This document shows, in pieces, positions 1 to 64,000 of a stretch of DNA of 64,000 nucleotides. The notes beneath the pieces are model-generated. The model ran no database searches and was not told the DNA's origin. It worked only from the letters and a program-made list of their open reading frames with translations. This stretch comes from Streptomyces sp. NBC_00341 (lineage in GTDB: Bacteria > Actinomycetota > Actinomycetes > Streptomycetales > Streptomycetaceae), in NCBI RefSeq assembly GCF_041435055.1, contig NZ_CP108002.1:2418001-2482000 (forward strand), written 5' to 3'. Within the stretch, counting starts at the first letter, position 1, and every line of letters starts with the position of its first letter. Made by a program: the position numbers and the translations under genes.

Positions 1-183
1 GCCCCGAGTACAGCTTGGTGCGCGGCGATCCACCCTCGGAACATTGGCGTGAAGTCGGTATCTGTCACTTGGCCAGCAACCCTTCGATGTTCGGAGCGGA
101 CGATACCGAGCCGCCGCTCGCCTGTCGGGCGGATGCGGCCGGGTCGACCGGGTTCGCCACGGGAGTGCAGCCGTGCGGGAGGC
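1..183. other. left edge, no supported gene
   Basis: A plus-strand frame is open from the window edge through this stretch, but it runs on antisense into the Spo0M gene and its translation resembles nothing I know. It may hold the 3' flank of a gene outside the window. I see no clear hairpin or promoter. Confidence 0.4.
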
Positions 184-942
184 TCACACCGCCCCCACCC
201 GGCGCAGCCAGTCACCCACCAGCCGGTTCCAGTCGGAGCGGTCGAGATCGTGGTGTGCCGCTACGAACCGGGCGGCCGGAGGCTTCTCGTCCCAGGACTG
301 GATGCCGTGACCGGAGCGTCGCAGCAGGACCTCGCAGCCGACCGCATTGGTGAGGAGGACGAGTTCGAGGCCCGTGCCGATCCCGTCCGTCGTGCGGTCC
401 CGCAGTTCGAGCAACTGGTAGAAGTCGGAGGCCTGGTCGAGGTCCGGGATCCACTCCTCGACCAACCGCCCCGCCTCGCAGGCGTATCCGTGCCCGGCAA
501 AGGCGTCGACGACGGCCGCGTGCAGGGGCAACGGCGAGACGTGCAGCAGGTCCTCGTCCGAACCGGGCCTGAGCGCGCTGTCGTCCACGCGCGTCCGCAG
601 TTCCAGGACGATCACCGGCGCACGCCCCGCCACCTCGGTAAAGGGCGTCGCCCAGGGCAGCCGGACCGTGAAGGGCACGACGACCTCCTCCCCCCTCGAG
701 ACCGGGAAGGGGCCGTACGCATAGCCGCGGTTGATCTCGTCGTCACCGGCACGGGCACCGGGGGCGGCGGGCCAGGTCGCCAGCACCTCGAAGGAGAAGC
801 CCTGGATCTCCGTGCCGAGCAGGCCGCCCCGGACCACCACCCGACCGGGGACCGTGTCTCCAGGACGCACGACGCCGGCGAGCACCTGCGCGTCGACGTC
901 CACCGGGCCTCCGCCCGCCCGTGCAAGCATTCGAGTGAACAT
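184..942 (-). CDS. Spo0M family sporulation-control protein
   Basis: This 252-residue protein matches the Spo0M (SpoOM) family, an arrestin-like double beta-sandwich found in Bacillus and actinomycetes, where it modulates sporulation entry by a poorly defined mechanism. The N-terminal half shows the expected pattern with an extended first strand pair (VDAQVLAGVVRPGDTVPGRV) and a polar linker. A second sandwich follows (VVPFTVRLPWATPFTEVAG), and the tail carries the family's Trp/Asp-rich end. It has no signal peptide or membrane segment, so it should be cytoplasmic. The gene is monocistronic, 127 bp downstream of a secreted-protein gene on the same strand. The family call rests on overall pattern; the role in this organism is inferred. 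Confidence 0.8.
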   Translation of the reverse strand: MFTRMLARAGGGPVDVDAQVLAGVVRPGDTVPGRVVVRGGLLGTEIQGFSFEVLATWPAAPGARAGDDEINRGYAYGPFPVSRGEEVVVPFTVRLPWATPFTEVAGRAPVIVLELRTRVDDSALRPGSDEDLLHVSPLPLHAAVVDAFAGHGYACEAGRLVEEWIPDLDQASDFYQLLELRDRTTDGIGTGLELVLLTNAVGCEVLLRRSGHGIQSWDEKPPAARFVAAHHDLDRSDWNRLVGDWLRRVGAV

Positions 943-1069
943 TCCCGCAGCATACGATCACCGGCGGCAGACGCGACGGGCACACGGCCGGCTGCCTGCC
1001 ACGCGGCCAAGCGGCCAAGCGGCCTTGCCCGTGCGGACGGTGGCCGGCTGTCGACCGTCGCGGAAGGGG

Positions 1070-1858
1070 TTACTTCACGTCCACGTAGTCCACCGCGGAG
1101 GTGACCGCCGGGGTCGTGGGCGTGCCGGCGAAGGAGTAGCGGAAGTAGCCGTCCGACGTGGCCTTCGTCGTCGTCCTGAGGTTGCCCTTGCTGTCCGTCT
1201 TCACGGTCTTGAGGGTCTTGTAGGTGCTCGTTCCCTTCTTTTTGAACTGGAGCTTCACCGACTGCTTGGTGTAGCCCGCGTACTTGTAGGTCACCCAGTT
1301 GGCGCGGGTCAGGGCGCCCGTGACGGTGATCGTCTTGTTCTTCTTCACCGGCTCCGGCGAGGCGTTGACCGTCAGCCTGGAGTTGCGCAGGACCTTAGCC
1401 TTGGCGGCCGAATCCTTGCCGATGTAGTCACCGTCGTTGGCCATCGCGTAGGCGCTCACGGTCCAGGTCCCGGCCGTGGTGTTGTCCTGGGGTTCGATGC
1501 GCGGGTTGATCGTCATCGCGTAGGTGCAGGTGGTCGTGGTGAAGCTCTGACGCACGCACTTGCCCAGGATGTTGTCAGGGGTCACGAGACCGTAGGCGTC
1601 GCCGTTCGGCAGGGCTGTGTGCCACATGACCGGGAAGGTCTTCCCGACTTCGATGCCCGAGTCGTCCGTGGCGGTCACCGCGATGGTGAACCTCTTCACG
1701 TCCGTGGTCCCCAGGACGATGTTCTTCCCGCCGTTGACGACCACCTTCGTGATCTTGACATCGCCCGAGACCTCGTCCGCCTGGGCGGCCCCCGGAATCG
1801 CGAGCGCGGACAGGGCGAGTGCCCCGGCGAAGGCTGCCAGGGTGGTGCGGTGACGCAT
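1070..1858 (-). CDS. secreted beta-rich protein, unknown function
   Basis: The 262-residue product begins with a clear Sec signal peptide; cleavage is likely after Ala27 (AAQA|D). The rest has no membrane segment and alternates short hydrophobic strands with Thr/Lys/Ser-rich loops, suggesting two immunoglobulin-like sandwiches. The second sandwich (about residues 155-262) resembles the Lys-rich repeat modules of Streptomyces extracellular proteins often labelled calcium-binding. Three cysteines near residues 95-120 could form a disulphide. The stop codon is TAA, uncommon in this genome. The gene is divergent from the carboxyethylornithine synthase-like gene across a 229-bp gap. I cannot assign an activity; a surface or matrix role is a guess. 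Confidence 0.7.
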   Translation of the reverse strand: MRHRTTLAAFAGALALSALAIPGAAQADEVSGDVKITKVVVNGGKNIVLGTTDVKRFTIAVTATDDSGIEVGKTFPVMWHTALPNGDAYGLVTPDNILGKCVRQSFTTTTCTYAMTINPRIEPQDNTTAGTWTVSAYAMANDGDYIGKDSAAKAKVLRNSRLTVNASPEPVKKNKTITVTGALTRANWVTYKYAGYTKQSVKLQFKKKGTSTYKTLKTVKTDSKGNLRTTTKATSDGYFRYSFAGTPTTPAVTSAVDYVDVK

Positions 1859-2087
1859 GAAAGCGGTCCCCTATGTTCCGGCGCCGCAGGAACCCCTGGG
1901 CGCAGCTGACCGAGCCCACCCGGTACGCGGATGGCAGGGGTATGACCACCGGTCCACGCGAATGGTTGTCCTCCGGGAGCCCGCGGTGAGCGCCGCGCTC
2001 ACGCCGCGCTCTGGCCCGAAGGAACGCCGTCGACCGAGTCCGCACCCCTTCGGAGTGTGTTACACAGGGGATAATCAGAGGGGTATT

Positions 2088-3242
2088 TTGCAGCAGCTCA
2101 AGCTCGGAATCGTGTCGCAGGCCCGTAAAGAGAACGAACACCGTCTGCCGATCCACCCGGCGCACTTCGAACGCATCGACGCCGACCTCCGCCCCAGCAT
2201 CTTTCTGCAGACCGGATACGGAGAGCACTTCGGTGTCCCGGACTCCCAGCTCGCACCGCACGTGGCCGGTTTCCGCTCACGCGAGGAGCTGATCGCCGAG
2301 AGCGACGTCATCCTGCTGGCCAAACCGCTGCACGAGGACGTGGCGGAGCTGCGGGACGGGCAGGTGCTGTGGGGGTGGCCGCACTGCGTGCAGGACGAGA
2401 AGGTCACGCAGGCCGCCATCGACCGCAGGCTCACCCTGATCGCCTTCGAGGCGATGCACCACTGGACCTCGAAGGGCGGGTTCAACCTGCACGTCTTCCA
2501 CAAGAACAACGAGTTGGCCGGCTACTCGTCGGTGCTGCACGCCATGCAGCTGACCGGGGCGACCGGTGACTACGGGCGTCGGCGGCGTGCGGCGGTGATC
2601 GGCTTCGGCGCCACCGCTCGCGGCGCGGTGACCGCTCTCAGCGCGCTGGGCGTGCACGACGTGGACGTGCTCACCGCCCGCGGCACCACCGCCGTCAGCT
2701 CACCGATCCACTCGGCACGGATCGTGCGCTTCGACCACGACGTGGCCGACGACACCCTCGACCCGCGGCGCAGCATCGCGCTCACCGAGGACGGTCCGGA
2801 GCCGCTGGCCGAGTTCCTGGCCGGGCACGACATCATCGTCAACTGCGTGCTCCAGGACACCGCCGCGCCGCTGATGTTCCTGATACAGGAGGACCTGCCG
2901 AAGCTCGCGCCCGGCACCCTCGTCATCGATGTCTCCTGCGACGAGGGCATGGGTTTCGCCTGGGCCCGGCCCACGACCTTCAGCGAGCCGATGTTCACCG
3001 TCGGAGAAAACGTCCACTACTACGCCGTGGACCACAGCCCCTCCTACCTGTGGGACGCGGCCACCTGGGAGAACAGCGAGGCGCTGATCCCGTTCCTGCG
3101 GACGGTCCTCGAAGGGCCGGACGGCTGGGACGGTGACCGCACCATCAGCCGGGCGATCGAGATCCGCGGCGGCACCGTGCAGAACCCCGCGGTCCTGGCC
3201 TTCCAGAACCGCGCCGAGCAGTACCCGCACGCGCGGCTCTGA
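2088..3242 (+). CDS. N5-(carboxyethyl)ornithine synthase-like dehydrogenase
   Basis: The 384-residue protein belongs to the alanine dehydrogenase/N5-(carboxyethyl)ornithine synthase family. Known members reductively condense the side-chain amine of ornithine with pyruvate using NADPH. The N-terminal substrate domain starts with KLGIVSQARKENEHRLPIHP. A Rossmann loop (AAVIGFGATARGAV) lies at about residues 166-180, and the C-terminal part carries IVNCVLQDT and VIDVSCDEGMGF. I chose the TTG start at 2088 because AGAGGGG sits just upstream and homology begins at once; the frame stays open to 1857 without resembling the family. It is longer than the roughly 313-residue lactococcal enzyme. It stands alone, so substrate and pathway are unknown; an opine or lysine/ornithine derivative is plausible. 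Confidence 0.8.
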   Translation: MQQLKLGIVSQARKENEHRLPIHPAHFERIDADLRPSIFLQTGYGEHFGVPDSQLAPHVAGFRSREELIAESDVILLAKPLHEDVAELRDGQVLWGWPHCVQDEKVTQAAIDRRLTLIAFEAMHHWTSKGGFNLHVFHKNNELAGYSSVLHAMQLTGATGDYGRRRRAAVIGFGATARGAVTALSALGVHDVDVLTARGTTAVSSPIHSARIVRFDHDVADDTLDPRRSIALTEDGPEPLAEFLAGHDIIVNCVLQDTAAPLMFLIQEDLPKLAPGTLVIDVSCDEGMGFAWARPTTFSEPMFTVGENVHYYAVDHSPSYLWDAATWENSEALIPFLRTVLEGPDGWDGDRTISRAIEIRGGTVQNPAVLAFQNRAEQYPHARL

Positions 3243-3357
3243 ACCGACGCGGCCCGGTCGGCGGCAGACCCACTCCGGGTACGCCCCCGACCGGCCGCCC
3301 CGGCGACCCCGGCCGGTCGGGGCGCCCCAACGCCCCACCCCCCATACCCTGTTCCCC

Positions 3358-3999
3358 GTGAACGAGATGCCGCAGGATCACCGGCCGGTCAAGTCCGTAC
3401 GAGTGCTGCTCGCAGAGGACCAGGGGATGATGCGGGGCGCGCTCGCCCTGTTGCTCGGGCTCGAACCGGACATCGAGGTGGTGGCCCAGGTCGGGGCCGG
3501 GGACGAGATCGTGGCGGCGGCCGTCACCTCGCGGCCCGATGTGGCGTTGCTGGACATCGAGTTGCCAGGGCGCAGCGGCCTGGACGCGGCCGCCGATCTC
3601 CGGGAGGAGGTGCCGGACTGCCGGGTGCTGATCCTCACCACGTTCGGGCGGCCCGGGTATCTGCGGCGGGCGATGGAGGCGGGGGCGGCGGGGTTCCTGG
3701 TGAAGGACGGGCCGGTCGAGGACCTGGCGGAGGCGATCCGGCGGGTGCTGGCCGGGGAGACCGTCATCGACCCGGCGCTGGCCGCCGCCGCGCTGAGCGC
3801 GGGCCCCAGTCCGCTGACCGCCCGGGAGCGCGATGCGCTGATGGCCTCGGTGGACGGGGCGACGGTCGCGGACATCGCGGCGAAGCTGCACCTGTCGGAG
3901 TCGACGGTGCGCAACTACCTCTCGTCCGCGATCGGCAAGACCGCCACCCGTAACCGGATGGAGGCGGTCCGGGCCGCGCGGCAGCAGGGCTGGCTCTGA
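3358..3999 (+). CDS. LuxR-family (NarL-type) response regulator, orphan
   Basis: The 213-residue regulator has a receiver domain (about 14-130) with acidic pocket E20-D21, phosphoacceptor Asp66 (VALLDIELPG), the Thr of LILTTFGRPG and Lys of FLVKDGP. A LuxR-type helix-turn-helix follows (LTARERDALMASVDGATVAD onward, 150-205). It should be a cytoplasmic DNA-binding regulator like DesR. Start is GTG at 3358 (VNEMPQDH) or ATG at 3367; both keep the receiver intact. No sensor kinase gene adjoins it, so its partner is elsewhere or it is an orphan. It lies 115 bp after the synthase-like gene on the same strand and may have its own promoter. Confidence 0.88.
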   Translation: MNEMPQDHRPVKSVRVLLAEDQGMMRGALALLLGLEPDIEVVAQVGAGDEIVAAAVTSRPDVALLDIELPGRSGLDAAADLREEVPDCRVLILTTFGRPGYLRRAMEAGAAGFLVKDGPVEDLAEAIRRVLAGETVIDPALAAAALSAGPSPLTARERDALMASVDGATVADIAAKLHLSESTVRNYLSSAIGKTATRNRMEAVRAARQQGWL

Positions 4000-4030
4000 G
4001 GGCCGGTCCGGGAAGGCCGTGCAGCGCCGT

Positions 4031-4125
4031 ACGGACGACCGGTGGCGCGGCATCCGGAGAATCATCAGCCGCACGCCGCCCAGCAGGAACGGACCCGACG
4101 TCCGGAAGGCCAAGGCGTAGCCGCG
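4031..4125 (-). pseudogene. duplicated remnant of an MFS transporter 3' end
   Basis: On the minus strand this stretch encodes GYALAFRTSG...RHRSSVRR in frame, nearly repeating the last 33 residues of the intact transporter at 4978-6402 (GYALAFRTSG...RHRSSVQR). At DNA level about 90 bp (4034-4123) align to 4991-5080 with roughly 12 mismatches and no indels. Nothing upstream on the minus strand continues the transporter. It is a partial, decaying duplication. The rest of the 309-bp gap between the response regulator and the DUF5133 gene shows no other gene. Confidence 0.75.
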
Positions 4126-4308
4126 GGTGGCACCAGGCCGGTGCCGGTGACGTCGAAGCCCATGGCCGTTGCCCACCCGCGGGGGCGGGCGGTCGCCCGA
4201 CTGCTCGACCGGTCGTCCGCTCCAGGCCCCCCGCGGCGAGCCGGTCACCGGGTGTGACTCGGCACGGAGGGGGCCCGGCACCCGACTGGTGGATCCACGA
4301 CGGGCCGT

Positions 4309-4572
4309 TCAGGCGGCCTGCAGTCCCTTACCTTGTTCGGAGGCCGTCCTCGGGGAGCCGACGGGGAAGATCGTGGTGTGCTCCCCGAGCAGCGCGTCGG
4401 CGATGCACAGGGCCTGCGGCACGTCACGGGTGCCGGTCATGACGCACAGGGTGTAGGCGGCGTCCTCGACCGCTCCCGCCGTGGAGTCTGTGGGGAAGCG
4501 GTCGTCGTGGATGCGGGCGTCGGCATAGCGGGCCAGGGCTACACGCAGGTCCTGCGGGCTGGGGTTCAGCAC
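4309..4572 (-). CDS. DUF5133 domain small protein
   Basis: This small protein (87 residues from the chosen start) carries the DUF5133 pattern seen in many Streptomyces proteins: an N-terminal DLRVALARYADAR helix and the AAYTLCVMTGTRDVPQAL core, then an ALLGEHT helix. The frame extends to an ATG at 4635, but the GTG at 4572 has GAGGAG nine bases upstream and gives the family-like start LNPSPQDLRV. It is probably cytoplasmic; function is unknown, and relatives often lie near anti-sigma-type ATPases. Here a truncated ATPase fragment lies about 230 bp upstream, with a decayed transporter tail on the other side, so the locus looks rearranged. Confidence 0.72.
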   Translation of the reverse strand: MLNPSPQDLRVALARYADARIHDDRFPTDSTAGAVEDAAYTLCVMTGTRDVPQALCIADALLGEHTTIFPVGSPRTASEQGKGLQAA

Positions 4573-4802
4573 GGTGAAGTACTCCTCATAGTCCGGTGTC
4601 GGGGCAGTGCCCCGGGCGGAGAGACCGCCTGTCATGGGATACCCGCTGCTGTCCGGCTGTGTGGATGCTCAGCGGCGCACGCGCCATTGCGAGACCCATC
4701 GGTCGCATGCCCCTGAACGCACCTGCCAATCAAGCGACTTGGAATTTCTTCGCACGTGTGGCCCGGCACACATGCCCGCCTGCCGCCTGACGCCCATGTA
4801 GT

Positions 4803-4985
4803 TCATGTGAGGGAGATCAGGGCGACGATGCTCTTGCCGCCCGGGTGGACGGTGACGGACACCTGCCTGGCGAGCCGACGCACCAGGGCCCAGCCGTAGC
4901 TCCCGGTGCGGCCGACCCCTGAGGTCTCGTTGCCGGCGTCGCAGCTGACCGGCAGGTCCGGGCCGGCGTCCGAGGGTTCAGCGCT
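4803..4985 (-). pseudogene. C-terminal fragment of a HATPase (anti-sigma/RsbW-like) protein
   Basis: The minus-strand frame ending with TGA at 4803-4805 encodes the tail of a regulatory ATP-binding protein: DLPVSCDAGNET, then GSYGWALVRRLARQVSVTVH and GGKSIVALISLT. The G-x-GWALVxxLA and PGGKS elements match the C-terminus of Streptomyces HATPase_c anti-sigma-factor-like proteins. There is no start codon or N-terminal ATPase domain; upstream the frame enters the end of the MFS gene, whose stop is at 4978-4980. I read it as a 5'-truncated relic left when the transporter gene was joined here. Confidence 0.6.
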
Positions 4986-6402
4986 GTACCGACGACCGGT
5001 GGCGCGGGAGCCAGAAGATCATCAGCAGCAGGCCGCCCAGCAGGACGGAGCCCGACGTCCGGAAGGCCAGGGCGTAGCCGGCCGTGAGGTCTGCCGGGCC
5101 CGTTCCGCCGTCCGTGCGGGCGGCGGCGACGGTGGAGAGCACGGCCAGGCCGAGCGCGCCGCCCATCGTGCGCGAGGTGTTGACGAGCCCGGAGACGAGT
5201 CCGGCCTCGCCGGGGGCCGCGCCCGAGATGGCCAGCGAGGCGAGCGGGGTGGCCGCGAGGCCGGTGCCGGCCATCATCAGGACGCCGGGCAGGCAGATCG
5301 AGGTGAGGTAGTCGCCGCCGGCGGTCATCGTGGACTGCCAGCCGAAGCCCGCGGCGGCGACCACCGTGCCGACGAGCGCCAGGTTCTTCGCTCCGACCCG
5401 GGCCATCAACCGAGGGGCGCACTTGGAGCCGATGACGATGGCCACCGAGGTCGGCATCAGGGCGAGTCCGGCCTCCATCGCGGAGTAGCCGAGCACGTTC
5501 TGCGCGTACACGGTCATGAAGTACCACATGGAGAACGTGGCCGAGCCGATCAGGAACATCGCCACGTTGGCCGAGGCCACCGCCCGTGCGCCGAGCACCC
5601 GCAGCGGCATCAGCGGTTTCGCCGTACGGGATTCCACCAGGACGAACAGGGCGAGCAGCGCCACTCCGCCGAGCAGCGGCAGCAGGGTCGCGGACGCGGT
5701 CCAGCCCGACTTCTCCGTCTGCACGATGCCGTACGCGACGGAGGCCAGGCCCGCCGTGACGAGCAGCGCGCCCGGGAAGTCGATCCGGCTCCGCTCGCCG
5801 GTCCGGCCCTCGGCCAGGTAGACCGCGGCGCCGGCGAGTACGAGCACACCGACCGGCACGTTGATCAGCAGCACCCACCGCCAGGAGAGCGCGTCGGTGA
5901 GCACTCCGCCGATCAGTCCGCCGGCCGCGCCGCCGCCCGCCCCGACCGCCATCCAGGTGCCGATGGCCCTGGCCCGTGCGGGTCCTTCGGGGACGGCCGC
6001 GGTGAGCAGGGTGAGGGTCGCGGGGGCGAGCACGGCGGCGCCGAGGCCTTGTGCGGCGCGGGCGGCGAGCAGCTGCCAGCCCTCCTGGGCGAGTCCGCCT
6101 GCCAGGGAGGCGGCGGTGAAGAGGCCGAGGCCGACGAGGAACATCAGCTTGCGGCCGTACAGGTCGGCGGCCCGCCCGCCGAGGAGCATGAACCCGGCGA
6201 ACGCGATCGAGTAGGCGTTGAGCACCCATTGGAGCCCGGCGGTGCTCAGCCCCAGGTCCGTGCGCATGGAGGGGAGTGCGACGTTGACGACGGACACGTC
6301 GAGGACGACGAGGAACTGGCCGACGCAGGCGGCGAGCACCACCGCCCAGGTGCGGGTTCGGGTACGGCCGGTACGGCGTGTGGGCGTCGAGACGTCAACC
6401 AT
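4978..6402 (-). CDS. MFS drug efflux transporter (DHA2, 14-TM)
   Basis: The 474-residue integral membrane protein matches the DHA2 (EmrB/QacA) proton-antiporter family. The family motif in TM1 is visible (CVGQFLVVLDVSVVNVALPS), as is the loop 2-3 motif (GGRAADLYGRKLMF), and fourteen hydrophobic helices can be counted. Function should be proton-coupled export of a toxic or secreted small molecule; substrate unknown. ATG 6402 is preferred over the upstream extension to 6510 because the TM1 region follows at normal distance. No TetR or MarR regulator adjoins it. Its last 33 codons are duplicated at 4031-4125, and its stop overlaps the ATPase fragment. It may be co-oriented with the lipid-transfer thiolase operon, but the 115-bp gap suggests separate transcription. 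Confidence 0.88.
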   Translation of the reverse strand: MVDVSTPTRRTGRTRTRTWAVVLAACVGQFLVVLDVSVVNVALPSMRTDLGLSTAGLQWVLNAYSIAFAGFMLLGGRAADLYGRKLMFLVGLGLFTAASLAGGLAQEGWQLLAARAAQGLGAAVLAPATLTLLTAAVPEGPARARAIGTWMAVGAGGGAAGGLIGGVLTDALSWRWVLLINVPVGVLVLAGAAVYLAEGRTGERSRIDFPGALLVTAGLASVAYGIVQTEKSGWTASATLLPLLGGVALLALFVLVESRTAKPLMPLRVLGARAVASANVAMFLIGSATFSMWYFMTVYAQNVLGYSAMEAGLALMPTSVAIVIGSKCAPRLMARVGAKNLALVGTVVAAAGFGWQSTMTAGGDYLTSICLPGVLMMAGTGLAATPLASLAISGAAPGEAGLVSGLVNTSRTMGGALGLAVLSTVAAARTDGGTGPADLTAGYALAFRTSGSVLLGGLLLMIFWLPRHRSSVQR

Positions 6403-6517
6403 GGCGTCATACTCGCAGCCGCCCCGCACCCCGTACATCGGTTTCCGGACCGTACCGGCCTCGGTCCGGCGGCGTAGGTCTCCGGGGCTCCGGTGGCCCT
6501 GTGGACCCACCCGGATC

Positions 6518-7714
6518 TCAGCGGCGCAGGAGTGTCACCACGGCGGCGCCGCCGAGCCCGATGTTGTGGGCGAGTGCGGTGCGGGCGTCGGGCACCTGGC
6601 GGGGGCCGGCCTCGCCCCTGAGCTGCCAGGTGAGTTCGGCGGCCTGGGCGATTCCGGTGGCGCCGAGCGGGTGTCCCTTGGAGATCAGTCCGCCCGAGGG
6701 GTTGACCACCCAGCGGCCGCCGTGGGTGGTGGCGCCGGACTCGACGAGCGGGCCGGACTCGCCCTCGCCGCACAGTCCGAGCGCCTCGTAGGTGAGGAGT
6801 TCGTTGATGGAGAAGCAGTCGTGGAGTTCGATGACGTCGAGGTCTTCGGCGCCGATGCCCGCGCTCTCGTACACCTGGCGGGCCGCCTCCCGTGACATGG
6901 GCAGGCCGACCGCGTCGATGCAGGTGCCGGAGGCGAAGGAGGCCTCGGTGTCGGTCGTCATGGCCTGGGCGGCGATCTCTACGGCCCGGTCACCGAGGCC
7001 GTGCTCCTCGACGAAGCGTTCGGAGACGACGACGGCGGCTGCTGCCCCGTCGGAGGTCGGTGAGCACTGGAGCCGGGTCAGGGGGTGGTGGATCGGTTTG
7101 GCGGCGAGGACTTCGTCGACCGTGTACGGGTCCTGGAACTGGGCGTACGGATTTCCCGTCGAGTGGCGGTGGTTCTTCGCGGCGACGGCGGCGAGCTGTG
7201 CCTCTGTCGTGCCGTACTTCTTCATGTGCTCGCGGGCCGCGTTGCCGAAGATCTGGGCGGTGGGCGGGGTCGTCTCGAAGCCGTGGGCGGCGGCCATGAT
7301 CCCGTAGTGCCGGGCGACCGGGGACGTCTTGAAATCACCCGCGCCGCCGTCGGAGCCGCCGCCGCCGAGCGATCCGCGCGCCATCTTCTCGAAGCCGAGC
7401 GCGAGGACGCAGTCGCTGCCGCCGCCCTCGACGAACTGCCGGGCCATCATCAGCGCGGTGGAGCCGGTGGCGCAGTTGTTGTTGATGTTGTAGACGGGTA
7501 TCCCGGTCAGCCCGAGTTCGTACACGGCCCGCTGTCCGGCGGTGGAGGCCTGGAAGCAGTAGCCGACGGCGGCCTGCTGGATGTCCTCGTACCCGATACC
7601 GGCATCGGTGAGCGCCGCCGTGCCGGCCTCCTTCACCATGTCCCAGTACTGCCAGTCGCGGCTCTCGGGCTTCTCGAACTTCGTCATGCCGACGCCGACG
7701 ATGTATGACCTCAT
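6518..7714 (-). CDS. lipid-transfer protein, thiolase family (SCPx-type)
   Basis: The 398-residue protein belongs to the non-specific lipid-transfer/SCPx-type thiolases, related to mycobacterial Ltp proteins. These act in, or derive from, thiolytic cleavage and aldolytic steps of sterol side-chain shortening. The nucleophile region is Cys81 ([14 protein letters not shown]); later catalytic regions are LHDCFSINE and [14 protein letters not shown]. The opening ([18 protein letters not shown]) is diagnostic. The gene starts 12 bp after the fused acyl-CoA dehydrogenase stop, so the two form an operon read from the promoter near 9917-9990, which holds two operator-like palindromes. I infer a role in beta-oxidation of a bulky, perhaps sterol-like, acyl-CoA; substrate is unproven. 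Confidence 0.85.
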
Positions 7715-7726
7715 GTTGGATTCCCT

Positions 7727-9916
7727 TCAGTCCCTGGGCAGGCCGAGGATGCGCTCGGCGACGACGTTGAGCTGAACCTGTGTGGTGCCGCCCGCGATGG
7801 TCAGGCAGCGGGACATCAAGAATCCGTGCACGGCCCGTTCCCCGGCTCCTTCGGCCACCGCGCCTGCGGGGCCGAGGAGTTCGAGGGTGAGTTCGGCGAC
7901 CTTCTGCTGGTGGGCGGTCTGGATGAGTTTGCGTACGGAGGCGCCCGCGCCCGGCTCCAGTCCTGAGACCTGTTGCAGTGTGGTGCGCAGCCCGATGCAG
8001 GCCAGTGCGTGGGCCTCGGCGGCGAGTGCGCCGATCCGGGCCCGGCAGGCGCCGTCGAGTCCGGCGGAGCGGTCGATCAGGGCTTCGAGTCCGGTGTCGA
8101 AGGACATCTGGTCGGCCATGTGGACGCGTTCGTTGCCCAGGGTGTTGCGGGCGACCCGCCAGCCGCCGTCGGCCTCGCCCACCAGGGCGTCGGGGGGCAG
8201 GATCACGTCGTCGAAGTAGACCTCGTTGAAGAGGGAGTCGCCGGTGATCTCCTTCAGCGGGCGGATGTCGATGCCCGCGGTGTTCTTCATGTCGACCAGA
8301 AAGTAGCCGAGACCCCGGTGCTTGGGCGCGTCCGGGTCCGTCCTGGCGAGCAGGATGCCGTGGTCGGCCCACTGGGCGGCGCTCGTCCACACCTTCTGGC
8401 CGTTGATCCGCCAGCCCTCGGGGACGCGTTCGGCGCGGGTGCGCAGCGAGGCGAGGTCGGAGCCGGCGCCGGGTTCGGAGAACAGCTGGCACCACTGGAG
8501 TTCGCCGCGCAGGGTGGGCAGGAGGTAGCGGTCCTGCTGCTCGGCCGTGCCGTGGGCGATGAGTGAGGGCACCACCCAGGTGGCGATGGAGAGGTCGCTG
8601 AGCTTCACCCCCTGTTCGCGCAACTCCTGTTGTACGGCGAGCTGTTGTACGGGTCCGGCGTCCAGTCCGTAGGGCGCGGGCAGGTGCGGGGCGGCGTAGC
8701 CGGTGGGCGCGAGGGCGCTGCGGGCGGCCCTGGGGTCCAGGCCACGGGCGGCGGCGACGGCCTCGCGGGCCGCCGCTCGGTGCGCCTCGGCCTCCGGCGG
8801 CAGCTCCAGGGTGAGGCTGCGGCGGGCCCCGGCGGCGGCGAGCCGGACGGCGCGCTGGCGGTGGGCGTCGCCGGAGCCCAGCAGTTGCCGTGCGACCAGG
8901 GCGCGGCGCAGGTAGAGGTGGGCGTCGTGCTCCCAGGTGAAGCCGATGCCGCCGAGGATCTGGATGGCGTCCTTGGCGCAGGTGTAGGCGGCGTCCAGGG
9001 CGGCCGACGCTGCGAGGGCCGCGGTCATGGACCGGGTCTCCGGGGTCTCGGTGGCCGCGCGGGCGGCGTCCCAGGCCAGCGCGCGGGCCTGCTCGACCCG
9101 TACGAGCATGTCCGCGCAGAGGTGTTTGACGCCCTGGAACTGTCCGATGGGGCGGCCGAACTGCTCGCGGACCTTGGCGTGTTCTGTGGCGGTGTCCAGC
9201 GACCGGGCCGCGGTGCCGCACGCCTCCGCGGCCAGGAGTACGGCGGCGAGGTCGCGGACGAGTGCGGAGTCGGTGGGCAGCAGCCGCCCGGCGGGGACCA
9301 GGACGCCTTCGGCCCGGACCTCCGCTGTGGGCCGGGTCGGGTCGGCGCTGCGGTGCGGGCGGGCGGTCAGCCCCCGGGCCGAGGTGTCGACGGCGAACCA
9401 GCGGGTGCCGGTGACCGAGGCGGCGGGGAGCAGCAGCAGGTCGGCCGCGTCGGCGGAGAGGACCGGGGGGAGTTCCCCGTCGAGCAGGTGGCCGTCCTCC
9501 TGCTCGACGGCGGTGAGGCTGCCGGGGCCGAGGGCGACGGCGCCGATGCGGCGGCCCGATGCGAGGTCCCGTACCAGTTCGTCCGTGCCGGGGGTGCGCG
9601 GGTTCGACGCGTGCAGCACGGCCGAGGCGAGGGTGCTCGCCAGGCAGGGGCCGGGGAGCGCGGCGCGGCCCGCCTCTTCGAGGACGACGGCGAGTTCGGG
9701 CAGTCCGCCGCCCTCTCCCCCGTACTCCTCGGGCAGGTGGATGCCGAGGAGGCCCTGTTCCGCCAGGCCGTCCCAGTATTCGGGGCGTGCGCCGGTGGCA
9801 GCGGGGGCGTCCGCGTCAAGAATCTTGCGGATTTCCCCGGGTGGTACGGCGCGGGCGAGCCATCCTCGTACGGCCCGCGCGAGCTCCCTGTGTTCTTCGG
9901 TGATTCCGATGCCCAT
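7727..9916 (-). CDS. two-domain fused acyl-CoA dehydrogenase (FadE-like)
   Basis: The 729-residue protein contains two tandem acyl-CoA dehydrogenase units. Unit one (about 1-340) ends with the signature ILGGIGFTWEHDAHLYLRRA. Unit two (about 370-729) carries QLFSEPGAGSDLAS and closes with CLTIAGGTTQVQLNVVAERI. Such double-length FadE proteins in mycobacteria (about 710-730 residues; FadE34 and FadE22 are examples) work as FAD flavoproteins on CoA thioesters, and FadE34 acts on sterol side chains. Start ATG 9916 opens MGIGITEEHRELARAV; the open frame beyond it is antisense to the MFS gene. It heads an operon with the lipid-transfer thiolase. A KstR-type box (9958-9971) and the TCTGAC palindrome (9973-9989) lie just upstream. 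Confidence 0.88.
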   Translation of the reverse strand: MGIGITEEHRELARAVRGWLARAVPPGEIRKILDADAPAATGARPEYWDGLAEQGLLGIHLPEEYGGEGGGLPELAVVLEEAGRAALPGPCLASTLASAVLHASNPRTPGTDELVRDLASGRRIGAVALGPGSLTAVEQEDGHLLDGELPPVLSADAADLLLLPAASVTGTRWFAVDTSARGLTARPHRSADPTRPTAEVRAEGVLVPAGRLLPTDSALVRDLAAVLLAAEACGTAARSLDTATEHAKVREQFGRPIGQFQGVKHLCADMLVRVEQARALAWDAARAATETPETRSMTAALAASAALDAAYTCAKDAIQILGGIGFTWEHDAHLYLRRALVARQLLGSGDAHRQRAVRLAAAGARRSLTLELPPEAEAHRAAAREAVAAARGLDPRAARSALAPTGYAAPHLPAPYGLDAGPVQQLAVQQELREQGVKLSDLSIATWVVPSLIAHGTAEQQDRYLLPTLRGELQWCQLFSEPGAGSDLASLRTRAERVPEGWRINGQKVWTSAAQWADHGILLARTDPDAPKHRGLGYFLVDMKNTAGIDIRPLKEITGDSLFNEVYFDDVILPPDALVGEADGGWRVARNTLGNERVHMADQMSFDTGLEALIDRSAGLDGACRARIGALAAEAHALACIGLRTTLQQVSGLEPGAGASVRKLIQTAHQQKVAELTLELLGPAGAVAEGAGERAVHGFLMSRCLTIAGGTTQVQLNVVAERILGLPRD

Positions 9917-9957
9917 GCGGATCCTCGCCGGTCGCAGCCACTGGAACGGCGCAAGAG

Positions 9958-9971
9958 TAGAACACGTTTCA
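9958..9971. promoter_or_regulatory. KstR-type operator
   Basis: TAGAACACGTTTCA fits the KstR consensus TNNAACNNGTTNNA at every fixed position. It lies 42 bp upstream of the acyl-CoA dehydrogenase start, in the gap to the divergent MFS gene, and a kstR gene is in this window. Binding is inferred. Confidence 0.7.
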
Positions 9972-9972
9972 A

Positions 9973-9989
9973 TCTGACGGAAGGTCAGA
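9973..9989. promoter_or_regulatory. TCTGAY-N5-GTCAGA palindrome, copy 1
   Basis: TCTGACGGAAGGTCAGA is a perfect inverted repeat with 5-nt spacer (7-bp arms counting the flanking A/T). It directly follows the KstR-type box. Three more copies with the same spacing occur at 22212, 36203 and 47517, each in a promoter region. Confidence 0.75.
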
Positions 9990-10011
9990 TCAGTATCTGT
10001 TTCGGGCCGGA

Positions 10012-10118
10012 CGGCCGGCGCCGGCCGCGACTGTGTCCTGTTCGCACCCCGTTCACCGGAATACCTCGGACATGCGGAAGGTTTCACCGTGCACACACTT
10101 GGCGGGCAGCGCTGCCCG
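10012..10118. promoter_or_regulatory. two 16-bp palindromes upstream of MFS gene
   Basis: Perfect palindromes CGGCCGGCGCCGGCCG (10012-10027) and CGGGCAGCGCTGCCCG (10103-10118) lie in the divergent gap before the MFS gene at 10188. They may be operators or form hairpins in the leader. High G+C makes the first less informative than the second. Confidence 0.4.
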
Positions 10119-10187
10119 CAGCACGGCCCGCACGGCCCGCACGCCTTTCCCCGTCCCTCCCTCTTCCGCTGCCCGGAGGCCGCACGT

Positions 10188-11981
10188 ATGCCACAGACGA
10201 CGCACGAACAGCAGTCCGCGGAGCTTCCTGATCCGGGGACGTCGAAGACCGGCAAGGGGATCGTCCCCGTGCTCGCCTTCGCGGGTATCACCGTCGCGGT
10301 GATGCAGACCCTGCTCGTCCCCGTCATCAAGGACCTGCCCGCCCTTCTCGACACCGACCCGTCCAACGCCACCTGGGTGATGACGGCCACGCTGCTCGCC
10401 GGAGCCGTCTCCACGCCGATCATGGGGCGGCTCGGGGACCTCAACGGCAAGCGGAAGATGCTGCTGGCGAGCCTCGCCGTGATGGTGATCGGCTCCCTGA
10501 TATGCGCCTTCACCGACGACCTCGTGATCATGATCGTGGGCCGCGCGCTCCAGGGCTTCGCCATGGGCGCCATCCCGCTGGGCATCGGCATCATGCGCGA
10601 CGAGCTGCCGCGCGAGAAGCTCGGCTCCGCGATGGCCCTGATGAGTTCCTCGATCGGGGTCGGGGGCGGACTGGCGCTGCCCGCCGCCGCCCTGGTCGCC
10701 CAGCACACCGACTGGCACACCCTCTTCTTCGGCTCGGCCGGTCTCGGCGTGCTCGCCATGGGGCTGACCGTGCTCGCGGTGCCGGAGCCCGTGCTGCGGG
10801 CCCCCGGCCGGTTCGACATCACCGGCGCGCTCGGCCTCTCGGCCGGACTGGTCCTCCTGCTGCTGCCCATCACCAAGGGCAGCGACTGGGGCTGGACCTC
10901 CCCCACCACCCTCGGGCTGGTCGCCGCCGGACTGGTGGTGCTGCTGCTGTGGGGCGTGTTCGAGCTGCGCAGCGACGCGCCCCTGGTCGATCTGCGGACC
11001 ACCGCACGCCGCGAGGTACTGCTCACCAACCTCGCCTCGATCATGGTCGGGGTCGCCTTCTACGCCGTCTCACTGGTCCTGCCGCAGCTCCTCCAGCTGC
11101 CGCTGTCCACCGGCTACGGCCTCGGCCAGTCGATGGTGGTCGCCGGGCTGTGCGTGGCGCCGCTGGGCCTGACGATGATGCTCGTCGCCCCGCTGTACGC
11201 CCGGCTGTCCGCCCGGTACGGCCCCAAGGTGTCGCTGATGCTCGGCATGGCGGTCATCGCCATCGGATACGGGGCCGGGCTCGGGCTGATGAGCGCCGCC
11301 TGGCAGACCGTCGTGATCGCGGTGGTCCTCGGCGCCGGCATCGGGCTCGCCTACTCCTCGCTGCCCGCACTGATCATCGGGGCCGTCGACGCCTCGGAGA
11401 CGGGCGCGGCGACCGGGCTCAACACCCTGATGCGCTCCATCGGCACCTCGGTGTCCAGCGCGGTGATCGGCATGGTGCTGGCGCACACCTCGACGCAGAT
11501 GGGCTCTGTCGCGGTGCCCAGCATGCAGGGGTTCCGCACCTCGTTCATGATCGCGACGGGCGCGGTGCTGGCCGGACTGGTGCTGGCCGCGTTCCTGCCC
11601 TCGCAGCGGGCGGCCGCCGCGCCGGTCCTGCTGGCGAGCAGCGCGGGCGACGAGACGGCCCGGCTGTCCGGCCTCCCGCTCCCGCTGCCCGGCTCCGGCT
11701 TCCGCGGCCGGGTCACCGACGCGGACGGGACCCCGGTGGCCGGGGCCAACGTCACCCTGATCGACCGGCAGGGCCGGCAGGCCGGGCTCACCACGACGGA
11801 CGCGGAGGGCCGGTACGCGCTGGCCGCCCCGGCCGGTGGCAGCTTCGTGCTGGCCGGATCGGCCGCCGGATACGCGCCGCGCGCCTACCCGGCGGCGCAT
11901 CCGGCGAGCGGACGGCCCGCCGAGTCCGATCTCGTGCTGACGCTCAGCGCACCGGCGCGTCGAACCTCGGTGCCGTCGTGA
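10188..11981 (+). CDS. MFS transporter with C-terminal carboxypeptidase-regulatory-like domain
   Basis: The 597-residue protein is a 14-TM DHA2-type exporter (about residues 20-480) joined to a soluble C-terminal module. The MFS part shows TPIMGRLGDLNGKRKM in loop 2-3 and GRALQGFAMGAIPLGIGIM. From about residue 503 the tail reads GFRGRVTDADGTPVAGANVT ... TDAEGRYALAAPAGG, the pattern of CarboxypepD_reg/Cna-B-like beta-sandwich domains. ATG 10188 has GGAGG eight bases upstream; an upstream ATG at 10089 lacks one. The gene is divergent from the acyl-CoA dehydrogenase operon and its 3' end overlaps the convergent peptidase E gene by 38 bp. Substrate is unknown; the extra domain may face the cytoplasm given an even TM number. 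Confidence 0.85.
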   Translation: MPQTTHEQQSAELPDPGTSKTGKGIVPVLAFAGITVAVMQTLLVPVIKDLPALLDTDPSNATWVMTATLLAGAVSTPIMGRLGDLNGKRKMLLASLAVMVIGSLICAFTDDLVIMIVGRALQGFAMGAIPLGIGIMRDELPREKLGSAMALMSSSIGVGGGLALPAAALVAQHTDWHTLFFGSAGLGVLAMGLTVLAVPEPVLRAPGRFDITGALGLSAGLVLLLLPITKGSDWGWTSPTTLGLVAAGLVVLLLWGVFELRSDAPLVDLRTTARREVLLTNLASIMVGVAFYAVSLVLPQLLQLPLSTGYGLGQSMVVAGLCVAPLGLTMMLVAPLYARLSARYGPKVSLMLGMAVIAIGYGAGLGLMSAAWQTVVIAVVLGAGIGLAYSSLPALIIGAVDASETGAATGLNTLMRSIGTSVSSAVIGMVLAHTSTQMGSVAVPSMQGFRTSFMIATGAVLAGLVLAAFLPSQRAAAAPVLLASSAGDETARLSGLPLPLPGSGFRGRVTDADGTPVAGANVTLIDRQGRQAGLTTTDAEGRYALAAPAGGSFVLAGSAAGYAPRAYPAAHPASGRPAESDLVLTLSAPARRTSVPS

Positions 11982-12672
11982 GCAGATGAGAGACGTCCGT
12001 CCCCGCCGGGAGCTCCTGCGGCTGCGCGCCGCGGGCGAACAGCCGCGCGGGGCGGGCGCCCTGGACCCGGGCCTGACGCCCGTTGACCCGCAGCCATGAG
12101 CCCTCGCGCAGTCCGAGCACCGGGACGTCGTTCTCCTCCAGGAACTCGGTGAGCCGTTCCTCGCGGGTCTCGCCCTTGTGGGTGCTGTCCGGGTCCGGGT
12201 CCTGGTAGTGCGGGTTGATCTGGAACGGGACGAGGCCGAGCGTCTCGAAGGACGGCGGCTGCACGATGGGCATGTCGTTGGTGGTGCGCAGGGTGGGCGA
12301 GGCCATGTTCGTCCCCGCGCTGGCCCCCATGTACGGCAGCCCCTCGCGCACCGCCCCGGTCACGGCGTCGCGCAGCCCGGTCCGGTAGAGCGCGCTGAGC
12401 AGCCGGAAGGAGTTGCCGCCGCCGATGAACACGGCGTCGGACGCGGCGAGTTCGGCGACCGGGTCGGCGTTCTCGTGGACGCCGCGGACGCTGATGCCGG
12501 CCGGTTCCAGGGCGTCGCGGACCCGGGTGGTGTACGCCGCGTAGTCGGCGAGCGCGTACGGCACGAAGGCGAGCCGGGCCTCCGCGGGCAGGAACGTCCG
12601 CACCGTGTCGAGGGCGTGTTCCAGGTAACCGCAGCCGTACTGCGTGGAGTTGGAGAGCAGGAGCAGATTCAC
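11944..12672 (-). CDS. pepE: dipeptidase E (peptidase E, S51 family)
   Basis: The 242-residue enzyme matches Salmonella/E. coli PepE, a cytoplasmic serine peptidase that hydrolyses N-aspartyl dipeptides. The nucleophile elbow GASAGTNM puts Ser118 close to the classical Ser120, and His155 (INPHYQ) matches the catalytic His. FIGGGNSFRLL is the conserved glycine loop. Length fits the family. Its 3' end overlaps that of the MFS gene convergently by 38 bp, so both transcripts run through each other. Upstream lies a short gap with a 27-bp tandem repeat and then the IclR gene on the same strand. Regulation is not evident. Confidence 0.88.
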   Translation of the reverse strand: MNLLLLSNSTQYGCGYLEHALDTVRTFLPAEARLAFVPYALADYAAYTTRVRDALEPAGISVRGVHENADPVAELAASDAVFIGGGNSFRLLSALYRTGLRDAVTGAVREGLPYMGASAGTNMASPTLRTTNDMPIVQPPSFETLGLVPFQINPHYQDPDPDSTHKGETREERLTEFLEENDVPVLGLREGSWLRVNGRQARVQGARPARLFARGAQPQELPAGTDVSHLLTTAPRFDAPVR

Positions 12673-12715
12673 GGGGTTCCTCTTGGTTCTCTTGGGTCAG
12701 GTCGTGCGTCGTGCG

Positions 12716-12769
12716 GGTGGAGCGGGGTCCGGCCGCCGGTCAGGTGGAGCGTGGCCCGACTGCCGGTCA
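12716..12769. repeat. 27-bp tandem repeat, two copies
   Basis: Two adjacent 27-bp units (12716-12742 and 12743-12769, each beginning GGTGGAGCG and ending GCCGGTCA) differ at about four positions. A third unit starts and breaks off. The second unit includes the stop codon of the IclR-type regulator (minus strand), so the repeat may affect its 3' end. Confidence 0.7.
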
Positions 12770-13588
12770 GGTGGTCCGGCGGGAGCGGGGTTTGGGGCGC
12801 TGCGGTGGATGGGTGAGGCGCCTCTCCAGCATGTCGGCCGCCTTGCGCAGCGCGTCGAGCCGGTTCTCCGGCGCCCCCTCGAACCGTTCCTTCGCGCCGC
12901 CCAGGCTGAGGCTTCCGTACGGTTCGCGTCCGAGGAAGACCGGTACGGCAACGGTCGCGATGCCGGCGTCGTACTCACCGACCGTCCAGGCGTAGCCCTG
13001 GGCGCGCACCTTCAGCAGCTCCGCCTCCAGCAGATCCGGATCGGTCACCGTCCGGTCCGTGAACCGGGCCATCGGGCGCCCCCGGAAGAGCCGGTGGCGC
13101 TGCTCGTCCGGCAGGTAGGCGTAGTACGACTTGCTGGTCGCCCCGGCGTGCGCCGGATACAGCTCACCGACCAGCGGGTAGTAGCGCAGCGGCCCCGTCT
13201 CGCCCTCCTCCGCGGCTACGCACCGCATGTGGAAGCTGTCCGGCAGGCAGAACAGCACGGTGTCGCCGGTCACCCGGCGCAGCTCCTCCAGGACGGGTCC
13301 GGCGAGCAGCTCCAGCGATCCTGAGCGCTCCCAGAGCCTGCCCAGGCGCAGCACGGCGGGGCCGATGCGGTAGCGGCGGGTGGCCGGGTCGGAGACCAGG
13401 AAGCCCCGGCCCGCGAGGGTGGCGAGCAGCCGCTGGGCCACCGAGGTGTCCCAGCCGAACTCCTCGGCGACCTCGGTGACGCCCCAGTCGGGTCTGGTCC
13501 GCTCGAACGCGAGCAGCACCAGGAGCGCCCGGTCGACGGTTTGCAGGGCCCCGGCCGGGGTCCGCCGGTCCAGATCGTAGTCCGCCAT
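12767..13588 (-). CDS. IclR-family transcriptional regulator
   Basis: The 273-residue protein has an N-terminal winged helix-turn-helix (about 15-75: ALQTVDRALLVLLAFERTRP ... VTEVAEEFGWDTSVAQRLLA) and a C-terminal IclR effector-binding domain (about 90-255, with RYYPLVGELYPAHAGATSKS). It is divergent from the DUF1177/permease/peptidase operon with 152 bp between starts, the usual arrangement for a local regulator responding to the operon's substrate. The gap has a short lower-GC patch around 13605-13650 that could hold its operator. Whether it represses or activates cannot be read from sequence. Confidence 0.88.
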   Translation of the reverse strand: MADYDLDRRTPAGALQTVDRALLVLLAFERTRPDWGVTEVAEEFGWDTSVAQRLLATLAGRGFLVSDPATRRYRIGPAVLRLGRLWERSGSLELLAGPVLEELRRVTGDTVLFCLPDSFHMRCVAAEEGETGPLRYYPLVGELYPAHAGATSKSYYAYLPDEQRHRLFRGRPMARFTDRTVTDPDLLEAELLKVRAQGYAWTVGEYDAGIATVAVPVFLGREPYGSLSLGGAKERFEGAPENRLDALRKAADMLERRLTHPPQRPKPRSRRTT

Positions 13589-13740
13589 GTGATCTCACCA
13601 TTCAGACCTGAGTTGCAGATAACGGGAAATGGTTGCGCTCAACGCTATCCGATCCCGAATCTGCTCTCAGCACCCCGTCCGGCGTCCCACTCCCTGCCGG
13701 GCGCCGGACGGGTGTGATGGATGCGCGAGAAAGGCCCCCC

Positions 13741-14694
13741 ATGTTGAAGTACGTACTGGACATCGTCGACCTCCTCGACGACCCGCAGGCCAATGGGAAG
13801 ACGGTCGTCGAGTACCTCGACTCCGTGGCTGGGGCCGAGGGCTCGTCCGCCGAGGTCACCACGGTCGCCGGCGAGCGCGGCTCGACGGACTTCGTGATGG
13901 TCCGCATCCCCGGCTCCCGGGGACGCACCGCCGGCGGCACCGCCCGCACCCTCGGTGTGGTCGGCCGGCTCGGCGGCATCGGCGCCCGGCCCGAGATGAT
14001 CGGACTGGTCTCCGACGCCGACGGAGCCGTCTCCGCCGTCGCCACCGCCGCGAAGCTGCTCGACATGCGCCGCCGCGGCGATGTGCTGCCCGGCGATGTG
14101 ATCGTCGCCACCCACATCTGCCCGGACGCGCCGACCGAGCCGCACGACCCGGTGCCGTTCATGGGCTCGCCCGTGGACATCGCCACCATGAACCGCCACG
14201 AGGTGACCGACGCCATGGAGGCCGTGCTCTCCATCGACACCACCAAGGGCAACCGCATCATCAACCACAAGGGCCTCGCCCTGTCGCCCACCGTCAAGGA
14301 GGGCTGGGTGCTCCGCGTCAGCGAGCAGCTCGGTGAGCTGCTGGCCGTGGTGACCGGTGAGCCCTTGGTCACATACCCCGTGACGACTCAGGACATTACG
14401 CCGTACGGTAACGGTGCACATCACATCAATTCGATCCTCCAGCCCGCCACCGCCACGGCCGCTCCCGTGGTCGGTCTCGCGGTCACCTCGGCCGCCGCGG
14501 TGCCGGGCTGCCAGACGGGTGCGAGTCACGAGAGCGACATCGCCTCCGCCGCCCGCTACGCCGTGGAGGTCGCCAAGGCCTACGGCGCGGGCCACCTGGA
14601 CTTCCACGACGCGGTGGAGTTCGACAACCTCGTCAACCGCTACGGGTCGCTGTCCCACCTGCAGACCCTCGGCCGCACACCCCAGGAGTCCTGA
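13741..14694 (+). CDS. DUF1177 family protein
   Basis: The 317-residue protein matches DUF1177, a family of unknown biochemical function. ATG 13741 follows an AGAAAGG ribosome site and opens MLKYVLDIVDLLDDPQANGK. Central segments DVIVATHICPDAPTEPHDPV and RIINHKGLALSPTVKEGW are rich in His, Asp and Glu and suggest a metal-dependent hydrolase or binding protein, which is inference only. Its stop TGA overlaps the permease ATG (TGATG), so translation is coupled. Context with an NCS1 permease, an M20 peptidase and an IclR regulator suggests a catabolic role on an imported N-containing compound or peptide-like substrate. Confidence 0.82.
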   Translation: MLKYVLDIVDLLDDPQANGKTVVEYLDSVAGAEGSSAEVTTVAGERGSTDFVMVRIPGSRGRTAGGTARTLGVVGRLGGIGARPEMIGLVSDADGAVSAVATAAKLLDMRRRGDVLPGDVIVATHICPDAPTEPHDPVPFMGSPVDIATMNRHEVTDAMEAVLSIDTTKGNRIINHKGLALSPTVKEGWVLRVSEQLGELLAVVTGEPLVTYPVTTQDITPYGNGAHHINSILQPATATAAPVVGLAVTSAAAVPGCQTGASHESDIASAARYAVEVAKAYGAGHLDFHDAVEFDNLVNRYGSLSHLQTLGRTPQES

Positions 14695-16091
14695 TGGCTG
14701 CTGTCCCTCCGGCCGACGCCGCGGTCAACGAGACCAAGAGCATCGGCAGCGACGACTACTCGCTCTCGCGCGTCCCGCGTGACAAGCGGTTCGGTTTCTG
14801 GTCGATGCTGCTCCAGTGGCTGGCCCAGTCCGGCTCGATCTCGCAGTTCACGCTGGGCGCCACCATCGGCGTCGGCATGACCTTCGGCAACGCCTTCCTC
14901 GCCTTCACGCTCGGCGCGGTGATCCTGGAGATCGTGATCTTCGCGATCGGCCTGGCCGGTATGCGCGAGGGCCTCGCGACCCCGATGCTGACCCGCTGGG
15001 TGGGCTTCGGCCGCAACGGCTCCGCGCTGGTCAGCTTCGTCATCGCGGTCAGCCTGGTCGGCTGGTTCGGCGTCCAGAACACGATCTTCGGCGACAGCGT
15101 CTCCGCGCTGGTCGGCGGACCGTCCTGGATGTGGTGCGTGCTGGCGGGCATCGCCATCACCGCCCTGGTGATCTTCGGCTTCAAGTACATGGCCAACTTC
15201 GCGAAGATCGTCACGCCGCTGTTCTTCGCGATGGTCGCCTTCTCCGTCATCCGGACCCTGAACGACCACTCGTTCAGCGACCTGATCCACTCGCCGCCGC
15301 CCGGCGACACGATCCCCCTCGCCGTCGCCGCCACCGCCATCGCGGGCGGCTACATGACCGGCGCGATCGTCTCCCCCGAGATGACCCGCTACAACCGCAA
15401 GGGCTCGCACGTCTTCCTGCAGAGCGCCTCCTCGATGATCCTCTCCGAGTACATCGTCGGACTGACCGGTGTGCTGCTGGGCCACCTGGTGAAGAGCAAC
15501 GAGGTCTCGCACATCGTGCTCTCCACCTCCGGCGCCTTCGGTGTGGTCGTGGTCCTGATGTCCACCGCCAAGATCAACGACTGGAACCTGTACGGCTCCT
15601 CGCTCGGCGTCGTCAACTTCTTCCAGGTCGTCTTCGGCAAGCGCGTCCACCGCGGCGCGGTCACGATCGCCCTCGGCATCGCCGGCACGCTCCTGTCCGC
15701 GGTCGGGATCATGACCCACTTCACCGAGTTCCTCACGATCCTCGGCGTCGCGATCCCGCCGATCGGCGGCATCATCGTGGCCGAGTACTGGGTCGTGAAG
15801 AAGATGCGCAAGCCGCTGGACGACACCCGGGAATCCCAGACCCTGCCGAAGACCTCGCCGACCTGGGTGCCGATGTCCATCGTCATCTGGATCGCGGCCT
15901 TCTGCGTCGGCAAGTTCTACGACGGCGGCATACCGGCCCTGAACTCGCTGGCCACCGCCTTCGTCCTGTACTGCGTGCTCGGCCTGCTGGGCTGGGTGAA
16001 GCCGTACGGCACCTCCACCCTGGACGACGAGGGCGGCTCGGACGACACCGCCCCCGACGCCCGCACCAGCACCCCCGTGGGAGCAGCATGA
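14694..16091 (+). CDS. NCS1-family cytosine/purine/hydantoin permease
   Basis: The 465-residue membrane protein fits the nucleobase:cation symporter-1 family. It has about twelve TM helices and the family pattern around TM1-2 (FGFWSMLLQWLAQSGSISQF; TLGATIGVGMTFGNAFLAF). GGYMTGAIVSPEMTRYNR is a typical NCS1 loop. It should import a nucleobase-like or hydantoin-like solute with a cation. The start overlaps the DUF1177 stop (TGATG), and its own stop overlaps the peptidase start (ATGA), so all three genes are co-translated. The acidic C-terminal tail is cytoplasmic. The exact substrate cannot be told from sequence. Confidence 0.88.
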   Translation: MAAVPPADAAVNETKSIGSDDYSLSRVPRDKRFGFWSMLLQWLAQSGSISQFTLGATIGVGMTFGNAFLAFTLGAVILEIVIFAIGLAGMREGLATPMLTRWVGFGRNGSALVSFVIAVSLVGWFGVQNTIFGDSVSALVGGPSWMWCVLAGIAITALVIFGFKYMANFAKIVTPLFFAMVAFSVIRTLNDHSFSDLIHSPPPGDTIPLAVAATAIAGGYMTGAIVSPEMTRYNRKGSHVFLQSASSMILSEYIVGLTGVLLGHLVKSNEVSHIVLSTSGAFGVVVVLMSTAKINDWNLYGSSLGVVNFFQVVFGKRVHRGAVTIALGIAGTLLSAVGIMTHFTEFLTILGVAIPPIGGIIVAEYWVVKKMRKPLDDTRESQTLPKTSPTWVPMSIVIWIAAFCVGKFYDGGIPALNSLATAFVLYCVLGLLGWVKPYGTSTLDDEGGSDDTAPDARTSTPVGAA

Positions 16092-17416
16092 GCACCACCG
16101 AACCCACCGCACCCCTGATCCCCGCCTCGGACGAGGCCCAGGCCGAGGTCGTCGACCTCTGCGCCGAGCTGATCAGGTTCGACACCTCCAACCCCACCAG
16201 CAACGAGCGCGCGAGCGCGGACTGGGTGGTGGGCCGCCTCGCGGAGGTGGGCATCGACTCGGAGCTCATCGAGTCCGCGCCGGGCCGGGCCAGCGTCATC
16301 GCCCGGATCGCCGGCCGCGACCCGGAGCGCGGCGCGCTGATGGTCCACGGTCACCTGGACGTGGTCCCCGCCGACGCCTCCGAGTGGCAGGTGCCGCCGT
16401 TCTCCGGCGAGATCCGGGACGGCTACCTGTGGGGCCGGGGCGCGATCGACATGAAGGACACGGTGGCCGTCATGCTGGCCACCGCCCGGCACTTCGCCCG
16501 TACCGGCACCAAGCCCGCCCGCGATCTGGTCCTGGCCTTCCTCGCGGACGAGGAGGCGGGCGGCAAGTTCGGCGCCCACTGGCTGGTCGAGCACCGCCCG
16601 GAGCTGTTCGCCGGGGTCACGGAGGCGATCGGCGAGGGCGGCGGGTTCTCCTTCGCCATCGACGACACCCGGCGCCTCTACCCGATCGAGAACGCCCAGC
16701 GCGGCATGGCCTGGATGGAGCTCACCGCCACCGGCCGGGCCGGCCACGGCTCCTCGCCCAACGACGAGAACGCGGTCACCGACCTCGCGGAGTCGCTGAC
16801 CCGGATCGGCCGCGAGACCTTCCCGATCCGGCTGATCGAACCCGTCCGCGCGCTGCTCGAAGAGGCCGCCCGGCTCTACGGTGTCGAGTTCGACGAGAAC
16901 GACATCGAGGGCAGCCTCGCGAAGCTCGGCCCGGTCTCCGACTTCATGCAGGTGGTGCTCCGCAACTCCGCGAACCCCACCATGTTCAACGCCGGTTACC
17001 AGACCAACGTGATCCCCGGAAAGGCCACCGCCCGCGTCGACGGCCGCTTCCTTCCCGGCCACGAGCAGGAGCTGATCGACACCATCGACAGGCTGCTGCT
17101 CCCCTCGGTGAGCCGCGAGTGGGTCAACCACGACATCGCGATGGAGACCACCTTCGACGGCCCGCTCGTCGACGCCATGTGCGACGCGGTGCGCGCCGAG
17201 GACCCGGACGGCCACCCGGTGCCGTACTGCAACCCCGGCGGCACGGACGCCAAGGCCTTCACCCACCTGGGCATCCGCTGCTTCGGCTTCAAGGGCCTGA
17301 AGCTCCCGCACGACCTGGACTACGGCCGCCTCTTCCACGGCGTGGACGAGCGCGTCCCGCTGGAGGGACTGCGCTTCGGCGTCCGCGTCATGACCCGACT
17401 CTGGCAGAGCTGCTGA
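16088..17416 (+). CDS. M20/M25/M40 family metallopeptidase
   Basis: The 442-residue cytoplasmic enzyme belongs to the M20 family of di-zinc amidohydrolases/peptidases. Metal and catalytic motifs are visible: MVHGHLDVVPAD (His and catalytic Asp), GRGAIDMKD (bridging Asp), ADEEAGG (catalytic Glu and Glu ligand) and LFHGVDERVP near the end (last His). A lid/dimerisation domain spans about residues 205-330. It is the last gene of the translationally coupled operon with DUF1177 and the NCS1 permease. A strong 15-bp-stem terminator follows at 17471-17505. Likely job: hydrolysis of an amide or peptide bond in the imported substrate; specificity unknown. Confidence 0.88.
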   Translation: MSTTEPTAPLIPASDEAQAEVVDLCAELIRFDTSNPTSNERASADWVVGRLAEVGIDSELIESAPGRASVIARIAGRDPERGALMVHGHLDVVPADASEWQVPPFSGEIRDGYLWGRGAIDMKDTVAVMLATARHFARTGTKPARDLVLAFLADEEAGGKFGAHWLVEHRPELFAGVTEAIGEGGGFSFAIDDTRRLYPIENAQRGMAWMELTATGRAGHGSSPNDENAVTDLAESLTRIGRETFPIRLIEPVRALLEEAARLYGVEFDENDIEGSLAKLGPVSDFMQVVLRNSANPTMFNAGYQTNVIPGKATARVDGRFLPGHEQELIDTIDRLLLPSVSREWVNHDIAMETTFDGPLVDAMCDAVRAEDPDGHPVPYCNPGGTDAKAFTHLGIRCFGFKGLKLPHDLDYGRLFHGVDERVPLEGLRFGVRVMTRLWQSC

Positions 17417-17470
17417 CCGCTGCGTCACGGCTCCGCCAGGGGCCCGCCCCGACCCGGGCTCACCCCACCC

Positions 17471-17505
17471 GTACGCCCCCGCAGAGCTCTTCTGCGGGGG
17501 CGTAC
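17471..17505. terminator. 15-bp stem terminator after M20 operon
   Basis: Perfect inverted repeat GTACGCCCCCGCAGA - GCTCT - TCTGCGGGGGCGTAC. It is placed 55 bp after the operon's last stop; no U-tract, as usual in Streptomyces. Confidence 0.85.
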
Positions 17506-17532
17506 GGCGTCCCACGGGGGCGCACCACGGAC

Positions 17533-17550
17533 ATTCACGGGCACTTCACC
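17533..17550 (+). promoter_or_regulatory. possible PHO box (PhoP direct repeats)
   Basis: ATTCACGGGCA and CTTCACCAAA place TTCAC at 17534 and 17545, exactly 11 bp apart, like the 11-bp units of the Streptomyces PHO box (GTTCACC-type). It lies 108 bp before a metallophosphoesterase gene. Match to the consensus is partial. Confidence 0.35.
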
Positions 17551-17657
17551 AAAAGGCCAGCCGGCTCTCCCCCCGGGCTGGTTCACGCTGCCTAACGTCG
17601 ACGGTACAGACCGGTTACCGGTCCGTTATCACGACATCGCGCAGAGAAGGAACCCCC

Positions 17658-19274
17658 GTGAGACTCACCCCGCTCGTGATCGCCGCCTCCTGCCTGGCGC
17701 TCGCCGCCCCGGCCGCCGCGCAGGCCCGGCCGCAGCCCGCCGGCCCGCCCGCCGCACCCGGTGTCAGCGTCCCCGGTGGACGGTACGACCACACGGTGTC
17801 GCTGAACTTCCGCGCCGGGCACGGCGACACCGTCCGCTACACGCTGGACGGTTCGACCCCGACCCGGGAGAGCCGCGCCTACTCCCCCGGCCGGCCGCTG
17901 CGGATCACCGAGGACACCAACGTCACGGCCGTCGCCTTCCGGGGCGGGCGGGCCAGTGTGCCCGTCGCGTACGGCTATCTGATCAAGACGAGGGAGAAGC
18001 CGCTCGCCCGCTTCGTCGTCATGTCGGACGTCCATGTCGGGGACCACAAGAACAACGACAAGAAGTACGAGAGCTTCTTCGACACCATCGGCTCGGTCTT
18101 CCCGCACCCGGACGCGATCCTGTCGAACGGCGACATGATCAACGACAACGGCGACGGCAAGGGCCCCGACCACCGCATCGTCTCCGACATCTTCCAGGCG
18201 AACCTGAAGCGCAAGGGCATGACCGGCACCCAGGTGCTCATGTCCAACGGCAACCACGACGACAGCCTCGCCGCGATCCGGGCCGGCTACCCGAAGGCCT
18301 GGTTCCCCGACTCCGGCGGCGGCTACTACGAGTCGGACGTCAAGGGCGTCCACCTGCTCACGGTCAACACCGAGACGTACGACCGCGACAGCGCGCAGCG
18401 CGCCTGGCTGAAGAGCCGGCTTGCCGCGCTCACCACCGCCCCGGGAGCCTCCCGCAAGCCGGTCCTGGTCCAGGGCCACCGGCCGACGACGGGCACCACG
18501 ATGGACGGCCAGCAGGCCACCAACCCGGGGCTGGCGGCGGACCTCGGCGCCTTCCCGCAGGCGATCCTCTTCTCCGGCCACTCGCACCTGAACAACAACG
18601 ACGACCGGTCCATGTACCAGGGCGACTTCACCTCCGTCAACGACGGTTCGATGTCGTACGTGGAGGTCGACCACGGCTATCAGATGGTCACGGAGAACGG
18701 TCTCGCGGACCGCTTCGAGGCGCCCACCGCGCAGGCGCTGTTCGTCGAGGTCTACAAGGACCGCACCGAGATCGACCGGATCAACATGGCCGCCGACAAG
18801 CACGACATCTACACCGGCGGCCAGTGGTCGGCGAGCTGGCAGCCGCCGTACGCGAGCGCCGGCACGCTGAGCGGTCCCGGCTGGACGGTACGGCTGAAGG
18901 GCAACACGAACCAGCAGATCAAGGACAACTTCCGCTACACCTCGGACCGGCGCAACACGGTGGCCCCGAAGTTCACCCCCCGTAAGCCGCTGACGGCGGT
19001 GCGCGGCGCCGGGGGCGGTACGGCGCTGCGGGTCGCGCAGGCCGGGGACGACCAGATGGTCCACCACTACACGGTCGACATCACGGACACGACGACCGGC
19101 ACGAAGGCCGTCTCGTCCAAGGTGCTGTCCGACTTCTACTTCATGCCGCGCCCCAACGCCCTGGACATCCCGGTCACGGGCGCGGTGGCCGGCCACCGCT
19201 ACCGCGCGGAGGTCGTCGCCGTCGACGCGTACGGGAACGCCTCCCGGCCCGTCTCACTGGCCTTCAAGGGCTGA
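17658..19274 (+). CDS. secreted metallophosphoesterase with N-terminal chitobiase-like domain
   Basis: The 538-residue protein starts at GTG 17658 with a Sec signal peptide (cut near AQA, residue 23). Residues about 35-105 form a chitobiase/hexosaminidase C-terminal-like module (VRYTLDGSTPTRESRAYS). A calcineurin-like phosphoesterase domain follows: MSDVHVGD, SNGDMINDNGDG, SNGNHDD and FSGHSHLN supply the di-metal ligands. The C-terminal third is a beta-rich extension. It should act outside the cell on a phosphate ester, perhaps a nucleotide or sugar phosphate. It is monocistronic between two strong terminators. A PHO-box-like repeat upstream hints at phosphate control. Confidence 0.86.
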   Translation: MRLTPLVIAASCLALAAPAAAQARPQPAGPPAAPGVSVPGGRYDHTVSLNFRAGHGDTVRYTLDGSTPTRESRAYSPGRPLRITEDTNVTAVAFRGGRASVPVAYGYLIKTREKPLARFVVMSDVHVGDHKNNDKKYESFFDTIGSVFPHPDAILSNGDMINDNGDGKGPDHRIVSDIFQANLKRKGMTGTQVLMSNGNHDDSLAAIRAGYPKAWFPDSGGGYYESDVKGVHLLTVNTETYDRDSAQRAWLKSRLAALTTAPGASRKPVLVQGHRPTTGTTMDGQQATNPGLAADLGAFPQAILFSGHSHLNNNDDRSMYQGDFTSVNDGSMSYVEVDHGYQMVTENGLADRFEAPTAQALFVEVYKDRTEIDRINMAADKHDIYTGGQWSASWQPPYASAGTLSGPGWTVRLKGNTNQQIKDNFRYTSDRRNTVAPKFTPRKPLTAVRGAGGGTALRVAQAGDDQMVHHYTVDITDTTTGTKAVSSKVLSDFYFMPRPNALDIPVTGAVAGHRYRAEVVAVDAYGNASRPVSLAFKG

Positions 19275-19280
19275 GCCGAC

Positions 19281-19311
19281 GGCCGCGGGGGCGCCGCACG
19301 CCCCCGCGGCC
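19281..19311. terminator. 13-bp stem terminator
   Basis: GGCCGCGGGGGCG - CCGCA - CGCCCCCGCGGCC begins seven bases after the phosphoesterase stop codon. Confidence 0.85.
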
Positions 19312-19410
19312 GGACGGACCCCCGCGCGCACCCGGGGCGCGGGCGTACGGCACGATGGGGCGCCGTTGACATGCCCCGTCCCCGTATCCCGCCCCAACTG
19401 GAGGAACCCC

Positions 19411-20055
19411 GTGGCCGCCGAGCCCAAGCCGGAGATTCTCGCCGCGTTCCAGGCCGCCAAGGGCTTCATGCCGGTGGTGGAGGGGCTGGCCCTGTACGCG
19501 GCCGCCGCGGAGGCCGCCGCGCTCGGGCTGCCGCTGCTGGAGGTGGGCACGTACTGCGGGCGCTCCACCATCCTGCTCGCGGACGCCGCCCGCGCCGCGG
19601 GGTCCACGGCCCTCACCGTCGACCACCACCGGGGCAGCGAGGAGCAGCAGCCCGGCTGGGAGTACCACGATCCGACCGTGGTGGACCCGGAGGTCGGCCG
19701 GATGGACACGCTGCCCACCTTCCGCCGGACGCTGCACGCGGCAGGTCTGGAGGAGCACGTGGTGGCGCTGGTGGGCCGCTCCCCGCAGGTCGCGGCCGTC
19801 TGGGGCGGCCCGCTCGGCCTGGTCTTCATCGACGGCGGCCACACCGACGAGCACGCGAACGGCGACTACGAGGGCTGGGCCCCGCATGTGGCCGAGGGCG
19901 GGCTGCTGGTGATCCACGACGTGTTCCCGGACCCGGCGCACGGCGGGCAGGCCCCGTACCGGATCTATCTGCGGGCGCTGGCCTCCGGGGCGTTCACCGA
20001 GATCTCGGTCACCGACTCGCTGCGGGTCCTGCGGCGCACCGGGCCCGGGATCTGA
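19411..20055 (+). CDS. class I SAM-dependent methyltransferase
   Basis: The 214-residue protein resembles the Methyltransf_24 type (O-methyltransferase-like Rossmann enzymes). Motif I is seen in LPLLEVGTYCGRSTILLADA, and LVFIDGGHTDEHANGDYEGW and LLVIHDVFPDPAHGGQAPY match the class. GTG 19411 is preferred because GGAGG lies 7-8 bases upstream; an upstream ATG at 19366 lacks a site. It is cytoplasmic and stands alone between the phosphoesterase and amidase genes. Methyl acceptor unknown. Confidence 0.85.
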   Translation: MAAEPKPEILAAFQAAKGFMPVVEGLALYAAAAEAAALGLPLLEVGTYCGRSTILLADAARAAGSTALTVDHHRGSEEQQPGWEYHDPTVVDPEVGRMDTLPTFRRTLHAAGLEEHVVALVGRSPQVAAVWGGPLGLVFIDGGHTDEHANGDYEGWAPHVAEGGLLVIHDVFPDPAHGGQAPYRIYLRALASGAFTEISVTDSLRVLRRTGPGI

Positions 20056-20078
20056 CGACCGGCCCCGGCGCCTGCCCT

Positions 20079-20114
20079 GGGGCCGGTCCTGGGGCCGGTC
20101 CTGAGGCCGGTCCC
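20079..20114. repeat. 12-bp tandem repeat, three units
   Basis: GGGGCCGGTCCT occurs twice in tandem (20079-20102), followed by a variant GAGGCCGGTCCC. It fills the gap between the methyltransferase and amidase genes and is probably replication slippage. Confidence 0.7.
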
Positions 20115-20157
20115 GAGGCCTCCGGACGCCTCACCGGCCGCCGGATAGCATCGCCGG

Positions 20158-21096
20158 GTGCGTGACGACAAGAGCGTTCCCCCCACCCCGCGCCGCCCGG
20201 CCCTGTTCGCCGCCGCGACGCTGACCGCGCTGTGTCTGGGCGCCACCGGCTGCGGCGGCGGTGACATCGCGCAGGCCAGGCCCGGCCCGGCGGCCTCGTC
20301 GCCGTCCTCCGGCACGGCCTCCTCACCGGCCCCGGCCTCCCCCTCGCCGGTGCGCAGCAGCCCGAAGGCCCCCGCCGAGCGCAAGCCCGCCCCCTCCGCG
20401 TCCGCGCCGGACGCCCCGACCGGGCCGCTGTCGGGGAAGACGGTCGTGATCGACCCCGGGCACAACCCGCGCAACCACCTGCACACCGCCGAGATCGGCC
20501 GTCAGGTGGACATCGGCACCACGCACAAGGAGTGCGACACCACCGGCACCTCCACCAACGCCGGTTACGCGGAAGCCGAGTTCACCCTCGACGTGGCGCA
20601 CCGGATGCGCACCCTGCTGAAGGCGCAGGGCGCGAAGGTGGTGCTGACGTACGACAACGACCGGCCCTTCGGCCCGTGCGTGGACGAACGGGCGCGGATC
20701 GGCAACAAGGCCGGGGCCGACGCGGTCGTCTCGGTCCACGCGGACGGATCGGCGGCCGGCAACCGGGGGTTCCATGTGATCCTTCCCGCGTCGGTGCGCG
20801 GCGGCGGCGCGGATACCTCGAAGATCGTCGGTCCGTCGCGCGATCTCGGTACGCGTATCGCCGGACTCTTCGTCCGGGCTACCGGAAGTGCGCCTTCCAA
20901 TTACATCGGCGGCAATACCGGACTGGACACCCGCAAGGACCTGGGCGGGCTCAATTTGTCTACCGTGCCCAAAGTCTTCATCGAATGCGGCAATATGCGT
21001 GATGCGAAGGACGCGGCCCTGCTCACCAGTGCGAGTTGGCGCCAGAAGGCGGCCCAGGGCATCTCCGACGGCATCAGCAGCTACCTCAACGGGTAG
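20158..21096 (+). CDS. N-acetylmuramoyl-L-alanine amidase lipoprotein (Amidase_3)
   Basis: The 312-residue product starts at GTG 20158. It has a lipoprotein signal with lipobox LGATGC (Cys about 32), then a Ser/Pro/Ala-rich linker to about residue 85. The zinc amidase domain follows: VVIDPGHNP (first His), a later Glu in YAEAEFTLDVA, VVSVHADGS (second His) and VFIECGNMRD (catalytic Glu). It should cleave the MurNAc-L-Ala bond in peptidoglycan at the outer face of the membrane. An insert around residues 110-125 (THKECDTTGT) is typical of actinomycete versions. A short hairpin at 21123-21144 follows the gene. Confidence 0.88.
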   Translation: MRDDKSVPPTPRRPALFAAATLTALCLGATGCGGGDIAQARPGPAASSPSSGTASSPAPASPSPVRSSPKAPAERKPAPSASAPDAPTGPLSGKTVVIDPGHNPRNHLHTAEIGRQVDIGTTHKECDTTGTSTNAGYAEAEFTLDVAHRMRTLLKAQGAKVVLTYDNDRPFGPCVDERARIGNKAGADAVVSVHADGSAAGNRGFHVILPASVRGGGADTSKIVGPSRDLGTRIAGLFVRATGSAPSNYIGGNTGLDTRKDLGGLNLSTVPKVFIECGNMRDAKDAALLTSASWRQKAAQGISDGISSYLNG

Positions 21097-21122
21097 TAAG
21101 AGGTGGTTCTGCGATGAATTCG

Positions 21123-21144
21123 GGACGTTGCCCGCCCAACGTCC
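21123..21144. terminator. hairpin after amidase gene
   Basis: GGACGTTG - CCCGCC - CAACGTCC forms an 8-bp stem 27 bp after the amidase stop. Modest strength. Confidence 0.55.
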
Positions 21145-21284
21145 GGACGGGGGGCACAACCCGACCGGGCAGACGATAGATTCATCCGTACGATGGGGAG
21201 CCGCCCCCGAGCTTCGCGCCGTGTCCGCCGCACCGGTGGCAGCGACGACCGCCCCGAAAAAGACGACCGACTAAGGACCTTCAC

Positions 21285-22133
21285 GTGAATATCCGCTCCC
21301 TCACTCGAGGCGATGGCGTGGTGATCGGAGCAGCGGTCGTGCTGTTCATCGCCTCTTTCCTCGACTACTACTCCTATGGGGACTCCAGCATCGACGCGCC
21401 GAATGCCTGGGATTCGCTGGGCATCGCGATCGGTGTCTACCTGGTCGGGGTGGTCGGCGCGGCGCTGATCGTGCTCTCCCGCTCGCAGCCCCAGCCGCGC
21501 AAGGTTCTCGGACTGGACCTGGCCGCGTTCGGCGTGGCCGCCACGGTCATCACCGCGTGGCACCTCCTGTGGACGATCCTCGACCTCGGCTCGATCGAAG
21601 CCGGCGCCGGTCTGATCCTCGGCATGATCGCCTCTCTGGTGCTGGCGGGTGCCGCGGTCGCGTCCCCGATGGTTCCGGCGCTCAAGGCCCCGCTCGCGGG
21701 CGCCCCGAAGCCGCAGGCCGTGCACCCGCCGTACGGCGGTCACCCGCAGCCCGGCCAGGGTTACGGCTACCCGGGCGCGCAGCAGCAGCCGTCCTTCGGC
21801 GGTCAGCAGCCGGGCCAGCCGCAGCCGTACGGCGCCCCGCAGCCCGGCCAGCCCGGTCAGCCCGGTCAGCCCGAGCCGCAGCAGGCGGCCGCGCCGGCCC
21901 AGCAGGCCCCGGCGGCCGACGCCGCACCGGCCGGTGACTTCACCCCGTTCTGGTTCGCGGTTCCGGTGGCCCGTCCGCTGTACGGCGAGGACGGTTCGCC
22001 GGCCCCGATCGCCGAACTGGCTCCGGGCACCTGGTACCTCGCGGTCGATCAGCGCGGTCCCGCCCTCATCGCACAGACCCAGGACGGCCGTCGCGGCGTG
22101 CTCCAGGACACCACGGGCATCCAGCGCGGCTGA
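21285..22133 (+). CDS. DUF5336-like membrane protein with Pro/Gln-rich linker
   Basis: The 282-residue protein (GTG start) has four hydrophobic helices in residues 10-130 (GVVIGAAVVLFIASFLDYYS; GIAIGVYLVGVVGAALIVL; AAFGVAATVITAWHLLWTIL; GLILGMIASLVLAGAAVAS). A low-complexity Pro/Gln/Gly linker spans about 145-220, and a small folded end follows (FWFAVPVARPLYGEDGSPAP ... TWYLAVDQRGPALIAQTQDG). It resembles Streptomyces DUF5336-type membrane proteins of unknown role. The C-terminal domain probably sits in the cytoplasm and looks like a small SH3-like fold, which is a guess. It is monocistronic, ended by a 14-bp-stem terminator. Confidence 0.7.
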   Translation: MNIRSLTRGDGVVIGAAVVLFIASFLDYYSYGDSSIDAPNAWDSLGIAIGVYLVGVVGAALIVLSRSQPQPRKVLGLDLAAFGVAATVITAWHLLWTILDLGSIEAGAGLILGMIASLVLAGAAVASPMVPALKAPLAGAPKPQAVHPPYGGHPQPGQGYGYPGAQQQPSFGGQQPGQPQPYGAPQPGQPGQPGQPEPQQAAAPAQQAPAADAAPAGDFTPFWFAVPVARPLYGEDGSPAPIAELAPGTWYLAVDQRGPALIAQTQDGRRGVLQDTTGIQRG

Positions 22134-22153
22134 CACCCGGCGCACGGCACCAC

Positions 22154-22196
22154 CGACAGCGGCCCCCCGCCCCTTCCGGGCAGGGGGCCGCTGTCG
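22154..22196. terminator. 14-bp stem terminator
   Basis: CGACAGCGGCCCCC pairs perfectly with GGGGGCCGCTGTCG across a 15-nt loop, just after the DUF5336-like gene. Confidence 0.88.
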
Positions 22197-22211
22197 TACC
22201 CTCCGGCTACA

Positions 22212-22228
22212 TCTGATGCATCGTCAGA
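22212..22228. promoter_or_regulatory. TCTGAY-N5-GTCAGA palindrome, copy 2
   Basis: TCTGATGCATCGTCAGA lies 28-44 bp before the ATG of the F420-dependent oxidoreductase. It has the same spacing and right arm as the copies at 9973, 36203 and 47517, and could overlap the promoter. Confidence 0.75.
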
Positions 22229-22255
22229 ATGCCAGGGACACTGGGAGGCAGCGAA

Positions 22256-23266
22256 ATGCGGCTCGGACTCGCTCTCGGATACTGGGGCCGCGGCCCGGAC
22301 CCGGCCCATCTGGACCTCGCCCGCGAGGCCGAGGATCTCGGTTACACCTCGGTGTGGACGTCGGAGGCCTGGGGCTCCGACGCCTTCACCCCGCTGACCT
22401 GGATCGCCGCCCACACCTCCCGCATCCGGCTGGGCACCGCCATCGCGCAGATGGCGGCCCGCACCCCGACCGCGACCGCCATGCACGCGCTGACCCTCGA
22501 CCACCTCTCCGGCGGCCGGATGATGCTCGGCCTCGGGCTCTCCGGACCGCAGGTCGTCGAGGGCTGGTACGGCCGGCCGTTCCCCCGCAGCCCGCTGACC
22601 GCGACCCGCGAGTACGTCGACGTGGTGCGCCAGGTGCTCGCCAGGGAGGCGCCGGTCGAACTGGACGGCCGGTTCCACTCCCACCCGTACAACGGACCGG
22701 ACGCCACCGGGCTCGGCAAACCGCTGAAGCCGATCACCCATCCGCTGCGGGCGGACCTTCCGGTGCTGCTCGGCGCGGAGGGGCCGAAGAACATCGCGCA
22801 GACCACCAGGATCGCGGACGGCTGGCTGCCGTTGTACTGGTCGCCGCTGCGCCCCGATGTGTACGAGACCTCGCTGACCGGCCTGCGCGACGGGTTCATG
22901 ATCGCGCCGCTGGCCCGTGCGCACGTCTGTGACGACGTCGCGGAGGGGCTGCTGCCGGTGAAGGCGATGCTCGGCTTCTACATCGGCGGCATGGGCGCCG
23001 CCGCCCGCAACTTCCACGCGGACCTGATGGCGCGGATGGGCTACGCCGAAGAGGCCCGGCGGATTCAGCGGCTCTTCCTGGAGGGCCGCAAACAGGAGGC
23101 CGTGCTGGCCGTCCCGGACGCGTTCGCGGACGAGATCTCGCTGGTCGGCCCGCGCGAACGGATCGCGGAACGGCTGGAGTTGTGGCGCAAGGGGCCGGTC
23201 ACCGACCTACTGGTGACCGCGCCGGACCCGCACACCCTGCGGGTTCTGGCGGAGCTCAACCAGTGA
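22256..23266 (+). CDS. LLM-class F420-dependent oxidoreductase (Rv3520c-like)
   Basis: The 336-residue protein is a luciferase-like (TIM-barrel) flavin/F420 oxidoreductase. Segments LGYWGRGPDP, VWTSEAWGSDAFTPL, RTPTATAMHALTLDHLSGGR and SGPQVVEGWYGRPFP are very close, as I recall it, to Mycobacterium tuberculosis Rv3520c, a member of the KstR (cholesterol) regulon. It should use F420 and act on a ketone or alcohol in the cytoplasm; the substrate is unknown even for Rv3520c. ATG 22256 follows GGGAGG. A TCTGAY-N5-GTCAGA palindrome in its promoter links it to the acyl-CoA dehydrogenase, aldehyde dehydrogenase and P450 genes. Confidence 0.87.
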   Translation: MRLGLALGYWGRGPDPAHLDLAREAEDLGYTSVWTSEAWGSDAFTPLTWIAAHTSRIRLGTAIAQMAARTPTATAMHALTLDHLSGGRMMLGLGLSGPQVVEGWYGRPFPRSPLTATREYVDVVRQVLAREAPVELDGRFHSHPYNGPDATGLGKPLKPITHPLRADLPVLLGAEGPKNIAQTTRIADGWLPLYWSPLRPDVYETSLTGLRDGFMIAPLARAHVCDDVAEGLLPVKAMLGFYIGGMGAAARNFHADLMARMGYAEEARRIQRLFLEGRKQEAVLAVPDAFADEISLVGPRERIAERLELWRKGPVTDLLVTAPDPHTLRVLAELNQ

Positions 23267-23272
23267 GCGCCG

Positions 23273-24073
23273 CTACCGCTTCACGGCCACGAATCCCCAC
23301 TGGTCGACCGGCTCACCGACAAGGGGCTCCTCCGGGCGCCACAGGCTGATCGAGCCGAAGCCGGGCTCCACCAGATCGAGTCCGTCCGCGAAGGTCGCCA
23401 TGATCTCCTTGGGGCGCGAGATGTACGGCATGGCGCCGCCAGTGGCGTACTCCTCGGATGCGGCCTCGGTCTCCGGAGTTCCGATGGTGTCGCACAGCAT
23501 CAGACAGCTGCCGGCGGGCAGCTCGTCCAGGTAGCTGCGGAGCAGCGCCGCCGCCTCGCCCGAGTCCGCGACGTGCCCCAGCGTCGAGAGCAGCATCACG
23601 GCCACCGGCTTGTCGAGGTCGAGTGTCCGGGCGGCCTCGCGCAGCACCGTCTTCGCGTCGGTCAGGTCCGCGTGCACATAGTCCGTCGCCCCTTCGGGCC
23701 GGCTGGTCAGCAGGGCACGGGCGTGCGCCAGGACGATCGGGTCGTTGTCCACGTACACGATGCGTGCCGTCGGCTCGGCGTCCTGGGCGATCTCGTGCGT
23801 CGCGTTCGCCGTCGGCAGACCGGTGCCGAGATCGAGGAACTGCCGTATCCCCGCCTCCCCCGCCAGATAGCGCACCGCACGCGCCTGGAACGCCCGGGAG
23901 GCGCGCGCTATGTCGATGATCTGCGGGTACAGCTCCTCCATCGTCGCGCCGAGCCGGCGGTCCGCATCGTAGTTGTCCTTGCCGCCCAGCCAGTAGTTCC
24001 ACACCCGCGCCGAATGCGGCGTGCCCGTGTCGATTCCGTCCACCGGCGTCCGGATGCCCTGCTCGTCAGTCAT
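23273..24073 (-). CDS. SAM-dependent methyltransferase, DUF574 (Methyltransf_19)
   Basis: The 266-residue protein is a member of the DUF574/Methyltransf_19 family, highly multiplied in Streptomyces. Its hallmarks are SARVWNYWLGGKDNYDADR near residues 21-40, motif I QFLDLGTGLPTANATHE and the YVDNDPIVLAHARALL acidic region. Many copies sit beside DNA-binding regulators of the XRE/DUF397 type, but here there is none. The target is unknown. It is convergent with the F420 oxidoreductase gene, six bases apart. The upstream gap holds a 13/14-bp hairpin at 24132-24175. Confidence 0.9.
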   Translation of the reverse strand: MTDEQGIRTPVDGIDTGTPHSARVWNYWLGGKDNYDADRRLGATMEELYPQIIDIARASRAFQARAVRYLAGEAGIRQFLDLGTGLPTANATHEIAQDAEPTARIVYVDNDPIVLAHARALLTSRPEGATDYVHADLTDAKTVLREAARTLDLDKPVAVMLLSTLGHVADSGEAAALLRSYLDELPAGSCLMLCDTIGTPETEAASEEYATGGAMPYISRPKEIMATFADGLDLVEPGFGSISLWRPEEPLVGEPVDQWGFVAVKR

Positions 24074-24131
24074 CGGCCCTCTTCACATCACACATCGGCT
24101 GCGCGGACGGTCCCCGTACCGCGCATGCCCA

Positions 24132-24175
24132 TGCTTCCTCACCGGCAACGTCCGCACCAGCCCGGTAAGGAAGCA
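24132..24175. terminator. hairpin between PHP and methyltransferase genes
   Basis: TGCTTCCTCACCGG (24132-24145) and CCGGTAAGGAAGCA (24162-24175) pair at 13 of 14 positions over a 16-nt loop. It lies between two minus-strand genes and may terminate the PHP gene at 24249. Confidence 0.6.
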
Positions 24176-24248
24176 ACTCCCGTACGTGGCACCGGAGTCC
24201 GAGGACCGTCCATGGCGGGGCGGAGCCCCGCCCCCTCCGGTCGCGGCC

Positions 24249-25295
24249 TCAGGAATCCGCCCGCGCACCGGCCGGGGCCCGGCCCTCGCGGGTCCAGTCG
24301 AGGAGTTCGTCCGCCGTCCACGTCGTGACGACGCGCTCCGCCGGGACGCCGCACTCCTCCGCGCGGGCGCAGCCGTAGGCCTGCCAGTCCAGCTGTCCGG
24401 GTGCGTGCGCGTCGGTGTCGATGGCGAACAGGGTCCCCGCGTCCACGGCTTGGCGCAGCAGCCGCCGGGGCGGGTCGAGCCGCTCGGGTCTGCAGTTGAT
24501 CTCCACCGCCGTGCCCGCCTCCGCGCAGGCGGCGAAGACCTCGTCCGCGTCGAACCGCGACTCCGGGCGGCCCCGGCCGGTGACCAGGCGCCCGGTGCAG
24601 TGGCCGAGGACGTTGGCCCGGGGATGGCGGACGGCGGCGAGCAGCCGCCGGGTCATCGGTCCGGGGTCCATCCGCAGTTTGGAGTGGACGGAGACGACCA
24701 CCAGGTCCAGCCGGTCCAGCAGCTCGTCCTCCTGGTCGAGGGTGCCGTCGAGGTTGATATCGCACTCGATGCCGGTGAGCAGCCGGAACGGCGCCCAGCG
24801 CTCGTTGAGTTCGTCCACCACGTCGAGCTGTTCCCGCAGCCGTTCCGGCGAGAGCCCGTTGGCGACCGTCAGCCGGGGCGAGTGGTCGGTGAGCACCGCC
24901 CAGTCGTGGCCGAGCTCCGCCGCCCTACGGCCCATCTCCTCGATCGGGCTGCCGCCGTCCGACCAGTCGGAGTGCAGATGGCAGTCGCCGCGCAGCAGCG
25001 CGAGCAGCCGCTCGCCGCCCTCCGCGAGCGGTCCGTGCTCCTGGGCCTCGGTCTCCAGCCCCTCCAGGTAGCCGGGCAGCTCTCCGGCCACCGCCTCCCG
25101 GATGACCTGCGCGGTCCTGGGGCCGATGCCCTTGACCCGCTCCAGCGAGCCGTTCGTCACCCGCTGGACGGCCTCCCCCTCGGCCATGGCGGCGACGGTG
25201 CGGGCGGCCGTGCGGAAGGCCTGTACGCGGTAGGTGCCGGCCCCGCCGCGTTCCAGCAGGAAGGCGATCCGCTCCAGAGCCCTGACCGGGTCCAT
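24249..25295 (-). CDS. PHP-domain phosphoesterase with N-terminal helix-hairpin-helix (PolX C-terminal-like)
   Basis: The 348-residue protein joins an N-terminal DNA polymerase-beta-like HhH region (about 1-80: PVRALERIAFLLERGGAGTY; LERVKGIGPRTAQVIREAV) to a PHP domain. The PHP metal ligands are visible in GDCHLHSDWSDG, VLTDHSPRL, TGIECDIN, VVSVHSKL, LGHCTGRL and AIDTDAHAP. It lacks the nucleotidyltransferase palm of PolX, so it should be a stand-alone nuclease or phosphatase acting on DNA ends or a phosphate ester. ATG 25295 has GAGGAGG upstream; the longer open frame is not needed. It is cytoplasmic and probably monocistronic. Confidence 0.86.
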   Translation of the reverse strand: MDPVRALERIAFLLERGGAGTYRVQAFRTAARTVAAMAEGEAVQRVTNGSLERVKGIGPRTAQVIREAVAGELPGYLEGLETEAQEHGPLAEGGERLLALLRGDCHLHSDWSDGGSPIEEMGRRAAELGHDWAVLTDHSPRLTVANGLSPERLREQLDVVDELNERWAPFRLLTGIECDINLDGTLDQEDELLDRLDLVVVSVHSKLRMDPGPMTRRLLAAVRHPRANVLGHCTGRLVTGRGRPESRFDADEVFAACAEAGTAVEINCRPERLDPPRRLLRQAVDAGTLFAIDTDAHAPGQLDWQAYGCARAEECGVPAERVVTTWTADELLDWTREGRAPAGARADS

Positions 25296-25389
25296 CGAAA
25301 CCTCCTCGCCGGACGGGGACGGGCTGCCGTTCCAGCTTGGCGCAGCGGCGCCCGGCCCGCACACCGGCCGGGCCGGGTGCGTGAGCCCG

Positions 25390-26169
25390 TCAGCCGAAGG
25401 ACGACCGCGCCAGCCAGAAGTCCAGCAGCTCCGCGTCGCCCAGGACCTCGACCCGGTCGCTGTCCGGGGCCAGCCGGCGGTTGAAGACCAGCATCACGTC
25501 GGTGAGCGGCCCCCGCAGGGCCACGGTCGCCTTCTCGTGCGCGCGGCGCCAGGTGAAGCCGTCCTCGCCGAACTCGATGAGCCATTCGGCACCGGGGGCG
25601 TCGGTGGCGTGCAGATGGATGGAGCGCCCGCCACCGCGCAGCTCCGCCGCCTGCGGGTCGTATCCGGAGCTCGCGGCGAAGGCGACGATGTCCAGCCACT
25701 CGTCGATGGTGTCCGCCGCCAGGTCCGGGGCCATCGCGTAGGGCACCTTCGCGGTCAGGGCCGCGTCCGCCTGGTGGACGACGGTCTCGATCGCCATGCG
25801 CCGGGCCCAGAATCCGGCGCTGTGCTCCCAGGACCAGGACCAGACCGGCAGCTCCGGCCCCGCCTCCCGCAGTACTCCGGCGGTCCGCGCCGCCCCCTCG
25901 GCCAGCCAGGCGTCCAGCACCGCGGGGTCGTCGCCGTCCGGCGTGAAGTGCGGCACCCGCTCCTCCGGGACCTCCTCCGTGGCCCGGGTGCGCACGATCT
26001 CACCGGCCCAGCGCTGGGCGCCGCCGACGTGGACGGCGAGATCGCGCAGCGTCCATTCGGGACAGGTCGGTACCCTCGCGTCGAGGTCGCCGTCGGCCAC
26101 CGCGTACCTCAACGCGTCGGTTCTCAGAACGATTTCGTCGCAGTAGCGCTCATGCGTGAGAGGGGTCAT
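25390..26169 (-). CDS. maleylpyruvate isomerase-family mycothiol-dependent enzyme (TIGR03083)
   Basis: The 259-residue protein fits the DinB-like MDMPI family. The N-terminal four-helix domain carries CPEWTLRDLAVHVGGAQRWA (first metal His), WEHSAGFWARRMAIETVVHQ and ADAALTAKVPYAMAPDLAAD, giving a three-His zinc site for mycothiol chemistry. The C-terminal part (about 170-259) is the MDMPI_C sterol-carrier-like module. Mycothiol use is known for the family and supports an actinomycete origin. Substrate unknown. It lies 94 bp upstream of the PHP gene on the same strand, so co-transcription is possible. Confidence 0.88.
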   Translation of the reverse strand: MTPLTHERYCDEIVLRTDALRYAVADGDLDARVPTCPEWTLRDLAVHVGGAQRWAGEIVRTRATEEVPEERVPHFTPDGDDPAVLDAWLAEGAARTAGVLREAGPELPVWSWSWEHSAGFWARRMAIETVVHQADAALTAKVPYAMAPDLAADTIDEWLDIVAFAASSGYDPQAAELRGGGRSIHLHATDAPGAEWLIEFGEDGFTWRRAHEKATVALRGPLTDVMLVFNRRLAPDSDRVEVLGDAELLDFWLARSSFG

Positions 26170-26209
26170 GCCCGCAGCCTAAGGGCTGCCGCGGCACCGG
26201 ACCCAGCAG

Positions 26210-26764
26210 TTATCCGCCGAGCTGCGAGGTGGACGGGACCTTGTCCTTCACCTCGGCGCCCGCGCTCTTCCCGGCGTCCTTGACGGAGCTGATGACGCTC
26301 TCGAAGGCGCCGATGTCGCCCGCTCCCGCCTCGCCCTTGCGGAGCTTGGTGGCCAGGCCCTTGAGCGAGGCGATCCCCGCGGTCAGCGGTGCGACGGCCT
26401 TCGAGAGGAGCGGGTCGCCCTTGGCGTTCTCGGTGGCGGCCTTGAGCCGGTTGTAGGCGAAGCCGCCCGCGAGCCCGGCCTTGACGAGCGCGAAGGTCCG
26501 CCCGTCGGTGCCCTTCTTGAACTTGCCGGCCCGGTACGGCTTGACGACCCACTGGTAGGTGGCGCCCGCGGCCAGCCCGGCGTTGGTGACGAACCGGGTC
26601 TTGGCGAACTTCTGCGCCTCGGCCGACGAGGTACCGGTGGGCGACGCCGAACTGCTGCTCGCCCCGCTGTCGTCGTCGCCGCCGCACGCGGTGGTTCCCG
26701 CCAGCACGGCGCAGGACAGCAGCAGCGCCAGGAACAGACGGCGGAGCGGTACGGTACGGGGCAC
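26210..26764 (-). CDS. lipoprotein, unknown function
   Basis: The 184-residue product has a lipoprotein signal (LLLSCAVLAGTTAC, lipidated Cys about 27), an acidic Ser-rich linker (GGDDDSGASSSSASPTG) and a mostly helical Ala/Lys-rich body. Two predicted helices near 55-110 contain AGLAAGATYQWVVKPYRAGK, suggesting a partly buried amphipathic region. It should be anchored on the outer face of the membrane. I know similar Streptomyces hypothetical proteins but no function. It is transcribed away from the small membrane protein at 26907. Confidence 0.75.
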   Translation of the reverse strand: MPRTVPLRRLFLALLLSCAVLAGTTACGGDDDSGASSSSASPTGTSSAEAQKFAKTRFVTNAGLAAGATYQWVVKPYRAGKFKKGTDGRTFALVKAGLAGGFAYNRLKAATENAKGDPLLSKAVAPLTAGIASLKGLATKLRKGEAGAGDIGAFESVISSVKDAGKSAGAEVKDKVPSTSQLGG

Positions 26765-26906
26765 GGCGGGCCTCCCTGGCCGGGCACATCACAGCAGGGT
26801 GCCGGGACCCGGCACCCTCCCCGCAAGGCTGGCTCCGGCCGGCGCGCCCCGCCACCGGGGAGCGCCGTCCGGGTTTCACTCCGCGGAAAGCGGCAATCCG
26901 CAGTCC

Positions 26907-27197
26907 ATGTCGTACTCAAGAGGCAACGGAAGCAGCACCGCAGCACGTGTCATAGCCGTAGTGGCCGACATCATGGCGTTCATCATCATCCTGTGGATCC
27001 TGATGTACCTGCTCGACGCCAACCCGGACAACGGCCTGGTCGAGTTCGTTCGGCACACCGCCCGCTGGCTCGCCGGCTGGTCGTACGACCTGTTCACCTT
27101 CGACGAGGCCTGGGCCAGGGTCGTCGCCGGTTACGGCCTCGCAGCCGTCGTGTACCTGTTCATCGGGCACGCGGTCGCCGGCCGCATCCGCCGCTGA
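26907..27197 (+). CDS. small two-TM membrane protein
   Basis: The 96-residue protein has two hydrophobic helices (about 13-36, VIAVVADIMAFIIILWILMY; about 70-90, VVAGYGLAAVVYLFIGHAVA) joined by an amphipathic loop with Trp residues. ATG 26907 has only a weak upstream purine run. It resembles conserved Streptomyces integral membrane proteins without function. It converges on the cyclase-like gene, and a 22-bp perfect palindrome separates them. Confidence 0.7.
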   Translation: MSYSRGNGSSTAARVIAVVADIMAFIIILWILMYLLDANPDNGLVEFVRHTARWLAGWSYDLFTFDEAWARVVAGYGLAAVVYLFIGHAVAGRIRR

Positions 27198-27223
27198 CAC
27201 CGGCGGTCCCCACAGACTTCCGG

Positions 27224-27245
27224 GCTGCGGCTGATCAGCCGCAGC
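27224..27245. terminator. 22-bp palindrome between convergent genes
   Basis: GCTGCGGCTGA and TCAGCCGCAGC form a perfect 22-bp palindrome that includes the stop codon of the minus-strand cyclase-like gene at 27235. It probably serves as a bidirectional terminator. Confidence 0.6.
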
Positions 27246-28308
27246 AGTCCGGCTCCAGCCCCTTCGGCAGCCGCTCCCCGCTGAAGACCGCGGTGGTCGC
27301 CTCGTCCCCACCGAGCGCGGCCACCGCCAACAGCAGCGAACCGGCGGTCCAGGCCGTGCGCTCCTCCGGCCAGAAGGCCCGGTTGCCCTCGAAGACGTAC
27401 CCCGTCCAGTACATCCCGTCCCCGGCCCGCAGGTGCTGGATGGACTGGAGGATCTCCAGAGCCCGGTCGGACTCGCCCATCACCCAGAGCGCCAGGGCCA
27501 GTTCGCAGCTCTCGCCTCCCGTCACCCAGGGGTTGGGCAGCACACAGCGCACGCCGAGGCCCGGGACGACGAAGCGGTCCCAGCCCTCCGCGATCCGCTT
27601 GGTGGCCGCCGGTCCTTCGAGCGCGCCGCCGAGGACCGGGTAGTACCAGTCCATCGAGTAGTGGCTCTTGTCCAGGAAGCGTTCCGGGTGGCTGCGGATC
27701 GCGTGGCCGAGTGCGCCGGTGGCCAGCTCCCAGTCGGGCTGCGGCTCCTCGCGGCGTTCCGCGATGGCGAGCGCGCAGCGCAGCGCCTGGTGGATGGAGG
27801 AGCAGCCGGTCAGCAGCGCGTCCGTCACCGGGGTGCCGTCGGCCTCCTGCTTCCAGCCGATCTGGCCGCCGGGCTGCTGGAGCTTCAGCACGAACTCGAC
27901 GGCGGCGAAGACGGTCGGCCACATCCGGTCGACGAACGCGTCGTCGCCGGTGGCCAGGTAGTGGTGCCAGACGCCGACGGCCACGTACGCGCAGAAGTTG
28001 GTCTCCAGGCCGCGGTCGGTCGGCCGCTCCGGGTCGCCGTCGTGGTAGGCGGCGTACCAGGAGCCGTCGCTGTTCTGGTGGCGGGCCAGCCACTCGTACG
28101 CGCGTTCCGCGGCCTCGTGCTCGCCCGCGGCGTCCAGCGCCATGGCGGCCTCCGTGTGGTCCCAAGGGTCGAGGTGGTGCCCGCGGAACCAGGGCAGCGC
28201 GCCGTCCTCGCGCTGCACCGTGAGCAGCGCGGCGACGGTCTCGGTGGCCTGCCCGGCGGTGAGCACTCCGGGCAGCACGAGGTGTTCGGTCCGCTCGGGA
28301 AGTGTCAC
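27235..28308 (-). CDS. prenyltransferase/squalene-cyclase-like alpha/alpha-toroid protein
   Basis: The 357-residue protein has repeated helical hairpins of the terpenoid cyclase/prenyltransferase fold, with QW-like elements such as LTVQREDGALPWF, LARHQNSDGSWYAAYH and LQQPGGQIGW. It lacks the DXDD acid motif of squalene-hopene cyclase, so it may bind rather than cyclise, or use another chemistry. GTG 28308 overlaps the methyltransferase stop (GTGA), giving translational coupling. It ends a three-gene operon with a glycosyltransferase and a methyltransferase. No signal peptide is present, so it is cytoplasmic or peripheral. Streptomyces relatives are usually labelled prenyltransferase without proof. 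Confidence 0.78.
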   Translation of the reverse strand: MTLPERTEHLVLPGVLTAGQATETVAALLTVQREDGALPWFRGHHLDPWDHTEAAMALDAAGEHEAAERAYEWLARHQNSDGSWYAAYHDGDPERPTDRGLETNFCAYVAVGVWHHYLATGDDAFVDRMWPTVFAAVEFVLKLQQPGGQIGWKQEADGTPVTDALLTGCSSIHQALRCALAIAERREEPQPDWELATGALGHAIRSHPERFLDKSHYSMDWYYPVLGGALEGPAATKRIAEGWDRFVVPGLGVRCVLPNPWVTGGESCELALALWVMGESDRALEILQSIQHLRAGDGMYWTGYVFEGNRAFWPEERTAWTAGSLLLAVAALGGDEATTAVFSGERLPKGLEPDCCG

Positions 28309-29060
28309 GCCTGTGCCCTGACGGCGTCGGTGGCCGCGGCGGCGGGCAGGTGCGGCTTGGTCGCGTAGGCGACGAAGCTCTTGCCGACGACCGGGTTGAG
28401 CAGCTGCTCGGCGACCCGGGTCGCCATCGGCTTCTTCATGATGTCCCAGACGAGCAGCTTGTGGTACGCCCGTACGGGCAGCGCCTTCTCGTTGTCGACG
28501 CCGAAGGCGCACTTCAGCCACCAGTAGGGCGAGTGCAGCGCGTGCGCGTGGTGGGTGCCGTACGGCTTGAGGCCGGCGCCGCGCATCCGGGCGAGGAGCT
28601 CCTCCGCCTTGTAGATGCGGATGTGGCCGCCCTCGACCTCGTGGTAGGCGTCGGAGAGCGTCCAGCAGATCTTCTCGGGGCCGTAGCGCGGCACCGTGAC
28701 CGCGATCCGGCCGCCGGGCCTGAGCACCCGGACCATCTCGGCGAGCACGCCCTTGTCGTCGGGGATGTGCTCCATCACCTCGGAGATGATCACGACGTCG
28801 AAGGACTCGTCGGGGAACGGCAGGTTGAGCGCGTCGCCCTCCATCGCGGTGGCGGTGGCGCCGTCGGGGGCCTCACCGGCCTCCTTCATCGCGGCGAACC
28901 ACTTCGCGACCTCGCGGATCTCCTCGCCGTTCTGGTCGAGAGCCACCACCTGGGCGCCGCGCCGGTAGCACTCGAAGGCGTGGCGTCCGGCGCCGCAGCC
29001 CAGGTCGAGCACTCGGTCACCTGCGGCGAGCGGGAAGCGGGTGAAATCCACGGTCAGCAC
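28305..29060 (-). CDS. class I SAM-dependent methyltransferase
   Basis: The 251-residue enzyme shows a full class I methyltransferase core: motif I RVLDLGCGAGRHAFE, acidic end of strand 2 VVALDQNGEE, and motif post-I FDVVIISEVMEHIPDDK. The C-terminal part has aromatic segments (HSPYWWLKCAFGVDNEK) that may contact a lipid-like or hydrophobic acceptor. It lies between the glycosyltransferase (67-bp gap) and the cyclase-like gene (4-bp overlap). The trio likely modifies a common glycolipid, polyprenyl or small-molecule substrate; this is inference from context. Confidence 0.86.
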   Translation of the reverse strand: MLTVDFTRFPLAAGDRVLDLGCGAGRHAFECYRRGAQVVALDQNGEEIREVAKWFAAMKEAGEAPDGATATAMEGDALNLPFPDESFDVVIISEVMEHIPDDKGVLAEMVRVLRPGGRIAVTVPRYGPEKICWTLSDAYHEVEGGHIRIYKAEELLARMRGAGLKPYGTHHAHALHSPYWWLKCAFGVDNEKALPVRAYHKLLVWDIMKKPMATRVAEQLLNPVVGKSFVAYATKPHLPAAAATDAVRAQA

Positions 29061-29127
29061 GAATGCCTGCTTTCGCGGTCGGGGTTCGAAGGGGGCGGGA
29101 CGCCGGGGCGTCCGGGGCGGTGCGGAG

Positions 29128-30468
29128 TCAGCGGCGGCCGTCGGGCCGGGTGGCGGCGCGGGCGGCGATGGCCTCCCGGTAGAGGGCGGCGGTACCGATC
29201 GCCGCCTGCTTCCAGGTGAACCGGGCGAGGACCCGGGCGCGGCCCGCCGCCCCGAGCCGCTCGCGCAGCGCGGGGTCCCGGAGCAGCCGGCCCAGCGCGT
29301 CGGCCAGCGCCCCGGCGTCGGCGGGCGGCACGGCCAGGCAGGTCTCGCCGTCCGGGCCCGCGACCTCGGGGATGGCTCCGCCGGTGGTCGCGACGAGCGG
29401 GGTGCCGGTGGCCATGGCCTCGGCGGCGGGCAGTGAGAAGCCCTCGTACAGCGAGGGGACGCAGGCGATCTGGGCGCCGCGCACCAGGTCGACGAGTTCG
29501 GCGTCGCTGATGCCCTTGACGAACTCGACGGCGTCCCCGAGCCCGTGTCGCTCGATGGCCCGCGCGACGGGCCCGTCCTCGGCCCGCCGTCCGACGACCA
29601 CGAGGTGCGCCGCGGGGTTCTCGGTGCGGAGCTTGGCGAGCGCCTCGACCAGGTGGACGAGGCCCTTGAGCGGTACGTCGGCGCTGGAGGTGGTGACGAT
29701 CCGGCCCTCGACCTCTTCGACGGCGGGGTCGGGTGACCACAGCTCCGTGTCGGCGCCGATGTGCACGACGTGGACGCGGCCGGGGTCCACCCCGAGGTGC
29801 TCGACGATCTCCTGCTTGGAGGAGCCGGAGACGGTGAGTACGGACGGCAGTCGGCGCGCGACCCGCTTCTGCATCCGGGTGAAGGCGTACCAGCGGCGTA
29901 CGGAGGCGCGGCGGCGGCGGTTCGGCGCGGCGGCCAGGTCGAGCTGCCGGTCGACGGTGATGGGGTGGTGGATGGTGGTGACGAGGGGGGCGCCGAGCTC
30001 CGCGAGGAGCCCGTAGCCGAGCGTCTGGTTGTCGTGAATGACGTCGAACTCGCCGCGCCTGGCGGCGAGATGGCGTCTGACGCGCAGGCTGAAGGTGAGC
30101 GGCTCGGGGAATCCGCCGGTCCACATGGTGGCGACCTCCGCGGCGTCGATCCAGTCCCGGTACTCGCCGAGCTTCGGGGTGCGGAAGGGGTCCGGCTGCC
30201 GGTAGAGGTCCAGGCTCGGCAGCTCGGTGAGCGGGACGCCCTCGTCGAGCACCGGGTAGGGCTGGGCGCCGATGACCTCGACGCTGTGGCCGAGCCGGGC
30301 GAGTTCGCGGGCGAGGTGGCGTACGTAGACGCCCTGGCCGCCGCAGAAGGGGTTGCCCTTGTAGGTGAGGAGTGCGATGCGCAGCGGCCGGTCGCCTTCG
30401 GGGCCTGCTTCCGTGTCCGACGTACCGACGCCCGTACGGGGGCCCGACTCTATGGCCTCAGCGGTCAC
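29128..30468 (-). CDS. glycosyltransferase family 4
   Basis: The 446-residue protein is a GT-B retaining glycosyltransferase. The N-terminal acceptor domain opens LRIALLTYKGNPFCGGQGVY with the glycine loop GGQGVYVRHLARELARLGH. The C-terminal donor domain holds ADVPLKGLVHLVEAL and the E-x7-E region PSLYEGFSLPAAEAMATG. GTG 30468 is preferred to GTG 30486 because AGAAGGGGG then sits at ribosome-site distance. It heads the operon with the methyltransferase and the cyclase-like protein. The KstR-type box at 30523-30536 is 55 bp upstream, so the operon may share control with the divergent kstR gene. Confidence 0.87.
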   Translation of the reverse strand: MTAEAIESGPRTGVGTSDTEAGPEGDRPLRIALLTYKGNPFCGGQGVYVRHLARELARLGHSVEVIGAQPYPVLDEGVPLTELPSLDLYRQPDPFRTPKLGEYRDWIDAAEVATMWTGGFPEPLTFSLRVRRHLAARRGEFDVIHDNQTLGYGLLAELGAPLVTTIHHPITVDRQLDLAAAPNRRRRASVRRWYAFTRMQKRVARRLPSVLTVSGSSKQEIVEHLGVDPGRVHVVHIGADTELWSPDPAVEEVEGRIVTTSSADVPLKGLVHLVEALAKLRTENPAAHLVVVGRRAEDGPVARAIERHGLGDAVEFVKGISDAELVDLVRGAQIACVPSLYEGFSLPAAEAMATGTPLVATTGGAIPEVAGPDGETCLAVPPADAGALADALGRLLRDPALRERLGAAGRARVLARFTWKQAAIGTAALYREAIAARAATRPDGRR

Positions 30469-30522
30469 ACTCGGCCCCCTTCTCACTGCGTGTTCGCCGG
30501 AGCGTAACCGCTCACGCTAATC

Positions 30523-30536
30523 TAGAACAAGTTATA
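30523..30536. promoter_or_regulatory. KstR-type operator in the kstR/glycosyltransferase divergent gap
   Basis: TAGAACAAGTTATA fits TNNAACNNGTTNNA at every fixed position. It lies between the start of the glycosyltransferase operon and kstR, a position suited to autorepression and possibly to control of both transcripts. Confidence 0.78.
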
Positions 30537-30698
30537 GACCGGATCGTTCAACGAGCTACGAATCTACCGGCAGGTAGCGACGGTGCAACGGCCGGATCAG
30601 GTGATTCGCGCCACGGCAGACACCCTGGCATGCTGTGCGCCGCCGGACCGGCCCTCGCGTCCTCGCGGTCGCGGACAGAAGCCACGGGGATGGGACAC

Positions 30699-31310
30699 AT
30701 GACAGCGGAAGCCAGACCGGCATCGCCGCCCCTGACGGAACGCCAGGAGGCCCGCCGCCGCCGCATCCTGCACGCCAGTGCGCAGCTCGCCAGCAGGGGC
30801 GGTTTCGAGGCGGTCCAGATGCGCGAGGTGGCGGAGGCGGCCGGGGTCGCGCTCGGTACCCTGTACCGCTACTTCCCGTCCAAGGTCCACCTGCTGGTCG
30901 CCACCATGCAGGACCAGCTCCAGCACATGCACGGCACGCTGCGCAAACGCCCGCCGGCCGGGGCCGACGCGGCGGACCGGGTCGCCGACACCCTGATGCG
31001 GGCGTTCCGCGCACTCCAGCGGGAACCCCATCTGGCGGACGCCATGGTGCGCGCGCTGACCTTCGCGGACCGCAGCGTGAGCCCCGAGGTGGACACCGTC
31101 TCGCGCCTCACCACCGCGATCATCCTGGACTCGATGGGGCTTGAGCACCCGACGCCCGAGCAGCTCTCGGCCGTCCGGGTGATCGAGCACACCTGGCACT
31201 CGGCGCTGATCACCTGGCTGTCCGGCCGGGCGTCGATCGCGCAGGTGAAGATAGACATCGAGACGGTGTGCCGGCTGATCGACGTGACCTCACCGGACCC
31301 GCCCCGCTGA
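30699..31310 (+). CDS. kstR: TetR-family repressor KstR
   Basis: The 203-residue protein has an N-terminal TetR helix-turn-helix: RRRRILHASAQLASRGGFEA, VQMREVAEAAGVALGTLYRY, FPSKVHLLVATMQ. These segments are nearly those I recall for M. tuberculosis KstR (RRKRILDATMAIASKGGYEA; GTLYRYFPSKVHLLV). Ligand-domain parts such as AMVRALTFADRS and SALITWLSGRAS also match. KstR represses sterol catabolism genes and is released by a sterol-CoA metabolite. Start is ATG 30699 or 30690. A perfect KstR-type box lies upstream at 30523-30536, and others precede oxidation genes in this window. It is monocistronic with a terminator at 31312-31338. Confidence 0.85.
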   Translation: MTAEARPASPPLTERQEARRRRILHASAQLASRGGFEAVQMREVAEAAGVALGTLYRYFPSKVHLLVATMQDQLQHMHGTLRKRPPAGADAADRVADTLMRAFRALQREPHLADAMVRALTFADRSVSPEVDTVSRLTTAIILDSMGLEHPTPEQLSAVRVIEHTWHSALITWLSGRASIAQVKIDIETVCRLIDVTSPDPPR

Positions 31311-31311
31311 G

Positions 31312-31338
31312 CGGCCCGGCCTGTTCCATGCCGGGCCG
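31312..31338. terminator. 9-bp stem terminator after kstR
   Basis: CGGCCCGGC - CTGTTCCAT - GCCGGGCCG begins next to the kstR stop codon. Confidence 0.75.
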
Positions 31339-31380
31339 TCGGGCCTGAGTACCGCCGGCCCGCGCGATTATGCTGAGGAC

Positions 31381-32718
31381 ATGGCTGAGTCGCTGCCCTC
31401 CGTGGCCGCCGGCCGGTGGCGGCCTGGTGTCGGTCCCGCTGTCCGCGCCGGGCGCCGCACGCTCGTGGAATCCCTGTACCTGCTCACCGCGCCGCTGAGC
31501 GCGGGCGCCGGTCTGCTGCTGGTGGCCGGCGGCCTGTGTGCCGGAACGGCCGGTTCGCTGGTGCCGAGCGGTTCGCCCGTCGCGGCCCGCGCCCTGGCGC
31601 TGGCCCGGTGGCCCGGTGATCTGGAGTGGTGGCGGATCGGCGCGGTGCGCGCCCGGACCGGCGGGGCGGGCGGCGCGGGCCGGCGGCCGAGGTCGAAGGG
31701 GACGGACGGCGCGGCAGACCCGGAGCTGTGGCTCGACGTGGCGCACGCGGTGCTGGTGCTCCCCGTCGTCCTGGTCACCTCGGTGGTGACGGCGCTGTGG
31801 TGGTTCGTGGGGCTCGCGACCGTCACGTACCCCCTGCGCAACGAGGTCGCGCCCGGCTCGCTGCGGCCGATGACCCTGTACGCGGGCAGCGACCGGTCCC
31901 ATGTCGCGCTGAGCCTGGGCCTGACGTCACCGTCCGGGCGGATCGCGTTCGCCCTCTCTGTCGGCGTGCTGATGCTGTCGGCGCTGCCGCTGGTGACCCG
32001 GGTGTGCGTCGCCGTCCAGGCCGGGCTCGGGCAGGCGCTCCTGTCGAACATGTCGGCGCTGCACCGCAGGATCAGCGGACTGGAGCAGGAGCGCGACACC
32101 GCCCGCGCGCAGGCCGTCGCGGCGGTGACGGCGGAGACCGCCGCGCTGCGGCGGCTGGAGCGGGACATCCACGACGGGCCCCAGCAGCAGCTGGTCCGGC
32201 TGGCGATGGAACTGGGCCGCGCCCAGCACCACTTCGACCGCAGACCGGAACTGGTCAGGGCCGCACTCGCGGACGCGGTCCTGCGGACCCAGGAGGCCCT
32301 GGACGAACTGCGGGCGCTGTCACGGGGCATCGCCCCGCCGGTCCTCACCGACCGGGGGCTCAGGGAGGCGCTGCGCGCCCTGGCCGCGCGCAGCGTCGTG
32401 CCCGCCGAGCTGGACGCCGCTCCGCTGACCGGCCGGCTGGAGCCCGGTATCGAGACGGCCGCGTACTTCGTGGTCGCAGAGGCCCTGACGAACGTGGCCA
32501 AGCACAGCCGGGCCCGCCGGTGCACGGTCGGGCTGCGCCGCACCGGGGGCGTCCTGCGGGTCCGGGTGACGGACGACGGGGTGGGCGGCGCCGCGCCGGC
32601 CGAGGGACACGGGCTGCTGGGTCTGGCCGACCGGGCGCGGGCGGTCGGCGGCCGGCTGACGGTGGACAGTCCGGAGGGCGGCCCGACGACGGTCACGGCG
32701 GAGCTCCCGTGTCACTGA
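31381..32718 (+). CDS. sensor histidine kinase (HisKA_3/NarL-type)
   Basis: The 445-residue kinase has an N-terminal membrane sensor domain with about four TM helices (about 40-65, 120-150 and 185-215 are visible). A dimerisation/phosphoacceptor helix follows with His264 in ERDIHDGPQQQLVRLA. The HATPase_c domain has N-box VAEALTNVAKHSR and G-boxes VTDDGVGGA and GHGLLGLADRARA. It phosphorylates the response regulator encoded next, whose start overlaps its stop (TGATG). The first helices match the Streptomyces sensor-domain type that follows a membrane bundle. Signal unknown. Confidence 0.9.
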   Translation: MAESLPSVAAGRWRPGVGPAVRAGRRTLVESLYLLTAPLSAGAGLLLVAGGLCAGTAGSLVPSGSPVAARALALARWPGDLEWWRIGAVRARTGGAGGAGRRPRSKGTDGAADPELWLDVAHAVLVLPVVLVTSVVTALWWFVGLATVTYPLRNEVAPGSLRPMTLYAGSDRSHVALSLGLTSPSGRIAFALSVGVLMLSALPLVTRVCVAVQAGLGQALLSNMSALHRRISGLEQERDTARAQAVAAVTAETAALRRLERDIHDGPQQQLVRLAMELGRAQHHFDRRPELVRAALADAVLRTQEALDELRALSRGIAPPVLTDRGLREALRALAARSVVPAELDAAPLTGRLEPGIETAAYFVVAEALTNVAKHSRARRCTVGLRRTGGVLRVRVTDDGVGGAAPAEGHGLLGLADRARAVGGRLTVDSPEGGPTTVTAELPCH

Positions 32719-33416
32719 TGTGGGACGGCGCGGCGCCGGGAGAACCGGTGGTCCCCGCGCCGCGGGAGCCGCTGCGGATCGTCGTCGCCGATGACGCGGT
32801 GCTCCTGCGCGAGGGGCTGGTGCGGCTGCTCTCGGAGGACGGTCACGAGGTGGTGGCGGCGGTCGGCGACGGGCCCGCCCTGGTCGAGGCGGTGCTCACG
32901 CACCGCCCGGACGTGTCGGTCGTCGATGTGCGGATGCCGCCGACGCATACGGACGAGGGGCTGCGGGCGGCGGCCACCGCCCGCAGCCGGCTGCCCGGCG
33001 CCCCCGTGCTGGTGCTCAGCCAGTACGTGGAGGTGTCCTACGCCGCCGATCTGCTCGCGGACGGGGCCGGCGCGGTCGGCTACCTGCTGAAGGACCGGGT
33101 CGCCAGGGTCGAGGAGTTCCTGGACGCCCTGGTCCGTGTCGCCGGTGGCGCGACGGTGCTCGACCCGCAGGTCGTCGCCCAGCTGCTGGCCCGGCAGCGA
33201 CGGGACGACCCGCTGGAGAAGCTGACCGCGCGGGAACGGCAGTTGCTGGCGCTGATGGCCGAGGGCCATTCCAATACGGCCATCGCCCGGCGCCTGGCGC
33301 TCTCCGGCAGCGCGGTGGAGAAGCACATCGGCAATGTCTTCGCGAAGCTCGGCCTGCCGCCCGACGACACCCGGCACCGCCGGGTGCTCGCCGTCCTGGC
33401 CCACCTCAACGCCTGA
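32718..33416 (+). CDS. LuxR-family response regulator, partner of upstream kinase
   Basis: The 232-residue regulator has a receiver (about 19-140) with acidic pair D25-D26, phosphoacceptor Asp70 (VSVVDVRMPP) and Lys in GYLLKDRV. A LuxR helix-turn-helix follows (LTARERQLLALMAEGHSNTA; SGSAVEKHIGNVFAKL). ATG 32718 overlaps the kinase stop as TGATG; GTG 32709 is an alternative. It should bind DNA once phosphorylated; targets are unknown. Its last codons and stop are repeated once just downstream (33421-33444), an in-frame 27-bp duplication. Confidence 0.9.
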   Translation: MWDGAAPGEPVVPAPREPLRIVVADDAVLLREGLVRLLSEDGHEVVAAVGDGPALVEAVLTHRPDVSVVDVRMPPTHTDEGLRAAATARSRLPGAPVLVLSQYVEVSYAADLLADGAGAVGYLLKDRVARVEEFLDALVRVAGGATVLDPQVVAQLLARQRRDDPLEKLTARERQLLALMAEGHSNTAIARRLALSGSAVEKHIGNVFAKLGLPPDDTRHRRVLAVLAHLNA

Positions 33417-33444
33417 GAGCTCCTGGCCCACCTCAACGCCTGAG
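33394..33444. repeat. duplicated 3' end of the response regulator gene
   Basis: The 24-bp string encoding LAHLNA plus the stop region occurs at 33394-33417 and again at 33421-33444, a 27-bp period that preserves the reading frame. The second copy is untranslated because it follows the stop codon. Confidence 0.85.
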
Positions 33445-33468
33445 GGCTCAACGCCGGAGGGCCTCCCC

Positions 33469-34347
33469 TCACCAGCCGCCTTCGAAGAAGGCCAGGAGCG
33501 CCGGGGCGGGGTCTGCGGTGGTGGCCGTGTTCGCCACGGCGATCACGGCGACGGCCGCCGCCATCAGGGCCCAGAGCAGCCCGGACGACCGGAGCACGCG
33601 CCTGGTCCGCCGGTCGGACGCCGCCGCCGCGGCGAACCTCCGCCACGACACCGCGCTGATCGCGGCGGCACAGAGCGCCACCGCCGTCGCGGCCACCGCG
33701 AGCACGGCGTGGTACCGCCCGAAGTCGCTGACCATCACCTCGACGGGAGGCGGGGTCCGCCCGCCGTCCGGGTAGGCGGCCAGTTGCCGCCTGATCTCCT
33801 CCAGCGTGCCGGCCGGCACCCCGTGGGGTGCGTGGAGCGGCAGCATCGACAGCAGCGAGGAGAAGGGCGCCACCGTCCCCTGGACGTTCGCCATCACCAT
33901 CGCCAGCGAGAACAGCGCGAGCGCCGTGACGGCCGCCCCGGCGGACGCGAGAGCGGCCCGCCTCCCCACGGTGAGCCCTCCGGCCCGCAGGTAGGCCTTC
34001 CGGAGCAGCAGGCCGAGCGCGACGAGCACGGCCAGCAGGAGCGCGGCGACCACGGCCTTGACCAGGTGGTAGCGGGACCAGTAGTCGACGACGCCCCGCA
34101 GACCGGGCGGAAAGCCCCGCTCACCGGCCGCCCAGTAGTCGACGAACGAGGCGGAGAGTCGGTCTTCGAGCTCGCGCCGGCCGCCGTAGCCACCGCCCGA
34201 CAGGCTCCCGGCCACCGGTCCGGGGGCGAGGACGAAGGCGGGGACGAGAGCCGCGGCGAGAGCGGCGAGCACGGTGACCGCGCGGACGGGGACGTCCGCG
34301 GTGCGGGACGGACCGGGCGCAGTGGTGGTTGGTGTCGTTGTGGACAT
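33469..34347 (-). CDS. multi-pass membrane protein, unknown function
   Basis: The 292-residue protein has about four TM helices: AVTVLAALAAALVPAFVLAP near residue 25, LVKAVVAALLLAVLVALGLL near 100, AGAAVTALALFSLAMVMANV near 140, and two closely spaced ones at 215-285. A loop before the second helix carries VDYWAAGERGFPPGLRGVVD. ATG 34347 is preferred since the open frame beyond it lacks hydrophobic character. It looks like the Streptomyces membrane proteins paired with two-component systems, and it converges on the kinase/regulator pair, but I know no function. Confidence 0.72.
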   Translation of the reverse strand: MSTTTPTTTAPGPSRTADVPVRAVTVLAALAAALVPAFVLAPGPVAGSLSGGGYGGRRELEDRLSASFVDYWAAGERGFPPGLRGVVDYWSRYHLVKAVVAALLLAVLVALGLLLRKAYLRAGGLTVGRRAALASAGAAVTALALFSLAMVMANVQGTVAPFSSLLSMLPLHAPHGVPAGTLEEIRRQLAAYPDGGRTPPPVEVMVSDFGRYHAVLAVAATAVALCAAAISAVSWRRFAAAAASDRRTRRVLRSSGLLWALMAAAVAVIAVANTATTADPAPALLAFFEGGW

Positions 34348-34442
34348 GCTGATGACTCTGTCGCGGTGCCCCCGCCCGGTCACTGCGGTCCGCCATCCAC
34401 TCGGGGTGTGGCCTGCCACACCCCGAGGGCTCACCGAACGGC

Positions 34443-34676
34443 TCATTCCTCCGGCGGGAACACCACTTCCCCGGTCTCGGCCAGGGCGACCGTGATCGCC
34501 TCGACCGGGCATCCCTCGGCCGCGGCGAGCACCCGCTCGTTGGCGTCGGTCTCCGGGTCCACGGGATGCGACTGGCGGGCGGAGTCCAGCCGGAAGCCGT
34601 CCGGCGCGTGGTTGACGCACATCCCGGAGCCGATGCAGACGCCGCGGTCGACCTCGACGCTCCACCGGTCCCCCAT
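34443..34676 (-). CDS. [3Fe-4S] ferredoxin
   Basis: The 77-residue protein is a small single-cluster ferredoxin of the type that feeds electrons to actinomycete P450s. Cluster cysteines are Cys14, Cys20 (CIGSGMC) and the Cys of AAEGCPVEAI; the missing fourth ligand indicates a 3Fe-4S cluster. It starts with ATG 34676, overlapping the aldehyde dehydrogenase stop (TGATG), so both are translated together. No P450 is adjacent; the CYP125-type gene at 47585 shares the same promoter palindrome and is a plausible partner. That link is inference. Confidence 0.9.
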   Translation of the reverse strand: MGDRWSVEVDRGVCIGSGMCVNHAPDGFRLDSARQSHPVDPETDANERVLAAAEGCPVEAITVALAETGEVVFPPEE

Positions 34677-36139
34677 CAGGACGCTCCCCCGTACCCGGCG
34701 GGCAGATGGATCATCTTGTGCTCGAAGTACTCCCCGTACCCCTCGGGCCCGAACTCCCTTCCCACGCCGGAGTTCTTGTAGCCGCCGAACGGTCCGAGCA
34801 TGTCGAGGCTGAAGGTGTTCACGCTGTACGTGCCGGTCCTGACCCGCCGGGCGATGTCGATGCCGCGCTCGGTGTCGGCGGTCCAGACGCTGCCGCTGAG
34901 CCCGTACTCGGAGTCGTTGGCGATCTTCACCGCCTCGTCCTCTTCGCCGTACGGCAGCAGGCAGATGACCGGGCCGAAGATCTCCTCGCGGGCGATGCGC
35001 ATGGAGTTGTCGACGTCCCCGAAGAGCGTCGGCTCGACGTACCAGCCGCGCTCCTGCGAGGCCGGACGCCCGCCGCCGGTGAGGATCTTGGCGCCTTCCT
35101 CCTGTCCGATCCGGATGTAGTCGAGGGAGCGCTGCTGCTGGCGACGGGCGACGAGGGGGCCGAGTTCGGTGGCCGGGTCGAGCGGGTCGCCGACCTTCAG
35201 CGCACCGGCGGCGGCGGCGAACGCCTCGGCCGTCTCCTCGTACCGGGAGCGCGGGACCAGGATCCGGGTCTGGGCCACGCAGGCCTGCCCGTTGATCATC
35301 CAGGCGAAGGGCACGATGCCCGCGACGGCGGTGTCGAGATCGGCGTCGGGGAGGATCACGGCGGCGGACTTCCCGCCCAGCTCCAGGGTGACGCGGGTGA
35401 GGTTGCGCGAGGCGACCTCCATGACGCGCCGTCCGGCGGCGACGGACCCGGTGAACGAGACCTTGTCGACGCCGGGGTGCCCGACCAGGTACTCGCTGAC
35501 CTCGCGGTCGGCAGGCAGGATCGACAGCACGCCCTCGGGCAGCCCGGCCTCCGCGACGATCTCCGCCAGGATGTAGGCGTCCAGCGGCGATTCGGGCGAC
35601 ACCTTCAGGACGGCCGAGCACCCGGCCAGCAGCGCGGGCGCGAGTTTGGCGGCGGCGGTGAACTGCGGCACGTTCCACGGCACGACGGCCGCGACCACCC
35701 CGACCGGCTCGCGGCGCACCAGCAGCGGCCCGAGCGCCCCGTCCCGGCGCTCCTCGTACGGGAAGGTGCGGGCGACGGTGATCGCCGCGTCCCACACCAT
35801 CATCGCGGCGAGGGCCTGCACCATGACGCTGGAGCTGTACGGGGTGCCGTTCTCCGAGCTGATGACCCGGGCGATCTCCTCGTACCGGACGGCGAACGCG
35901 TCCTTGATCCGGGTGACGACGGCGATCCGCTCGTCCAGTGTCATCCGGGGCCAGGGCCCCTCGTCGAACGCCCGGCGGGCGGCGGCGACGGCCCGGTCCA
36001 CATCCCCCTCGGCGGCATGCGGCACCCGGCCGATGACCTGCTCGGTGTGCGGGGAGATGACCTCGATGACCTCCCGCCCGAGCGGATCGACCAACTCCCC
36101 GCCGATGAACAGTTTTCCGTGTTCGACAAGCTCGCTCAT
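34676..36139 (-). CDS. aldehyde dehydrogenase family protein
   Basis: The 487-residue NAD(P)-dependent aldehyde dehydrogenase is full length. Visible are the substrate-tunnel Asn in VVPWNVPQF, the nucleotide loop FTGSVAAGRRVM, general base Glu253 (TLELGGKS), nucleophile Cys287 (GQACVAQ) and EEIFGPVICLLPYGE. It oxidises an aldehyde to an acid. GGGAGG precedes ATG 36139. It forms a two-gene operon with a 3Fe-4S ferredoxin. Two palindromes, TCTGAC-N5-GTCAGA and GAACTG-N4-CAGTTC, lie at 36203-36233 just upstream. I infer a role in oxidising a lipid/sterol side-chain aldehyde produced by a P450. Confidence 0.9.
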   Translation of the reverse strand: MSELVEHGKLFIGGELVDPLGREVIEVISPHTEQVIGRVPHAAEGDVDRAVAAARRAFDEGPWPRMTLDERIAVVTRIKDAFAVRYEEIARVISSENGTPYSSSVMVQALAAMMVWDAAITVARTFPYEERRDGALGPLLVRREPVGVVAAVVPWNVPQFTAAAKLAPALLAGCSAVLKVSPESPLDAYILAEIVAEAGLPEGVLSILPADREVSEYLVGHPGVDKVSFTGSVAAGRRVMEVASRNLTRVTLELGGKSAAVILPDADLDTAVAGIVPFAWMINGQACVAQTRILVPRSRYEETAEAFAAAAGALKVGDPLDPATELGPLVARRQQQRSLDYIRIGQEEGAKILTGGGRPASQERGWYVEPTLFGDVDNSMRIAREEIFGPVICLLPYGEEDEAVKIANDSEYGLSGSVWTADTERGIDIARRVRTGTYSVNTFSLDMLGPFGGYKNSGVGREFGPEGYGEYFEHKMIHLPAGYGGAS

Positions 36140-36202
36140 GGCTGCTGCCTCCCGCGACGCGGCATGTGACCCGACTCGTTGACCTGCTGGACCGGTCCTG
36201 CA

Positions 36203-36219
36203 TCTGACTCTGTGTCAGA
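36203..36219. promoter_or_regulatory. TCTGAY-N5-GTCAGA palindrome, copy 3
   Basis: TCTGACTCTGTGTCAGA lies 64 bp upstream of the aldehyde dehydrogenase start and 80 bp before the divergent VOC gene. It matches the copies at 9973, 22212 and 47517. Confidence 0.75.
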
Positions 36220-36233
36220 ACTGATACCAGTTC
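36218..36233. promoter_or_regulatory. GAACTG-N4-CAGTTC palindrome
   Basis: A perfect 6-bp inverted repeat with 4-nt spacer (ATAC) overlaps the end of the preceding box by two bases. GAAC and GTTC arms recall the KstR half-sites but with wider spacing. Confidence 0.6.
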
Positions 36234-36298
36234 CAGTTCCAGGAGTCCACGGCTGGGACAACTCCCGCAGCACGGGACGACGACGCAGACTGGCTCCC

Positions 36299-36670
36299 AT
36301 GACCGCATCCCTCCACCACATCGTCATCGACGCACACGATCTGCCCGCCCTGGCCCGCTTCTGGGCCGCCGTCCTCAAATGGCGCGTCCTCTCCGAGCGG
36401 GAGCGGGAGGTGGTGATCGGACCGGACGTGAACGCCCCGGTGGGCATCTGCTTCATGCCCGCACCCGAGACGAAGACCGTGAAGAACCGCCTGCACCTGG
36501 ACCTGACCACGGGCCCTGACGAGGGGGAGGCGGAGATCGGGCGAATCCTCGCGCTCGGCGCGCGCCGCGCGGACGTCGGGCAGACCGGCGAGGAGTCCTG
36601 GACCGTGCTCGCGGACCCCGAGGGCAACGAATTCTGCGTCGTGCGGCCGAAGTCCACCCTGACCGGGTAA
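36299..36670 (+). CDS. VOC-family glyoxalase-like protein
   Basis: The 123-residue protein fits the small glyoxalase/bleomycin-resistance (VOC) fold as a single beta-alpha-beta repeat pair. LHHIVIDAHDLPALARFWAA holds the first family strand and possible metal His, and RLHLDLTTGPDEGEAEI and VLADPEGNEFCVV hold the matching second half. Such proteins dimerise and bind small molecules or catalyse isomerisation or ring cleavage with a metal. It is divergent from the aldehyde dehydrogenase and shares its palindrome-bearing gap. Function here is unknown. Confidence 0.8.
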   Translation: MTASLHHIVIDAHDLPALARFWAAVLKWRVLSEREREVVIGPDVNAPVGICFMPAPETKTVKNRLHLDLTTGPDEGEAEIGRILALGARRADVGQTGEESWTVLADPEGNEFCVVRPKSTLTG

Positions 36671-36704
36671 CCGGTGCGGACAGGTAGTCGACCGGGGCTA
36701 CCAC

Positions 36705-36718
36705 TGGAACAAGTTCTC
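36705..36718. promoter_or_regulatory. KstR-type operator (13 bp of consensus kept)
   Basis: TGGAACAAGTTCTC fits TNNAACNNGTTNNA except for the last base. GAACAAGTTC is a perfect inner palindrome, and outer arms CCACTG (36701) and CAGTGG (36723) extend the symmetry. It lies 71 bp before the hydrolase start. Confidence 0.65.
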
Positions 36719-36788
36719 GTTACAGTGGACGCGGCGCGCCGTGGCCGGGACCAGCACGCCGCCGAGACCGCGAAGAGATGGGGAGTCC

Positions 36789-37829
36789 ATGACGCAGGTG
36801 ATGAACCACGGTGGTGGCGTCCACAGCATCAAAGTCCCCATCCCCGACAACCCGTTGGGCCACACCCTGGTCCATGTCCTGGACACGGACCGGGGCCCGG
36901 TCCTGATCGACACCGGCTGGGACGACCCCGAGGCCTGGGACACCCTGACGGCCGGGCTCACGGCGGTGGGCGTGGACATCACCGACATCCACGGCGTGGT
37001 CATCACCCACCACCACCCCGACCACCACGGACTGTCCGGCCAGGTGCGCGAGGCGTCCGGGGCCTGGATCGCGATGCACGCCGCCGACACGGCGATCGTC
37101 CGCCGCACCCGGGAGTCGGAGCCGGGCACCTGGCTGTCGTACCTCGCGGCGAAGCTGGCGACGGTCGGCGCCCCGGAGGACCACATCGCGCCGCTGCTGG
37201 CCGCCCGCGAGAAGGGCGGCCGGATGCGCACCCTGCCCGGTCTGCGGGCCGCGCTGCCGGACCGCGAGATCGTGCCCGGCGAGCTCCTGGACCTGGCGGG
37301 CCGCGAGTTGCGCGCGATCTGGACCCCGGGCCACACGCCGGGCCATGTCTGCCTGCACCTGGAGGAGGACCACCCGGCCAATCTGCCCGGCCGCGGCCGC
37401 CTCTTCTCCGGCGACCACCTGCTCCCCGGCATCAGCCCGCACGTCGGCCTCTACGAGGACCCGGACAGCGCGACGGAGACCGACCCGCTCGGGGACTACC
37501 TCGCTTCCCTGGAACGGATCGGCCGCCTCGGAGTGGCCGAGGTGCTGCCCGCCCACCAGCACGCCTTCGCGGACGCGGCGGGCCGTGTCCGCGAACTCCT
37601 CGACCACCACGAGGAACGCCTCACCGGCCTCCTCGGACTCCTGGCGGAACCGCTCACGCCGTGGCAGCTGGCGGAGCGGATGGAGTGGAACCGCCCCTGG
37701 GAGCAGATCCCGTACGGATCGCGGAACATCGCCGTCTCGGAGGCCGAGGCACACGTGCGCCGACTGGTGAAGCTGGGGCGCGCGGAGGCGGTCGCGGGGA
37801 GCGGCCCGGTGACGTTCGTCGCGGTGTGA
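36789..37829 (+). CDS. metallo-beta-lactamase-fold hydrolase
   Basis: The 346-residue protein has the MBL fold: strand LIDTGWDDPEAW, metal motif THHHPDHHG (HxHxDH), a later His in TPGHTPGHVC, an Asp in FSGDHLL and a final His in PAHQHAF. A C-terminal winged-helix-like region (about 270-346; LTPWQLAERMEWNRPWEQIP) is typical of the LACTB2/BLACT_WH type. It should hydrolyse a thioester, lactone or phosphodiester in the cytoplasm. A KstR-type box at 36705-36718 places it with the sterol-like regulon; thioester hydrolysis of an acyl-CoA is one possibility. A 7-bp hairpin follows the gene. Confidence 0.86.
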   Translation: MTQVMNHGGGVHSIKVPIPDNPLGHTLVHVLDTDRGPVLIDTGWDDPEAWDTLTAGLTAVGVDITDIHGVVITHHHPDHHGLSGQVREASGAWIAMHAADTAIVRRTRESEPGTWLSYLAAKLATVGAPEDHIAPLLAAREKGGRMRTLPGLRAALPDREIVPGELLDLAGRELRAIWTPGHTPGHVCLHLEEDHPANLPGRGRLFSGDHLLPGISPHVGLYEDPDSATETDPLGDYLASLERIGRLGVAEVLPAHQHAFADAAGRVRELLDHHEERLTGLLGLLAEPLTPWQLAERMEWNRPWEQIPYGSRNIAVSEAEAHVRRLVKLGRAEAVAGSGPVTFVAV

Positions 37830-37860
37830 CGGTGCGGAACGGGCTGATGAGGAAGAGCGC

Positions 37861-37877
37861 CTCCGGGCTACCCGGAG
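37861..37877. terminator. hairpin after MBL hydrolase gene
   Basis: CTCCGGG - CTA - CCCGGAG forms a 7-bp stem with 3-nt loop, 32 bp after the stop. Confidence 0.6.
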
Positions 37878-37959
37878 AGGACCGGCGCGGCCCCCTCCAC
37901 GGGCCGCCCCGGCGGCGGCGCCCGGTCCAGGCTCCCGCAGTACCCGCCCGGTAGAGTGT

Positions 37960-38180
37960 GCGAGTCGTCATCACGCCCGTTCAGGGGGAAGCCGGTGCGA
38001 ATCCGGCACTGACCCTTCCCCGAGCTCTCGACTTCGCTCGAGCAGGGGAGACCCCATCCCGTGACCGCCCCGTCGGCGGGGATCGGAATGCCCTGTCCGT
38101 GTCGTGACCGGCTCGTGCCATCGGGACCCCGGTGGCCGGCACCGTCGAGGTATACGGAGCCGGAGCCCGGTGCCTGTGTG
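37960..38180 (+). promoter_or_regulatory. probable cobalamin (B12) riboswitch
   Basis: The leader has the cobalamin-riboswitch core GGGGGAAGCCGGTGCGAATC (37984-38003) followed by CGGCACTG, with the run GACCCTTCCCC able to close the helix. About 150 bases on, GAGCCGGAGCCCGGTGCC (38157-38174) resembles the B12 box AGYCMGGAGACCKGCC. Downstream is an ECF vitamin/metal transporter operon, as expected. A run of GC hairpins between could form P6-P10. It probably lowers expression when B12 is plentiful. The rest of the 390-bp gap (37830-38219) holds no gene. Confidence 0.75.
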
Positions 38181-38219
38181 CGCCCGGGACCGGTTCCCGC
38201 AGGAGAGGCCCCGCCCGCC

Positions 38220-39485
38220 ATGACCGTACGCCGCAGCGCAGCCGCGCTCGCCGCCACCGCTGCCGTGCTCTGCGCGGCCGCAGCCGCAGCCCCGGCCGCG
38301 ATCGCCGCGCCGTCCCCCTCTCCGTCCCCGTCCACGGCGCTGCCCTCGGGGCTGTACGGCACGGCGGACCCGACGTACGACGGGGTGTGGCGGCAGTCGC
38401 TGGCCTTCGTCTCGCAGCGGGCCGTGGGCGTCATGCCCGCCGCGAAGGCCGTGGACTGGCTGGTCGGGCAGCAGTGCGACAGCGGGGCGTTCGCCGCGTA
38501 CCGCTCCGACCCCTCCGTGCCGTGCGACGCCAAGACCACCATCGACACCAACGCGACGGCGGCCGCAGTACAGGCGCTGCACGAGGTCGGCAAGCACGAG
38601 GAGCTCGTCGCCAACGGGCTCGACTGGCTGAAGTCCGTCCAGAACGAGGACGGCGGCTGGGGGTACACCGCCGGCAGCCCGAGCGACGCGAACTCCACCT
38701 CGATCGTGATCGGCGCCCTCGCCCGCGCCGGGGAGCGGCTCGGCGACATCACGACGCACGGCGGCAAGACCCCCTACGACGCCCTGCTCACCTTCGCCAT
38801 CCCCTGCGGCGGCAAGGACGGCGGCGCCTTCGCCTACCAGCCCGACAAGGCCGGCAAGCTCGCCGCCAACGGCGACGCCACCGCCGCGGGCGTGCTCGGC
38901 TCGCTCGGCAAGGGGCTCGTCGTCGGGGACACCGCCGCGGCCAAGGCCCCCACCTGCAGGACCAGCAACCCGCTCAGGCCGGAGCGGGCCGCCCAGAACG
39001 GCGCCCACTACCTCGCCGGGGCCCTCGCGAAGACCGGGCACCTCGACCAGCCGCCGATGCCGGGGGCCGAGGACAGCGCCCCGCAGCCCGACTTCGGCAA
39101 CACCGCCGACGCGGTCGTCGCCCTCTCCGCCTCCGGGCACAAGGACAAGGCCGCCGCCTCGGTGAACTGGCTGGCGAAGAACTCCGCCGGCTGGGCCGCG
39201 CAGAGCGGCCCCGCCGCCTACGCCCAGCTGGTCATGGCCGCCCACGCGACCGGCGCCGACGTGCACGACTTCGGCGGCGCCGACCTCGTCACCCAGCTGA
39301 ACGCGACCGGGCCCGCGCCCGCCTCCGTGTCGAAGCCGAAGCCGGTCGCCACCGAGGAGGAGAAGAAGGACAGCGGCGACGGGGACGGGATCGGCGGTCT
39401 CTGGTGGTTCGTCGGGATCGGGCTCGCCGTCGGCGCCGGCGCCGGATTCCTGATCAGCGGCCGCCGCAAGAACCGGCAGCTGTGA
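38220..39485 (+). CDS. secreted, membrane-anchored alpha/alpha-toroid protein, candidate B12 binder
   Basis: The 421-residue protein has a signal peptide (cut near IAA, residue 31). A helical-repeat body spans 45-360 with prenyltransferase/squalene-cyclase-type motifs (VDWLVGQQCDSGAF; WLKSVQNEDGGWGY; DFGNTADAVVALSASGHKDK). A Lys/Glu/Asp linker and one C-terminal TM (WWFVGIGLAVGAGAGFLISG) with a basic stop-transfer tail follow. The same alpha/alpha barrel forms the alpha domain of animal intrinsic factor and transcobalamin. Its place behind a cobalamin riboswitch and ahead of an ECF importer suggests it captures a corrinoid at the surface. AGGAGAGG precedes ATG 38220; its stop overlaps the next GTG (GTGA). 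Confidence 0.8.
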   Translation: MTVRRSAAALAATAAVLCAAAAAAPAAIAAPSPSPSPSTALPSGLYGTADPTYDGVWRQSLAFVSQRAVGVMPAAKAVDWLVGQQCDSGAFAAYRSDPSVPCDAKTTIDTNATAAAVQALHEVGKHEELVANGLDWLKSVQNEDGGWGYTAGSPSDANSTSIVIGALARAGERLGDITTHGGKTPYDALLTFAIPCGGKDGGAFAYQPDKAGKLAANGDATAAGVLGSLGKGLVVGDTAAAKAPTCRTSNPLRPERAAQNGAHYLAGALAKTGHLDQPPMPGAEDSAPQPDFGNTADAVVALSASGHKDKAAASVNWLAKNSAGWAAQSGPAAYAQLVMAAHATGADVHDFGGADLVTQLNATGPAPASVSKPKPVATEEEKKDSGDGDGIGGLWWFVGIGLAVGAGAGFLISGRRKNRQL

Positions 39486-40171
39486 GCGGGCGCGGACGGG
39501 CCACCGTACTGCTGGTGGTCCTGGGCGCCCTCCTGTCCGTGCTCGGCGCGGGGACGGCCCAGGCGGCCGGTTACCGCTACTGGTCCTTCTGGGAGGGCTC
39601 CGGCAGCGGGTGGGCGTACGCCACCCAGGGGCCGTCCCTGGTCCGGCCGGACGACGGCTCCGTGCAGGGCTTCCGGTTCGCCGTGAGCGCCGACTCCCAG
39701 GACGCGGCGAAACCGCGCCGCTCCCCCGACTTCGCGAAGATCTGCGCGGACACCCCCGCCGAGGACGGCAGCAAGCGGGTCGCGCTCGTCATCGACCCCG
39801 GCAACGCCGCCGACGCGCCGCAGGGCGAGACCCCGCCCCCGCCGCGTACCGCGTGCGCACGGGTCCCGAAGGACGCGAGCAGCGCGGAGGCGCTCGCCTC
39901 CGTGGCCAAGCCGCTGCGGTACGGGAGTGACGCGCTGCTCTGCGCGATCTCCGGCTACCCGGTCGCCGGGTGCGGTGAGCAGGTCTCGGGAACCACCGGT
40001 ACCGAGAGCGGCCGGGCCACGGCGTCCGCGCCCACGTCTGCTTCCGCTTCCCCTTCCGGCAGCGGTGGCTCCGGCGGCGGCGGTCCGTCCGCCGGGGTGC
40101 TCTTCGGGGTCGGCGCCGTCCTTCTGCTCGGCATCGCCGCAGTCGCACAGGCCCGCCGCCGCCGCGGATGA
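39482..40171 (+). CDS. SCO2322-family secreted, membrane-anchored protein
   Basis: The 229-residue protein starts at GTG 39482 inside the upstream stop. It has a signal peptide (cut near AQA, residue 28), a beta-rich domain of about 120 residues (YRYWSFWEGSGSGWAYATQG; RPDDGSVQGFRFAVS), four cysteines, a Ser/Thr/Gly linker and a C-terminal TM with an Arg-rich end. The aromatic opening and DGS-GFRF pattern recall, weakly, the small beta domain (DUF4430) that completes the B12 site of animal transcobalamin; I cannot confirm this. It is coupled on both sides within the ECF operon, so it probably works with the toroid protein outside the membrane. Confidence 0.78.
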   Translation: MSGRGRATVLLVVLGALLSVLGAGTAQAAGYRYWSFWEGSGSGWAYATQGPSLVRPDDGSVQGFRFAVSADSQDAAKPRRSPDFAKICADTPAEDGSKRVALVIDPGNAADAPQGETPPPPRTACARVPKDASSAEALASVAKPLRYGSDALLCAISGYPVAGCGEQVSGTTGTESGRATASAPTSASASPSGSGGSGGGGPSAGVLFGVGAVLLLGIAAVAQARRRRG

Positions 40172-41334
40172 ACGGCTCGACGGACGGCCCCGGGAACGCT
40201 CCGGTGGCCGTCGCCCCGGTCCCGGTCTGGCGCGCCCCCGCCGCGACCCGGAGCAACGCGCTGCCCGCCGGGGCGTGGTGGCTGTGGGCGCTGGGGCTCG
40301 CCACCGCCGCGTCCCGGACGACCAACCCGCTGCTGCTCGGCCTGCTGGTGGGCGTGGCGGGGTACGTGGTGGCCGCGCGCCGCACGGACGCGCCGTGGGC
40401 CCGCTCGTACGGGGCGTTCATCAAGATCGGGCTGTTCGTCATCGGGGTGCGGCTGCTCTTCTCCGTCTTCCTCGGCTCCCCGATCCCGGGTACGCACGTG
40501 GTCTTCACGCTGCCGGAGGTGCCGCTGCCGGACTGGGCGAAGGGGGTGCGGATCGGTGGCCGGGTCACGGCCGAGCAGCTGCTGTTCGCGCTGTACGACG
40601 GGGCGAAGCTGGCCACCCTGCTGATCTGCGTCGGCGCGGCGAACTCGCTCGCCAACCCGGCCCGGCTGCTGAAGTCGCTGCCCGGTGCGCTGTACGAGGC
40701 CGGAGTGGCCGTCGTCGTCGCGATGACGTTCGCCCCGAACCTGGTCGCCGACGTGGTGCGGCTGCGCACCGCCCGGCGGCTGCGCGGCCGGCCGACCGGT
40801 GGCGTCGGGGCGGTGCTCCAGATCGGGCTGCCGGTCCTGGAGGGCGCGCTGGAGCGTTCGGTCGCGGTGGCGGCCTCGATGGACGCGCGCGGCTACGGGC
40901 GCACCGCCGAGGTACCGGCCGCCGTCCGGCACACCACGAACGCCCTCACCCTGGGCGGGCTGCTCGGGGTCTGCGCCGGTACCTACGGGCTGCTGGCCGC
41001 GCAGGGCGCGGTGTACGGGCTGCCGCTGCTGATCGCCGGGCTGGTCGCGGCGATGGCCGGGCTGCGCCTGGGCGGGAGGCGTTCGGTGCGGACCCGCTAC
41101 CGGCCCGACCGGTGGGGGGTGCGGGCCTGGCTGGTCGCGGGCTCCGGTGCGGCGGTCGCGGTGGCGATGATCTGGGCGGGCGGCGCCGATCCCGAGGCGC
41201 TGCACCCCGGAGTCGTACCGCTGACCGCGCCGGTGCTGCCGCTGTGGCCCGCCGCCGCGGTGCTGATCGGTCTGCTGCCCGCGCTGGTCGCGCCCGTCCC
41301 GCCTTCCCCCACGGGCTTCGAGGAGCAGCTGTGA
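40168..41334 (+). CDS. ECF transporter transmembrane (T) component, CbiQ/EcfT family
   Basis: The 388-residue membrane protein matches CbiQ/EcfT. It has about six TM helices; the long cytoplasmic coupling helices carry the signature patterns LERSVAVAASMDARGYGR and the TARRLRGRPTG region, which dock the ATPases. It is longer than typical EcfT (about 260 residues) through an N-terminal tail and an extra C-terminal hydrophobic pair. ATG 40168 overlaps the upstream stop (ATGA), and its stop overlaps the ATPase GTG. It transmits ATP energy to the S component in the membrane. Confidence 0.88.
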   Translation: MNGSTDGPGNAPVAVAPVPVWRAPAATRSNALPAGAWWLWALGLATAASRTTNPLLLGLLVGVAGYVVAARRTDAPWARSYGAFIKIGLFVIGVRLLFSVFLGSPIPGTHVVFTLPEVPLPDWAKGVRIGGRVTAEQLLFALYDGAKLATLLICVGAANSLANPARLLKSLPGALYEAGVAVVVAMTFAPNLVADVVRLRTARRLRGRPTGGVGAVLQIGLPVLEGALERSVAVAASMDARGYGRTAEVPAAVRHTTNALTLGGLLGVCAGTYGLLAAQGAVYGLPLLIAGLVAAMAGLRLGGRRSVRTRYRPDRWGVRAWLVAGSGAAVAVAMIWAGGADPEALHPGVVPLTAPVLPLWPAAAVLIGLLPALVAPVPPSPTGFEEQL

Positions 41335-43058
41335 TCCGGTTCGACGATGTTTCCGTGCGGTACGAGGGGGCCGGGCGCCCCGCCCTGTCGGGGGTCGATC
41401 TGACCGTTCCCGAGGGTGAGCTGGTGCTGCTCATCGGCCCCTCGGGGGTCGGCAAGTCGACTTTGCTGGGTGCCGTGTCGGGTCTGGTGCCGCACTTCAC
41501 CGGGGGGCGGCTGACCGGGCGGGTCACCGTCGGCGGGCGCGACACCCGCACGCACAAGCCGCGCGAGCTGGCGGATCTCGTCGGCACGGTGGGCCAGGAC
41601 CCGCTCTCCCACTTCGTGACCGACACAGTCGAGGACGAGCTGGCGTACGGCATGGAGTCGCTGGGCCTGGCCCCTGACGTGATGCGGCGGCGGGTCGAGG
41701 AGACCCTCGACCTGCTGGGCCTGGCCGGGCTGCGGGACCGGCCGATCGCCACGCTCTCCGGCGGCCAGCAGCAGCGGGTCGCGATCGGCTCCGTCCTCAC
41801 CCCGCACCCCCGGGTCCTGGTGCTGGACGAGCCGACGTCCGCGCTGGACCCGGCGGCGGCGGAGGAGGTCCTCGCGGTCCTCCAGCGGCTCGTCCACGAC
41901 CTGGGCACCACGGTCCTGATGGCCGAGCACCGGCTGGAGCGCGTCGTGCAGTACGCCGACCAGGTCGTCCTGCTGCCCTCGCCGGGCGCCGCCCCGGTGA
42001 TGGGCACCCCCGCCGATGTCATGGCCCTCTCCCCGGTGCATCCGCCGGTCGTGGCGCTCGGGCGGCTGGCGGGCTGGGACCCGCTGCCGCTCTCGGTACG
42101 GGACGCCCGGCGGCGGGCCCCCGGGATGCGGGAGCGGCTGGCGGGTATGGAGCCGGTCCCGGTCGGTGGTGCGGCCGGGCCGTCGCTGCCGTCCGGGGTG
42201 ACGGCCGCCGCCCCCCGCCCCGCCGCGCACCGGTCAGGGCTGGGCAGACTGCTCGGCCTGGTCCCCCGGGAGGCCGCCGCGCCCGAGCCCGTCACCGACG
42301 CCACCGCCCGGATCGAGCGCCTCGGGGTGCGGCGCGGCCGGATCGAGGCGCTGCGCCGGGTCACGCTCACCGTCGCGCCCGGCGAGACCGTCGCGCTCAT
42401 GGGACGTAACGGAGCGGGCAAGTCCACCCTGCTCGCCGCCCTCGTCGGCATGGTCGAGCCCACCTCCGGCAGCGTCCTGGTCGGCGGCCGGACCCCGCAC
42501 CGCACGCCGCCGCGCGAGATGGTGCGCCGGGTCGGGCTCGTACCGCAGGAACCGCGCGACCTGCTGTACGCGGACACGGTCGCCGCCGAGTGCGCGGCGG
42601 CGGACGCCGACGCGGGCGCCGCACCGGGCAGCTGCCGGGCCCTGGTCTCCGAGCTGCTGCCGGACGTACCCGACACCACCCACCCCCGCGATCTCTCCGA
42701 GGGCCAGCGCCTCGCCCTGGCCCTCGCCCTCGTGCTCACCGCCCGGCCCCCGCTGCTGCTCCTGGACGAGCCGACCCGTGGCCTGGACTACGCGGCGAAG
42801 GCCAGGCTCGTCGGGGTGCTGCGCGCGCTGGCGGCGCAGGGCCACGCGATCGTGCTGGCCACGCACGATGTGGAGCTGGCCGCCGAGCTGGCGCACCGGG
42901 TGGTGATCCTGGCCGACGGGGAGGTGGTGGCGGACGGGCCGACCCCACAGGTCGTGGTCTCCTCCCCGGCGTTCGCCCCGCAGATCGCGAAGATCCTGGC
43001 CCCTCAGGAGTGGCTCACCGTGACCCAGGTGCGCGCGGCGCTGGGGGGTGGCGCGTGA
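41331..43058 (+). CDS. ECF transporter double ATPase (A/A' fused)
   Basis: The 575-residue protein carries two complete ABC ATPases. The first (1-240) has Walker A GPSGVGKST, signature LSGGQQQRVAIGS and Walker B VLVLDEPTSALD. The second (about 320-550) has Walker A GRNGAGKST, signature LSEGQRLALALAL and Walker B LLLLDEPTRGLD. A Pro/Ala linker of about 70 residues joins them. Most ECF systems use two separate ATPases; here they are fused, common in actinobacteria. The second signature has E in place of G, still likely functional. GTG 41331 overlaps the T-component stop; its stop overlaps the S-component GTG. Confidence 0.92.
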   Translation: MIRFDDVSVRYEGAGRPALSGVDLTVPEGELVLLIGPSGVGKSTLLGAVSGLVPHFTGGRLTGRVTVGGRDTRTHKPRELADLVGTVGQDPLSHFVTDTVEDELAYGMESLGLAPDVMRRRVEETLDLLGLAGLRDRPIATLSGGQQQRVAIGSVLTPHPRVLVLDEPTSALDPAAAEEVLAVLQRLVHDLGTTVLMAEHRLERVVQYADQVVLLPSPGAAPVMGTPADVMALSPVHPPVVALGRLAGWDPLPLSVRDARRRAPGMRERLAGMEPVPVGGAAGPSLPSGVTAAAPRPAAHRSGLGRLLGLVPREAAAPEPVTDATARIERLGVRRGRIEALRRVTLTVAPGETVALMGRNGAGKSTLLAALVGMVEPTSGSVLVGGRTPHRTPPREMVRRVGLVPQEPRDLLYADTVAAECAAADADAGAAPGSCRALVSELLPDVPDTTHPRDLSEGQRLALALALVLTARPPLLLLDEPTRGLDYAAKARLVGVLRALAAQGHAIVLATHDVELAAELAHRVVILADGEVVADGPTPQVVVSSPAFAPQIAKILAPQEWLTVTQVRAALGGGA

Positions 43059-43882
43059 GCGGCACGACGGGCCGGAGCGCCCGGCCGGTGCGGCTCGGGC
43101 CGCGGGCCGTCGCCGCGCTGGTGCTGATCAGCGCGATCGGGGTGGTCGCCTTCGGCTGGCCGCTGCTGGCCGGGGCCGATTCGGGTCTCGCGCACGCGCA
43201 GGACGCGCCGTGGTTGTTCGCCGCGCTGCTGCCGCTGCTGGTCGGGGTGGTGGTCGCGATGATCGCGGACGCCGGGCTGGACGCGAAGGCGGTGGCGATG
43301 CTGGGGGTGCTGGCCGCCGTCGGCGCGGCGCTGCGGCCGCTGGGGGCGGGCACGGCGGGGCTGGAGCCGATGTTCTTCCTGATGGTGCTGAGCGGTCGGG
43401 TGCTGGGGCCAGGGTTCGGATTCGTGCTGGGCTCGGTGACGATGTTCGCGTCCGCGCTGCTGACCGGCGGGGTGGGCCCGTGGATGCCGTTCCAGATGCT
43501 GTCGATGGGCTGGTTCACGATGGGCGCGGGCCTGCTGCCCGCACCGGACCGGCTGCGCGGGCGCGCCGAGCTGCTGATGCTGGCGGCGTACGGGGCGGTC
43601 GCGGCGTTCGCGTACGGGACGATCATGAATCTGTACGGCTGGACCATCGTGCCGGGCCTCGGCTCGGGGATCTCCTTCCATCCCGGTGACCCGCTCGGCG
43701 ACAACCTGGTGCGCTTCCTCGCCTACTGCACGGCCACCTCGGTCGGCTGGGACCTGGGCCGGGCCGTGCTCACCGTCGTACTGACGCTGACGGTCGGGGC
43801 GGCGCTGCTGAAGGCGCTGCGCAGGGCCACCCGGCGTGCCGCCTTCGAGGCCCAGGTCACATTCGACGTCCCGGCTGAGTGA
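43055..43882 (+). CDS. ECF transporter substrate-binding (S) component
   Basis: The 275-residue membrane protein has about six TM helices in the ECF S-component arrangement: VAALVLISAIGVVAFGWPLL, PWLFAALLPLLVGVVVAMIA, a mid-part FVLGSVTMFASALLTGGVGP, then FQMLSMGWFTMGAGLLPAP. The motif FFLMVLSGRVLGPGFGFVLG and the Gly/Trp-rich centre are typical of S subunits that bind a vitamin. Under the cobalamin riboswitch, a corrinoid, cobinamide or cobalt is the likely substrate. It is the last gene of a five-gene set joined by four start/stop overlaps. Confidence 0.88.
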   Translation: MSGTTGRSARPVRLGPRAVAALVLISAIGVVAFGWPLLAGADSGLAHAQDAPWLFAALLPLLVGVVVAMIADAGLDAKAVAMLGVLAAVGAALRPLGAGTAGLEPMFFLMVLSGRVLGPGFGFVLGSVTMFASALLTGGVGPWMPFQMLSMGWFTMGAGLLPAPDRLRGRAELLMLAAYGAVAAFAYGTIMNLYGWTIVPGLGSGISFHPGDPLGDNLVRFLAYCTATSVGWDLGRAVLTVVLTLTVGAALLKALRRATRRAAFEAQVTFDVPAE

Positions 43883-44185
43883 GGGCACCCACAGGACCTT
43901 GGTCCTGTACGAAGCGGAATAGGAGCCGCCGGGATCGCACGTAACCCCCCGTTCCACCCCCTCCGAGCTGCTATGAAGCGTTATGGGGTGGTTCGGGACC
44001 TTCGGTCCTGGGTGCGAAGCGGGGTCGTACCGGGGGTCATTGCGGTCGTTGAACGGCGCCGCTAACACTGGTTGACGTCGCCGAGCACCGCAGCGTCCAC
44101 CGATACGGACAGCGGTCAACGAGCACCGGGCCAGGCAGGATCAGGACCGGCGGGCGACTCAACCGTTCCCGACGTTAGGTTCCCT
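43883..44185. other. structured 303-bp leader before the cell-wall hydrolase gene
   Basis: It holds a terminator-like hairpin (43891-43908) and two similar hairpin-plus-tail segments, GGACC-TT-GGTCCTG..GAAGCGG at 43894-43917 and GGACC-TTC-GGTCCTG..GAAGCGG at 43996-44022. No gene is seen. It may be a regulatory 5' untranslated region, but I cannot match it to a known riboswitch class. Confidence 0.5.
43891..43908. terminator. terminator-like hairpin after ECF operon
   Basis: ACAGGACC - TT - GGTCCTGT lies eight bases after the S-component stop. Confidence 0.6.
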
Positions 44186-44626
44186 GTGTCGTTCGCCAGC
44201 ACCCTTATCGCCAAGCCCCGCAACGCCCGTCGCAAGACCGTCATGGCCGGCGCAGCCGTCCTCCTGAGCGTCGGCGGTGTGGCCGTGGGCGCGACCTCCG
44301 CCATGGCGGCCCCGTCCGCCGCGCCGACGTCCGCCGGCGGCAGTGCCCAGGACACGGCCAGGCAGATGATCGGTGACGAGGCGCAGTTCCAGTGCTTCAG
44401 CAACATCGTCAGCCACGAGAGTGGCTGGAACCCGAGCGCGACCAATGCCTCCTCCGGCGCCTACGGCCTGGTCCAGGCCCTGCCCGGTTCGAAGATGGCG
44501 TCCGCCGGTTCCGACTGGCAGACCAACGCCTCCACCCAGATCAAGTGGGGCATGGACTACATGAACTCCCGCTACGGCAGCCCGTGCGGCGCCTGGTCGT
44601 TCTGGCAGGCCAACAGCTGGTACTGA
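44186..44626 (+). CDS. secreted SLT/lysozyme-like peptidoglycan hydrolase
   Basis: The 146-residue product from GTG 44186 has an Arg/Lys-rich start and a signal peptide (VMAGAAVLLSVGGVAVGATS, cut near AMA). A small transglycosylase-like domain follows: FSNIVSHESGWNPSATNASS with the catalytic Glu in HESGW, then GAYGLVQALPGSKM and AWSFWQANSWY. It resembles the short secreted lytic transglycosylase-like proteins of Streptomyces, possibly involved in growth or spore germination. Frame continues upstream to 44072 without hydrophobic sense. Its long leader may be regulated. A 12-bp-stem terminator follows. Confidence 0.85.
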   Translation: MSFASTLIAKPRNARRKTVMAGAAVLLSVGGVAVGATSAMAAPSAAPTSAGGSAQDTARQMIGDEAQFQCFSNIVSHESGWNPSATNASSGAYGLVQALPGSKMASAGSDWQTNASTQIKWGMDYMNSRYGSPCGAWSFWQANSWY

Positions 44627-44653
44627 GCCGGCCCGGACTCCGTCCGCGTATGA

Positions 44654-44690
44654 CCGACAACCCCGACCGCGACGCGGCCGGGGTTGTCGG
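44654..44690. terminator. 12-bp stem bidirectional terminator
   Basis: CCGACAACCCCG pairs perfectly with CGGGGTTGTCGG across a 13-nt loop between the convergent hydrolase and lipase genes. Confidence 0.85.
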
Positions 44691-44705
44691 CGTGCGGGCC
44701 CGGGA

Positions 44706-45989
44706 TCAGTGCCGGGCCGATTCGGCGTCGAACCAGCGCACGATCTGCGGACCCGACTTCAGGTAGGTCTCGTTGTGGGTGGTCGATCCCTGGTCGATCA
44801 CCGGCGCCCGCACACCCCGCCACGCCAGGTCGGCCGCGCAGCTGCGGGCGTTGGCGATGGGTACGTCGGTGTCGCCGGAGGAGGAGTAGAGCCGCACCGG
44901 TACGTCGGGCTTCCAGGCGCAGTTGCCGTCCTGGGCGCGGATGGCCGCGAGCAGGGCGCCGGTCGGGTGCTGGATCTTCTCGTAGTAGTCCTCCGTGAGC
45001 AGTTCCTTCAGCGTCGCGGGGAGGGCCGGGATGATCTCCTCCTCGTAGTGGTTGGTGTCGAAGAGGCCGTCGACGATGCCGGCGTACGGCTCCCGGAACG
45101 CCTCCGAGGGGTCCTTCCAGAGCGGGTGGAGGCGGTTCTGCGCGGTGAGGAAGTAGGTCATGTAGAAGAGGGCGCTGGTGCTGTTGACCCTGCCGTCGAA
45201 GATGGCGGGCGTCTCCGCGTGCTCCAGGTCGTACGGTCCGGAGACGGGGGCCAGGGCCCGCAGGGTGAACCGCCGGTCCGCGCCGCCCTCCAGGGCCTTG
45301 CCGAGTGCCATGGCGACCTGGCCGCCCTGCGAGAAGCCGCTCGCGTACACGTCGCCGGTGAGCGGGCGGCCCAGCCGCTGGGCGGCGGTGCGCGAGGCGC
45401 GGAGCATGTCGAGCGACGCGGTGACGGCGGACCCGGTGTCCATGTACGGGTGGAAGCCGGGGCCCTTGCCCAGGCCCAGGTAGTCGGGGGCGGCGACCGC
45501 CCGGCCGGCCGAGGCCTGGAGGTAGGCGGCGTAGCGCCCGGAGTCCTCCGTGGCCGAGGGCGCGTAGTCGCGGTGGGCCATCGTGCCGTGGGTGTCGGAG
45601 ACCAGGTCCAGCCGGTGGGCGCCGCCCTCGGGGAGCACGAGGAGGCCGGTGGCGGTGGTGGGCGCGCCCTGCGGGGTGACGGTGCGGTAGGTGAGCCGGT
45701 AGGCCCGGACGCCGTGTCTGACGGTGCCCGTATCCATGCCGGCCGTGGCGAGGAAGTCCGCGACGCCGTCCCGGTCGTGGCGGGCGACGGGGGTGAGCGC
45801 GAGGAGTTCGCCTCTGGCGTCGTGCCGCTGGGCGGCGGGTGCGGACCCGGTCCTGCCGGGCGTCTGGTGCCCGGCCGCCGTGGCGGGAACCGTGCCCAGT
45901 GCGGCGAGGACCACCACGGTGGCGGCGGCCAGGAGGCGTCGAGTGGCTTTCGTCCGGGCGGAGTTGCTCGCGTTGTTTTCCATGCCCAT
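44706..45989 (-). CDS. secreted alpha/beta-hydrolase (LIP-type lipase)
   Basis: The 427-residue secreted protein has a Sec signal (LLAAATVVVLAALGTVPATA) and an alpha/beta hydrolase core. The nucleophile elbow GFSQGGQVA gives the catalytic Ser, RLYSSSGDTDVPI the Asp and the late HNETY the His. AAPDYLGLGKGPGF near residue 155 forms the oxyanion region. The pattern suits the LIP secretory-lipase family (PF03583). It should hydrolyse esters outside the cell. ATG is 45989 or 45983. It lies 101 bp downstream of the FadA5-type thiolase on the same strand and could supply lipid or steryl-ester substrates, which is a guess. Confidence 0.84.
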   Translation of the reverse strand: MGMENNASNSARTKATRRLLAAATVVVLAALGTVPATAAGHQTPGRTGSAPAAQRHDARGELLALTPVARHDRDGVADFLATAGMDTGTVRHGVRAYRLTYRTVTPQGAPTTATGLLVLPEGGAHRLDLVSDTHGTMAHRDYAPSATEDSGRYAAYLQASAGRAVAAPDYLGLGKGPGFHPYMDTGSAVTASLDMLRASRTAAQRLGRPLTGDVYASGFSQGGQVAMALGKALEGGADRRFTLRALAPVSGPYDLEHAETPAIFDGRVNSTSALFYMTYFLTAQNRLHPLWKDPSEAFREPYAGIVDGLFDTNHYEEEIIPALPATLKELLTEDYYEKIQHPTGALLAAIRAQDGNCAWKPDVPVRLYSSSGDTDVPIANARSCAADLAWRGVRAPVIDQGSTTHNETYLKSGPQIVRWFDAESARH

Positions 45990-46090
45990 GACGCTAGGCA
46001 ACGGTGGCGGGGGCCGACATCCGCGTACGCCCCCGCCCGGAGGTGTATCTGACAGCACCATCGGGCTGGGGCATCCCCCCGCAGGGGCCG

Positions 46091-47407
<1,317 letters not shown>

Positions 47408-47487
47408 TCACCGTCGGCACCCACCACAAACCGGCCTGGTTCACGGATGCTTCACGCAACAGATCAGGCCATGCCTCTTGTCAGTTG

Positions 47488-47501
47488 TAGAACTCGTTAC
47501 T
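47488..47501. promoter_or_regulatory. KstR-type operator before P450 gene
   Basis: TAGAACTCGTTACT keeps AACNNGTT and the leading T; the last base differs from TNNAACNNGTTNNA. It lies 84 bp upstream of the P450 start. Confidence 0.6.
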
Positions 47502-47516
47502 ACCTTTCGGGCAACT

Positions 47517-47533
47517 TCTGATGGGTCGTCAGA
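47517..47533. promoter_or_regulatory. TCTGAY-N5-GTCAGA palindrome, copy 4
   Basis: TCTGATGGGTCGTCAGA lies 52 bp before the P450 ATG and 16 bp after the KstR-type box, repeating the paired arrangement seen before the acyl-CoA dehydrogenase. Confidence 0.75.
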
Positions 47534-47584
47534 CAACTCGGACGGCTCTCGGACCGACCTGGCGTTCTTGACCTGGAGCTGCCG

Positions 47585-48835
47585 ATGCCCTGCCCCCATC
47601 TGCCCGAAGGGTTCGACTTCACCGATCCCGACCTGCTCCAATCACGCGTTCCGCACCCGGAGTTCGCCCTGATGCGGGAGACCTCGCCGGTCTGGTGGTG
47701 CACCCAGCCCGCCGGCATCTCCGGCTTCGACGACGAGGGTTACTGGGTCGTCAGCCGGCACGCGGACGTCAAGTACGTATCGACACACCCCGAGCTGTTC
47801 TCGTCGAACACCAACACCGCGGTGATCCGGTTCAACGAGACGATCAGCCGCGACCAGATCGACGTCCAGAAGCTGATCATGCTGAACATGGACCCGCCCG
47901 AACACACCCGGGTCCGCCAGATCGTCCAGCGCGGTTTCACCCCGCGTGCCGTCCGCTCTCTCGAAAAGGCGCTGCGCAGCCGGGCCCGCTCGATCGTCGA
48001 GACGGCGCAGGCCGGGGCGGACGACGACGGCTCGTTCGACTTCGTCAACAACATCGCCGTCGAACTGCCGCTCCAGGCCATCGCCGAGCTGATCGGCGTA
48101 CCGCAGGAGGACCGGAGCAGGATCTTCGACTGGTCCAACAAGATGGCCTCGTACGACGATCCGGAGTACGCGATCACCGAGGAGATCGGTGCCGAGGCGG
48201 CCATGGAGCTGGTCTCGTACTCCATGAACCTCGCGGCGGCGCGCAAGGAGTGCCCGGCCAAGGACATCGTCTCCCAGCTGGTCGCCGCGGAGGGCGAGGG
48301 CAACCTGCTGTCCGACGAGTTCGGCTTCTTCGTCATCCTGCTCGCCGTGGCCGGAAACGAGACCACCCGCAACGCCATCAGCCACGGCATGCACGCCTTC
48401 CTCACCCACCCCGAGCAGTGGGAGCTGTACAAGCGCGAGCGGCCGCAGACGACCGCGGAGGAGATCGTCCGCTGGGCGACCCCCGTGGTCTCCTTCCAGC
48501 GGACCGCCACCCAGGACCTCGAACTGGGCGGACAGCAGATCAAGAAGGGCGACCGGGTCGGGATGTTCTACTCCTCGGCCAATAACGACCCCGAGGTCTT
48601 CGAGAGCCCGGAGAAGTTCGACATCACCCGCGACCCGAATCCGCACCTCGGCTTCGGCGGCGGCGGTCCGCACTTCTGCCTGGGCAAGTCCCTCGCCGTC
48701 ATGGAGATCGACCTGATCTTCAACGCCATCGCGGACGTGCTGCCGGACCTGCGGCTGGTGAGCGACCCGCGGCGGCTGCGCTCCGCCTGGCTCAACGGCA
48801 TCAAGCAGCTCCAGGTGACCACCTCGGACGCCTGA
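47585..48835 (+). CDS. cytochrome P450, CYP125-like (sterol C26/C27 hydroxylase type)
   Basis: The 416-residue P450 has I-helix AVAGNETTRNAIS, K-helix EEIVRW, and heme-binding FGGGGPHFCLG with Cys365. The N-terminus MPCPHLPEGFDFTDPDLL, the stretch VQKLIMLNMDPPEHTRVRQI and the end RLRSAWLNGIKQLQV closely follow my recollection of M. tuberculosis CYP125A1, which oxidises the terminal methyl of cholesterol side chains. It should need a ferredoxin; one sits at 34443. Two boxes lie upstream: KstR-like at 47488 and TCTGAY-N5-GTCAGA at 47517. Divergent from the FadA5-like gene. Substrate in this organism is unproven. Confidence 0.88.
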   Translation: MPCPHLPEGFDFTDPDLLQSRVPHPEFALMRETSPVWWCTQPAGISGFDDEGYWVVSRHADVKYVSTHPELFSSNTNTAVIRFNETISRDQIDVQKLIMLNMDPPEHTRVRQIVQRGFTPRAVRSLEKALRSRARSIVETAQAGADDDGSFDFVNNIAVELPLQAIAELIGVPQEDRSRIFDWSNKMASYDDPEYAITEEIGAEAAMELVSYSMNLAAARKECPAKDIVSQLVAAEGEGNLLSDEFGFFVILLAVAGNETTRNAISHGMHAFLTHPEQWELYKRERPQTTAEEIVRWATPVVSFQRTATQDLELGGQQIKKGDRVGMFYSSANNDPEVFESPEKFDITRDPNPHLGFGGGGPHFCLGKSLAVMEIDLIFNAIADVLPDLRLVSDPRRLRSAWLNGIKQLQVTTSDA

Positions 48836-48884
48836 GCACCGCGAACGCCGCGTACCGCTCGGACCGTCCCGTACATCCGCCCGA

Positions 48885-48922
48885 ACGTCCGTCCGCACCC
48901 CGCACGGGTGGCGGACGGACGT
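48885..48922. terminator. 12-bp stem terminator after P450 gene
   Basis: ACGTCCGTCCGC and GCGGACGGACGT form a perfect stem with a 14-nt loop, 49 bp after the P450 stop and just before the AEC carrier start. Confidence 0.8.
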
Positions 48923-48931
48923 GACGGGATC

Positions 48932-49963
48932 ATGGCGGATATGCATGCCCTGCTCTCCGCCTTCGCGCCCATCTGGCTGCTGACCGCCGCCGGTTACGCG
49001 GTAGCCCGCAGCGGACTGCTCGGGGTGCACGCCGAGGAGGTGCTCGGCCGGTTCGTCTTCCATGTGGCCATGCCCGCCGCCCTGTTCGGCATGGTGTCGG
49101 GGTCCCGGCCCGCCGACTTCGCCCATCTCTCGTTGGTGGCGTTCGCGACGGCCACGGCGCTGGTGTCGGCCGCGGGGTACGGGGTCGCCCGGCGGTTCTT
49201 CGGCCGCGGGCGGGCCGGCGCGGCGGTCAGCGGCATGGCTTCCGGCTACGTCAACTCCGCCAACCTGGGCATCCCGGTGGCGGTGCGGGTGCTCGGCGAC
49301 GCCTCGTTCGTCGCGCAGGTCATCCTGTTCCAGGTGCTGCTGGTCTCACCGGTGATCCTGACCCTGCTGGACTCGGGGACCCGGGCGGGAGGCGGACCGG
49401 ACGGGAGGCGTACCGGCGGCGGCCTGCGGCGGATGCTCACGATGCCGGTCCGCAATCCGGTCATCATGGCGTCGCTGCTCGGGGTCGCCGTCTCCGCCGC
49501 CGGGCTGCGGCTGCCGGACGCCCTCACCCGCTCCTGCGACCTGCTCGGCGCAGCAGCGGTGCCGACGGCCCTGATCACGCTGGGCCTGTCGCTGCACGGC
49601 GGCCCGGCCGGAGAGGCGGTACGCGCGGCGGGCGACGGCAGCCCGGCGGGCGGGACGGGACGGGCGGCGGGCGACGGCGGACGGGGCGCGGGCCCGGCGG
49701 AGGTCGGGGCCTCGGTCGCGCTGAAGACGCTGGCGCAGCCGCTGACCGCCTTCCTCGTCGCCGGTCCGCTCCTGGGTCTGCCGGACCACCAGGTGCTGGC
49801 CGTGGTGGTCTGCTCGGCGCTCCCGACGGCTCAGAACGCCTTCATCTACGCCCGTGAGTACGGCCAGGACACCACGCTCGCCCGCAACGCCGTGGTGGCC
49901 TCCACGGTGGTGTCGATGTTCACGCTGTCCTTCGCGGCCTGGGCGCTGGGGCCGGCCCGCTGA
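48932..49963 (+). CDS. AEC family transporter (auxin efflux carrier-like)
   Basis: The 343-residue protein has two five-TM halves of the AEC (Mem_trans) family. The N-terminal half opens LLSAFAPIWLLTAAGYAVAR and contains GYVNSANLGIPVAVRVLGD, the conserved Asn/Pro crossing region. The second half has PLTAFLVAGPLLGLPDHQVL and ALPTAQNAFIYAREYGQD, the matching site. A charged loop (about 225-260) joins them. It should carry an organic anion, perhaps malate or a similar acid. ATG 48932 is favoured over the in-frame upstream ATG at 48908 because the latter lies within the P450 terminator. Confidence 0.85.
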   Translation: MADMHALLSAFAPIWLLTAAGYAVARSGLLGVHAEEVLGRFVFHVAMPAALFGMVSGSRPADFAHLSLVAFATATALVSAAGYGVARRFFGRGRAGAAVSGMASGYVNSANLGIPVAVRVLGDASFVAQVILFQVLLVSPVILTLLDSGTRAGGGPDGRRTGGGLRRMLTMPVRNPVIMASLLGVAVSAAGLRLPDALTRSCDLLGAAAVPTALITLGLSLHGGPAGEAVRAAGDGSPAGGTGRAAGDGGRGAGPAEVGASVALKTLAQPLTAFLVAGPLLGLPDHQVLAVVVCSALPTAQNAFIYAREYGQDTTLARNAVVASTVVSMFTLSFAAWALGPAR

Positions 49964-50022
49964 GCCGGCCCCGGCGCCGCCGGGCCGCTACGGCTCAGCG
50001 GCTACCGCTTCACCGTGGGCGG

Positions 50023-52089
50023 TTACGGCTTTCCGGCCACCGCTCCGCCGTCCACCTTCGGCGGCGGTTCCGGCCGCGCGGCCTTCCCCGCCTTTCCGGC
50101 CCCCGGCACCTTCAGGGGCTCCCCGGTTCCGGCCGCCGGCTGCTGGAGCCGGCGCGGTCCGGACAGTGCGTAGGTCAGCCCGAAGCCGAGCGCGACCACC
50201 GCCGCCCCGCCCACCGCGTCGAGCACCCAGTGGTTGCCCGTCGCGATGATCGCGGAGACCGTGAACAGCGGGTGCAGCACCCCGAGGAGCTTCATCCAGA
50301 CCTTCGGGGCGAGCATCACGATCACCACACCGCACCACAGCGACCAGCCGAAGTGCAGCGAGGGCATCGCGGCGTACTGGTTGGTGACGCCCGTCAGCGT
50401 GCCGTAGTCGGGCTTCGCGAAGTCCTGGACGCCGTGGACGGTGTCGATGAAGCCGAGCCCCGGCATCAGCCGCGGCGGGGCCAGCGGGTAGAGCCAGAAC
50501 CCGACCAGGGCCAGGACCGTGGCGAACCCGATGGAGCTGCGGACCCAGCGGTAGTCCGCGGGGCGGCGCACGTACAGCACCGCGAGGATCGCCAGCGGCA
50601 CGATGAAGTGGAACGTCGAGTAGTAGTAGTCGAAGAAGTCCCGCAGCCAGCCGACCTTGACCACCGCGTGGTTGGCCCAGTGCTCTATGTCGATGTGCAG
50701 CCACTGCTCGGCGGAGTGGATCTGCCGGCCGTGGTGCTCGGCGGTGGCGCGGCCGGCCGTCGCGGCCAGCCTGACGTGCTGGTAGGCGGAGTAGACGACC
50801 CTGATCAGCAGGAGTTCCAGCAGCAGGTTGGGCCGGCTGAGCACCCGCCGCCAGAACGGCATCAGCGGCACCCGGCTCCAGCGGGCCGGTACGGGGGCCG
50901 CGTAGTCGGTGGGGACCGGCTGCTGCCAGTAGGGCGAGGTGCGCGGCAGGAACGGGGCGACGCACGCGGCCCCGAGCGCGGCGATCAGCAGCACGTTGTC
51001 GCGTACCGGGAACATCGACTCGATGTTCGGCAGCAGCATCTTGCCGGGCAGCGTGATCACCAGGACCACGACGGCCGGCCACACCATCCGGTCGGAGGCC
51101 CGGGTGCCGACCCGGCCGACCACCGCGAGCAGCACCCACAGCAGCTGGTGCTGCCAGGCGGTCGGTGAGACGGCGACGACGACACAGCCGGTGACGGCCA
51201 CCGCGAGCAGCAGCTGGCCGTCGCGCGCGTACCGTGCGGCGCGGCGCAGACCGAGGAAGCAGACCGCCGCCGCGAGCACCACGAAGAGCGCGATCTCCAG
51301 CGGGCCCGCCAGTCCGAACCGGAGCAGCGCGCCGTGCAGGGACTGGTTGGCGAGGCTGTCGGCCTGGTCGCCGAGGCCGGCCCCGGCGACGTGGTGCACC
51401 CAGTACGTCCACGAGTCGTGCGGCATCGCCGCCCAGGCCAGTGCCGTGCAGGCGGCGAACGCGGAGACACCGGTCAGCGCCGCCCGGCGCCTCCCGGTCA
51501 GCCAGAGCAGCGCGGCGAACAGCAGGACGGTCGGCTGGAGCGCGGCCGCGATGCCGATCAGGACGCCGGAGGCGCGCTCGCCCCGGACCACGAAGCAGCC
51601 GACGAGCACCAGGAGGACCGGCAGGATGCTGGTCTGGCCCAGGTAGAGGGCGTTGCGGACCGGCAGCGAGAGCATCAGCAGGGTGATCGCGACGGGGGCG
51701 GCGAACAGCGCGGTGCGTCTCTTGACCGGGCCGGGCAGGGCGCGCGCCGCGATGACGCCGAGGGCGGCGACGAGCAGCAGCGAGCCGAAGGTCCAGGCGA
51801 CCCCGAGGCTCTGTTCCGCGGTCCGGGTGAGAGGTTTCAGCACCAGACCGGCGAAGGGGGTGCCGGTGAACCGGTCGGTGTCGTACAGCGAGCCCGTCAC
51901 ATGAAGCACACCGTTCTCACCGGTCCAGGTCTCCAGATCGGTGAGCCGTTCGCCAGGCTGCTGCCGCAGCACCACCGCCATCTGCCGTACGGCCAACGCG
52001 GCCACAACCAGCCAGAGAACAGCTCGGGCCGCCCCGGTCCTCGTCCCTGCCGTCGCCTCTCCGCGCACACTGTGCTCCGCATTCGCCAC
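50023..52089 (-). CDS. bifunctional GT87 glycosyltransferase / PAP2 phosphatase
   Basis: The 688-residue protein fuses an N-terminal GT87 (DUF2029) polytopic mannosyltransferase-like domain (about 15-400) to a C-terminal PAP2 phosphatase (about 440-650). The GT part shows GENGVLHVTGSLYDTDRFTG near the start, in the large extracytoplasmic loop. PAP2 motifs are PLAPPRLMPG, MPSLHFGWS (PSxH) and ATGNHWVLDAVGG (catalytic His and Asp). It lies in the membrane and probably trims and uses a polyprenyl-phosphate or phospholipid donor. GTG 52089 with AGGAGGG upstream is preferred over ATG 52176. The cytoplasmic tail is Pro/Lys rich. Confidence 0.88.
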   Translation of the reverse strand: MANAEHSVRGEATAGTRTGAARAVLWLVVAALAVRQMAVVLRQQPGERLTDLETWTGENGVLHVTGSLYDTDRFTGTPFAGLVLKPLTRTAEQSLGVAWTFGSLLLVAALGVIAARALPGPVKRRTALFAAPVAITLLMLSLPVRNALYLGQTSILPVLLVLVGCFVVRGERASGVLIGIAAALQPTVLLFAALLWLTGRRRAALTGVSAFAACTALAWAAMPHDSWTYWVHHVAGAGLGDQADSLANQSLHGALLRFGLAGPLEIALFVVLAAAVCFLGLRRAARYARDGQLLLAVAVTGCVVVAVSPTAWQHQLLWVLLAVVGRVGTRASDRMVWPAVVVLVITLPGKMLLPNIESMFPVRDNVLLIAALGAACVAPFLPRTSPYWQQPVPTDYAAPVPARWSRVPLMPFWRRVLSRPNLLLELLLIRVVYSAYQHVRLAATAGRATAEHHGRQIHSAEQWLHIDIEHWANHAVVKVGWLRDFFDYYYSTFHFIVPLAILAVLYVRRPADYRWVRSSIGFATVLALVGFWLYPLAPPRLMPGLGFIDTVHGVQDFAKPDYGTLTGVTNQYAAMPSLHFGWSLWCGVVIVMLAPKVWMKLLGVLHPLFTVSAIIATGNHWVLDAVGGAAVVALGFGLTYALSGPRRLQQPAAGTGEPLKVPGAGKAGKAARPEPPPKVDGGAVAGKP

Positions 52090-52334
52090 GCTGCGCCGAC
52101 CCTCCTGCCATCTTGTGCCGACCCTCGATTCGGGCATGCTGTGAAACCTTCGCATTGCGCTATGAGGTAGACACAATCAACCCCCTCTTCGCCTGACTGT
52201 CATCCGGCTTTTGTCCGAAAGAATGTCCGGCGGTCCGGCCGGTCCGGGGCCGAATGGCCGGAACCGGCGGGAGCGCCCCTACGTCTGAGCCCGTGACCAG
52301 GGCCCAGGGCGGCCCTCAAGGGGGAGGAGCCGGG

Positions 52335-53504
52335 ATGCGGTGGACGGGGACGGATCAAGGGGTACGGGCCGGATCGCGGGCATGGGCGGTCCGCGCGCTG
52401 TCACTCGTCATGATGCTGGTGTCGCTGCAGATCGGCTCGTTGATCGCACCGGCGTACGCCTGTGGCTGCGGGGCGATGGTGGTGGACCGGAACAGCCAGG
52501 TCTCGGTGGACCGGGAGACCTCCGTGGTCAGCTGGTCGGGCGGCGCCGAGCAGATAGTGATGCAGCTCACCGTCCGCGGGACCGCGCCGGAGGCGGCGTG
52601 GATCATGCCGGTGCCGCACCGTGCCACGGTGGAGCTGGGTGACGCCTCGCTCTTCTCGGAGCTCGAAACCCTCACCGCGCCGGTCCGCGAGACCAGGCAC
52701 TACTTCTGGCCACACGCCGACGACTGGCCGTTCGGCGGTTCGGGCAGCACCTCGGGGGACTCCGCCGCCCCCTCGGCCGCCGCACCGGTCGGAGTGGTGG
52801 GCCGGGAGCGGCTCGGGCCGTTCGACGTGGCCCGGCTGACCGCGACCGATCCCACCGCCCTGGAGGGCTGGCTGACGGAGAACGGCTTCGAGCTCCCGGA
52901 CCGGCTGTCGACGGCGCTTCGGCCCTATGTCGAGCAGAAGTGGGAGTACGTGGCGATCCGCCTCGCCCCGCAGGAGAAGGGCGGTCCGCTGCTCGGCCGG
53001 CTCGACCCGCTGCGGCTGCGTTTCGCCAGCGACGAGCCGGTCTACCCGATGCGGCTGTCCCGGCTCGCCACGACACCGCAGTCGTTGGGGCTGTACGTGC
53101 TGGCGGCGCACCGCATGGAGCCGCGCGGCCGGATCGGCGGGCCGGCGCCGGAGGTGACCTACGCGGAGCGGGTCGACACCGGGCGGGACGGCGGCGCGTA
53201 CCCGGCGCTGGGCGAGCTGACCGGCGGGAAGCCGGTGTTCCTCACGGCGATCAGCCAGTCGTTCCCGCGGCCGGAGCGGATCGACGGCGACCACGAGCTG
53301 CGGGCCACGGCCGCCGACACCCCGTACCGGACCACGTACTACCGGGACGAGCTGCTGACCGTGGGGCCCGTTCCGGCCTGGGTGCTGACGCTGATCGGCG
53401 GCGTGGCGGTGGCGGTCGCGGCGGTGCTGCTGTTGGCGCGCTCGCGGCGGCGGCGACCGGTGGCACCGCCGCCGCCGGTCATGGCGCCGCCACCGCTGCG
53501 GTGA
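52335..53504 (+). CDS. DUF2330 domain membrane-anchored protein
   Basis: The 389-residue protein has a signal/anchor (LSLVMMLVSLQIGSLIAPAY) followed at once by ACGCGAMVV, a Cys pair typical of DUF2330. The extracellular domain spans about 45-345, and one C-terminal TM (AWVLTLIGGVAVAVAAVLLL) ends with a short Arg/Pro tail. DUF2330 has no known activity. GGGGAGGAG precedes ATG 52335. It converges on the serpin gene, nine bases apart, with no clear terminator between. Confidence 0.83.
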   Translation: MRWTGTDQGVRAGSRAWAVRALSLVMMLVSLQIGSLIAPAYACGCGAMVVDRNSQVSVDRETSVVSWSGGAEQIVMQLTVRGTAPEAAWIMPVPHRATVELGDASLFSELETLTAPVRETRHYFWPHADDWPFGGSGSTSGDSAAPSAAAPVGVVGRERLGPFDVARLTATDPTALEGWLTENGFELPDRLSTALRPYVEQKWEYVAIRLAPQEKGGPLLGRLDPLRLRFASDEPVYPMRLSRLATTPQSLGLYVLAAHRMEPRGRIGGPAPEVTYAERVDTGRDGGAYPALGELTGGKPVFLTAISQSFPRPERIDGDHELRATAADTPYRTTYYRDELLTVGPVPAWVLTLIGGVAVAVAAVLLLARSRRRRPVAPPPPVMAPPPLR

Positions 53505-53513
53505 GCGCGGGGC

Positions 53514-54629
53514 TCAGCCCTCCACCGGGGTGTCCGCCTGCCAGCCCGTGAAGAGCGGCACCTCACCACTGCCGTCGAGGACCACGATCCCGAACGGGCG
53601 GTCGAAGGCGATGCGCAGGAAGCGCTGCGGCACGGGCGCCGCGCCCCCCGGTGCGGCGATGACGGTCACCGCCGCCGCCTCCACTCCCTCCTCTGCGACC
53701 TTCACCACGGCCTCCTGCACCACGTGGGAGATCTTGAGCGGCTCGGGCGACAGCCAGCCGAAGTCGGCGGTTCCCCCCGTCGCGACCCGGATCCCGAGCG
53801 CCGCCAGCTGCTCAGTCACCTGAACGTTCGTACGCAGGGTGAATCGCGGGACCGCGATACTCAGGACGTCCGTGTCCAGCGGGGTGCGCAGGGACTGCGG
53901 CGCCCAGGCCGCGGGCAGTACGTCGGCCGCCCCCGCACCCGGCTCCCCCAGCACCAGCCGGACCCGGGCCGGGGCGCCGCCGGGGCGCTCGGTGCGGCAG
54001 CGCAGCTCGACGACCTGGGTGCCGCGCACCGTCCAGCCGTCCCACGGATCGCGCCCCGCGCACATGGTCGGCACCGCGCGGATCGCCCCGGCCGCGTCGG
54101 TGAACGGCAGCTCCCGGGTGTCGGCGGGATCGAACGGTTCGTCCCACCGTGCCTTCAGCGCCAGTACGTTGACGAGCACCAGCAGCATCTCGTCGCTGAT
54201 GTCCAGCGGCAGCTGCTCGATCAGGCCGCCGGTGGCCTCCCGTACCCAGGCGTCGACCCCGGTGGCGTCCATCGGCCCGAACTCGATGTCCGCCAGCGCC
54301 TCCCGGTACTCCCGGTAGACCGGCACCCGGGTCCACACCCGGGTCGCCACCCCCAGCGCGTCGGTGGCCGCCAGCTCGCGCACCCCGGCCGCCACGGCGT
54401 CGGCCGCCTGCCGTTCCGCCACCCCGAGCACCGTCCGCAGCTCGTCGGCGGTCTCCCCGCGCGCGCCCGCCGCGACCACGGCCAGGGCCAGCCAGAGCCC
54501 GGCCGGCGAGCACACGAAGCTCCCGCCGCCGGGCGCCGCCAGCTCCCGTATCCACCGCTCGCCGAGCCGCTGGACCGCCCCGGCCCCCGTCGTCGATCCC
54601 GTCTCCCGCATCACTGATGCCCCCTGCAC
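53514..54629 (-). CDS. serpin-family protein
   Basis: The 371-residue protein (ATG 54629, or 54611) matches the serpin fold end to end: SPAGLWLALAVVAAGARGET (helix C region), LVLVNVLALKARWDEPFDP, breach/shutter patterns and the hinge VVQEAVVKVAEEGVEAAAVT before the reactive loop. The signature FDRPFGIVVLDGSGEVPLFT closes it. No signal peptide is seen, so it may act inside the cell. The loop between hinge and signature (AAPGGAAPVPQR) is short and Ala/Pro rich, so whether it still inhibits a protease is open. Serpins are uncommon in bacteria. Confidence 0.85.
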   Translation of the reverse strand: MQGASVMRETGSTTGAGAVQRLGERWIRELAAPGGGSFVCSPAGLWLALAVVAAGARGETADELRTVLGVAERQAADAVAAGVRELAATDALGVATRVWTRVPVYREYREALADIEFGPMDATGVDAWVREATGGLIEQLPLDISDEMLLVLVNVLALKARWDEPFDPADTRELPFTDAAGAIRAVPTMCAGRDPWDGWTVRGTQVVELRCRTERPGGAPARVRLVLGEPGAGAADVLPAAWAPQSLRTPLDTDVLSIAVPRFTLRTNVQVTEQLAALGIRVATGGTADFGWLSPEPLKISHVVQEAVVKVAEEGVEAAAVTVIAAPGGAAPVPQRFLRIAFDRPFGIVVLDGSGEVPLFTGWQADTPVEG

Positions 54630-54673
54630 TCAAATCGCTTTCCGCACAGCTGCGCGAAAGACAGAATGGCCCA

Positions 54674-55186
54674 ATGACGTGGACCGTGACGCCCGAACGC
54701 TTCGACTCCCCCGATGGCGCGCTGCTGCGCCGGGACTACTACGACGAGGTCGCGAGCCGCTACTGGGGGCGGCCTGCGACCGCGGAGGAGATCGACGAGG
54801 GGCTCACCGACGACGGTGCCGCGCTGCTGACCCCGCCGACCGGCGAGTTCGTCGTCGGCCGGTTCGACGGGCGGGCGGCGGCCTGTGCCGGGCTGATCGT
54901 GAAAGGGACGGCGGACGGGACGTCCGGGCCGGGCGAGGTCGCGGAGCTCACCCGGGTGTTCGTACGCCCGGAGGTGCGCGGCACGGGCGGCGGCGGGCTG
55001 CTGCTCGCGGCGATCGAGGAACGGGCGCGGGCCATGGGCGTCCGGCTGATCCGGCTCGACACCCGTGACGACCTGGTCGAGGCGCGCGGGCTGTACGCGA
55101 AGCACGGCTACCGGGCGGTCCCGGCGTTCCACCGCCGCATGTACGCCGACCACTGGTTCGCCAAGGAGCTGCGCGCCACCGTGTGA
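54674..55186 (+). CDS. GNAT-family N-acetyltransferase
   Basis: The 170-residue protein shows a GNAT core: strand ELTRVFVRPEVRGTGGGGLL with the RGTGGG acetyl-CoA loop, helix LAAIEERARAMGV, then IRLDTRDDLVEARGLYAKHGY and end AFHRRMYADHWFAKEL. ATG 54674 is favoured; the frame extends to 54617 without homology. It transfers an acyl group to an amine; substrate unknown. Divergent from the serpin gene across 44 bp, and convergent with the MFS-MarR gene. Confidence 0.87.
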   Translation: MTWTVTPERFDSPDGALLRRDYYDEVASRYWGRPATAEEIDEGLTDDGAALLTPPTGEFVVGRFDGRAAACAGLIVKGTADGTSGPGEVAELTRVFVRPEVRGTGGGGLLLAAIEERARAMGVRLIRLDTRDDLVEARGLYAKHGYRAVPAFHRRMYADHWFAKELRATV

Positions 55187-55199
55187 CGGGCCCCCGCGC

Positions 55200-57242
55200 T
55201 CAGGCCTGGTGGTCGCGCCTCGGCTCCGGGCTGTGCGGCCGCTCCTTGCTCGATCCGCTCGTCTCGGCCGTCAGCTCGGACACCAGGGCGACCAGGTCGG
55301 TCGGGCGGTCGGGCCCCCACCAGTCGCCCAGCAGCTCCGCCAGGGACTCCTCCCGGGCGTGCGAGAGCTTCACCACGGCCTCCGCGCCGGGTTCGGTGAG
55401 CACCAGCTGCACGCCCACCCGGCGGGCCAGCCCGCGTTCCTCCAGCTGCCGGCCCGCCTCGCTGATCACCCGCAGCGGCACCGGAGCGATCTCGGCGAGC
55501 CGGGCGGGCTCCACGGTGCCGTGCCGTTTGATGCGCAGCAGCATCCAGCTCGCGGCGGGCAGCAGATCGAGTCCGGCCTTCTCGGTGATCTTCACGTAGA
55601 CCTCGCGGCGCCCCTCCCTGGTGGCCAGGACCGAGAGGGCGCGGGCGCATTCGTCGTACGAGGACCGCTCGACCGGGTTCGACGCCAGGGTCTCGCTGGG
55701 GTCGGGGGCGGTCACAGAGCCCCGCAGCTTGTCCTCCTTGAGCAGCCAGGCGAAGACGAAGGCGATCAGGACGACGGGGGCCGCGTACAGGAACACGTCG
55801 GTGATCGACGTCGAGTACGCGTGGATCACCGGTCCTCGGAGCGAGGGCGGCAGCTGGCCGAGCGCGCGCGGGTCGGCGGACAGGCTGTCCGTGCTGACCC
55901 CGGGCGGCAGGGGCCGCCCGTCGAGCGCCGCACCGAGCTTGTCGGTGAGCCGGTTGGTGAAGATGGTGCCGAAGATGGCGACACCGAACGAGGCGCCGAT
56001 GGAACGGAAGAAGGTCGCCCCCGAGGTGGCGACGCCGAGGTCCTGGTAGCTCACGGCGTTCTGCACGATCAGCACGAGGACCTGCATCACCAGGCCGAGT
56101 CCCGCACCGAAGACGAAGAAGTAGAGGCTCATCTCCAGGGTGCTGCTGCTCTCCGTGAGCCGGTGCAGGAGCAGCAGGCCGATCGCCGTGATGCCGGTGC
56201 CGAGGATCGGGAAGATCTTCCAGCGGCCCGTACGGCTGACGATCTGGCCGGAGCCGGTCGAGGTGAGGAGCAGGCCGAACACCATCGGGAGCATGTGGAC
56301 GCCGGACATCGTCGGCGTGATGTCGTGCACCACCTGGAGGAAGGTCGGCAGGTAGGTCATCGCGCCGAACATCGCGAAGCCGATGACGAAGCTGATCACG
56401 GCGACGAGGCTGAAGGTCCTGATCCGGAACAGCTTCAGCGGCAGTACGGGTTCGGCCGCGCGCCGTTCCACGTACACGAAGGCGACCAGCAGCAGCACGC
56501 TGAGCACGGCGAGGCCGATGATCTGCGCCGAGCCCCAGGCCCAGGTGGTGCCGCCGAGCGAGGCGACCAGGACCAGGCAGGTGGCGACCGAGGCGATGAG
56601 GAAGGTGCCCAGGTAGTCGATGGTGTGCTTCGTCCGGCGGACCGGGATGTGCAGCACGGCGGCGATGACGGCGAGGGCGATGACGCCGATGGGGAGGTTG
56701 ATGTAGAAGACCCAGCGCCAGCTGAGCTGCTCGGTGAAGAAGCCGCCGAGCAGCGGCCCGAGCACGCTCGTCATGCCGAACACCGCTCCGAAGAGACCCT
56801 GGTACTTGCCTCGTTCGCGCGGCGGGACGATGTCTCCGACGATCGCCATCGACAGCACGATCAGACCGCCACCGCCGAGCCCCTGGAGGGCGCGGAAGCC
56901 GATCAGCTGGGGCATGTTCTGGGCGATGCCGCAGAGCGCGGAGCCGATCAGGAAGATGACGATGGCGATCTGGAAGAGCCGTTTGCGCCCGTACTGGTCA
57001 CCGAGCTTGCCCCAGAGCGGGGTCGCGGCGGTCGACGCCAGCAGATAGGCCGTGACCACCCACGACAGGTGCTCCAGGCCGCCGAGGTCGCTGACGATGG
57101 TCGGCAGCGCGGTGGAGACGATCGTCTGGTCGAGTGCGGCGAGCAGCATGCCGAGGAGCAGGGCGCCGATCGCCACCAGGACCGACCGGGTGGAGCGGTT
57201 TTCGCCCGGGGCCGGGGCCGGGGGGCTCAACTGCTGGGCCAT
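55200..57242 (-). CDS. DHA2 MFS drug transporter fused to a C-terminal MarR-type winged helix
   Basis: The 680-residue protein begins with a 14-TM DHA2 exporter (about 20-515: LAALDQTIVSTALPTIVSDL; GKLGDQYGRKRLFQ) and continues into a soluble domain (about 535-665). The extra domain reads like a MarR wing: YDECARALSVLATREGRREV, LPAASWMLLRIKRHGTVEPA, LAEIAPVPLRVISEAGRQLE, ERGLARRVGVQLVLTEPGAE, with the final helices. ATG 57242 follows GAGGAG. A DNA-binding domain on a membrane exporter could sense drug at the membrane or regulate its own gene. Separate transporter/MarR pairs are common; a fusion is less so. Confidence 0.88.
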   Translation of the reverse strand: MAQQLSPPAPAPGENRSTRSVLVAIGALLLGMLLAALDQTIVSTALPTIVSDLGGLEHLSWVVTAYLLASTAATPLWGKLGDQYGRKRLFQIAIVIFLIGSALCGIAQNMPQLIGFRALQGLGGGGLIVLSMAIVGDIVPPRERGKYQGLFGAVFGMTSVLGPLLGGFFTEQLSWRWVFYINLPIGVIALAVIAAVLHIPVRRTKHTIDYLGTFLIASVATCLVLVASLGGTTWAWGSAQIIGLAVLSVLLLVAFVYVERRAAEPVLPLKLFRIRTFSLVAVISFVIGFAMFGAMTYLPTFLQVVHDITPTMSGVHMLPMVFGLLLTSTGSGQIVSRTGRWKIFPILGTGITAIGLLLLHRLTESSSTLEMSLYFFVFGAGLGLVMQVLVLIVQNAVSYQDLGVATSGATFFRSIGASFGVAIFGTIFTNRLTDKLGAALDGRPLPPGVSTDSLSADPRALGQLPPSLRGPVIHAYSTSITDVFLYAAPVVLIAFVFAWLLKEDKLRGSVTAPDPSETLASNPVERSSYDECARALSVLATREGRREVYVKITEKAGLDLLPAASWMLLRIKRHGTVEPARLAEIAPVPLRVISEAGRQLEERGLARRVGVQLVLTEPGAEAVVKLSHAREESLAELLGDWWGPDRPTDLVALVSELTAETSGSSKERPHSPEPRRDHQA

Positions 57243-57377
57243 GTGACATCTCCTCGGATCCGCTGGACACCCATCCTGTCCGCTTTGTGCCGTTATGGCC
57301 TGCCGAGGGGCCGCACGATTGGGCTTCCCGGCGGCGGGCTGCATAATCGCAGGCAGTTCAAGGGGAGGGGACCCACA

Positions 57378-58508
57378 ATGACCGGACATATCTGCCCGGA
57401 GTGCGGTACGGACAGCAGACCGGGCACCGGACCGGGCTGCGGCTGCGCGCCCCGGGGCGGCGCCGGACAGCCGTGGGACGGCGGCCGACCGCACATCACG
57501 CAGGAGCAGCGGGCGGCCGAGCAGCACCGTGTCGTCCAGGAGCACCACGCCGGGCGCTCGGCCGAGTTCGCGGCGACGGAGGACTTCGACCCGCTGCGCA
57601 TCCGGCCGTACGTGACGCTGGGGGGCGAGGAGACGGCGGGGGCCGAGGAGACCGCGACCGGCCGGGGCGGCTCGACGGGGTACCCGGCGGGAGGCGCTAC
57701 GGGACACCCGGCGGAGGGCCATGCGGGGGACGCGGCCACCACGATGCCCCTGTTCCTGGACCCGGCGGGCCCCGGCCCGCTGCCGGGGGATACCGGGCCC
57801 CGCACACCGGACAGCCACCCGGGCGCCCCGGCCCCGGACCCGGTGCGGCCGCGCCGCCGCAGCCCCTTCGCCGCGCTGGCCGTGGGGGCGGCCGTCGCCG
57901 CGGTGGTGGGCACGGCGGCGTTCGTCGGCGGGCTGTTCAACGGGGACGGCAACGGGGACGCCGATCTGGACCCGGTCCTCCCCTCCACGGTGACCAGCCT
58001 CCCCGAGGAGAGCGCCGCGCCGTCGGCCTCGACGACGGCGTCCGCCTCCGCGTCGCCGTCCCGGTCCGCCTCGGCGTCACCGTCCGCCTCCACCGGCGCG
58101 TCCGCGTCCGCCTCCGCGTCCGGGTCCGGGTCACCGTCGGCGAACGCCTCGGCGTCCGCATCGGCGTCCACCGGCGCGTCGGCCCCGGCCGCCGCCTCCT
58201 CCCCGGCGTCCACGGGGGACGCGGCGGACAACGACGGCTCCGAGTCGGCGGCCCCGCCCGCCCTGTCGGCGGAGGGCGGCACGCTGCGGCGCGGCGACCA
58301 CGGCCCGGAGGTGGCCGAGCTGCAACGCCGGCTCCAGGAGATCGGGCTGTTCATGAGCACCGCCGACGCGGACTACACGGACCGCGTCGAGGACGCCGTG
58401 CACCGCTACCAGCGGTACATGTACATCCAGGGCGACGACGACGGGGTCTACGGGCCGAACACCCGGCGGGCCCTGGAGGCGATCACGACGGGCCACGGAC
58501 GCTACTGA
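57378..58508 (+). CDS. zinc-ribbon/TM/peptidoglycan-binding protein
   Basis: The 376-residue protein starts with a cytoplasmic zinc ribbon (CPECGTDSRPG ... GCGC), then a Glu/Thr/Gly-rich region. One TM lies near residue 175 (FAALAVGAAVAAVVGTAAFV). A long Ser/Ala low-complexity spacer (about 215-290) follows, then a C-terminal PG_binding_1 domain (GTLRRGDHGPEVAELQRRLQ ... DGVYGPNTRRALEAI). It thus reaches from cytoplasm through the membrane to the cell wall. GGGGAGGGG precedes ATG 57378. Its role may be wall sensing or anchoring. The Ser/Ala spacer is repeated at DNA level (GCGTCCGCCTC-like units). Confidence 0.85.
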   Translation: MTGHICPECGTDSRPGTGPGCGCAPRGGAGQPWDGGRPHITQEQRAAEQHRVVQEHHAGRSAEFAATEDFDPLRIRPYVTLGGEETAGAEETATGRGGSTGYPAGGATGHPAEGHAGDAATTMPLFLDPAGPGPLPGDTGPRTPDSHPGAPAPDPVRPRRRSPFAALAVGAAVAAVVGTAAFVGGLFNGDGNGDADLDPVLPSTVTSLPEESAAPSASTTASASASPSRSASASPSASTGASASASASGSGSPSANASASASASTGASAPAAASSPASTGDAADNDGSESAAPPALSAEGGTLRRGDHGPEVAELQRRLQEIGLFMSTADADYTDRVEDAVHRYQRYMYIQGDDDGVYGPNTRRALEAITTGHGRY

Positions 58509-58583
58509 CCCGGCTCCCGCACCCCATCCCACCCCTGCCCCGCCAGGGATTCGCTTTCCCCGGCAGGTTTTTGTATCGTGGTG

Positions 58584-58638
58584 GAACAAAGTGGCCCCCA
58601 AACGCACTCCCTGACCGGCGGGCGGGGGCCACTTGTTC
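58584..58638 (+). promoter_or_regulatory. long leader hairpin before HAD gene
   Basis: GAACAAAGTGGCCCCC (58584-58599) pairs with GGGGGCCACTTGTTC (58624-58638) except for one bulged A, with a 24-nt loop. It sits 56 bp before the HAD gene. It could be the terminator of the peptidoglycan-binding gene or an attenuator. Confidence 0.6.
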
Positions 58639-58693
58639 TCTTTCCCGGGGGCCTCATGCGCCCCCGCACCGCCACCCCGCCTGGAGCCCGCCC

Positions 58694-59359
58694 ATGCCGG
58701 CCACCGTTCTGACCGCCCGCGCCCTCCTGCTCGACATGGACGGCACCCTGGTGAACTCCGACGCCGTCGTGGAGCGCTGCTGGCGGCGCTGGGCGCTGCG
58801 GCACGGACTGGACCCGGAGGCCGCACTCAAGGTGGTCCACGGCCGGCAGGGCTACGCCACCATGGCGGTGCTCCTCCCGGACCGCCCGATGGAGCAGAAC
58901 CACGCGGACAACCGGGTGATGCTCGCCGAGGAGACCGCCGACACCGACGGCGTCGTCCCGGTCGGCGGCGCCGGCGTCTTCATGGACGCGATCGCCGCAC
59001 TCCCGCACGCCCTGGTCACCTCGGCCGACCAGGCGCTGGCGCAGGCCCGGATGACCGCGGCCGGACTGCGGATGCCCGAGCTGAAGGTGACCGCCGAGAG
59101 CGTGGGCGCCAGCAAGCCGGACCCGGAGGGCTTCCTCAAGGGCGCTGCCGGGCTGGGCTTCGGTCCGGCGGACTGCATCGTCTTCGAGGACTCGGAGGCG
59201 GGCATCGCGGCAGGCCGGGCGGCGGGCATGCGAGTCGTGGGCGTGGGCCCGCGCGCGGCGGCACTCTCCCCGGACGCGCACGTCGAGGACCTGACGCAGA
59301 TCCGGGTGGAGGCGGCGGCCGACGGCTCGATCCTGCTGCACATCAGCAGCGCCCGGTAG
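58694..59359 (+). CDS. HAD-superfamily phosphatase (subfamily IA)
   Basis: The 221-residue enzyme has the four HAD motifs: LLLDMDGTLVNSD (nucleophile and acid Asp), VTSADQ (Ser/Thr), SKPDPEGF (Lys) and FEDSEAGIAAG (acidic pair). A helical cap spans about 25-90 (DPEAALKVVHGRQGYATMAV). This type includes sugar-phosphate phosphatases such as GPP or YfbT-like enzymes; substrate not assignable. Its last seven codons (HISSAR and stop) form the first unit of a 41-bp tandem repeat that continues after the gene. Confidence 0.87.
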   Translation: MPATVLTARALLLDMDGTLVNSDAVVERCWRRWALRHGLDPEAALKVVHGRQGYATMAVLLPDRPMEQNHADNRVMLAEETADTDGVVPVGGAGVFMDAIAALPHALVTSADQALAQARMTAAGLRMPELKVTAESVGASKPDPEGFLKGAAGLGFGPADCIVFEDSEAGIAAGRAAGMRVVGVGPRAAALSPDAHVEDLTQIRVEAAADGSILLHISSAR

Positions 59360-59525
59360 CCGGCGGACCGGTCATGCCGCACATCAGCGGCGCCCGGTAG
59401 CCCGACAGATCCATCTGTCGCACATCAGCGGCGCCCGGTAGCCGACGGATCGGTCCTGCCGCACCTCAGCAGCGCCCGGCAGCCCGAAAGACCGGTCCTG
59501 CCGCACCTCAGCGCCCGGCAGCCGG
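59339..59525. repeat. 41-bp tandem repeat, four units and a partial, starting in the HAD gene 3' end
   Basis: Units start at 59339, 59380, 59421 and 59462 (41, 41, 41 and 42 bp) with a partial fifth at 59504. Each begins CAC(A/C)TCAGC(A/G)GCGCCCGG and ends with a TGCCG-like tail. The first unit encodes the last HAD residues and stop; later units repeat that stop or a variant (GGTAG to GGCAG). They run up to the FetB fragment. Confidence 0.88.
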
Positions 59526-59849
59526 CGCCCCTGTCCCGTCACGGTGCAGCCGCCCCCGCGCCACCAGTTCCAGCACGGTCGCGACGGCCGCCGCCTGTAC
59601 GGCCATCAGCGCCACCAGCACGAACAGTTGCACGGCGCCCGCCTGTACGGGTGAGGCGCCGCCCAGCAGCATGCCGACGAACGCCCCGGGCAGCGTGACG
59701 AGCCCGACCGTCCGGGTCTGGTCGAGCCCCGGCAGCAGCGCGTCCGACGCGGCGGGCCCGGCGATCTCCAGCTGCGCGTCGCGGTCCGGGAAGCCGAGCG
59801 CCATCGCCGCCTCCACCTCCCGGAGCGTGATGTCGACCGGTAGCAGCAC
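59508..59849 (-). pseudogene. truncated FetB/UPF0014-type ABC permease
   Basis: The 113-residue frame matches only the C-terminal part of the iron-export permease FetB (UPF0014, normally about 250 residues): LREVEAAMALGFPDRDAQLE, ALLPGLDQTRTVGLVTLPGA, FVGMLLGGASPVQAGAVQLF, ending in one further TM. GTG 59849 has only a weak site, and the sequence upstream does not continue the family. The N-terminal TM helices and the fetA ATPase gene are absent. It is probably a relic, though expression of the fragment cannot be excluded. Confidence 0.6.
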
Positions 59850-60131
59850 GCGGCCACCTTAACGACCCGGTGCACGACGACGAGCGTGCTCCGGACGCCC
59901 CGCGCTGCCCCGACTCCGGCGCGGACCTGCCGTCCCATCAGTTCCGTACGCCCGCGCACTCACTCGCGTACGCCCCCGCACCCCGGTCCTCTTCGTCAGA
60001 ACCCTTGATGTGACGTGCCCATGTCGCCACTCTGTTACCTGGCGCCCACCCCACGGAAACCTGGCGCCGCCACGATGGCCGGGCCGTTTCGCACGACCGG
60101 GCCAAGGTCCCCCCACATCAAGGGAGTTCGC

Positions 60132-60776
60132 ATGTCAGGTGTCTACGCGCGTCGCATAGCCGTCCTCGCCGCATCCGCCGGCCTCGCCGCAACCACCGGG
60201 CTGCTCACCGCTCCCAGCGCCCAGGCCGCCATGCCCACACCGGTGGCCGCGTCCACCGCCCGCACCTATCTGAGCGAGCTGACCGTGCAGGCGGAGGGCT
60301 CCTCCGACGGATACAGCAGGGACAAGTTCCCGCACTGGATCACCCAGTCCGGCGCCTGCGACACCCGCGAGGTGGTCCTGAAGCGGGACGGCACGAACGT
60401 CACCCAGAACTCCAGCTGCAGCGCCGTGAGCGGCAGTTGGTACTCGGAGTACGACGGGGCCACCTGGACCGCCGCCTCCGATCTGGACATCGACCACATG
60501 GTCCCGCTGGCCGAGGCCTGGCGGTCCGGCGCCTCCGGCTGGACCACCGCCCAACGACAGTCGTACGCAAATGACCTGACCCGCCCTCAGCTCATCGCCG
60601 TCACCGACAACGTCAACCAGTCCAAGGGCGACAAGGACCCGGCGAAGTGGCTCCCCTCGCGCGCCGCCTACAAGTGCACCTACGCACGCGCCTGGGTGCA
60701 CGTGAAGCACTACTACGACCTGACCGTCGACCAGGCCGAGAAGACCGCACTGCAGTCCGTGCTCAACGGCTGCTGA
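60132..60776 (+). CDS. secreted HNH endonuclease family protein
   Basis: The 214-residue protein has a Sec signal peptide (cut near AQA, residue 34) and a secreted HNH domain of the GmrSD/DUF1524-like type: LDIDHMVPLAEAWRSGASGW holds the DH-x-VPL metal/catalytic core, and NVNQSKGDKDPAKWLPS the Asn and Lys that complete it. Four or more cysteines (CDTRE, SSCSA, YKCTYA, NGC) suggest disulphides. It should degrade extracellular DNA, perhaps for nutrients or during development. AAGGGAG precedes ATG 60132. The 282-bp upstream gap shows a repeated ACCTGGCGCC string but no gene. Confidence 0.88.
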   Translation: MSGVYARRIAVLAASAGLAATTGLLTAPSAQAAMPTPVAASTARTYLSELTVQAEGSSDGYSRDKFPHWITQSGACDTREVVLKRDGTNVTQNSSCSAVSGSWYSEYDGATWTAASDLDIDHMVPLAEAWRSGASGWTTAQRQSYANDLTRPQLIAVTDNVNQSKGDKDPAKWLPSRAAYKCTYARAWVHVKHYYDLTVDQAEKTALQSVLNGC

Positions 60777-60840
60777 ACGATCACTGAACGGCGGCCGGCC
60801 CGCTGACCCGCGGCACCGGAACCGCCCCGCACTCCCCCGT

Positions 60841-60900
60841 CGTTCCGTACGGTACGAACCGCCGTACGAACACCCCGTACGGAACCGTCCGTACGGAACG
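60841..60900. promoter_or_regulatory. CCGTACGG palindrome cluster before PhoD gene
   Basis: CGTTCCGTACGG (60841-60852) and CCGTACGGAACG (60889-60900) are perfect inverted repeats. CCGTACGGAAC also occurs at 60875-60885, 14 bp before the last copy, and a CCGTACGAAC variant lies at 60862. Four related sites in 60 bp just before a start codon suggest cooperative operators or a stem-loop. Confidence 0.65.
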
Positions 60901-60916
60901 ACGCGAGGAGCACCAC

Positions 60917-62698
<1,782 letters not shown>

Positions 62699-62708
62699 AC
62701 TTGCAAGT
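62699..62708. promoter_or_regulatory. ACTTGCAAGT palindrome before DoxX gene
   Basis: A perfect 10-bp palindrome in an AT-richer patch 74 bp before the DoxX start; a possible operator or promoter element. Confidence 0.35.
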
Positions 62709-62781
62709 ACTGATGAGGTCTACCTAACCTGTGGTGCTCAATCGGTTCACGTCCCCACTAGACCGAAGGAGCCTCCCCCCC

Positions 62782-63240
62782 ATGTACTCACGCCTCAATC
62801 AGGCCCAGCCCTACGCCCTCGCGCTCTTCCGAATCGTCGTAGGTCTGCTCTTCGCCTGCCACGGTGCCGCCTCGATCTTCGGCGTGCTGGGCGGCGCCAT
62901 GGGCGGCGGATCCATACCCGCCGGCACCTGGCCGGGGTGGTACGCGGCGGTCATCCAGCTCGTCGGCGGCGGGCTCGTGGCACTGGGCCTGGGCACCCGC
63001 ATCGCCGCTCTGGTCTCGTCCGGCTCCATGGCGTACGCGTACTTCAGCGTCCACCAGTCAGGGGCGCTCTTCCCGCTGCAGAACGGCGGCGAGCCCTCCG
63101 CCGTCTACAGCTGGGTGTTCCTGCTGCTCGTCTTCACGGGTCCCGGCGCCCTGGCCCTGGACCGGCTGTTCACCGCCCGCTCCGCTCCCCTGCCCGTCGA
63201 GGAACGCGCACCCGAACCGGCCGCCCCGGTCGCCGTCTGA
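62782..63240 (+). CDS. DoxX family membrane protein
   Basis: The 152-residue protein has four TM helices in the DoxX pattern: YALALFRIVVGLLFACHGAA (with family Arg and His), GTWPGWYAAVIQLVGGGLVA, LGTRIAALVSSGSMAYAYFS and VYSWVFLLLVFTGPGALALD. A Pro/Ala/Glu tail follows. DoxX proteins are linked to thiol/redox balance in mycobacteria; the role here is unknown. ATG 62782 lies eleven bases after an AAGGAGCC ribosome site. A 17-bp inverted repeat follows as terminator. Confidence 0.87.
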   Translation: MYSRLNQAQPYALALFRIVVGLLFACHGAASIFGVLGGAMGGGSIPAGTWPGWYAAVIQLVGGGLVALGLGTRIAALVSSGSMAYAYFSVHQSGALFPLQNGGEPSAVYSWVFLLLVFTGPGALALDRLFTARSAPLPVEERAPEPAAPVAV

Positions 63241-63562
63241 CCCGGACGTCCCGCCGGACAGCCTCGGGCACGCCGGGAATGCCGCTTCCAGGCGTACCCG
63301 GGCTGTCCGGCGGGACGCGTGCGGGCCGCAGGCCCGGTCACTCCTCACGCGTACCTCACGCGCGCCTCGCGCGCGCCTCAATCGCGCGTCGAGGCACCGA
63401 CGAGTGACGGTCGAGACTTATGTGACATACACATGAGGTGCCCAACATCACGCCCATATCTGGATCTCCAGGTGAACGGCAGGCGTACGCTGTACAGCTG
63501 GCCCTGCCGCTCCTGCCGCTCCCCTGCGACGTCGCGGCGTTGTCACGAATCGGGGAGTAGAA
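63241..63562. other. 322-bp gap between DoxX and DedA genes
   Basis: It starts with the terminator at 63247-63317, then a run of CGCGC/CCTC-rich short repeats (63340-63395). An AT-richer patch around 63416-63480 probably holds the DedA gene promoter. I see no coding sequence. Confidence 0.5.
63247..63317. terminator. 17-bp inverted-repeat terminator after DoxX
   Basis: CGTCCCGCCGGACAGCC (63247-63263) and GGCTGTCCGGCGGGACG (63301-63317) are perfect complements with a 37-nt loop that can form an inner hairpin. Confidence 0.75.
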
Positions 63563-64000
63563 GTGCTGGAGAGTGTGGGTGCGCTGACCGGCAGCCCATG
63601 GATCTACGTTGTGGTCGCCCTCTCGGTGCTTCTGGACGTCTTCCTTCCTGTGCTGCCCAGCGGTGTCCTCGTGATCACCGCCGCCACGGCCGCCGCCGCG
63701 GGTACCAGCACGGTGGCCGCCGACGCCGCGGGCGCCGCCCGCCACGTCACCGAGGTCCCCTCGCTCCTGGCCCTGATCCTCTGCGCGGCCAGCGCCTCTG
63801 TGCTGGGTGACCTCGCCGCGTACCGGCTCGCCTGGCGCGGTGGCGCACGCCTGGACGCCGCCATCGCCCGCTCCCGGCGCCTCACCTCCGCGCAGGAACG
63901 CCTCGGCGCCGCGCTCAACCGGGGCGGCGGCGTCCTCGTCGTCATCGCGCGCTTCGCCCCGGCCGGACGCTCGGTCGTCTCCCTGGGCGCGGGCGCCTCG
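63563..64000 (+). CDS. DedA/VTT-family membrane protein (partial, cut by window end)
   Basis: The frame from GTG 63563 (GGGGAG five bases upstream) runs open to the window edge, 146 codons. It shows DedA-type features: an N-terminal re-entrant stretch (VALSVLLDVFLPVLPSGVLV), ASASVLGDLAAYRLAWRGGA, and VVIARFAPAGRSVVSLGAGAS, matching the conserved FxRxxPxxRxxxxxxAG region with Phe and Arg. DedA proteins are proposed lipid or undecaprenyl-phosphate flippases. The C-terminus is missing. Confidence 0.82.
   Translation, partial: MLESVGALTGSPWIYVVVALSVLLDVFLPVLPSGVLVITAATAAAAGTSTVAADAAGAARHVTEVPSLLALILCAASASVLGDLAAYRLAWRGGARLDAAIARSRRLTSAQERLGAALNRGGGVLVVIARFAPAGRSVVSLGAGAS

Follow-up and report, generated by a model that had tools for sequence, protein, structure and literature searches.

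The window, by which we mean the whole 64,000-nucleotide stretch of Streptomyces DNA that was analysed, carries on its + strand a compact operon of five genes (here termed A to E), preceded by a riboswitch that houses a palindromic insert:

37959..38109, + strand: cobalamin riboswitch aptamer (79.1 bits with model R1; 22.7 bits with RF00174, below cut-off)
38016..38057, + strand: palindromic REP-like insert of ~42 nt, in a small loop 3' of the conserved GGUGCGAAUCC hairpin
38220..39485, + strand: gene A; secreted, anchored alpha/alpha toroid of the SCO2321 family, circular permutant
39482..40171, + strand: gene B; secreted, anchored protein of the SCO2322 family, with a probable circularly permuted transcobalamin-type beta-grasp domain
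40168..41334, + strand: gene C; EcfT/CbiQ-like transmembrane component (PF02361 below cut-off)
41331..43058, + strand: gene D; double ABC ATPase with two EcfA/CbiO-like halves (PF00005 twice, TIGR01166)
43055..43882, + strand: gene E; ECF S component (PF12822 below cut-off)

Neighbouring genes share 4 nt each, the overlaps reading GTGA, ATGA, GTGA and GTGA in order; the five genes and four start/stop overlaps reported in the initial annotation are thus as described.

Working from the 5' end, the cobalamin riboswitch proposed earlier is recovered with a model built from related leaders but falls short of Rfam's own threshold. At gathering score, Rfam gives no match anywhere in the window, RF00174 reaching 22.7 bits at 37985-38054 where 31.5 would be required (E 0.00086 when 501 bases are searched); the conserved core of that family is nonetheless present in the leader when placed in the Rfam alignment. 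With R1, a leader model trained on 15 Streptomyces leaders other than that of the window, the score is 79.1 bits (E 4.9e-15, the E-values of this model being rough). Of 80 named Streptomyces loci, taken as the top matches to gene B rather than at random, 76 have a riboswitch before the operon by this model; two of the four misses are true (L153, L155), and the other two loci start too near gene A (L093, L127). A second row for L135 in this search (minus-strand, E 0.12) was not counted as a locus but sits inside alignment A6, in which all five measures of covariation exceed 500 shuffles, the alignment itself having been fitted to the model. Using Rfam at E ≤0.01, a riboswitch is seen in 20 of 30 loci, and when the gathering score is required, 10 of 18 wider regions lack one immediately upstream of the operon. 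The palindromic insert is placed by sequence and model alignment; its 38-nt core pattern has two further genomic copies at ≤3 mismatches, and relatives carry inserts at the same position of the riboswitch. Insert-free relatives score up to 48.8 bits with RF00174, and the weak Rfam score of the window is probably a consequence of the insert within its aptamer.

At the other end of the operon, genes C, D and E resemble the T component, double ATPase and S component of an ECF-type importer, as had been proposed, and both the gene set and its order are those expected; C and E are sub-threshold. Gene C scores 19.9 bits with PF02361 (cut-off 25) and gene E 23.4 bits with PF12822 (cut-off 30.7), whilst gene D clearly comprises two ABC ATPase domains, with PF00005 matching in two stretches and the cbiO model TIGR01166 over its cut-off. 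No solved chain could be matched to gene E by sequence; across the family of E, PF12822 is found at E ≤0.1 in 20 of 23 members (alignment A7 leaves out L076, whose extracted stretch contains a stop).

A corrinoid, the substrate originally suggested, remains the likely cargo. Parts of the CbiQ/CbiO type would also suit import of cobalt, or of a corrinoid precursor rather than complete cobamides, for B12 synthesis by the host; the latter carries cobN and cbiB, both riboswitch-preceded, and from these genes probably makes its own B12, and some operons adjoin cobN and cobT. Against cobalt, however, gene E matches PF12822, the CbiM family is absent from the Pfam matches of the 23 E members at E ≤0.1, no histidine is invariant across them, and two extracellular proteins seem ill-suited to a metal ion. 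Some operon-bearing genomes lack CobN: 8 of 12 chosen ones gave no match to it (a count that speaks to CobN and not to the anaerobic B12 pathway). Supply of cobalt or a precursor is, on these grounds, improbable, albeit that a cobinamide-like precursor could still be the substrate.

Gene A had been described as a secreted, membrane-anchored alpha/alpha toroid, and this is borne out: the protein scores 587 bits with NF053823 (SCO2321 family, cut-off 300), its AlphaFold model is an alpha/alpha toroid with a mean pLDDT of 93.8, and a signal peptide and hydrophobic C-terminal stretch are apparent by eye in the sequence. The accompanying claim of transcobalamin likeness holds for the toroid fold but goes little further, as a Foldseek search with the model places human transcobalamin (2bb5) only at rank 43 (E 8.1e-4), behind drimenyl diphosphate synthases, squalene-hopene cyclases and prenyltransferases; PF13243 is also over its cut-off, in one stretch. 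The toroid fold alone is no pointer to transcobalamin, terpene cyclases being nearer both by fold and by sequence. Indeed, this nearness, which extends to short stretches of sequence, would suit surface proteins that serve another function, either attachment to the cell wall or that of an enzyme-like toroid, the ECF part alone moving the corrinoid. Gene A, though, has no D-x-D-[DE] motif—DxDD being the catalytic motif of squalene-hopene / class II terpene cyclases—and A and B keep company with ECF genes downstream of the same riboswitch. Known ECF transporters do bind their substrate via the S component, as set out in the cited part of PMC5997447, but B is distantly linked to a B12-binding domain type, and we think it unlikely that the two proteins serve a separate purpose.

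Besides the palindromic insert, the initial annotation lacked gene B as a probable relative of the beta-domain, and the circular permutation of both A and B. Gene B scores 230 bits with NF040672 (SCO2322 family, cut-off 85; NCBIfam names both this family and SCO2321 for S. coelicolor genes). Its link to beta-grasp domains is indirect, running through relatives of normal order, described below. In profile-profile comparison these align along their whole length (96 columns) with DUF4430, the type of domain found at the C-terminus of transcobalamin, at 84% probability, as against ≤0.3% for eight shuffles (DUF4430 being represented by 29 of 30 sequences, with L183 dropped for a stop). The re-ordered SCO2322 profile reached 2.4% against DUF4430, not better than in native order; in Pfam, neither gene B nor, at E ≤10, 12 normal-order relatives match DUF4430 (PF14478). 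Transcobalamin was not among the matches of the B-side PDB profile search, and searching folds with the gene B model (pLDDT 69.5) was uninformative. Assignment of gene B to the transcobalamin-type beta-grasp group, via its normal-order relatives, is moderately supported by these sequence comparisons. For transcobalamin-type SLBB domains, the cited section of PMC1949818 gives the order strand 1, strand 2, helix, insert, strands 3-5; permutation is discussed there for the E1 C-terminal domain.

At the level of profiles, each of A and B is a circularly permuted version of a normal-order protein found in other actinobacteria. The native profile of A yields two swapped matches to its normal-order counterpart (E 9e-37 and 2.1e-16), which on re-ordering become a single match of 299 columns (E 1e-52); that of B likewise gives two swapped matches (E 3.7e-16 and 3.8e-10) and, re-ordered, one of 101 columns (E 4e-25), with the same swap seen in a reciprocal genome search using the B profile. 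For the structure alignments, L113 and L114 were set aside from both sets, leaving 79 of 81 prepared sequences for B and 78 of 80 for A, from which L093 had already been removed as cut. Since the repeats of a toroid resemble one another, and weaker matches shifted by a repeat were seen, the swapped matches might be spurious, stemming from the repeats or from local similarity that arose by convergence; yet re-ordered A and B each give one near-full-length match that beats either piece, the best of six arbitrary re-ordering points was the one closest in column to the proposed junction, the junction sequences agree by eye, and column shuffles fail for both proteins (≤0.8% probability in eight for A, ≤0.7% in five for B). 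An artefact of this kind is therefore highly improbable.

In other actinobacteria, normal-order A and B are encoded by separate, adjacent genes (one 30-locus set used for the A/B gene neighbourhood shares 11 loci with separately examined regions). By hand count among the matches listed, normal-order B occurs in at least 45 of 197 genomes, normal order being taken as a single unbroken match that starts at profile position ≤6 and ends at ≥96. For the toroid, the order in animal transcobalamin is probably that of normal-order A. The permuted operon of L087 sits between cobN and cobT, and the normal-order operon of L080 near a metE bearing a riboswitch. Throughout the toroid-bearing loci examined, the order of A and that of B agree, both permuted or both normal, suggesting that the two chain ends were relocated in concert; this joint change in turn suggests an altered seating of the clamp on the membrane. 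No toroid match was found in 8 of 12 chosen genomes with permuted B, and three small genomes with permuted B (G112, G141, G075) gave neither CobN nor toroid; some operons thus lack the toroid, which would not be needed everywhere.

The pairing of such proteins with an importer is not the 'new design' it was initially held to be. As presented in the cited sections of Burroughs 2007 (PMC1796856), bacterial toroid and transcobalamin-type SLBB proteins generally lie in predicted operons with CbiO-like/CbiQ-like genes, mostly where B12 synthesis is incomplete, and B12 scavenging was proposed for them. Those systems share with ours an extracellular alpha/alpha toroid and a beta-grasp domain beside CbiO-like and CbiQ-like genes, but commonly have toroid and SLBB in one fused chain, whereas A and B are separate genes; here, in addition, both are permuted, a riboswitch lies upstream and the host has cobN and cbiB. 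The terms 'permut', 'circular' and 'riboswitch' are absent from the main text of that paper, the part to which we refer. The same source describes how toroid and beta-grasp domain sandwich B12 in transcobalamin / intrinsic factor. Judged from its model, protein A would correspond to that toroid as a separate protein, its fold being common also to cyclases and prenyltransferases; transcobalamin is one soluble chain with a C-terminal SLBB domain, in contrast to two anchored proteins, the beta-grasp candidate encoded by its own gene B, and both permuted relative to normal-order actinobacterial relatives.

Amongst transporters, ECF-CbrT of Lactobacillus delbrueckii resembles our operon as an ECF-type importer, taking up cobalamin and cobinamide, but no separate extracellular capture protein is described for it in the cited part of PMC5997447. 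ECF modules behind cobalamin and AdoCbl riboswitches have likewise been proposed as cobalamin transporters in acI genomes, which lack B12 synthesis; the cited part of that report (PMC5301498) mentions no beta-grasp protein, toroid or permutation. Locus L088 is probably an ECF module of the acI kind. The 'hypothetical protein SCO2321' itself appears in the cited part of PMC9237094, its signal sequence turned into a cell-penetrating peptide. We found no split, permuted transcobalamin-like form in the open-access literature searched.

Taken together, we consider it probable that the operon imports corrinoid under cobalamin control, using a capture pair that is transcobalamin-like, split and permuted in both members. 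In favour of this we count, among other things, the operons beside cobN and cobT and near metE, and the three small genomes with permuted B but neither CobN nor toroid; counted against it is that the host has B12 genes, yet Burroughs-type proteins occur mostly where synthesis is incomplete. Going by its family, the small riboswitch would hold expression low whilst corrinoid is sufficient. When corrinoid is scarce, two separate membrane-anchored extracellular proteins would be made, toroid A and beta-grasp B, as counterparts of the two domains of transcobalamin; these may grip the corrinoid between them and pass it to the S component E, with the T component C and double ATPase D powering what we infer to be import. 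Permutation would shift the anchor-bearing chain end in both A and B. The more specific picture, a 'split transcobalamin' in which the anchored, permuted domain pair closes round a corrinoid at the surface and docks on the ECF S component, we put at close to an even chance.

What is new here is most likely the split, doubly permuted form, B12 scavenging by toroid/beta-grasp proteins with CbiO/CbiQ having already been predicted. If correct, extracellular capture proteins would be usable by an ECF importer, two widespread but nameless actinobacterial families (SCO2321 and SCO2322) would gain a function, and there would be a further example of circular permutation in both members of a functionally linked protein pair, as well as a separable bacterial version of the intrinsic factor/transcobalamin clamp.

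The five genes lie where the initial annotation had placed them and each is joined to its neighbour by a four-base overlap; together with an insert in the leader, they are arranged as follows.

38016–38057, palindromic REP-like insert of ~42 nt, in the small loop that follows the conserved GGUGCGAAUCC hairpin
38220–39485, + strand, gene A, toroid protein
39482–40171, + strand, gene B, SCO2322-family protein
40168–41334, + strand, gene C, EcfT/CbiQ-like protein
41331–43058, + strand, gene D, protein with two ABC ATPase domains
43055–43882, + strand, gene E, ECF S component-like protein

The host genome measures 9.06 Mb and groups with Streptomyces; as judged by gene B, the closest named locus is that of Streptomyces sp. 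AW19M42 (94% identity in the best segment). Gene B belongs to the SCO2322 family (NF040672, a name that carries no function), found above cut-off in 68 of 197 genomes of the class. In four others (G064, G086, G104 and G190) the two halves of the family are matched the other way round inside a single open frame, and two operon types are seen among 20 regions: one with B as N-half then C-half (Streptomyces-like, ‘permuted’), the other as C-half then N-half (‘normal order’). When compared by HHalign with an alignment of 12 normal-order domains from 11 regions, native SCO2322 matches in two swapped pieces (E 3.7e-16 and 3.8e-10), but with its halves exchanged matches in a single piece of 101 columns (4e-25); column shuffles (n = 5) give ≤0.7% probability. 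The reciprocal search with a normal-order profile finds matches in 109/197 genomes; the same half-swap recurs there in numerous relatives as well as in the window, and at least 45 genomes have normal-order B by hand count. We therefore firmly regard SCO2322 as circularly permuted relative to the normal-order family. Within the window's genus, G139 and G213 each carry both forms of B, at separate places.

Gene A is a member of the SCO2321 family (NF053823, 587 bits), which passes the cut-off in 36 of the 61 genomes searched, namely in 36 of the 37 from the window's own genus. One paper refers to SCO2321 as a hypothetical protein bearing a signal sequence (PMC9237094). Its AlphaFold model is an alpha/alpha toroid (pLDDT 93.8), so that this part of the initial annotation stands; the proposed likeness to transcobalamin does not follow from the predicted fold alone, as Foldseek ranks drimenyl diphosphate synthases and squalene-hopene cyclases highest, with human transcobalamin at rank 43. 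Such cyclases carry a DxDD motif, for which a search of gene A was negative. Against seven toroids of the other operon type, the Streptomyces profile of A again gives a pair of swapped matches (9e-37 and 2.1e-16), replaced after re-ordering by a single match of 299 columns (1e-52); column shuffles (n = 8) give ≤0.8% probability. When the profile is re-ordered at six arbitrary points, that nearest the proposed junction gives the best result. The ~110 residues that open the normal-type toroid sit C-terminally in that of Streptomyces; at profile level, A is a circular permutant, like B.

The two proteins keep company in matching forms. A toroid lies beside B in 26 of 30 normal-order loci (11 of the 30 being places already analysed as regions), as one collinear piece against the normal-order profile, some of these matches ending at the locus border; in all 26 the two are in separate frames. 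The others comprise two loci at contig ends (L220, L221), one with the toroid downstream of E (L210, also seen as L081) and one with no match to the normal-order profile (L223). Permuted A accompanies permuted B in the Streptomyces loci aligned for gene A and in L084 and L090, and in two further genomes with permuted B (G115, G227) the toroid is a one-piece match to the permuted profile; no mixed combination was seen among the toroid-bearing loci examined. By eye, both operon types have C-terminal hydrophobic anchors, such that permutation shifts the point at which the anchor leaves each domain. A tree of C, D and E did not distinguish a single origin of the permutations from multiple origins. 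At its C-terminal end (~40085–40168), B resembles a GPS-CTERM sorting signal (20.9 bits against a cut-off of 28) and so may undergo processing instead of plain anchoring.

What, then, is B? The transcobalamin-type SLBB domain is described as strand 1, strand 2, helix, insert and strands 3–5 (PMC1949818), an order with which the normal-order type agrees by eye. Normal-order B is collinear with 29 DUF4430 sequences over 96 columns (84% probability; ≤0.3% in eight shuffles). The link is moderate and indirect, since Pfam finds no DUF4430 match to normal-order B and SCO2322 itself reaches only 2.4%, native or re-ordered. In the AlphaFold model of B (pLDDT 69.5), strands and helix follow the order that permutation predicts, but fold searches with it gave no decisive match. 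SCO2322 is thus probably, with moderate confidence, a permuted transcobalamin-type beta-grasp domain; by homology, that of B to the transcobalamin domain being indirect, A and B would form a clamp.

For the transporter, single-sequence matches of C to the CbiQ family and of E to the ECF S family fall below cut-offs. Taken as a family, E gives a clearer result: 20 of 23 members match PF12822 and 8/23 the riboflavin S family (both at E ≤0.1); the 23 share no invariant histidine and their matches at E ≤0.1 include no CbiM, which speaks against cobalt. By sequence, E matches no solved chain.

For the cobalamin riboswitch proposed upstream, Rfam finds no match in the window at gathering score and, under permissive settings, RF00174 at 37985–38054 (22.7 bits). 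A leader model built from 15 leaders, the window excluded, scores the window aptamer at 79.1 bits and also detects it in 76 of the 80 named Streptomyces loci, some of which may be genomes that supplied leader sequences. In an alignment fitted to that model, one false row included, covariation exceeds 500 shuffles and slid structures on all five measures. Among 30 SCO2321-family loci of the genus, the window's own included, Rfam places a cobalamin-clan match upstream in 20 (E ≤0.01; not the window's), and a pattern search finds the core motif in 27; of the others, L018 still has an Rfam match, L035 a variant motif by eye, and L037 neither pattern match nor visible variant. The ~42-nt insert is the likely cause of the window's low Rfam score. 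Its 38-nt core has two further copies in the host genome within 3 mismatches, and inserts occupy the same loop in L142, L144, L163 and L109 (by eye), likewise in L011, L019, L022, L025, L031 and L033, as if this loop were, in several Streptomyces, either repeatedly targeted by insertion or tolerant of it. The inserts are of two or more sequence types, that of L025 differing. Upstream of gene A in L131, L117, L124, L123 and L136 an insert is seen by eye, and the 3′ half of the aptamer beyond it is gone, so that regulation by the riboswitch may have been lost in these operons.

Across the host genome, RF00174 is found at nine places (E ≤10), five of them over cut-off; these five are followed by metE-like and cobN-like genes (both clipped at the locus end), cbiB-like and ribonucleotide reductase alpha subunit-like genes, and a BtuC-like permease below every cut-off. 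This FecCD/BtuC-type permease (L005 1501–2831; G000:C1, ~7394573) follows a 33-bit riboswitch, and its best NCBIfam match, also below cut-off, is ‘putative F420-0 ABC transporter permease’, a family name that may hide corrinoid importers. Weak RF00174 matches occur at L006 and L008 (25.3 and 19.3 bits). In relatives, a permuted operon lies between riboswitch-preceded cobN and cobT (L087) and a normal-order operon near riboswitch-preceded metE (L080). Within ~12 kb of the latter locus (G145, 2673–14399), four cobalamin riboswitches reach gathering score; the stretch has two successive toroid and beta-grasp gene pairs, then one ECF set, with metE adjoining. At gathering score, a cobalamin-clan riboswitch directly precedes the operon on the same strand in 5/9 regions of a first set and 3/9 of a second, with none directly before it in the remaining 10 of 18.

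Among 12 chosen genomes with permuted B, a CobN search (the anaerobic B12 pathway lying outside it) was negative in eight, and the permuted-toroid profile likewise in eight. Neither is found in three small genomes (G112, G141, G075), nor in G181, whose permuted B (L089, 8513–9298) has no ECF genes or toroid detected in its region; G074, G155, G115 and G227 have the toroid without CobN, and G069, G080, G208 and G216 CobN without the toroid. In G112 (1.35 Mb) an AdoCbl riboswitch directly precedes B-C-D-E (L088), an arrangement that looks like those reported for acI genomes, where B12 synthesis is absent and ECF modules lie downstream of cobalamin and AdoCbl riboswitches (PMC5301498).

The initial annotation held that a capture protein ahead of an ECF importer would be a new design; it is an already-known prediction, as Burroughs et al. 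(2007; PMC1796856) linked a bacterial toroid and an SLBB domain with genes for CbiO and CbiQ, and tied them to B12 scavenging. As far as our searches of the open-access literature reach, what is new is an actinobacterial form that is both split and doubly permuted, its location downstream of a riboswitch, and the versions that have no toroid; from sequence, the operon is a putative system for corrinoid binding and transport.
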